A stretch of 21,921 bases of DNA, taken from contig USOG01000008.1 in the NCBI GenBank assembly GCA_900556365.1, positions 1-21,921 on the forward strand, in the 5' to 3' direction. The notes under the pieces are model-generated. The model was given only the letters and a program-made list of their open reading frames with translations, searched no databases and was not told where the DNA came from. This DNA is from an uncultured Collinsella sp. (GTDB lineage: Bacteria; Actinomycetota; Coriobacteriia; Coriobacteriales; Coriobacteriaceae). The position numbers and the translations under genes were made by a program. Each line of letters starts with the position of its first letter. The first letter of the stretch is position 1. Positions 1 to 21,921 of the stretch are shown here, in pieces.

Positions 1-41
1 CATGTGATCACAGGGCTTGAAAAGAAAGTTGAGCAAACACT

Positions 42-2615
42 GTGTCTGATCAACAGCAAGAAAACGAAATAACGACGACGCAAGCCGCTCCCGCTGCACC
101 GGTTGCGTCGGACCAGGTCGCGGCGCCCGCGCAAGCCTCGGCTCCTGAGACGTCTAAGGCTGCTTCGACGCCTACGCCTTCAGCGGCTGAGAAGGCCGTG
201 CCTGCAACTGGTGAGGAGGCTGCTCCGGCAAAGCCCAAGCGCATGCGCCGCACGGCCAAGCCTGCCGCTGACGGCGAGGAGGTCACCAAGCCCAAGCGCC
301 GTACCACGCGCACGACGCGCGCCAAGCGCACCGTTGCAGCTGACTCCTCGGCGTCGATTTCCGATGAGGTCGCGCAGGCACGTGCGTTGGCGCAGATTAG
401 CGAGGCTCAGGTGGTGCGCGCCCGCCGTCGTGCTGCCGAGCGCGAGGCCGCGGCTCTGACCGAGCTTGCAGCTCCGTCTGTGCCCGAGACCCCTGCCGCC
501 ACCGAGACCCCTGCCGCCGACCTGCCGACCGAGAAGCCGGCAACGCGCACACGCCGTCGCACGGCTGTTAAGGCCGAGCAGGTTGCTGAACAGGTAACCC
601 CCGAGCTCACTGAGGCTTCGGTCCGTTCCACGGCAGGGGAGGGCGCATCGCCTGCTGAGCACGCTGCGTCTGTCGAGGCCAGCGAAGTTCCCGTTGTCGA
701 TCCGGCTTTGCGCCCGCACCGTCGCGGTCGCAAGCCCAAGGCCTTCGTCGAGGCAGAGAAGGCCGCAGCCGCAGCCGCAGCTGCTCGGGATGCTGCGGCG
801 ACCGCCGAGTCTGCAACTGCTGTCGATGCACCCGTTCAGGATGCTACGACTTCCGAGGCCGCTCCCGCCGATGCCGAGCCCGCCGACGTCCGTCCTGGTC
901 GCAGCCATCGTACTGCTGCTAAGCGCACGTCCAAGGCCAAGGCTGCCAAGAAGGGTGCGTCCGAGGATTCCGCCGAGACGACCGCCGATGCATCGACTGA
1001 TGCCGCCGAGCCCCAAGACGTCGAACAGTCTGCGTCCGAGAAGCCCAAGCGCGGTCGTAAGAAGTCCGCTAAGGCCAAGGCGTCCGAGCAGCAGACTGAT
1101 GCCGAAGCGCAGATTGATTCCGGCGCCGAGGCCAATGACGCCGCTGCGGCCAATGCCGGCGCCGCCGCAACCGATGGTGCCGCCCCCGCTGAGGGCGAAG
1201 ACGGCACTCGTTCCAACCGTCGCCAGCACAAGCGCAACGAGGAGCGCAACGATCGCAAGGACGAGCGCAACAACGACCGTCGCAACCGTCAGCGCGATCG
1301 CAAACAGCGCAACAAGGAGCGCAACGCCGCCCCCACCGAGCCCACGCTTTCGCGCGAGGAGCTCGCTGCCATGAAGGTCGCCGAACTGCGCGAGAAGGCC
1401 AAGGAGTTCGAGATCGAGACGACCGGCAAGAAGAAAGCCGAGCTCGTCGAGGAGATCTACGTCACCGCCGCGAAGGCAGAGGGCTTCCGCGACATCAAGG
1501 GCATTCTGCAGATTCGCCCGGACAGCTCCGGCATCATCCACGCCCATGGCTACATGAAGTCCAACGACGACGCCTTCGTGCCCGCCTACCTCATCCGCTC
1601 AGCGCGCCTGCGCACGGGCGACGTCATCGAGGGCTCGCTGCGTCCTTCGCGCGGCGGCGACAAGCGCGCCGGCCTCGCCAAAATCACGACCGTCAACGGT
1701 CTGGACCCCGAGCAGATTCGCAACCGTCCCAAGTTCGGCGACCTCACCCCGGTCTATCCCAACGAGCCGCTGCGCATGGAGCACGGCAAGGACTCCATTA
1801 CCGGTCGCGCCATCGACATCGTGTCGCCGATCGGCAAGGGTCAGCGTGGCCTGATCGTGTCCCCGCCCAAGGCCGGCAAGACCACGATCCTCAAGAAGAT
1901 CTGCCAGTCTATCTCGATTAACAACCCCGAGGTGCACCTCATCTGCCTGCTCGTCGACGAGCGCCCCGAAGAGGTCACCGATATGCAGCGTTCCATCAAG
2001 GGCGAGGTTGTGGCGTCGACCTTCGATATGCCCGCCGACAACCACACTCGCGTGGCAGAGCTCGTCATCGAGCGCGCCAAGCGCATCGTGGAGCTGGGCG
2101 GCGATGTTGTGGTGGTGCTCGACTCCATCACGCGTCTTGCCCGCGCCTACAACTTGGCGGCGCCCGCCTCAGGCCGCATCCTTTCGGGCGGCGTCGATTC
2201 GGCGGCACTGTATCCTCCCAAGCGCTTCCTGGGCGCAGCCCGTAATATCGAGAACGGTGGCTCGCTCACCATCCTGGCCTCTGCCCTCATCGACACTGGT
2301 TCCAAGATGGACGAGGTCATCTTTGAGGAGTTCAAGGGCACCGGCAACATGGAGCTTAAGCTCGACCGCGACCTGGCCGACCGCCGTATCTTCCCGGCTA
2401 TCGACCCCGTTGCCTCCGGTACGCGTAATGAGGACCTGTTGGTCGACGAGCAGATGCGTCCGTTTGTCTTTGGTCTGCGTCGCATTCTTGCCGGCATGAA
2501 CAACACCGAGCGCGCGGCCGCATCGTTTATCAAGGGTCTTAAGGGCACCAATACCAACCAGGAGTTCTTGGTGCGTTCGGCCAAAAAGCACAGCGACTAC
2601 GAGCAGACGTTCTAG
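42..2615 (+). CDS. rho: Transcription termination factor Rho with giant disordered N-terminal extension
   Basis: Hexameric RNA-dependent ATPase/translocase that ends transcription in the cytoplasm. Residues about 436-470 form the Rho_N (SAP-like) domain, about 487-555 the cold-shock/S1-like RNA-binding domain, and the rest the RecA-like motor. The Walker A loop SPPKAGKTT lies near residue 607-615, and the Walker B strand VVVVLDSITR and the family motifs GGVDSAALYPPKRF and DRRIFPAI are intact. The start is GTG at 42: an in-frame TGA at 30-32 excludes a start further upstream, although only a weak A/G-rich ribosome site (aaagaaag) precedes it. The first 435 residues are low complexity: Ala/Glu/Pro spacers alternating with basic patches such as KPKR, HRRGRKPKAF and PKRGRKKSA, then an Arg/Asn-rich block at about 390-428. 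E. coli Rho is about 420 residues, so the extension doubles the protein. Long extensions are known in actinobacterial Rho proteins. Function of the core is certain; the role of the extension is inference. Confidence 0.97.
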   Translation: MSDQQQENEITTTQAAPAAPVASDQVAAPAQASAPETSKAASTPTPSAAEKAVPATGEEAAPAKPKRMRRTAKPAADGEEVTKPKRRTTRTTRAKRTVAADSSASISDEVAQARALAQISEAQVVRARRRAAEREAAALTELAAPSVPETPAATETPAADLPTEKPATRTRRRTAVKAEQVAEQVTPELTEASVRSTAGEGASPAEHAASVEASEVPVVDPALRPHRRGRKPKAFVEAEKAAAAAAAARDAAATAESATAVDAPVQDATTSEAAPADAEPADVRPGRSHRTAAKRTSKAKAAKKGASEDSAETTADASTDAAEPQDVEQSASEKPKRGRKKSAKAKASEQQTDAEAQIDSGAEANDAAAANAGAAATDGAAPAEGEDGTRSNRRQHKRNEERNDRKDERNNDRRNRQRDRKQRNKERNAAPTEPTLSREELAAMKVAELREKAKEFEIETTGKKKAELVEEIYVTAAKAEGFRDIKGILQIRPDSSGIIHAHGYMKSNDDAFVPAYLIRSARLRTGDVIEGSLRPSRGGDKRAGLAKITTVNGLDPEQIRNRPKFGDLTPVYPNEPLRMEHGKDSITGRAIDIVSPIGKGQRGLIVSPPKAGKTTILKKICQSISINNPEVHLICLLVDERPEEVTDMQRSIKGEVVASTFDMPADNHTRVAELVIERAKRIVELGGDVVVVLDSITRLARAYNLAAPASGRILSGGVDSAALYPPKRFLGAARNIENGGSLTILASALIDTGSKMDEVIFEEFKGTGNMELKLDRDLADRRIFPAIDPVASGTRNEDLLVDEQMRPFVFGLRRILAGMNNTERAAASFIKGLKGTNTNQEFLVRSAKKHSDYEQTF

Positions 2616-2652
2616 GTTGTCATCCACACGCAGCGATAGTCATCAATGCAAT

Positions 2653-2686
2653 AAAGGGTCGGGGCTTTGAGCCTCGGCCCTTTTCT
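2653..2686 (+). terminator. Rho-independent terminator of rho
   Basis: A stem of about 13 pairs (AAAGGGTCGGGGC with GCCTCGGCCCTTT, G-U pairs allowed) with a short TTTGA loop, ending in TTTTCT. It lies 38 bp after the rho stop codon. Confidence 0.85.
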
Positions 2687-2763
2687 ATATCGCCGCTCCG
2701 CGCTTATTTTTGACCATAGGACTGGCAAGCAGCAGGTTTCCCGTTTCAATCCGACATCGTCGC

Positions 2764-2792
2764 TTGCAATCGACAGGGCGGTTTCGCATAAT
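2764..2792 (+). promoter_or_regulatory. Sigma70-type promoter for the membrane protein/vanZ unit
   Basis: TTGCAA at 2764-2769 and CATAAT at 2787-2792 are separated by exactly 17 bp. The start codon it would serve is at 2929, giving a leader of roughly 130 nt that includes a small GGGGC-ATA-GCCCC hairpin near 2850-2862. No gene is seen in 2687-2928. Confidence 0.6.
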
Positions 2793-2928
2793 AGCGTTTA
2801 AGCTTCGCGACGGAAAACGCAGATGAAACGAACCATATACCGTTGCTTTGGGGCATAGCCCCGCTTCATCTTCTCTCGCGCAGCCAACTGAATGATGCGA
2901 TTTGGGTGCTGGAAGATGGGGAGAGCTC

Positions 2929-4329
2929 ATGGCTTCTTCTGATGCAACACAACGAGCAGTCCTTGCAGGACTTTCGTGCGGGATCGGCCTTGCCGCTCCC
3001 GTGGTTATGTATGCCGCGACGCTGCCGTTTTCGTCTGTGAACGAGACGGTCGTGGCGGGTGCGGTTCCCTTCGCCGTGGGCGCGGTGGCGGGCGTGGGTA
3101 TCTATGCCGCCTCGCTGGGTATCTCCGAGTATCGTGCGCAGCGTGAAGAGCGTCTGTTCCAGCCCGATGCCATGGGCGGTGCCGCCAATCTCAATCAGCA
3201 TCAAAGTGAGTTCAAGACCGCCTCGATTCCAGCTCAGCAGCAGGATGCGACTCCTTACGCTGTGGCTTCCGCTTCTCAGGCTCAGGCGGAGCAGTCTACC
3301 TCGGCATTCCTTTCCGGCCTGACTGGTGCGTTCCAGCGCCGTCATGCCGATGATGGTGTCCCTACCATCGCTCGAGCCGCAGATGCTATGGACGAGGCCG
3401 AGGCTTGGTCCATGATCGACAGTATGCTCGACGACGATTCGCCGGTGAGCTGCGACCCTGCACACTCGCGCGACGTCTATCAAGTCGCCATCGACGAGCT
3501 CACCAACGGCGGGCAGACCGGCTCCTTCAATCGCGACGACATCGCCGCCGCGGCACGCGCCGTGTCTGGTTCCCAGGCCGCCCCTGCGGGCAGCACGGCG
3601 GCTTTCGTGGCACTCGTTGCCAACGCGGCAGCCAATAACGCCTACAGCGCTACCTCGGCGGACGCGAACGCTTCTGCCGACAATTCGTACATTGATGAAG
3701 CCATGACCGCGGACGAGGAGGCCGTTGCCGCCCGCCGTGCCGCCGAAAGCTCGCTTTGGGGCGCTCCTGCCCAGCAGCAGGCGGCTGAGGCTGCGCCGTA
3801 CAATGCAAACCTTGCCAGCATGCCTATCATCTCCGGCGCCGCGGACATCGATCTCGATGACCTCGATGAGCCTGCAGCCATCACCGCATCGATTGATGCC
3901 CAAGATCGCATCGCCACCGGCGACCTTCCGGACGCCTCGCTCGAGGTTGATGTCCCCATGGCCGATTACTCGGGCCACGAGGACATGTGGGCCGCCGCCA
4001 CCGCGATTCTGGATGAGATTGACGAGCCCGCTCCTGTTGCAGCCTCCGCTCCCGTAGCTGCCCCTCAGCCTACTGCCCCCGCCTATGTCGGCCGTCACAG
4101 CGCTGTGTTCCCCGAGGATACCGCCCGTATCTCGCGCGAGAGCATCGAGCGGGCCGAGGCTATTGCCGCCGGCATTATGGAAAACCGTCGTCACGAGCGC
4201 GTCAATCAGATCCTCGAGGAAGAGATCGAGCGCCTGCAGTCCTCTACCGCCAAGCGGACGGGCCGTGCCTATCTGAGCGTTATCGAGGGCGGTACCGCCA
4301 GCTTCGCGCCGCTCCGCGCGGAGGCATAA
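2929..4329 (+). CDS. Unknown two-helix membrane protein with long Ala-rich acidic cytoplasmic tail
   Basis: I do not recognise a named family. The ATG at 2929 is preferred over the in-frame TTG at 2902 because GGGGAG sits 5 bp before it. The 466-residue product has two hydrophobic helices, about residues 10-31 and 41-63, joined by a short loop. A long tail rich in Ala, Asp and Glu follows, most likely cytoplasmic. A moderately conserved-looking stretch (WSMIDSMLDDDSPV then VYQVAIDELTNGGQTGSFNRDDI) lies near residues 160-205. The last 70 residues (SRESIERAEAIAAGI ... RVNQILEEEIERLQ) are probably helical or coiled coil and basic toward the end. It is followed after 7 bp by the vanZ-like gene, so the two are probably co-transcribed and may act together at the membrane. 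Two hydrophobic helices and strong coding bias make it a real gene; any function would be a guess. Confidence 0.85.
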   Translation: MASSDATQRAVLAGLSCGIGLAAPVVMYAATLPFSSVNETVVAGAVPFAVGAVAGVGIYAASLGISEYRAQREERLFQPDAMGGAANLNQHQSEFKTASIPAQQQDATPYAVASASQAQAEQSTSAFLSGLTGAFQRRHADDGVPTIARAADAMDEAEAWSMIDSMLDDDSPVSCDPAHSRDVYQVAIDELTNGGQTGSFNRDDIAAAARAVSGSQAAPAGSTAAFVALVANAAANNAYSATSADANASADNSYIDEAMTADEEAVAARRAAESSLWGAPAQQQAAEAAPYNANLASMPIISGAADIDLDDLDEPAAITASIDAQDRIATGDLPDASLEVDVPMADYSGHEDMWAAATAILDEIDEPAPVAASAPVAAPQPTAPAYVGRHSAVFPEDTARISRESIERAEAIAAGIMENRRHERVNQILEEEIERLQSSTAKRTGRAYLSVIEGGTASFAPLRAEA

Positions 4330-4336
4330 CTTCTGC

Positions 4337-4786
4337 ATGGTTAAGATCAATCGAAAATGGGCGGTCGTGACCTGCCTGATGGCGCTCTTGATCTGGGGCA
4401 ATTCGCTGGTTCCCGGCTCGGGGTCGGGCTCGCTAAGCCTAACGGTCATGGAAGCTGTCCGCGGTTTCCTGCACGGCGTGGGACTTCCATATGAATGGGT
4501 GACCAACTTTGTTGTTCGCAAGTGCGCGCATTTTACCGAGTATATGGTGCTCGGCATCTTGGCAACGCACGCCTTTGATTTTGAGGGCCGGCGCACCTTT
4601 GACGTGCTGCTGCCCACGGCGGTGTTCCTGCTGCTGATTCCTTCGATCGACGAGACGATTCAGCTCTTTGTGCCGGGACGCGCCGGCATGATCACCGATG
4701 TGATGATCGACTGCTGTGGAGCGGCAACGGGCGTTGTGCTCCGATATCTCTTACGGTCGCTGATGCGCGCCAAAAAGGCCGCCTAG
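4337..4786 (+). CDS. VanZ-like family membrane protein
   Basis: Small integral membrane protein (149 residues) with four predicted helices: about 8-23, 63-80, 90-104 and 120-140. Family motifs seen are IWGNS near residue 19-23, RKCAHFTEYMVLG at 61-73, and DETIQLFVPGRAGMITDV at 105-122 followed by a D-x(3)-G segment. These match the VanZ-like family, named after teicoplanin-resistance protein VanZ; most chromosomal members have no proven role, though envelope or lipid-related roles have been suggested. It starts 7 bp after the upstream gene, with GGAGG inside that gene's end. Its stop codon lies inside the terminator stem at 4772-4818. No vanH/A/X genes are nearby, so glycopeptide resistance should not be assumed. 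Confidence 0.88.
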   Translation: MVKINRKWAVVTCLMALLIWGNSLVPGSGSGSLSLTVMEAVRGFLHGVGLPYEWVTNFVVRKCAHFTEYMVLGILATHAFDFEGRRTFDVLLPTAVFLLLIPSIDETIQLFVPGRAGMITDVMIDCCGAATGVVLRYLLRSLMRAKKAA

Positions 4787-4818
4787 GACGTATTGTTTGG
4801 TCCTAGGCGGCCTTTTTT
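4772..4818. terminator. Bidirectional Rho-independent terminator
   Basis: A perfect 17-bp stem (AAAAAGGCCGCCTAGGA with its complement at 4801-4817) and a 12-nt loop. It has T-runs on both strands, so it can end the vanZ unit (+) and the fructokinase transcript (-). The last codons and TAG stop of the vanZ-like gene form part of the left arm. Confidence 0.92.
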
Positions 4819-4900
4819 ATTTGAGGGCTTATATGAGGCGTGGTGGCGTCGTTCCATTGGTCGGATTTGCCGGGCGCGCCACGCCCTGTGGGTGCGTCTG

Positions 4901-5791
4901 CTACTGAAGCGCCTGTGCGCCCAGGGCCAGGCAGCCCATAATGCCCTGCTTGCCCTCGAGGCTGTTGTTGACGATGTAGTTATCGATGTCGTTGACCTCG
5001 GGCGTGACGATATAGCCGTTGAGCATCTCGGCACACTTTTTGCGTGCGAGCGGCACGATGGGGGTGTGGTCGGCCACACCGCCGCCGATGATGATCTTTT
5101 GCGGTGCGTAGCACAGCGTGTAGGTCATGAGCGCCTGTGCCAGATAACCGGCGAGCAGATCCATGGCCTCCGGGTCATCGGCCATGTCTCCGGCGCTCTT
5201 GCCATCCCAGCGCTTTTTAACGCCGGGGCCGGCGATGAGACCCTCGAGGCAGTTGTCATGGAAGGGGCAAGCGCTATGCTCGCCGATGGTGTCGCGCGGG
5301 TCGCGCGTGACCAGGATGTGGCCGGCCTCGGGATGCATCATGCCGTGCACGAGCTTACCGCTCGAGAGCACGCCGGCGCCTACGCCGGTGCCGATGGTCA
5401 GATACACAACGTCAGTGAGGCCCTGGGCGCAACCAAAGGTGACTTCGCCCAAGCAGGCAACGTTGACGTCGGTGTCGTAGCCGCAGGGAATATTGAGCTC
5501 GTTTTGGATAGTGCCCAGCAGGTCAAAGTAGCGCCATGCCGTTTTGGGCGTCTCCAGGATCTTGCCGTATAGGGGCGAGGCAGGGTTGACTGCGGTGGGG
5601 CCAAAGGCGCCGATGCCCAGCGCGGCGATGCCCTTGTCGGCAAACCACGCGTTGACGGCCTCGACGGTCTCCTGCGGGGTCGTGGTCGCGATCTGCTCAT
5701 GCTCCAGGACCGTGCCGTCTGCATAGCCCGTGGCGCAGACCATCTTGGTGCCGCCGGCCTCGAGCGCTCCGATAAGCTGCTGTTCTGCCAT
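4901..5791 (-). CDS. scrK: ROK-family sugar kinase, probably fructokinase
   Basis: ATP-dependent cytoplasmic sugar kinase, 296 residues, probably fructose to fructose 6-phosphate. The N-terminal phosphate loop is GALEAGGTKMVCA at 8-20, and the predicted catalytic base is D108 in DTDVN. The ATP-binding glycine motif is TIGTGVGAGV near 132-141. A zinc-site signature is formed by H158 (HPEAGH), C175, H178 and C181 (CPFHDNCLEG). The LEAGGTK loop and CPFHDNCLEGL signature are typical of the ScrK/YdhR fructokinase branch rather than of glucokinases with a CxCGxxGC motif. The start is supported by AGAGAGGAAT just upstream of the ATG. It has its own transcription unit: an upstream terminator at 5863-5910 separates it from the aminotransferase. 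Substrate is inferred from the branch; other hexoses such as mannose are possible. Confidence 0.88.
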   Translation of the reverse strand: MAEQQLIGALEAGGTKMVCATGYADGTVLEHEQIATTTPQETVEAVNAWFADKGIAALGIGAFGPTAVNPASPLYGKILETPKTAWRYFDLLGTIQNELNIPCGYDTDVNVACLGEVTFGCAQGLTDVVYLTIGTGVGAGVLSSGKLVHGMMHPEAGHILVTRDPRDTIGEHSACPFHDNCLEGLIAGPGVKKRWDGKSAGDMADDPEAMDLLAGYLAQALMTYTLCYAPQKIIIGGGVADHTPIVPLARKKCAEMLNGYIVTPEVNDIDNYIVNNSLEGKQGIMGCLALGAQALQ

Positions 5792-5829
5792 AGTATTCCT
5801 CTCTCTGGGACGAGTTGCTCCGTGACTAA

Positions 5830-5857
5830 AGTATAGGGCTCTAAACCATTTAAGAAA
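5830..5857 (-). promoter_or_regulatory. Candidate promoter of the fructokinase gene
   Basis: On the minus strand TATACT (5830-5835) is preceded by TTTCTT with a 16-bp spacer. The -10 is good and the -35 weak. The position, 38 bp upstream of the start codon and just after the preceding terminator, supports it. Confidence 0.35.
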
Positions 5858-5862
5858 GCGCT

Positions 5863-5910
5863 ATAAAAAGAAGAAGCCTCGTAACGTGGCGGGCGGTGCG
5901 GGGCTTCTTT
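5863..5910 (-). terminator. Terminator of the aminotransferase gene
   Basis: On the minus strand AAGAAGCCCCG pairs with CGAGGCTTCTT (one mismatch) around a 17-nt loop, followed by CTTTTTAT. It lies 26 bp after the aminotransferase stop and upstream of the fructokinase gene. Confidence 0.75.
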
Positions 5911-5935
5911 GGTTGCTTTAGTTGCCGGGCCGTCC

Positions 5936-7117
5936 TTACTCGCGCGGCTTGATTTTATCACGTAGCGACTTGAGGTTCTCCAGTGCCGCGTTAAGCGTCT
6001 CATCCCGCTTGGCAAAGTGGAAACGAATCAGATGGTTGACGGGCTCGCGGAAGAAGCTCGAGCCGGGCACGGCGCCCACGCCCACCTTGGATGCGAGGTC
6101 CTCGCAGAATTCGAGGTCGCTGTCATAGCCAAACTCAGAGATGTCCATCATGACGTAGTAGGCGCCCTGCGGCACGTTATGCTCAAGACCGATGCTATCG
6201 AGCCCCTGGCAGAACAAGTCGCGTTTGGCGGTGTAGAGGTCAAGGACCTCATCGTAATAGCTGTCGTCGAAGTTGAGGGCGGTGACAACGGCTTCCTGCA
6301 GGGGAGCGGCGGCACCCACGGTGAGAAAGTCGTGGACCTTCTTGATACGCTCGGTGATCTGGGCCGGGGCGATGGTGTAGCCCAGGCGCCAACCGGTGAT
6401 GGAGTACGTCTTAGACAGCGAGCTGCAGCTGATGGTTCGCTCGAACATGCCGGGCAGCGTGGCCATATAGACGTGCTCGTGGGGCGCGTAGACGATGTGC
6501 TCGTATACCTCGTCGGTAATGCAGTAGGCGTCGTACTTTTTGCAGAGGTCGGCGATGAAGGTGAGCTCCTCGCGCGTAAAGACCTTGCCGCAAGGGTTGG
6601 AAGGGTTGCACAGGACGATGGCCTTGGGGTCGTTGTCGCGGAAGGCTGCCTCGAGCGTCTCGCGGTCAAAGTCGAATGTGGGCGGGTTGAGCGGCACATA
6701 GATGGGCTCGGCACCCGAGAGAATGGTGTCAGCGCCGTAGTTCTCGTAGAACGGCGAGAAGATGACGACCTTGTCTCCGGGGTTCGTAACCGTCATCATG
6801 GCGGCCATCATGGCCTCGGTGGAGCCGCAAGTGACCACGATATTCTGGTTGGGGTCGATCGGCATGCCCATAAAGTGCTCCTGTTTGGCGGCGAGCGCCT
6901 CGCGCATGGCCTGGGAGCCCCAGGTAATGGAGTACTGGTGGTAGAGCGGCTTGGGGTCGGCGGCGATGGTGCTCAGGCTGTTGAGCAGCTGCGCCGGAGG
7001 ATCGAAGTCGGGGAAGCCCTGCGACAGGTTGACGGCATCGTACTTATTGGAGATGCGTGTCATGCGGCGGATGACCGAATCGGTAAATGTTGCCGTGCGG
7101 TTGGAGAGTTCTTTCAT
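5936..7117 (-). CDS. PLP-dependent class I/II aminotransferase
   Basis: Cytosolic fold-type I transaminase of 393 residues. Visible motifs: LSQGFPDFDPP at 31-41 (substrate carboxylate region), CGSTEAMMAA at 98-107 (PLP phosphate contact), NPSNPCGKVF with N174, TDEVYEH with D202 and Y205, and SSLSKTYSITGWRLGY with the Schiff-base lysine K236 and the carboxylate-binding R244. The SQGFPDF and NPSNPCGKV signatures resemble the methionine/kynurenine/aromatic-type aminotransferases (MtnE/YbdL, KAT) more than AspC. The exact amino donor cannot be read from sequence. AAAGGA upstream of the ATG supports the start. It is transcribed alone, divergent from the tRNA cluster, and ends at its own terminator. 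Confidence 0.9.
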   Translation of the reverse strand: MKELSNRTATFTDSVIRRMTRISNKYDAVNLSQGFPDFDPPAQLLNSLSTIAADPKPLYHQYSITWGSQAMREALAAKQEHFMGMPIDPNQNIVVTCGSTEAMMAAMMTVTNPGDKVVIFSPFYENYGADTILSGAEPIYVPLNPPTFDFDRETLEAAFRDNDPKAIVLCNPSNPCGKVFTREELTFIADLCKKYDAYCITDEVYEHIVYAPHEHVYMATLPGMFERTISCSSLSKTYSITGWRLGYTIAPAQITERIKKVHDFLTVGAAAPLQEAVVTALNFDDSYYDEVLDLYTAKRDLFCQGLDSIGLEHNVPQGAYYVMMDISEFGYDSDLEFCEDLASKVGVGAVPGSSFFREPVNHLIRFHFAKRDETLNAALENLKSLRDKIKPRE

Positions 7118-7201
7118 GCCGGTCCTTTCGAGGATTTGCAGTGGGGCAAGTTTACTCCTATGGAACCGGTGGGAATTGCTCGAAACGCGCTCGAAAAACT
7201 C

Positions 7202-7220
7202 TTTTCAAAATTCTTGAAAA
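7202..7220. promoter_or_regulatory. Small perfect inverted repeat, possible operator
   Basis: TTTTCAA-AATTC-TTGAAAA, seven perfect pairs around a 5-bp centre. It lies between the divergent aminotransferase gene and the tRNA promoter, immediately upstream of the tRNA -35. It could bind a dimeric regulator or act as an AT-rich UP-like element; nothing proves either. Confidence 0.35.
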
Positions 7221-7227
7221 TTGGGGC

Positions 7228-7256
7228 TTGCATCGCGTGGCGTTCCTTGCAATAAT
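7228..7256 (+). promoter_or_regulatory. Promoter of the tRNA-His/tRNA-Lys cluster
   Basis: TTGCAT at 7228-7233 and AATAAT at 7251-7256 with a 17-bp spacer. A start near 7263 would leave a leader of about 20 nt before tRNA-His. A/T-rich sequence directly upstream is consistent with a stable-RNA promoter. Confidence 0.6.
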
Positions 7257-7282
7257 AGTCGAGCGCGAAGCGCACAGGACAC

Positions 7283-7360
7283 GGTGGGTGTAGCTCAGTT
7301 GGCTAGAGCGACGGGTTGTGGTCCCGTAGGTCGAGGGTTCGAGTCCCTTTACCCACCCCA
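7283..7360 (+). tRNA. tRNA-His (anticodon GTG)
   Basis: Full cloverleaf with anticodon loop TTGTGGT giving GTG, D-arm GCTCAGTTGGCTAGAGC, T-loop TTCGAGT, and encoded CCA. The 5' end has the extra G at position -1 opposite discriminator C73, the hallmark of tRNA-His. Confidence 0.96.
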
Positions 7361-7382
7361 GTTCTTGCTTCGTGTTGATATC

Positions 7383-7458
7383 GGGTCGTTAGCTCAGTTG
7401 GTAGAGCAGGGGACTCTTAATCCCAAGGTCCAGGGTTCGAACCCCTGACGGCCCACCA
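7383..7458 (+). tRNA. tRNA-Lys (anticodon CTT), copy 1
   Basis: A 76-nt cloverleaf: acceptor GGGTCGT pairs with ACGGCCC, anticodon loop CTCTTAA gives CTT, T-loop TTCGAAC, encoded CCA after A73. Lies 22 bp after tRNA-His. Confidence 0.96.
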
Positions 7459-7471
7459 CACGATATCTCCT

Positions 7472-7500
7472 CTAAAGTCCGTCATAACGGACTTTAGCTT
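7472..7500 (+). terminator. Hairpin between the two tRNA-Lys genes
   Basis: A perfect 11-bp stem CTAAAGTCCGT/ACGGACTTTAG with a CATA loop, followed only by CTT before the next tRNA begins at 7502. The short T-run makes it a weak terminator or a processing/spacer hairpin. Confidence 0.5.
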
Positions 7501-7501
7501 T

Positions 7502-7577
7502 GGGTCGTTAGCTCAGTTGGTAGAGCAGGGGACTCTTAATCCCAAGGTCCAGGGTTCGACCCCCTGACGGCCCACCA
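7502..7577 (+). tRNA. tRNA-Lys (anticodon CTT), copy 2
   Basis: Identical to copy 1 except one T-loop base (TTCGACC instead of TTCGAAC). CCA is encoded. Having two CTT genes fits heavy use of AAG codons in this GC-rich genome. Confidence 0.95.
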
Positions 7578-7620
7578 AAGCATGTTAAAGCGACTGGCTT
7601 AGGCTGGTCGCTTTTTTGTT
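7558..7620 (+). repeat. Direct repeat, copy 1: 3' end of tRNA-Lys plus terminator
   Basis: From the T-loop of tRNA-Lys copy 2 through its terminator to GTT. It recurs at 7734-7797 with three differences (one inserted C after the CACC, and TA changed to CG in the terminator loop region). The other copy shares the copy-2-specific T-loop base, so it derives from this gene and not from copy 1. Confidence 0.9.
7587..7617 (+). terminator. Terminator of the tRNA cluster
   Basis: AAAGCGAC pairs with GTCGCTTT around TGGCTTAGGCTG, followed by a run of T. It starts 10 bp after the last CCA. Confidence 0.8.
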
Positions 7621-7655
7621 AACCTCACATCGGGTCGAACCCGTCGGGGCGCGGA

Positions 7656-7684
7656 GCTGAGGAAATGCGTAAGCATTTGCCAGC
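7656..7684. repeat. Dispersed hairpin repeat, copy A
   Basis: An imperfect palindrome, GCTG at the left and CCAGC at the right, with core AAATGC-GTAA-GCATTT. A second copy is at 19851-19878; both share the 14-mer GGAAATGCGTAAGC. Two further small hairpins follow it (GGCGC-GAA-GCGCC near 7696-7708 and GCCTG-CACAG-CAGGC near 7718-7732). Confidence 0.6.
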
Positions 7685-7733
7685 GCAGCGCGCAAGGCGC
7701 GAAGCGCCGCAGCGACCGCCTGCACAGCAGGCT

Positions 7734-7797
7734 GACCCCCTGACGGCCCACCCAAAGCATGTTAAAGCGACTGGCTCGGGCTGGTCGCTTTTTTGTT
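7734..7797 (+). repeat. Direct repeat, copy 2: orphan tRNA-Lys 3' end plus terminator
   Basis: About 61 of 64 positions match 7558-7620. No tRNA body precedes it: the sequence upstream is the hairpin-rich insert at 7621-7733. It is either the remains of a third tRNA-Lys gene or an att-like scar of a lost integrative element. Confidence 0.85.
7764..7794 (+). terminator. Duplicate copy of the tRNA cluster terminator
   Basis: AAAGCGAC/GTCGCTTT stem with a T-run, as at 7587-7617. The loop reads TGGCTCGGGCTG here. Confidence 0.7.
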
Positions 7798-7987
7798 GAC
7801 TAGTGGTAGAAATTGAGATGATGTCATTTGGTTGCCCAACCTTTTATGCGGTGAAAAACCCTCGCATCTATTTTGTTAACGTTATTGATGCGGTCGCGTC
7901 GGGCGGGTGCCCACAACATATTGCGCGCAAAAAAATGTCAGCACCAGGGACTATTATCTGAAGAGGGGATGAGAGAAAGGCAACATC

Positions 7988-8758
7988 ATGGATAAGAACA
8001 ACCTCAACACCCAAGACGGCTAGGGTCTGAACCTCATTCCCGATGGGGGCGACGACGTCAAGGTGTCATTGAAGCGAAAGGTCGCCATCGGCGTGGTCGT
8101 TGCGCTCATTGTCGCGGGGCTCGGGCTCGGCAGCGCTTGGGTGACCGGTGCCTCTGCGCTCAAGTCCGAGACCGCCAAGATCGAGGCCAATTCGGACGAC
8201 GACAAGAAGCAGGTCTCGAAGAAGTCAAGCAAGGACGTGGTGAACGAGGTCACGGATAACGCCTCCAAGGCGCTGGCAGCTGACGAGGAGAAGATCTACC
8301 AGAAGAAGGACACCGCGACCGATAGTGCCGTGAAGGCCGAGGACAAGAAGGCTGATGCTGCGAAGCCGTCGACGGGCTCTAACTCCGCACCATCCAAATC
8401 TGACTCCAAGCCGTCCTCGGGTTCCGCCGGCAAGCCGTCTCATGAGCACGCATGGCAGATGCGGTCCCCCAACGACCCCGTATACGAGACGCGAACTCGA
8501 ACTGTGATTGATCAGCCAGCATGGGACGAAACGGTTAGCGCTGGCTACGATGAATTTAGATTCTCTGACGGCTACGTAACCACTTCTCTCACTGATGCTA
8601 TTAGCCATCAAGATGGAACCGGTTGCTCTTACTCTATTTATATGTCTCAAGTGTCTGTTCACCATGCTGCCGTTACACATGTAGAACAATATCAAGTTCA
8701 GACCGGTACCAAGTAGGTTCTCACCGGCTACCGCTGCTCCGGGTGCGGTGCTACATAA
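7988..8758 (+). pseudogene. Membrane-anchored zinc-knuckle-type surface protein gene with two in-frame amber codons
   Basis: The apparent gene starts at ATG 7988, seven bases after AAAGG, and runs to TAA at 8756-8758. It is interrupted by TAG at codon 12 (8021-8023) and at codon 243 (8714-8716). The open part between can only begin at GTG 8063, which lacks a good ribosome site. If both TAGs are read as sense, the 256-residue product has a short cytoplasmic start, one transmembrane helix (about residues 31-52), a Lys/Ser/Asp-rich linker, and a C-terminal domain with HEHAW (H152, H154). That domain continues with VYETRTRTVIDQPAWDETV and ends in YRCSGCGAT (C250, C253) after the second TAG. The paired H-x-H and C-x-x-C suggest metal binding and show that the 3' tail belongs to the gene. 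CAG (Gln) is one change from TAG at both sites. From about 8580 the sequence becomes AT-richer with T-ending codons. It is a pseudogene, an assembly error, or a case of amber readthrough. Confidence 0.75.
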
Positions 8759-9065
8759 TAAGGTTAAATTGGATAGATAGATCGGCTCTTCGGAATCAGG
8801 TTTGAATGTGCTCCATGCCATATCGCTCTCTGGCCGATTTTACTTTGCCGTGCTCCTGATAATCCGGCCGGGATACTTCGGGAAGAGGGCATGTCTTTAT
8901 GGGGGCTTCCGGGCTGTTCGTGCCGACCGGTGCGCTCCTGCACCTGGTTCGAGATGTCTTGCCGTATCTTGCCGGCCTGACGTGTGCCTTCCCTCCCTGT
9001 CTCCGTCTGTCCTGTTTAGGAAAGACGGAGACATAACAGTGCGCTATCGCGTTGGGCGCGTGTGA
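8759..9065. other. Noncoding convergent spacer
   Basis: It lies between the 3' ends of the amber-interrupted gene (+) and the D-lactate dehydrogenase gene (-). The only open frame on the plus strand (from about 8802) has no ribosome site and unlikely composition. I see only the hairpin at 8998-9033. Confidence 0.5.
8998..9033. terminator. Long hairpin downstream of the D-lactate dehydrogenase gene
   Basis: A perfect 11-bp stem TGTCTCCGTCT/AGACGGAGACA that continues as TCCT/AGGA around GTTT after one mismatched pair. It lies 32 bp beyond the stop codon of the minus-strand gene. Neither strand has a clear T-run, so termination or 3'-end protection is likely but not certain. Confidence 0.5.
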
Positions 9066-10055
9066 TTACAGCAGGGTGGCGCAGGTGCCCTCAGCCATGG
9101 CGGGAATAGCGGCAACGCCCTGATCGACCATGCAGTCTACATCGATATCGGTGTAGAACGCGATGTGATTGGTGAGCAGCACGTTGGGGAATTGGCGCAG
9201 GTAGGCCATCTTGCGGTTTGCAAGAATGTCGTGCATGCGGTTCTCGTGGTAGATGCCCACCTCGTCCTCGAAGACGTCCATAGCAAGCGCGCCGATTTTT
9301 TCAGACTCAATTGCCTCGATGACCGCATCGGTGTCGATGAGCTCGCCGCGCGAGACGTTGACGATGGTCACGTCGTCTCGCATCTTGGCGATGGCGGCGG
9401 CATCGATGATGCCGCGGGTGGAGTTCATGAGGGGCACGTGCAGGGTGATGACGTCGGAGTTGGTAACGAGCGTGTCCATGTCGAGGTACTCGAGGTTGTC
9501 GCGCTCTGCCAGCTCGGCGTTGGGATAGGGGTCGTAGGCCAGGATTTTGCAGCCAAAGCCGGAGAGTATGTCGATGACGGCGCGACCAATGCGTCCGGTG
9601 CCCACCACGCCCACGGTCAGCGTGCGCAGTTCGCGGCCCAGCAGGCCCTCCAGGGAGTAGTCGTTCACTTGCTGGCGCCAAATGGCGGCCTTGCAGCGGC
9701 GCAGAGCCATCAGGATAAGCATAACGGTGAACTCGGCAACGCCGTGGGGCGGATAGTTGGTATTGCACACCTTGATACCCAGCTCCTGAGCGCGCTTAAC
9801 GTCTACGTGGTTGTAGCCAACGCAACGGATGGCGATATAGCGAACGCCCAACTCGTGCACGCGCTCTACCAATGCGCTGGACATCACGGACTTATTGTTG
9901 ATGACGATTCCCTCGCAGCCTGCAACGGAGTCGATATTGGCTTCGGAGAGGATTTGGGTGTCATAGGAGATAGAGTAGCCCGCCGGAAGATTGTCGACGG
10001 CGCGCAGGTAGGCGGCAACCTCGTCGTCGCGCAACTCGAACAGTCTGATATTCAT
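9066..10055 (-). CDS. ldhA: D-lactate dehydrogenase (D-2-hydroxyacid dehydrogenase family)
   Basis: NAD-dependent reduction of pyruvate to D-lactate in the cytoplasm, regenerating NAD in fermentation. The ATG at 10055 (MNIRLFELRD) is chosen over an upstream in-frame ATG because AAAGGAACGCT precedes it; the protein is then 329 residues, normal for D-LDH. Rossmann motif GTGRIG is at 152-157 with D175 selecting NAD. The catalytic triad is R236 (NVSRGELID), E265 (VFEDE) and H297 (TNHIAFYT), numbered almost exactly as in lactobacillar D-LDH. VanH dehydrogenases are in the same family, but no vancomycin cluster is here. A possible -10 (TATTAT) is on the minus strand at 10163-10168. The gene diverges from the PRD regulator, and the shared spacer holds the proposed operator at 10219-10241, so it may belong to the PTS regulon. 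A related 2-hydroxyacid substrate cannot be excluded. Confidence 0.88.
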   Translation of the reverse strand: MNIRLFELRDDEVAAYLRAVDNLPAGYSISYDTQILSEANIDSVAGCEGIVINNKSVMSSALVERVHELGVRYIAIRCVGYNHVDVKRAQELGIKVCNTNYPPHGVAEFTVMLILMALRRCKAAIWRQQVNDYSLEGLLGRELRTLTVGVVGTGRIGRAVIDILSGFGCKILAYDPYPNAELAERDNLEYLDMDTLVTNSDVITLHVPLMNSTRGIIDAAAIAKMRDDVTIVNVSRGELIDTDAVIEAIESEKIGALAMDVFEDEVGIYHENRMHDILANRKMAYLRQFPNVLLTNHIAFYTDIDVDCMVDQGVAAIPAMAEGTCATLL

Positions 10056-10218
10056 AGCGTTCCTTTCCTGTGTCGGCGTATCATGCGTCGCGTCCGATAC
10101 CTGTGTGGCCCGTCCGCTACACCCAGGGACAGCGTTTCCGTGGCGCATCCGCAGGCGACACGATAATAGGCGGTTCTATACGCCGCAACATCGCATAAAT
10201 CAGTACATCCACGATTGC

Positions 10219-10241
10219 TATTTCACCTACGCGGTGAAATA
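10219..10241. promoter_or_regulatory. Proposed operator of the PRD regulator, site 1
   Basis: TATTTCACC-TACGC-GGTGAAATA: nine perfect pairs around a 5-bp centre, between the divergent ldh and regulator genes and about 18 bp upstream of the regulator -35. Its core TTTCACC-N5-GGTGAAA recurs with one mismatch at 13752-13770, upstream of the PTS operon. Confidence 0.65.
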
Positions 10242-10258
10242 TCTGAATGTGCGCGAAA

Positions 10259-10287
10259 TTGGCAGACCCTATGACGGGGAGTATATT
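10259..10287 (+). promoter_or_regulatory. Promoter of the PRD regulator gene
   Basis: TTGGCA at 10259-10264 and TATATT at 10282-10287 with a 17-bp spacer, 27 bp upstream of the GTG start. The gap also holds AGGAGG. Confidence 0.6.
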
Positions 10288-10314
10288 TAAATGTGACCAT
10301 GATAGGAGGATGCT

Positions 10315-12225
10315 GTGAGCTTCGATCGAAGCAGGGAAATTGTTCGTATTCTCGAAAGCAGGGCGACCTGGACCACGGCGTCTCAGATCGCTTCGCAGGT
10401 TGGATGCTCCTCCCGTACTGTCAAAAGCGACATCACCACGCTGAATTGTACCTATGAGGGTATGATTGTTGCCAGTTCGAAGGGCTATCGTATCGAGGAT
10501 GTTGCTGCGGCGGCGCAGCTGCTGTCACAGCAGACGACCGAGGTGCCGCAGACGGCCGAGGCACGTAAGCGCTATATTCTGTTTGAATTACTGATGCGTC
10601 GCCGCGAGGTGCGGACGGCTGATTTGGCGGAAAGTCTCTATATCTCACTTGCGACGCTTGATAATGAGCTAGTTGCCATCAAGCGCGAATTATCGGGGTA
10701 CGGTTTGGTGCTGCGTTCTCGCGCGGGCTCGTTGTATATCGAGGGCAGCGCATCGGGCGAGAAGAAGATGGTCAACCAACTGATCTTTGACGAGACGAAG
10801 GATTATTATAGCCAAATCGACCTCATCAATCGCTATTTCCCTAATCTCGACCTCACGGAGCTGCAGGAGCGGATCGACGCATGCCTGAAGCTGCGCGGGT
10901 TCTACATCAACGGCTATGCTCTATCGAGCCTCATCGTGCATATCGCCATCTTTGTAGAGCGCACGAGCAACGGGTTCGAGTCGGTGCCGACGACGGTCAA
11001 AGCGGCCCGTCCCGCCGGCATCGAGATGCGCAAGGGCCTTGACGAGGTGGCGGACGAGATCTGCTCGGCTATCGAGGACCTTTTCTCGGTACACGTGTCC
11101 GATGTTGATCGCGAAGCTGTCCGTTTGATGCTGGGCGCGAACTTGATTCATGCGAATCATTTTGAGCCGAGTGACCCGGAGCACCGGCGAGCGCGCGAGC
11201 TGTTGAGTACAGTCGTGGATCGCGTACGCGATCAATTTGGACTTAATTTGCTAGATGGCGAATTTGAGCTGCGCTTTTCTTTGCATCTGGCCAATATGCT
11301 TTCGCGCGTTCGCTGTGGAATGCTGCTGCGTAACCCGCAGCTCGAGGCCATCAAGAGCAGTCAACCGTTTATTTACGACGTTGCGGTGTTTGTGGCTGAT
11401 GTCATCGCTACGGAGACCGGCGTTTCTGTCAACGAAGACGAAATTGCCTACATCGCGCTCCACGTGGGGTGTTTGGTGGAGGAGCAGCGCACCAATGCCG
11501 ATAAGCTGCACGCGCTAGTGGTGTGCACGCGCCACAACGCCTATCGGACCCATATCGACAGTTTCCTCGATGCCCTTGATGCTTGTGTTGTGGTTGAAGG
11601 TATCGCGCCCACCATCGAAGCAGTGGGCAACATCTCGCGCGTTGACCTCGTGATTTCGGCCGTGCCGCTGTCGGGGTATTGCCCGGTGCCGGTGGTAAAT
11701 ATCTCGCCGTTCTTTAGCAAGCAAGATATTTCACTGACGCGTGAGCGTGTCGAAGCACTGCTCAAGGCGCGTCAGCGTGCCGACCTTGAGCGTAGCATGC
11801 GCACCTTCTTTACGGAGGATTTCTTTGCAATTGAGCCCAAAGTTGCCGACTGGCGCGATGCAATTTGCAAGATGAGCGCGCCACTGATCGAGGGTGGTTA
11901 CGCGTTCGAGGATTTCACCGAGCGTCTGCTGGAGCGCGAGGAGATCAGCGCCAGTGCATACTGCGACATCGCAATGCCTCACCCGCTCGATATGGACGCC
12001 AAGCGCACTGCCGTCTCGGTCGCGCTCTTCCCGCGTGGCCTTGCGTGGAACAACGCAACGGTGCATGCGGTGATCATGCTGGCGATTACCCGTGATGACC
12101 GGGCATTTTTTGGCGAGTTGTTCAATTACATCTCGGGTGTGCTGCTCAAGCCCGGCGCGGTGCGTACCATCTCCCGCGCAAAAAGCTACCAGGAGTTCTT
12201 GGACGCCCTGTTGCGCTGCGCGTAG
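10315..12225 (+). CDS. PRD-domain transcriptional regulator with EIIB-like and EIIA domains (LicR/MtlR type)
   Basis: DNA-binding activator whose activity is set by PTS phosphorylation. Domains in order: N-terminal helix-turn-helix (about 1-60), a second Mga-type helix-turn-helix (about 85-145), PRD1 (about 170-275, H209 in LIVHIAIFVER), and PRD2 (about 295-390, H324 in SLHLANML and H383 in ALHVGCLVEE). An EIIB-like domain (about 398-490) and an EIIA-like domain (about 500-636, H556 in AMPHP) follow. The EIIB-like domain keeps a cysteine (C404) but not the usual Gly/Ser-rich loop. Start is GTG, six bases after AGGAGG. At 636 residues it has the normal size for this class. By family, its activity is raised or lowered by phosphate from HPr and from a cognate EIIB; the lactose/cellobiose-family EIIA-B-C downstream is the obvious partner. 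Probably autoregulated through 10219-10241. Confidence 0.92.
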   Translation: MSFDRSREIVRILESRATWTTASQIASQVGCSSRTVKSDITTLNCTYEGMIVASSKGYRIEDVAAAAQLLSQQTTEVPQTAEARKRYILFELLMRRREVRTADLAESLYISLATLDNELVAIKRELSGYGLVLRSRAGSLYIEGSASGEKKMVNQLIFDETKDYYSQIDLINRYFPNLDLTELQERIDACLKLRGFYINGYALSSLIVHIAIFVERTSNGFESVPTTVKAARPAGIEMRKGLDEVADEICSAIEDLFSVHVSDVDREAVRLMLGANLIHANHFEPSDPEHRRARELLSTVVDRVRDQFGLNLLDGEFELRFSLHLANMLSRVRCGMLLRNPQLEAIKSSQPFIYDVAVFVADVIATETGVSVNEDEIAYIALHVGCLVEEQRTNADKLHALVVCTRHNAYRTHIDSFLDALDACVVVEGIAPTIEAVGNISRVDLVISAVPLSGYCPVPVVNISPFFSKQDISLTRERVEALLKARQRADLERSMRTFFTEDFFAIEPKVADWRDAICKMSAPLIEGGYAFEDFTERLLEREEISASAYCDIAMPHPLDMDAKRTAVSVALFPRGLAWNNATVHAVIMLAITRDDRAFFGELFNYISGVLLKPGAVRTISRAKSYQEFLDALLRCA

Positions 12226-12325
12226 GGCCTTACATGCGAGCAGGCGATATGGCGCGCCATGGGCCCCTTCTGCCGGGTGCTCCCTTATCGCCTGCAGCCC
12301 CGCAACGTATTGCCTCGTAATAACA

Positions 12326-12357
12326 GCGCCCGCTCGAGCATATGCTCGGGCGGGCGC
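12326..12357. terminator. Strong GC-rich hairpin between convergent genes
   Basis: A 16-pair self-complementary stem centred on GCATATGC (one G-T pair), in the 168-bp spacer between the convergent regulator and C-S lyase genes. There is no T-run on the plus strand and only TGTTATT on the minus strand. It probably serves as a terminator for both. Confidence 0.5.
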
Positions 12358-12393
12358 CGCATGAAAGGAGGACATGTAATGTGCGGGCGAGGC

Positions 12394-13581
12394 CTACTTG
12401 ATGAGTTGGTGAACGGCCATGCGTTCCATGGCCTCGATGACCAGCTTGCGTGGCATACCCAGGTTCAGGCGCACGAAGTCCGCGCCGTTCGCGACATAGA
12501 AGGTTCCGTCGCCCACGATGACGCCAGCCTCTGCTGCCATGTGGTCGCAAATCTCGGTGGCCGTGGTGCCCGTGCCGGCGATGTTTACCCATGGCAGGTA
12601 GGATGCATCCATGCGCATGAGCTCCCAGCCCTCCATCTTCTCCTCGATGAAGGTTGAAACTTGTGCATAAGACTCGCGTAGGTAATCGGTAATCTGGTCC
12701 AGCCACTCTTCGGACTCATCATAGGCGGCGATAATGGCAGCACAGCCAAACGTGTTGGGCGAGGTAATGGAGTTCATTTCCAAGCGATGGCGGAAGATGG
12801 TTCGGATGCGCTCGTTGGGGATTATCGAGTAGGACGTCTTGAGCCCGCCCAGATTAAAGCCCTTGTTGGGCGAGGTGAGCACGATAAGGTTATCCAGGTA
12901 GCACGCGGGTAGCTGCAGGGCCGAGACGAACAAGCCGGCCATGATGTGCTCGCAGTGAACCTCGTCGACCACCAGTAAGCAGTTGTACTTATGGCAGATC
13001 TCGGCGACGCGGGTGATTTCTTCGAGTGTCCAGATACGACCGCCCGGGTTGTGCGGCGAGCAGAACAGGTGCACGCGCGGGCGGAAGCGATCCATCTGCT
13101 CCTCAAGCAGGTCGAAGTCGATGTGATAGGTGCGATCGCGATAGATGAGCGGGTTTTCGATTACGCGAAACCCGTTGTTGTGCGCAGCATAGCCAAAGGG
13201 ATCGTAGACCGGCGTGTTGAGGATGACGCAGTCGTTGGGCTGGCAGAACGCCTGATACAGGTAGTGAATAGTAGGAACGGTGCCGTAGGCGAGTGTAATC
13301 CACTCACGCTTAACCTCGTTGTTGTGGCGGCGGCGCTGCCAGTTGATGACGGCGTTGTAGAAGCCGTCGTGCGCATAGCCATAGCCGTAGGCGCCGTTTT
13401 GGGCCACCTCGGCCAGGCGCGTGCGGATTGCGGGTGCGGCGGCAAAGTCCATATCGGCGATCCACATGGGAATGTAGTCATCGCCCGCCTTGGGGAATTT
13501 CTGTTTGATGATGACGGGGTCCCACTTGCGAGCGTGGTCGAGCGAGCGATCAGCCATGGAATCGAAGTCATAAATCGGCAT
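12394..13581 (-). CDS. MalY/PatB-type PLP-dependent C-S lyase (cystathionine beta-lyase family)
   Basis: Cytosolic fold-type I PLP enzyme. The family cleaves the C-S bond of cystathionine, cysteine or cysteine conjugates, giving pyruvate, ammonia and a thiol. The ATG at 13581 follows GGAGG by 7 bases, giving 395 residues, the usual family length; the upstream in-frame ATG lacks a ribosome site. Motifs: PMWIADMDF at 38-46 (family signature), YGYGYAHDGF, CSPHNPGGR with N178, VVDEVHCEH with D206, and TSPNKGFNLGGLKTSY with the PLP lysine K240. E. coli MalY also represses MalT as a side activity; nothing here shows that role. It diverges from the M42-PTS operon, and the operator-like cluster at 13725-13770 lies between them, so it may be co-regulated. 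Confidence 0.9.
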   Translation of the reverse strand: MPIYDFDSMADRSLDHARKWDPVIIKQKFPKAGDDYIPMWIADMDFAAAPAIRTRLAEVAQNGAYGYGYAHDGFYNAVINWQRRRHNNEVKREWITLAYGTVPTIHYLYQAFCQPNDCVILNTPVYDPFGYAAHNNGFRVIENPLIYRDRTYHIDFDLLEEQMDRFRPRVHLFCSPHNPGGRIWTLEEITRVAEICHKYNCLLVVDEVHCEHIMAGLFVSALQLPACYLDNLIVLTSPNKGFNLGGLKTSYSIIPNERIRTIFRHRLEMNSITSPNTFGCAAIIAAYDESEEWLDQITDYLRESYAQVSTFIEEKMEGWELMRMDASYLPWVNIAGTGTTATEICDHMAAEAGVIVGDGTFYVANGADFVRLNLGMPRKLVIEAMERMAVHQLIK

Positions 13582-13924
13582 AAGGTGTCCTCCTTGGCAA
13601 AACTGAAGCGACCCGCGTCTGCAGGTCGTGCACCGCCAGCGTGATTCGCACTTGCGGTGGCACATGTTGCAATCAAGTATGGCAAAGATGCGCGTGGCGC
13701 CCCATCCCTAACAATTGCACGGCCACGGTGAAGAGAGAGGCCCTTTCACCGTTTCACCGCTACGGTGCAAGCCCGGATACATCATTTGTGGCGCACTGTC
13801 GATACACTTGCTTTCAGACGTCGCCACTGTGGGCGCCGCCATCGAAGGTGGGTGACGAAGACCCCGGTGCCTGTGCACCGTGTTTTCCCACACGTCGCCG
13901 TTCAACCACAAGGGGAGGTTGCCA
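13582..13924. promoter_or_regulatory. Divergent control region between the C-S lyase and the PTS-peptidase operon
   Basis: A 343-bp noncoding region holding the half-site cluster at 13725-13770. I cannot assign a convincing -35/-10 pair for either direction. A candidate -10 (GATACA, 13776-13781) sits 17 bp after TTCACC of the operator, which would place the operator over the -35. A GGTGCCTGTGCACC hairpin near 13865-13878 is also present. Confidence 0.45.
13725..13770. promoter_or_regulatory. Proposed operator cluster of the PRD regulator, site 2
   Basis: Four half-sites: GGTGAA at 13727-13732 (reverse), TTTCACC at 13744-13750 and 13752-13758 (forward), and GGTGCAA at 13764-13770 (reverse). 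The last two form TTTCACC-GCTAC-GGTGCAA, with the same arms and 5-bp spacing as site 1 apart from one base. The first two also form an 8-bp inverted repeat (ACGGTGAA/TTCACCGT). Confidence 0.6.
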
Positions 13925-14971
13925 ATGAATAAGGAGCTTATGTTCGCCTTGAGCAATGCAGACGCTGTCGCATGCCGCGAGGGTGAGGTCCGCTCCATCA
14001 TGCACGCCGAGCTTGACGATATCGCCGACGCTGTCGAGTACGACAAACTCGGTTCGATTATGTTCAAGAGCGCGGGAACCGAGGAGAATCCGGTTCGCAT
14101 TCTGTTTACCGGCCACATGGACGAGGCCGGCTTTATGGTTCGCTACATTTCCGATATCGGCATGGTTCATGTAATCGGTGTGGGCGGTCCGCGTAAGAAC
14201 AGCGTTGAGAGCCAGATCGTGCGTATCAAGACGCGTAGCGGCGAGAAAGTGCGCGGCGTGTTGTTTGCCAAGCGCGATGCCGACGGCACTCCGACCGATA
14301 TGTACATTGACTTTGGCTGCGAGACGGCCGAGGAGGTCCGTGAGCTGGGCATTGAGATTGGCGACTGGGGAACCTTTGCCGCCGAGTGTGAGCTCAAGCC
14401 CGTGGGTGACATCCTGCTGGGCAAGGCGTTCGACGACCGCGCCGGTGTGTACGTGGTAACCGAGGCCATGAAGCGTCTGGCCAACACCCCACACGCAGCC
14501 GAGCTGTGGTTCGCCGGCTCTTCTTCTGAAGAGGTTGGCTGCCGCGGTGCTCAGACGGCCACGGCGCATCTGGATGCCGATATCGTCATTCCGGTGGATA
14601 TTGCCAATCCGCCTGAGTTCGATCGCGGCTGGAATAACAGCCGCAAGAATGGTCACGGCCCCATGATCGTGCACTACGATCGCATGCACGTTCCCAACGA
14701 GAAGCTGCTGCACTTCATCGTGGACACCGCTGAGAAGAACAACATTCCCTTCCAGCGCGATCTGTTCAAGGGCGGCGGCACTGACGCCGGCACCGCTCAC
14801 CTGGTGGGGGATGGCAAGCTGGCAACGGTGATCGGCGTACCTCTGCGCTACTGCCACGGCTCGTGGTCGGTCATGCGCGGTGCCGATCTGGACGCGGCAG
14901 TCGATCTGTTGTGCGCGCTGGCAACCTCGATCGATCGCGCCACCTATGAGGAGCTCAAGAGCTTCGAGTAG
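13925..14971 (+). CDS. M42 family metallo-aminopeptidase (FrvX/YpdE type)
   Basis: Dizinc or dicobalt aminopeptidase of the M42 clan, normally a large cytosolic tetrahedral particle that trims short peptides. Some members are still labelled cellulase or endoglucanase M, a doubtful name. Start ATG 13925 follows GGGGAGG by 6 bases; 348 residues is normal. Metal and catalytic residues: H64 and D66 (FTGHMDEAGF), D170/D171 (KAFDDRAG), E202/E203 (SSSEEVGCRGAQ), D225 (PVDIANP) and H311 (RYCHGSWS), with the GGGTDAGTAH loop at 283-292. It is first in an operon with lactose/cellobiose-family EIIA, EIIB and EIIC. In E. coli, homologues FrvX and YpdE also sit in PTS operons, which suggests it acts on an internalised phosphorylated peptide-containing compound. 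That role is inference. Confidence 0.92.
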   Translation: MNKELMFALSNADAVACREGEVRSIMHAELDDIADAVEYDKLGSIMFKSAGTEENPVRILFTGHMDEAGFMVRYISDIGMVHVIGVGGPRKNSVESQIVRIKTRSGEKVRGVLFAKRDADGTPTDMYIDFGCETAEEVRELGIEIGDWGTFAAECELKPVGDILLGKAFDDRAGVYVVTEAMKRLANTPHAAELWFAGSSSEEVGCRGAQTATAHLDADIVIPVDIANPPEFDRGWNNSRKNGHGPMIVHYDRMHVPNEKLLHFIVDTAEKNNIPFQRDLFKGGGTDAGTAHLVGDGKLATVIGVPLRYCHGSWSVMRGADLDAAVDLLCALATSIDRATYEELKSFE

Positions 14972-15049
14972 CGCTCCGCAGTCAATGGTTTCAATCGGGC
15001 ACGCCGCCAAAATGATGACGCGCCCGCCGAGCAGAAAAGGATTTATTCG

Positions 15050-15376
15050 GTGGAAAACAACGAACAGCAGATTATGACCATCATCGGCTCTGCCGGTGCC
15101 AGCAAGGGCAAGGCGTTCGCCGCGCTCGCTTGCGTGCGCGAGCACGACTACGAGGGCGCCCGTGCGCTGCTCGCCGAGGCCAAGGAGGCCGACCTGGCCG
15201 CTCATGCCGCTCAGACCGAGGTGATTACCCAAGCCCTGTCTGGTGCCGAAAACGCCGATGCTGCAAGTCTGCTTATGGTCCACGCCCAGGATCACTATAT
15301 GACCTCTCAGCTCGCTCGCGATCTTATCGAGGAGATCGTCAAGATCTTCGAGGAGCGCGACGCCCAGGCCAAGTAG
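15050..15376 (+). CDS. PTS lactose/cellobiose-family EIIA
   Basis: Cytosolic trimeric phosphocarrier that takes phosphate from HPr and passes it to EIIB. The 108-residue all-helical domain has the active-site motif LLMVHAQDHYM with H78 phosphorylated and D81 as the trimer metal ligand; the numbering matches EIIA-Lac. GTG start with AAAAGGA 8 bases upstream. It lies 78 bp after the M42 gene and 99 bp before EIIB. C-terminal helix RDLIEEIVKIFEERD is typical. Sugar specificity in this family ranges over lactose, cellobiose and N,N'-diacetylchitobiose and cannot be read from EIIA. Confidence 0.93.
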   Translation: MENNEQQIMTIIGSAGASKGKAFAALACVREHDYEGARALLAEAKEADLAAHAAQTEVITQALSGAENADAASLLMVHAQDHYMTSQLARDLIEEIVKIFEERDAQAK

Positions 15377-15395
15377 GCGTAGGACACGCGTCTGC

Positions 15396-15437
15396 GAAGG
15401 GGCGATGCGCGCCTCGATCGCTGCAGCCCGTCCCTTC
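15396..15437 (+). promoter_or_regulatory. Intra-operon hairpin between EIIA and EIIB
   Basis: GAAGGGGCG pairs with CGTCCCTTC (nine pairs, one G-T) around a 24-nt GC-rich loop. TCAAACTGTCTTTATTTG follows without a clean T-run. Possibly a partial terminator or mRNA processing/stability element that adjusts EIIA and EIIB levels. Confidence 0.4.
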
Positions 15438-15475
15438 TCAAACTGTCTTTATTTGTCGTTAGAAAGGACAAGACA

Positions 15476-15838
15476 ATGGCAAAGATGAACATCGTTCTGT
15501 GCTGTGCCGGTGGTTTTTCCACCACCATGCTGATGGATCGTATCAAACAGACGATCCATAACAGCCAGAAGCTCAACGACGATGACTTTGAGTTTAAGGC
15601 TATCGCCGCCGACCTGCTCGATCAGGAGATCGATCACATGGACGCGCTGATTATGGGTCCCCAAATCGCCCATAAGTTCGAGTCCATCAGGCCCCTGATC
15701 GAGCCGCGTCACATCCCGTACGTGATCGTCGATCAGGAGACCTACGGCAAGATGGACGGCGCTACCGTGTTCAAGCAGCTGCTCATCGCTAAGAAAAAGG
15801 CTGACATGGCCCGCGAGGCCACCAAGGCAAACCAGTAA
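15476..15838 (+). CDS. PTS lactose/cellobiose-family EIIB
   Basis: Cytosolic phosphocarrier that accepts phosphate from EIIA on a cysteine and gives it to the sugar bound by EIIC. The 120-residue protein begins with a beta strand, NIVLCCAGGFSTTMLM; C10 aligns with the catalytic cysteine of ChbB/LicB, and the Gly/Ser/Thr-rich P-loop is intact. C9 is an extra adjacent cysteine. MGPQIAHKF near residues 60-68 matches the family's second conserved segment. GAAAGGACAAGACA precedes the ATG. It is the expected donor for the PRD/EIIA regulator at 10315. Confidence 0.93.
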   Translation: MAKMNIVLCCAGGFSTTMLMDRIKQTIHNSQKLNDDDFEFKAIAADLLDQEIDHMDALIMGPQIAHKFESIRPLIEPRHIPYVIVDQETYGKMDGATVFKQLLIAKKKADMAREATKANQ

Positions 15839-15877
15839 ACCCCTGTCTGATATTCCCTGAAATGGAGGATGCGACGT

Positions 15878-17134
15878 ATGTCGGAGACTGTAGAGAAAAA
15901 GCAGAGTGCCTTCGATAAGTTCGAAAACCTGCTGAACACCTATCTTGGCCCTGTTGCCGAGAAGATGGACAAGCAGCGTCACCTGTCCGCAGTTAAGAAG
16001 GCCATGATCGCCATGACCCCTCTGCTGCTGATCGGTTCGTTCTGCCTGATCCCAGCCGCCATTCCCAACATGATTGGCGAGACCAACCCCATCTCCGTTT
16101 GGATTCTGAACAACACCCAGTACTTCGATTTGGCCTACAACGTTTCCATGGGTCTGATGTCGGTCTTCGTTTCCGTCGTTACCGCCTATCACCTGGCCAA
16201 GTCCTATGACCTGGACATCCCTGGCTCCATGTCCATGGCTCTCGTTGGCTTCCTACTGCTCGGCATGGAAATGGACGAGGCCGGCGGCATCGCGCTGGGC
16301 GGCATGGGCTCCAAGGGCCTGTTCGTTTCCATGGTTGCCTCGCTGCTCGCAGTCGAGGTGTATCGTTGGTGCAAGAAGCGACACTTTACCATCAAGATGC
16401 CCGATACCGTGCCCGACTTTATTTCGAGCTCCTTTGAGATTATCCCGGTCACCGCTATCGTCATCGGCCTGTTCTTGGGCGTCCGTGTTTTGTGCCAGGG
16501 CGTTTTCGGCATCATGCCCAACGAGATCTTCTCAATCATCTTGGCCCCGCTCGTCGGTTCGATGGACAGCCCGCTTGCCGTTACCTTCTACCACATCCTG
16601 CGCTGCTTCATCTTCTTCTTCGGTATTCACCCCTCTGTTCTGTCCCCGATCGTTCAGCCGATCTCCACGCAGTTCCTGGCTGAGAACATCGCTGCGGTTC
16701 AGGGCGGCGGTGTCGCTACCCACATCTTCACCCCTGGTCCCATGTCTGCGTTTGGCGGTTTCACCGGACTGGGCGTGACCATGGGCGTTGTTATCTGGTT
16801 CATGTTCTCCAAGTCCAAGGCTCAGCGCGAGATTGGCCGCATCGCCTTCATCCCGTCGCTGTTCGGCGTAAACGAGCCGATTCTGTTCGGTGCTCCGATT
16901 GTTCTGAACCCGATCTTCTTCATCCCGTTCGTTATCTTTGGCGGCATTCTGTCCTCCATTCCGTTCTGGTTCATGAGCTGGGGTTGGGTGCCCTGCTCCA
17001 CCTTCACGCCTCCCTACGTCGGTGTGTTCCTGGAGGGCTTCCTGACCAACATGTCTTGGACGTCGATTGTGGCCAACGTGGTCCAGCTGGTCCTTGCGCT
17101 GATCGTGTACTACCCGTTCTGCAAGGTTGCCTAG
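15878..17134 (+). CDS. PTS lactose/cellobiose-family EIIC permease, probably lacking its C-terminal tail
   Basis: Integral membrane sugar transporter that couples uptake to phosphorylation by EIIB. ATG 15878 is chosen because GGAGG is 9 bases upstream, whereas the in-frame ATG at 15869 abuts it. The 418-residue product has about ten hydrophobic helices, the conserved FGIHPSVLSPI segment (a conserved His in the translocation domain) and GVNEPILFGAP, the sugar-binding NEP motif typical of ChbC/LicC. The first 45 residues are the usual amphipathic leader (FDKFENLLNTYLGPVAEKM). The gene stops at TAG right after YYPFCKVA, and the same frame stays open for 33 charged codons to a second TAG. Family members usually carry such a tail and are 430-450 residues long. 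Transport function is probably kept. Confidence 0.93.
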   Translation: MSETVEKKQSAFDKFENLLNTYLGPVAEKMDKQRHLSAVKKAMIAMTPLLLIGSFCLIPAAIPNMIGETNPISVWILNNTQYFDLAYNVSMGLMSVFVSVVTAYHLAKSYDLDIPGSMSMALVGFLLLGMEMDEAGGIALGGMGSKGLFVSMVASLLAVEVYRWCKKRHFTIKMPDTVPDFISSSFEIIPVTAIVIGLFLGVRVLCQGVFGIMPNEIFSIILAPLVGSMDSPLAVTFYHILRCFIFFFGIHPSVLSPIVQPISTQFLAENIAAVQGGGVATHIFTPGPMSAFGGFTGLGVTMGVVIWFMFSKSKAQREIGRIAFIPSLFGVNEPILFGAPIVLNPIFFIPFVIFGGILSSIPFWFMSWGWVPCSTFTPPYVGVFLEGFLTNMSWTSIVANVVQLVLALIVYYPFCKVA

Positions 17135-17236
17135 AAGCGTGCACTGGCTGAAGAGGCCCGTGTGGCGGCTGAGAAGCATTCCGAGATTTCTGCCGAAGAT
17201 GCGGCGTTGCTCGAGGATCTTGATCTTGACTTCTAG
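17132..17236 (+). other. In-frame coding remnant (or readthrough tail) after the EIIC amber stop
   Basis: TAG at 17132-17134 is followed by 33 sense codons ending at TAG 17234-17236. The encoded peptide begins KRALAEEARVAAEK and ends LLEDLDLDF: a highly charged helical tail of the kind seen on lactose/cellobiose EIICs. No ribosome site suggests a separate gene. A single change from GAG or CAG would explain the TAG. Confidence 0.6.
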
Positions 17237-17284
17237 TCAACTGAAATAGCCGGTGCCTGTACCTGCTGATTTCGAAAGCATGAA

Positions 17285-17324
17285 AGCCCGGCGATGGGGG
17301 AGTGACCTCATTGTCGGGCTCCTT
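17285..17324 (+). terminator. Hairpin between EIIC and the M24 peptidase gene
   Basis: AGCCCGGCGATG pairs with CATTGTCGGGCT (G-T pairs allowed), extendable by GG/CC toward the loop, then CCTTTG. The T-run is weak, so it may be a leaky terminator letting part of the PTS transcript continue into the peptidase gene. Confidence 0.5.
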
Positions 17325-17342
17325 TGAAAGGCGATACGTTCG

Positions 17343-18416
17343 ATGAACGCACATGTGGACAATATTTATACCTTCTTGGACGAGCACAAGCTCGATGCGC
17401 TGTTAATCAAGAGCAAGACCATGAAGCGCTATCTGGGCACGTTGACCGGCAGCGGTTGCAAGGTGCTCTTTACGCGCGACCGTGGTTTTCTCATCATGGA
17501 CGGCCGTTACGTGAACGAGGCTCGGGAACGCGAATTCGATCTGGAGTTTCGTGTCCACGAGCAGGGGACGAGCTATCTGGCCGAGCTTGAGCGTGCACTC
17601 AAAGAGTGTGGCTGCTCTACGTTGGGCATCGAGGAGTCCGAAATCACGATTTCGGAATACCGCAACTTGGAAGGCTTGGGCCTTGACATCACGCTGCTGG
17701 GCAGCGAGATGGCGTTGATGCGCTTGCGCAAGGATGAAGCCGAGATCGCGGCGGTTCAGCATGCGGTCGATGTTGCCGACGACGTGTACGCCAAGACGAC
17801 CGAGCGGCTGCACGTGGGTATGACCGAATTTGAAATCTCTGCGCTCGTGCACTATTACTCGATTGCCGCTGGTGCCGAGGCAATGTCGTTCGATACTATC
17901 GTTGCCACCGGCGAGCGCAGCGCCATGCCTCACGGTCGTCCTACCGACCGCAGGGTCCAGGCGCACGAACCGATTCTGATCGACTTCGGCGTGCAGATCA
18001 ACGGCTATCAGTCCGATATGACGCGCGTGTGCTTCCTTGGCGCCCCGACCGACCAGATGGCTCATGTGTACGAGACTGTTTTGAATGCTCACCTTGCAGG
18101 TATCGATGCTATTCGTTGTGGTGTGGTGGCGCGCGATGTGGATGCGGCCGCGCGTCGTGTTATTACCAAGGCGGGGTATGGTGAGTATTTCACCCATGGA
18201 CTTGGTCACGGTATCGGCATGGGTGGCGACTTGCCACTGTTGAACACCTCTGGTGACATCGTGCTCGACAACGGAATGATTATGTCCTGCGAGCCGGGCG
18301 TGTATATTCCTGGAGTCGGCGGCGTGCGTATTGAGGACGACGTGTTGCTGAAAGACGGCGTTTCATGCCCGCTCAACCATACCGACAAACAGTTGCGTAT
18401 TCTCGATGTGAGGTAG
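17343..18416 (+). CDS. M24 family Xaa-Pro aminopeptidase/dipeptidase (YpdF/PepP/PepQ type)
   Basis: Cytosolic dimetal peptidase that removes residues next to proline. The N-terminal creatinase-like domain covers about 1-125 and the pita-bread catalytic domain about 130-357. Metal ligands are all present: D214 (LIDFGVQING), D225 (SDMTR), H289 (GLGHGIG), E317 (SCEPGVY) and E331 (VRIEDDV); H197 (AMPHGRP) is the usual substrate contact. ATG with GAAAGG upstream. At 357 residues it resembles E. coli YpdF (about 360), which sits in a PTS operon next to the M42 enzyme YpdE. It lies downstream of EIIC, separated by the hairpin at 17285, and 3 bp before the RDD gene, so the last two are certainly co-transcribed. 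Exact specificity (dipeptidase or aminopeptidase) is not readable. Confidence 0.93.
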   Translation: MNAHVDNIYTFLDEHKLDALLIKSKTMKRYLGTLTGSGCKVLFTRDRGFLIMDGRYVNEAREREFDLEFRVHEQGTSYLAELERALKECGCSTLGIEESEITISEYRNLEGLGLDITLLGSEMALMRLRKDEAEIAAVQHAVDVADDVYAKTTERLHVGMTEFEISALVHYYSIAAGAEAMSFDTIVATGERSAMPHGRPTDRRVQAHEPILIDFGVQINGYQSDMTRVCFLGAPTDQMAHVYETVLNAHLAGIDAIRCGVVARDVDAAARRVITKAGYGEYFTHGLGHGIGMGGDLPLLNTSGDIVLDNGMIMSCEPGVYIPGVGGVRIEDDVLLKDGVSCPLNHTDKQLRILDVR

Positions 18417-18419
18417 CGC

Positions 18420-19106
18420 ATGACTAAAAAACGCAAGAAACAGCGACGTGAGGCGAGCGCGGAGCAGGCACCTTCTGCTGCGACGAGCATTGCAAGCGAG
18501 ACCCATAAGGAATCGAATGCCGATGCATGCTCGATTCTGTCGGCGCCCCCGCTGTCACGTTTGTACGCCTACGTTATCGACTGGATTTTGGGTGGCATTG
18601 TCTCTGGTTTGCCGGCCGTGATGGTTTATCTTGTGCTGACCCATAAGAACGAGATGTTCACCGACCTATACGTGTTCGAGGCAATGGGATATCGCTGGAG
18701 CGTCGGCATTGTGGTCGGACTTTTGTGCGTGCTTGCCGCCATCGCATACTTTGTGCTGATTCCGTTGCTGGTGTGGCCGGGGCAGACTCCGGGCAAGCGT
18801 ATTGCGCATGTGCGTGTCGCCACACTTGATGGCAGCTTGCCTTCTATTGGACGCTTGATCTGGCGCCAGGTTATCGTGGGCTTTTTGCTCGAAGGCAGCG
18901 GGTACGTGGTGTCCCGGTATATTCGCGAGATGGCGGTGCTCATCACCCGCGTTGACGTGAATTATTACTGGGAGATCGCGGGTATGATTGTTACGGCGGT
19001 GTCGCTGCTCATGTTCCTGATTATCCCGGCTCGTCGCTGCGTTCACGATTACCTGGCTGGCACGTGCGTGGTTCCCGCTGAGGGACATCCGCTGTATCAG
19101 GGGTAG
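18420..19106 (+). CDS. RDD family integral membrane protein
   Basis: Membrane protein of 228 residues with a basic, Lys/Arg-rich start (MTKKRKKQRR), a Ser/Ala-rich soluble segment to about 43, then several hydrophobic helices. RDD-domain signatures: PLSRLYAYVIDWILGG (R47, D54), WPGQTPGKRIAHVRVATLDG near 118-140, and the C-terminal RRCVHDYLAGT. Some RDD proteins have been linked to ion or solute transport; most are uncharacterised. It starts 3 bp after the M24 peptidase stop, with GAGGT inside that gene's end, so the two are translationally close. Confidence 0.9.
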   Translation: MTKKRKKQRREASAEQAPSAATSIASETHKESNADACSILSAPPLSRLYAYVIDWILGGIVSGLPAVMVYLVLTHKNEMFTDLYVFEAMGYRWSVGIVVGLLCVLAAIAYFVLIPLLVWPGQTPGKRIAHVRVATLDGSLPSIGRLIWRQVIVGFLLEGSGYVVSRYIREMAVLITRVDVNYYWEIAGMIVTAVSLLMFLIIPARRCVHDYLAGTCVVPAEGHPLYQG

Positions 19107-19153
19107 TCGACTGTGGATTTGTCGCGGCGACGTTGCCCGCGGTCTTCTTGTTG

Positions 19154-19182
19154 TTGGTTACATATGTGATGTTCGGTATGTA
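19154..19182 (+). promoter_or_regulatory. Candidate promoter for the HPr gene
   Basis: TTGGTT at 19154-19159 and TATGTA at 19177-19182 with a 17-bp spacer, in the 141-bp gap before ptsH. Moderate consensus match. Confidence 0.4.
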
Positions 19183-19247
19183 TCTGCCTTGCCTAACGTG
19201 TGCGTTGGGGTAAAAGGATTGCTCGGTCTATTACGAAGGAGTTAGAA

Positions 19248-19520
19248 ATGTACAATAAGATTGTTATGGTCGTTAACCCCACTGGTCTTCACGCCCGCCC
19301 TGCGGCGACGCTGGCGACCGAGGCTGCGAAGTTTGTCTCGAAGATTGAGGTCCGCAACGCCTCCAGGGATGGCGACTTCAAGGACGCTAAGTCCATGATC
19401 GCTATCATGACCTCAGGTATTACCCAGAACGATAAGGTTGAGTTGCGTGCCGAGGGCGACGACGAGATTGCCGCCGTGGACACGTTGGTCGCTCTTATTG
19501 AGGGTGGCTTCGGCGAGTAG
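19248..19520 (+). CDS. ptsH: HPr phosphocarrier protein
   Basis: Small cytosolic phosphocarrier (90 residues) that passes phosphate from enzyme I to EIIA proteins. The active site NPTGLHARPA places the phosphorylated histidine at H15, the canonical number. DAKSMIAIM contains S49, in the position of the regulatory serine (Ser46 in Bacillus); spacing is three residues longer, in the NASRDGDF loop. ATG with GAAGGAG 6 bases upstream is chosen over an in-frame ATG at 19200. No enzyme I gene is in this window. The protein could be the cell's general HPr or one dedicated to the adjacent PTS; its own promoter and terminator favour the former. Confidence 0.95.
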   Translation: MYNKIVMVVNPTGLHARPAATLATEAAKFVSKIEVRNASRDGDFKDAKSMIAIMTSGITQNDKVELRAEGDDEIAAVDTLVALIEGGFGE

Positions 19521-19587
19521 CATGCTCTCGATGGGGGCGCCGCGCATGTTTGCGCGCCGTCGGCTTTTGGTAGAGACGCCTTTATCG

Positions 19588-19624
19588 ATACCCTTCTCCG
19601 GGCAAACGGGGAAGGGTATTTTGT
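19588..19624 (+). terminator. Terminator of the HPr gene
   Basis: ATACCCTTCTCC pairs with GGGGAAGGGTAT (12 pairs, one G-T), followed by TTTTG. Confidence 0.8.
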
Positions 19625-19916
19625 TGAGAGCTTGAATGGTGCGTCCGTTGAAGTTCCTGATAGTGTTGCTTGGGCATGAATCTGAATGCTGCCCCCTGCC
19701 CCCTGCCCATCTTTTCGCCGCAAGAGGTACATGCGAATAATGGCCCTGTTGCCGGAGCCGTCTATCAATCATGGTGGACCATCAGGAGCTCCCTCGTGGC
19801 TTGGGCTTTGTGCGGGCAGCTTTGTCGCCCTCGGCGGCTCGCGCGAAGACGCTGGGGAAATGCGTAAGCGTTACCAGCATCGACAAGTTGTGTTCTGTTT
19901 TGGACAGGCGCTCAGC
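19625..19916. other. Noncoding convergent spacer
   Basis: Between the HPr terminator and the 3' end of the FAD enzyme gene. Open frames here lack ribosome sites and sensible composition. It contains about three tandem copies of CTGCCCC near 19689-19708 and the hairpin repeat at 19851-19878. No gene remnant is recognised. Confidence 0.5.
19851..19878. repeat. Dispersed hairpin repeat, copy B
   Basis: GCTGG...CCAGC palindrome sharing the 14-mer GGAAATGCGTAAGC and the CCAGC end with copy A at 7656-7684. The right-hand arm differs (GTTA instead of ATTTG), which weakens pairing inside the stem. Confidence 0.55.
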
Positions 19917-21443
19917 TTAGTCTGCTCGATAGTGTGAACCTAAGCTTTCAGTTCGCTTGCGCATGGCTTTGACCATTTCCTGTGCCAGCTGAATCTGCGA
20001 TTGCAGGCGGGCGAGGGCTGCGACTTCGCTGTCCTGGGCTTTCTGTGTGCTCAAGGTCGTTGCCTCCGTCTTCAAGCCCTCAAGCTCGTGTAGTGCTTCG
20101 GATAGGCCTGTTTCGGTGCGGTTGATCATGCAATAGGTGCTCATCGTGTGCTTAAGGCCGTGTGTCAGGCGTTCGGCATCTGTTGTGGCAATGCCGTAGT
20201 GGGGGAGGGCGATATCCGCCTTCAGGGGTGTCTCAGGCTCTTTCTGCGCTGCAAGGGCTGCCGATGCGCCCGCGATGCGTCCGAACACGATGCCGTTGGC
20301 GCTTGACAAGCCACCAATGCGGTCGGCGCCGTGCATGCCGCCTGTCGCCTCGCCGCAAGCGTAGAGGCCCTCAACGCCCGTGTGCGCGGTCTTATCGATC
20401 TTGATGCCGCCATTAGCGGCGTGGGCATACATCGCAACGCGCATCTCGTCAGTCGGAGCGATGCCGTGCTCGTCTTGCAGCCAGGTGGCAAAGGTCTGCA
20501 CAAACTCTGGGACATCCTCGCGGGGGAAGTCGTAGTGGAGTGCCAGGCCTTCGACACCTGCCTGATCGATGACGAGATCGATAGCGCGGGAGGCCAGGCG
20601 CGAAGTGAAAGGGCCATATCCAGAGCGCTGCTCGAGCAGGTCGTCCAGCTTGTCGTCGGCAATATCTACCGGCTGGTCTACATGTACGTAGCGCCAGGTT
20701 TTCTCGTTGAAGACCAAGTTACGCCTGGGCTCGATGAAGCCGGGCATCATCTGCATGAACTCTATATTAGTAAGTGTTGCGCCGTGCGCCAGTGCGATGG
20801 CCTGCGAGGAGCTGAGCACATCAGCCGACGTAAGGCTGCGCTCGAACAGGCCGCCTGTGCCACCGGCTGCGATGATCGTGGCCTTGGCAGCAAAGGGCAC
20901 GATTCGATTTTCGGTAAGGTCGTAGAGTACGGTTCCGGTTATTCTGCCGTTCGTGTCCTCAACAAGGTCGATAAGCTCATGGCGGGGGAGTAGGCGAATG
21001 CCGAGCGACTCGATCCAGGTCGTCAGAGCGTCCTCAAGGGGCTTGCGGGTGAGGCCGCGCCACATGCGCGTCTTGTGGTCAAAGCAGGGGATAAACTGCT
21101 TTTGCTGAGCGCTCTCAGCGTTTTGCGGACGCTGGAGCTCAACGCCCAGGTCTTGCTCGAGCCAGTCAATCGCTTGGGGAATGCCGTGGACGAACGTTTG
21201 GACGAGTTCGGGGTCGGCGACACCGCCGCCGACGGTCTGGATGGTGTCGATGAGGTCCTGCTCGTCGTCTTCGTCGACGGGACCGATGAGGCCGAGGCCC
21301 CAGGTACCCGGGAAGAAGCTCGATCCACTCATGGTCTTGCCGGCGCTTGTCACAGTGACGGTTGCACCCGTGCGTGCCGCTTCGATGGCGGCACAAAGGC
21401 CCGCAATGCCAGATCCAATTACCAGTACATCAGTCGATTCCAT
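19917..21443 (-). CDS. FAD-dependent oxidoreductase, fumarate reductase/L-aspartate oxidase family
   Basis: Flavoprotein of 508 residues. The start at 21443 (MESTDVLVIG) follows GAAAGGAATCCG. The FAD Rossmann motif is GSGIAG at 10-15, preceded by DVLVI. A second FAD segment is TIIAAGGTGGL near residues 200-210. The C-terminal family signature reads HAANGGIKID, then GLYACGEATGGMHGADRIGG and SSANGIVFGRIAG. This matches the FrdA/SdhA/NadB superfamily, closest by eye to NadB-like or soluble fumarate-reductase-like flavoproteins; the last 90 residues are a helical NadB/SdhA-like domain. No nadA/nadC or frdB/C genes adjoin, so NAD synthesis or respiration cannot be assigned. No signal peptide, so the enzyme is probably cytosolic. 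Transcribed alone. Confidence 0.88.
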   Translation of the reverse strand: MESTDVLVIGSGIAGLCAAIEAARTGATVTVTSAGKTMSGSSFFPGTWGLGLIGPVDEDDEQDLIDTIQTVGGGVADPELVQTFVHGIPQAIDWLEQDLGVELQRPQNAESAQQKQFIPCFDHKTRMWRGLTRKPLEDALTTWIESLGIRLLPRHELIDLVEDTNGRITGTVLYDLTENRIVPFAAKATIIAAGGTGGLFERSLTSADVLSSSQAIALAHGATLTNIEFMQMMPGFIEPRRNLVFNEKTWRYVHVDQPVDIADDKLDDLLEQRSGYGPFTSRLASRAIDLVIDQAGVEGLALHYDFPREDVPEFVQTFATWLQDEHGIAPTDEMRVAMYAHAANGGIKIDKTAHTGVEGLYACGEATGGMHGADRIGGLSSANGIVFGRIAGASAALAAQKEPETPLKADIALPHYGIATTDAERLTHGLKHTMSTYCMINRTETGLSEALHELEGLKTEATTLSTQKAQDSEVAALARLQSQIQLAQEMVKAMRKRTESLGSHYRAD

Positions 21444-21631
21444 CGGATTCCTTTCTCGTCCGGCGCATTGTCGCACGGGTGATCGGCAATGGGGCCGCAA
21501 AGACCCGTCAAATCGGTAAAGGGCAAATATGGCAGGTGGGCGTCATGGACGCTCTGACGCTCCATCTCTTCACATCTCGTATTTCGCCCCAGCTGATATA
21601 TCGGCATTAGATACCCTGCGCCAGCGCAAAC

Positions 21632-21664
21632 AAAAAGAGCCGCTACCTCGAAAGGTAGCGGCTC
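21632..21664 (-). terminator. Terminator of the GGGtGRT-family gene
   Basis: On the minus strand a perfect 12-bp stem (GAGCCGCTACCT/AGGTAGCGGCTC) with a TTCG loop, followed by TTTTTGTTT. It lies 35 bp after the stop codon at 21700. The rest of 21444-21631 shows no gene. Confidence 0.93.
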
Positions 21665-21699
21665 CAAAGCTCAACTATCTGAGCATCGCGCGGGCGCGA

Positions 21700-21921
21700 T
21701 TAGGCCTTGAGGGCCTCTTCGACGGCGACAGCGCAGGCGACGGTGGCACCGACCATGGGGTTGTTGCCCATGCCGATGAGACCCATCATGTCGACGTGCG
21801 CAGGCACGGAGGAAGAACCGGCGAACTGGGCGTCGGAGTGCATGCGGCCCATGGTGTCGGTCATGCCGTAAGAGGCAGGGCCGGCGCCCATGTTGTCCGG
21901 GTGCAGGGTACGGCCAGTGCC
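21700..21921 (-). CDS. GGGtGRT-family protein, C-terminal fragment (runs off the window)
   Basis: The open frame continues past the window edge, so the ATG at 21891 is internal and not the start. The visible 73 residues begin GTGRTLHPDNMGAG, matching the tail of the GGGtGRT motif that names this family (PF14057, as I recall it). They end GNNPMVGATVACAVAVEEALKA. The Gly/Met-rich segment with YGMTDTMGRMHSDAQF looks like a nucleotide- or cofactor-binding enzyme end, but no reaction is established for the family. I recall members lying next to NifU-like iron-sulfur scaffold genes; that neighbour would be beyond this window. Confidence 0.75.
   Translation of the reverse strand, partial: GTGRTLHPDNMGAGPASYGMTDTMGRMHSDAQFAGSSSVPAHVDMMGLIGMGNNPMVGATVACAVAVEEALKA

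What the first reader, a model, noticed from the sequence alone, without database searches (positions are those of the whole stretch)
13925..19520. Lactose/cellobiose-type PTS built into an operon with M42 and M24 peptidases and HPr, without a glycosidase
Gene order is M42 aminopeptidase, EIIA, EIIB, EIIC, M24 Xaa-Pro peptidase, RDD protein, HPr. No phospho-glycosidase is present, although this PTS family usually pairs with one. E. coli fry/ypd (YpdE M42, YpdF M24, fructose-type EII) and frv (FrvX M42, BglG-like FrvR) have the same logic with an unrelated EII family, so the association has probably arisen more than once. I infer a substrate that carries both a PTS-recognised sugar and an amino acid or peptide part, such as a glycated or glycosylated peptide. 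The nearby C-S lyase hints that a thiol conjugate is also possible.
Basis: partly seen in the sequence, partly recalled or inferred. Interest (0 to 1): 0.75.

Follow-up and report, generated by a model that had tools for sequence, protein, structure and literature searches.

The report
Sugar-import operon with peptidases and lyase
A gut bacterium carries a sugar-import gene cluster in which two peptidases and a carbon-sulfur lyase stand where a sugar-splitting enzyme is expected; the same set recurs in distant bacteria, which suggests that it imports sugars bound to amino acids or short peptides.

Summary
The window (Collinsella) encodes a PRD activator, a divergent MalY/PatB-type PLP lyase, M42, lactose-family EIIA-EIIB-EIIC, M24, RDD and HPr. 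A scan seeded only with EIIC fetched 20 loci from Collinsella, Erysipelotrichia, Clostridia and Lactobacillaceae; all 20 carry PRD, M42, EIIA, EIIB, EIIC, M24 and lyase. RDD is in 15 of 20, HPr only in the 3 Collinsella. No GH1/GH4 lies inside these operons; two carriers show no GH1 and no above-cut-off GH4 genome-wide. Of 4 next-nearest EIIC relatives outside the operon, 3 sit with a GH4 gene. Collinsella uses a lyase from a different clade, kin to lyases of MalX-MalY-like PTS operons, so the lyase was exchanged while the function stayed. RidA, which clears the aminoacrylate made by beta-elimination, lies next to 3 of 20. Best reading: a PTS for sugar-amino-acid or sugar-peptide conjugates; peptidases trim, and a PLP beta-lyase makes the cut a phospho-glycosidase would make. 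The substrate is inferred, not shown. One paper draws this cluster (L. sakei LT-13) without assigning its function.

The parts
10315..12225 (+). PRD-type PTS-responsive regulator (HTH_11, Mga HTH, PRD, C-terminal EIIA_2 domain)
   Evidence: Pfam; nearest NCBIfam models AcpB/EbpR/MafR and FrvR, below cut-off; next to the operon in 20 of 20 loci
12394..13665 (-). MalY/PatB-type PLP C-S (beta-)lyase, divergent from the operon here, co-directional in the Firmicutes; the true start may lie downstream of 13665
   Evidence: TIGR04350 327.7 bits against cut-off 340; PDB kin 8y54, 3dzz; K268 and R399 invariant in 23 lyases
13925..14971 (+). M42 aminopeptidase, closest to YpdE
   Evidence: PF05343; NF007421 378.3 bits against cut-off 412; H64, D66, D170, E202, E203, D225, H311 invariant in 11 rows (roles recalled)
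15050..15376 (+). EIIA, lactose/cellobiose family
   Evidence: PF02255; H78 and D81 invariant in 23
15476..15838 (+). EIIB, lactose/cellobiose family
   Evidence: PF02302; C10 invariant in 23
15869..17134 (+). EIIC, lactose/cellobiose family; stops at an in-frame TAG and lacks the about 34-residue acidic tail of relatives
   Evidence: TIGR00410; match to structure 3qnq; H254, N335, E336 invariant in 11 rows; for the stop
17343..18416 (+). M24 peptidase (Xaa-Pro type), best NCBIfam model YpdF
   Evidence: PF00557 + PF01321; NF007310 223.9 bits against cut-off 393; D214, D225, H289, E317, E331 invariant in 23 (roles recalled)
18420..19106 (+). RDD-family membrane protein, role unknown
   Evidence: PF06271; present in 15 of 20 loci
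19248..19520 (+). HPr, found in this operon only in Collinsella and not the only HPr of its genome
   Evidence: PF00381; carriers G005, G032, G035 have 4, 3 and 5 HPr hits; 3 of 20 loci have it
9066..10148 (-). D-isomer 2-hydroxyacid dehydrogenase beside the cassette (possible member)
   Evidence: PF02826, PF00389; beside the cassette in L032/L052 and in L033/L035 (two genomes, each fetched twice); not seen in L034/L036, whose contig ends about 2.3 kb beyond the regulator

Best explanation
It is a PTS catabolic operon for a sugar joined to an amino acid or short peptide. Shown here: a conserved set of regulator, lactose-type EIIA/B/C, M42, M24 and PLP beta-lyase that is inherited as a unit, with catalytic residues kept, and without GH1 or GH4. 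Inferred: EIIC imports the conjugate and EIIB phosphorylates its sugar; the M42 aminopeptidase and the M24 (Xaa-Pro-type) peptidase remove the other residues; the MalY/PatB lyase then cuts the bond between the sugar and the last cysteine (S-link) or serine/threonine (O-link) by beta-elimination, giving a sugar- or thiosugar-phosphate plus 2-aminoacrylate, which becomes pyruvate and ammonia (RidA helps where present). The lyase thus takes the place of the usual phospho-glycosidase. The PRD regulator switches the operon on through PTS phosphorylation.
For: 20 of 20 loci fetched by EIIC alone hold PRD, M42, EIIA, EIIB, EIIC, M24 and lyase; 17 of these are outside Collinsella. Operon EIICs form one clade, 23 of 23, against 29 others (SH-aLRT 99, quick tree with long-branch warnings). 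In 395 Bacilli genomes, operon-grade EIIC and operon-grade M42 occur in the same 6 and in no other: G061 and G072 supplied alignment rows, G062 and G063 were among the 20 loci, G184 and G415 were new and hold the full set. Of 4 next-nearest EIICs outside the operon, all 4 have a PRD regulator and 3 a GH4 gene. Two of 20 carriers (Peptacetobacter hominis, Clostridium sp. KNHs214) show no GH1 and no above-cut-off GH4 in the genome held. The lyase was exchanged yet kept: the 22 lyases inside M42-PTS operons are not one clade (AU p 1e-6), while EIIC rejects the grouping of Collinsella with L087 that the lyases show (p 4e-6). RidA lies 5 and 27 bp behind the lyase in L042 and L054 and about 210 bp upstream of the regulator in L047; 26 RidA genes in about 57 Mb would put about 0.01 within 500 bp of 20 operons by chance (my estimate). 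The lyase encoded in such a cluster in L. sakei LT-13 has PLP beta-lyase activity on L-Cys, cystine and cystathionine in vitro (PMC5845896, abstract and passages).
Against: No substrate is known. GH1 is found in 18 and GH4 (over cut-off) in 16 of 20 carrier genomes, so a distant phospho-glycosidase is possible for most; no completeness figure was given for the two that lack both. RidA is adjacent in only 3 of 20, and two carriers (G067, G069) have none. L. sakei MalY also racemises many amino acids (PMC5845896), so elimination may not be its only task. Beta-elimination from an O-glycosyl serine by this family is not known to me, and S-glycosyl-cysteine peptides are not a common known nutrient. 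Lactose-family EIIC is thought to have a disaccharide-sized pocket (recalled), which limits the size of any peptide part. The AU groupings were named after the trees were seen, and EIIB does not reject the grouping (p 0.113), M42 only weakly (p 0.022).
Confidence: 0.42

Rival explanations
1. Thiol scavenging: EIIC imports a cysteine-bearing pseudo-disaccharide (bacillithiol-, mycothiol-like or another cysteinyl-amino-sugar) or its S-conjugate; the peptidases cut the Cys-amino-sugar amide and the lyase turns free Cys or its S-conjugate into pyruvate, ammonia and a thiol or H2S.
For: The lyase of the L. sakei cluster acts on L-Cys, cystine and cystathionine in vitro (PMC5845896); C. difficile MalY, in another PTS operon, is described as a demonstrated cysteine desulfhydrase (PMC6143707 passages); the only solved EIIC matched is 3qnq, which was solved with an amino-sugar disaccharide (recalled).
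Against: It leaves the remaining glycoside without a glycosidase in the operon, and needs both peptidases for a single amide bond. No transport data.
Confidence: 0.15
2. Plain disaccharide PTS: the sugar-phosphate is split by a GH1/GH4 enzyme encoded elsewhere, and peptidases plus lyase are nitrogen/sulfur-salvage genes co-expressed for physiological reasons.
For: 18 of 20 carriers encode GH1 and 16 of 20 GH4 over cut-off; the family usually carries disaccharides (recalled).
Against: Two carriers show neither over cut-off; the gene set is kept across two phyla in 20 of 20 loci; 3 of 4 next-nearest EIICs have a GH4 gene beside them.
Confidence: 0.17
3. Regulatory or racemase role of the lyase: it acts as a ligand-sensing regulator (as E. 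coli MalY on MalT) or as an amino-acid racemase for conjugates with D-amino acids, such as muropeptide fragments; EII and peptidases do the catabolism.
For: L. sakei MalY racemises Ala, Ser, Met and others (PMC5845896). E. coli MalY is annotated as negative regulator of MalT activity/cystathionine beta-lyase.
Against: Adjacent RidA in 3 of 20 points to eliminated enamines; the L. sakei authors found no MalT homologue in LT-13 (passage; not looked for in the carriers here); none of the window's operon genes is of a muramic-acid etherase or glucosaminidase family.
Confidence: 0.12
4. Peptidases and lyase act on an unrelated peptide pool and the PTS acts as a sensor of carbon state (gene set kept for co-regulation, with the EII as a signal input to the PRD regulator).
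For: A PRD-type regulator gene adjoins the operon in all 20 loci; its EIIA-type domain was tested in the window only; Collinsella adds an HPr.
Against: EIIC keeps H254 and E336 in 11 of 11 rows (roles recalled), so it looks like a working permease.
Confidence: 0.07

Closest known systems
malY cluster LACBS_00568-00576 of Lactobacillus sakei LT-13 (PMC5845896, legend and discussion passages)
   Same: Same gene list by the figure legend: PRD, PRD, aminopeptidase, EIIA, EIIB, EIIC (lactose/cellobiose), RDD, aminopeptidase, maltose regulon modulator (MalY); absent from strain LK-145, so accessory there too.
   Different: RDD lies between EIIC and the second peptidase; no HPr listed. The paper assigns no function to the cluster; its sequence was not fetched here.
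E. coli fry-ypd (fryBC-ypdFE-fryA)
   Same: PTS genes flank an M24-type (YpdF) and an M42-type (YpdE) aminopeptidase gene; YpdE and YpdF are the best NCBIfam models for the window's two peptidases.
   Different: EII of the fructose type (recalled), no lyase or PRD regulator among the annotated neighbours; both window peptidases fall below the YpdE/YpdF cut-offs.
E. coli frv and sgc
   Same: EII plus an M42 gene: frvX beside frvB and frvR (FrvR as PRD-type is recalled), sgcX beside sgcB and sgcC.
   Different: Other EII families (recalled), no M24 or lyase among the annotated neighbours; FrvX model 168.2 bits against cut-off 569.
malXY of E. coli; malX-malY-like operons in lactobacilli (L085, L086); C. 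difficile malY operon CD3027-CD3030
   Same: PTS gene next to a MalY-type lyase (PMC6143707 passages); RidA behind EIIA in L085 and L086. The lyases of L085 and L086 are the closest non-Collinsella ones to the window's (56% and 50%).
   Different: Glucose-family EIICB and EIIA_1 in L085/L086; no peptidase among the 10 genes of these two operons that were examined.
PRD + lactose-type EII + GH4 neighbourhoods (L102, L125, L127)
   Same: PRD regulator and next-nearest EIIC relatives (36-39%).
   Different: A GH4 gene instead of M42, M24 and lyase.
L. casei alf-2 (fucosyl-GlcNAc-Asn), PMC6960285
   Same: An operon for a sugar-amino-acid conjugate with a peptidase gene (outline and passages).
   Different: MFS permease rather than PTS, glycosylasparaginase rather than lyase; the peptidase was not needed for the glycoamino acid.

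Membership tests
Lactose-family PTS permease | EIIA PF02255 with its active histidine (His78) | tested here: met
   H78 invariant in 23; the role of His78 is recalled
Lactose-family PTS permease | EIIB PF02302 with its active cysteine near the N-terminus | tested here: met
   C10 invariant in 23
Lactose-family PTS permease | EIIC of TIGR00410 over cut-off | tested here: met
   236.8 against 236 bits, a narrow pass
Lactose-family PTS permease | usual partner phospho-glycosidase GH1/GH4 in the operon | tested here: not met
   no GH1/GH4 match in the window or inside the 20 operons, and no gap between their genes over 647 bp; nearest in flanks: L042 (GH4), L043 (GH1), L052 (GH1). A habit of the family, not a defining feature
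E. coli fry-ypd system | YpdE and YpdF over NCBIfam cut-offs | tested here: not met
   378.3 against 412; 223.9 against 393; trees unresolved
E. coli fry-ypd system | fructose-type EII | tested here: not met
   EII here is lactose-type
E. coli frv system | FrvX and FrvR over cut-offs | tested here: not met
   168.2 against 569; 60.2 against 426
PatB C-S lyase (TIGR04350) | score over the curated cut-off | tested here: not met
   327.7 against 340, just below
PatB/MalY C-S lyase | PLP lysine, DxxH and carboxylate-binding Arg | tested here: met
   K268, D234, H237, R399 invariant in 23 lyases (roles recalled)
malXY-type PTS-lyase operon | glucose-family EIICB next to the lyase | tested here: not met
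   no match to the L085 EIICB in the window or L032-L034 by tblastn
PTS for glyco-amino acids or glycopeptides (proposed) | uptake and phosphorylation of such a conjugate | not testable with these tools
   needs transport and growth assays

The most novel reading that the evidence does not exclude
A widespread, horizontally moving PTS pathway for glycopeptides or glyco-amino acids in which a PLP beta-lyase cleaves the phosphorylated sugar from the amino acid by elimination. It would join two orphan associations into one logic: PTS with M42/M24 peptidases (fry-ypd, frv, sgc) and PTS with MalY (malXY).
Probability: 0.33. Interest if true: 0.82.

Novelty: new variant of a known kind. Interest (0 to 1): 0.63.

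Why it matters
PTS operons with M42 peptidases stand in E. coli without a substrate known to me, and the in-cell ligand of E. coli MalY is described as unclear (PMC5845896 discussion passage). Here one conserved operon holds both, across two phyla, so each part limits what the substrate can be. If the reading is right, PTS uptake reaches beyond free sugars to sugar-peptide conjugates, with a lyase instead of a glycosidase, relevant to gut bacteria and food lactobacilli. It is testable with isolates such as Longicatena caecimuris, Collinsella tanakaei and Lactobacillus sakei LT-13.

Tried and rejected
Considered and set aside: HPr as a core part (only the 3 Collinsella of 20 loci). The 2-hydroxyacid dehydrogenase as core (not seen in C. 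tanakaei An791, L034/L036, where the contig ends soon; no tblastn match in the Firmicutes loci). GH1 of L032/L052 as partner: it lies 2.4 kb downstream on the other strand with its own EIIC and is not in the window. The M42-EIIA fusion P0196 as proof of coupling: one contig, and M42 and EIIA overlap in its nearest relatives L038 and L039, so it could be a frame change; kept only as a weak hint. Ancestry of YpdE/YpdF: trees unresolved. Muropeptide and Amadori substrates: no etherase, glucosaminidase or deglycase family among the window's operon genes. Structure prediction and fold search were not used, nor the third protein search.

Ten of the 20 loci supplied seeds for the annotation. L123 is nearly identical to L040. 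All trees are quick trees with SH-aLRT only; one search warns of long branches. In some searches I had labelled the L085 lyase as an operon lyase; one search showed it to lie in the adjoining MalXY-like operon, so I repeated the tests without it (first results: lyase p 0.00028, EIIC 0.007, M42 0.137, M24 0.009, EIIB 0.037). In the EIIC trees L054 entered as its first half only (split frame). In some searches at most 4 or 5 candidates a genome were scored. Flank genes had no full domain scan: 118 flanking ORFs were listed, but only GH1, GH4, RidA, LDH, glucose-type EII and the operon seeds were searched by tblastn. Match lists were cut; the per-genome counts of 14 and 34 were not. Not-in-print statements rest on paper searches in open-licence papers only.


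Full report
What is there. To it must be added a PRD-type regulator with a C-terminal EIIA_2 domain (10315-12225, +) and a MalY/PatB-type lyase (12394-13665, -). A 2-hydroxyacid dehydrogenase (9066-10148, -) flanks the block. The EIIC of the window ends at an in-frame TAG about 34 residues before relatives end; intact copies exist in relatives, so either a nonsense change or an assembly error removed the conserved acidic tail.

Conservation within the genus. The window's own assembly is not held. Among 58 relatives, of which 35 are the nearest genome and its genus, orthologues of EIIC (85-98%), M42 (86-99%) and M24 (74-93%) occur in G005, G032 and G035 and in no other genome. The remaining matches are distant: EIIC at most 36%, M42 at most 33% (40% over one short piece), M24 at most 43% among those listed. 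In all three carriers the order PRD, lyase, M42, EIIA, EIIB, EIIC, M24, RDD, HPr is kept. It is thus an accessory cassette inherited whole.

Conservation beyond. The protein search with M42 brought kin from Firmicutes at about 50%, and one natural M42-EIIA fusion, P0196. A genome scan with an EIIC alignment gave 20 loci: 3 Collinsella, 6 of Erysipelotrichales-type genera (Floccifex, two Faecalibacillus, Massilimicrobiota, Longicatena, one unnamed), 5 Clostridium (cel8, chromiireducens, KNHs214, intestinale, CL-2), 2 Peptacetobacter and 4 Lactobacillaceae. tblastn annotation found PRD, M42, EIIA, EIIB, EIIC, M24 and lyase in 20 of 20; RDD in 15 of 20 (not in L046, L047, L049, L050, L053); HPr in 3 of 20. 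In the 17 Firmicutes loci the lyase is co-directional and close behind M24. The PRD gene of L035 and the EIIC of L054 each appear in two frames. Two genomes hold a second copy (L087 complete but for RDD; L085 with the lyase in an adjoining operon).

Specific co-occurrence. In 395 Bacilli genomes drawn evenly from the class of G061, EIIC matches of 772 bits or more occur in 6 genomes, and the next fall to 357 bits. M42 matches of 548 bits or more occur in the same 6, and the next fall to 333 bits, in 44 other genomes at E 1e-90. Of the six, G061 and G072 had supplied alignment rows and G062 and G063 were among the 20 loci; G184 and G415 were new, and both carry the full set.

No GH1/GH4, but one in sister systems. 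GH1 and GH4 seeds find nothing in the window or inside the operons; in the flanks they hit L042 (GH4, 5 kb beyond the operon), L043 (GH1, 6.5 kb beyond) and L052/L032 (GH1 with its own EIIC on the other strand). The longest gap between neighbouring core genes is 647 bp, in L042; in the other 19 it is 293 bp or less. Whole-genome searches of the 20 carriers show GH1 in 18 and GH4 over cut-off in 16; Peptacetobacter hominis (G071) has neither, and Clostridium sp. KNHs214 (G073) has no GH1 and only a sub-threshold GH4 match. Four next-nearest non-operon EIICs were examined, L102, L125, L126 and L127 (34-39%): all four lie with a PRD regulator, three with a GH4 gene, and three with EIIA and EIIB genes found. 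So a like chassis (regulator plus EII) carries a glycosidase in one set and M42, M24 and lyase in the other.

The lyase is core and was exchanged. In the EIIC tree all 23 operon copies form one clade (SH-aLRT 99) with Collinsella among Erysipelotrichia and Clostridium. In the lyase tree Collinsella groups with L087, L085 and the non-operon L059, apart from the 17 Firmicutes operon lyases (the join with L087 has support 88, that with L085 and L059 100). Holding the 22 lyases of true M42-PTS operons together is rejected (AU p 1e-6). The trees of EIIC (p 4e-6), M24 (p 0.0008) and, weakly, M42 (p 0.022) reject joining Collinsella with L087; EIIB does not (p 0.113). The groups were named after seeing the trees. 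The L085 and L086 lyases lie in another kind of operon: antiterminator, glucose-family EIICB, lyase, EIIA_1, RidA, like MalX-MalY. A further Clostridium neighbourhood, L103, has a lactose-type EIIC, an RpiR/SIS protein, a lyase and RidA. A lyase related to those of one PTS context thus serves in another, which argues that its chemistry is needed.

Chemistry. RidA abuts the lyase in L042 (5 bp) and L054 (27 bp) and lies about 210 bp before the regulator in L047. The 20 genomes hold 26 RidA genes; by my estimate chance would put about 0.01 within 500 bp of the operons. RidA is described as the major enzyme scavenging aminoacrylate-type intermediates (PMC5270733 passages), which beta-elimination produces. 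The carriers are not uniform: G067 and G069 have no RidA. In L. sakei LT-13 the same gene list surrounds malY, and its enzyme is a PLP beta-lyase (L-Cys, cystine, cystathionine) and a broad racemase; the authors report that most sequenced L. sakei strains, LT-13 included, lack genes for other putative enzymes of the cysteine/methionine pathway (PMC5845896, abstract and passages).

Interpretation. EIIC/B/A conserve residues recalled to be needed for transport and phosphotransfer; peptidases and lyase conserve theirs. The simplest account is a conjugate of a sugar with an amino acid or peptide: imported and phosphorylated, trimmed by M42 and M24, then split by beta-elimination. Which sugar and which linkage are unknown. 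S-glycosyl-cysteine fits the known lyase chemistry best; O-glycosyl-serine/threonine fits commoner glycopeptides, but the reaction would be new to me. Rivals are listed with their tests.

Known or new. M42-PTS operons (fry-ypd, frv, sgc) and PTS-MalY operons (malXY; C. difficile, PMC6143707 passages) are known separately. The combined lactose-type operon is drawn in one paper without a function. The paper searches listed in Tried and rejected found no description of it as a conserved system. I call it a new variant of a known kind.

Noticed in passing
window 17132-17134: In-frame TAG ends EIIC before a conserved acidic tail (ending LDLDF in relatives); the frame behind it stays open. Nonsense change or assembly error.
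   Followed up: partly
L085 6346-18627: Lacticaseibacillus daqingensis has a MalX-MalY-like operon (antiterminator, glucose-type EIICB, lyase, EIIA_1, RidA, lactate/malate dehydrogenase family gene) directly upstream of a second M42-PTS operon.
   Followed up: partly
L103 8829-12508: Clostridium sp. CL-2: lactose-type EIIC, RpiR/SIS protein, MalY-type lyase and RidA in a row: a third kind of PTS-lyase-RidA neighbourhood.
   Followed up: partly
L102, L125, L127: Next-nearest EIIC relatives outside the operon sit with a PRD regulator and GH4, a natural comparison set for substrate residues.
   Followed up: partly
window 19917-21500; L033 5-1360: A fumarate-reductase/aspartate-oxidase-like flavoprotein flanks the cassette downstream in the window, and a 55% relative lies upstream of it in C. 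tanakaei.
   Followed up: no
L035 4577-6489; L054 10016-11328: The PRD gene of C. tanakaei YIT 12063 and the EIIC of L. daqingensis each appear in two frames (frameshift or sequencing error).
   Followed up: no
window 2902-4329 and 8063-8716: Two ORFs of 475 and 217 aa without any Pfam match.
   Followed up: no
window 7284-7577: tRNA-His followed by two tRNA-Lys (CTT) genes.
   Followed up: no
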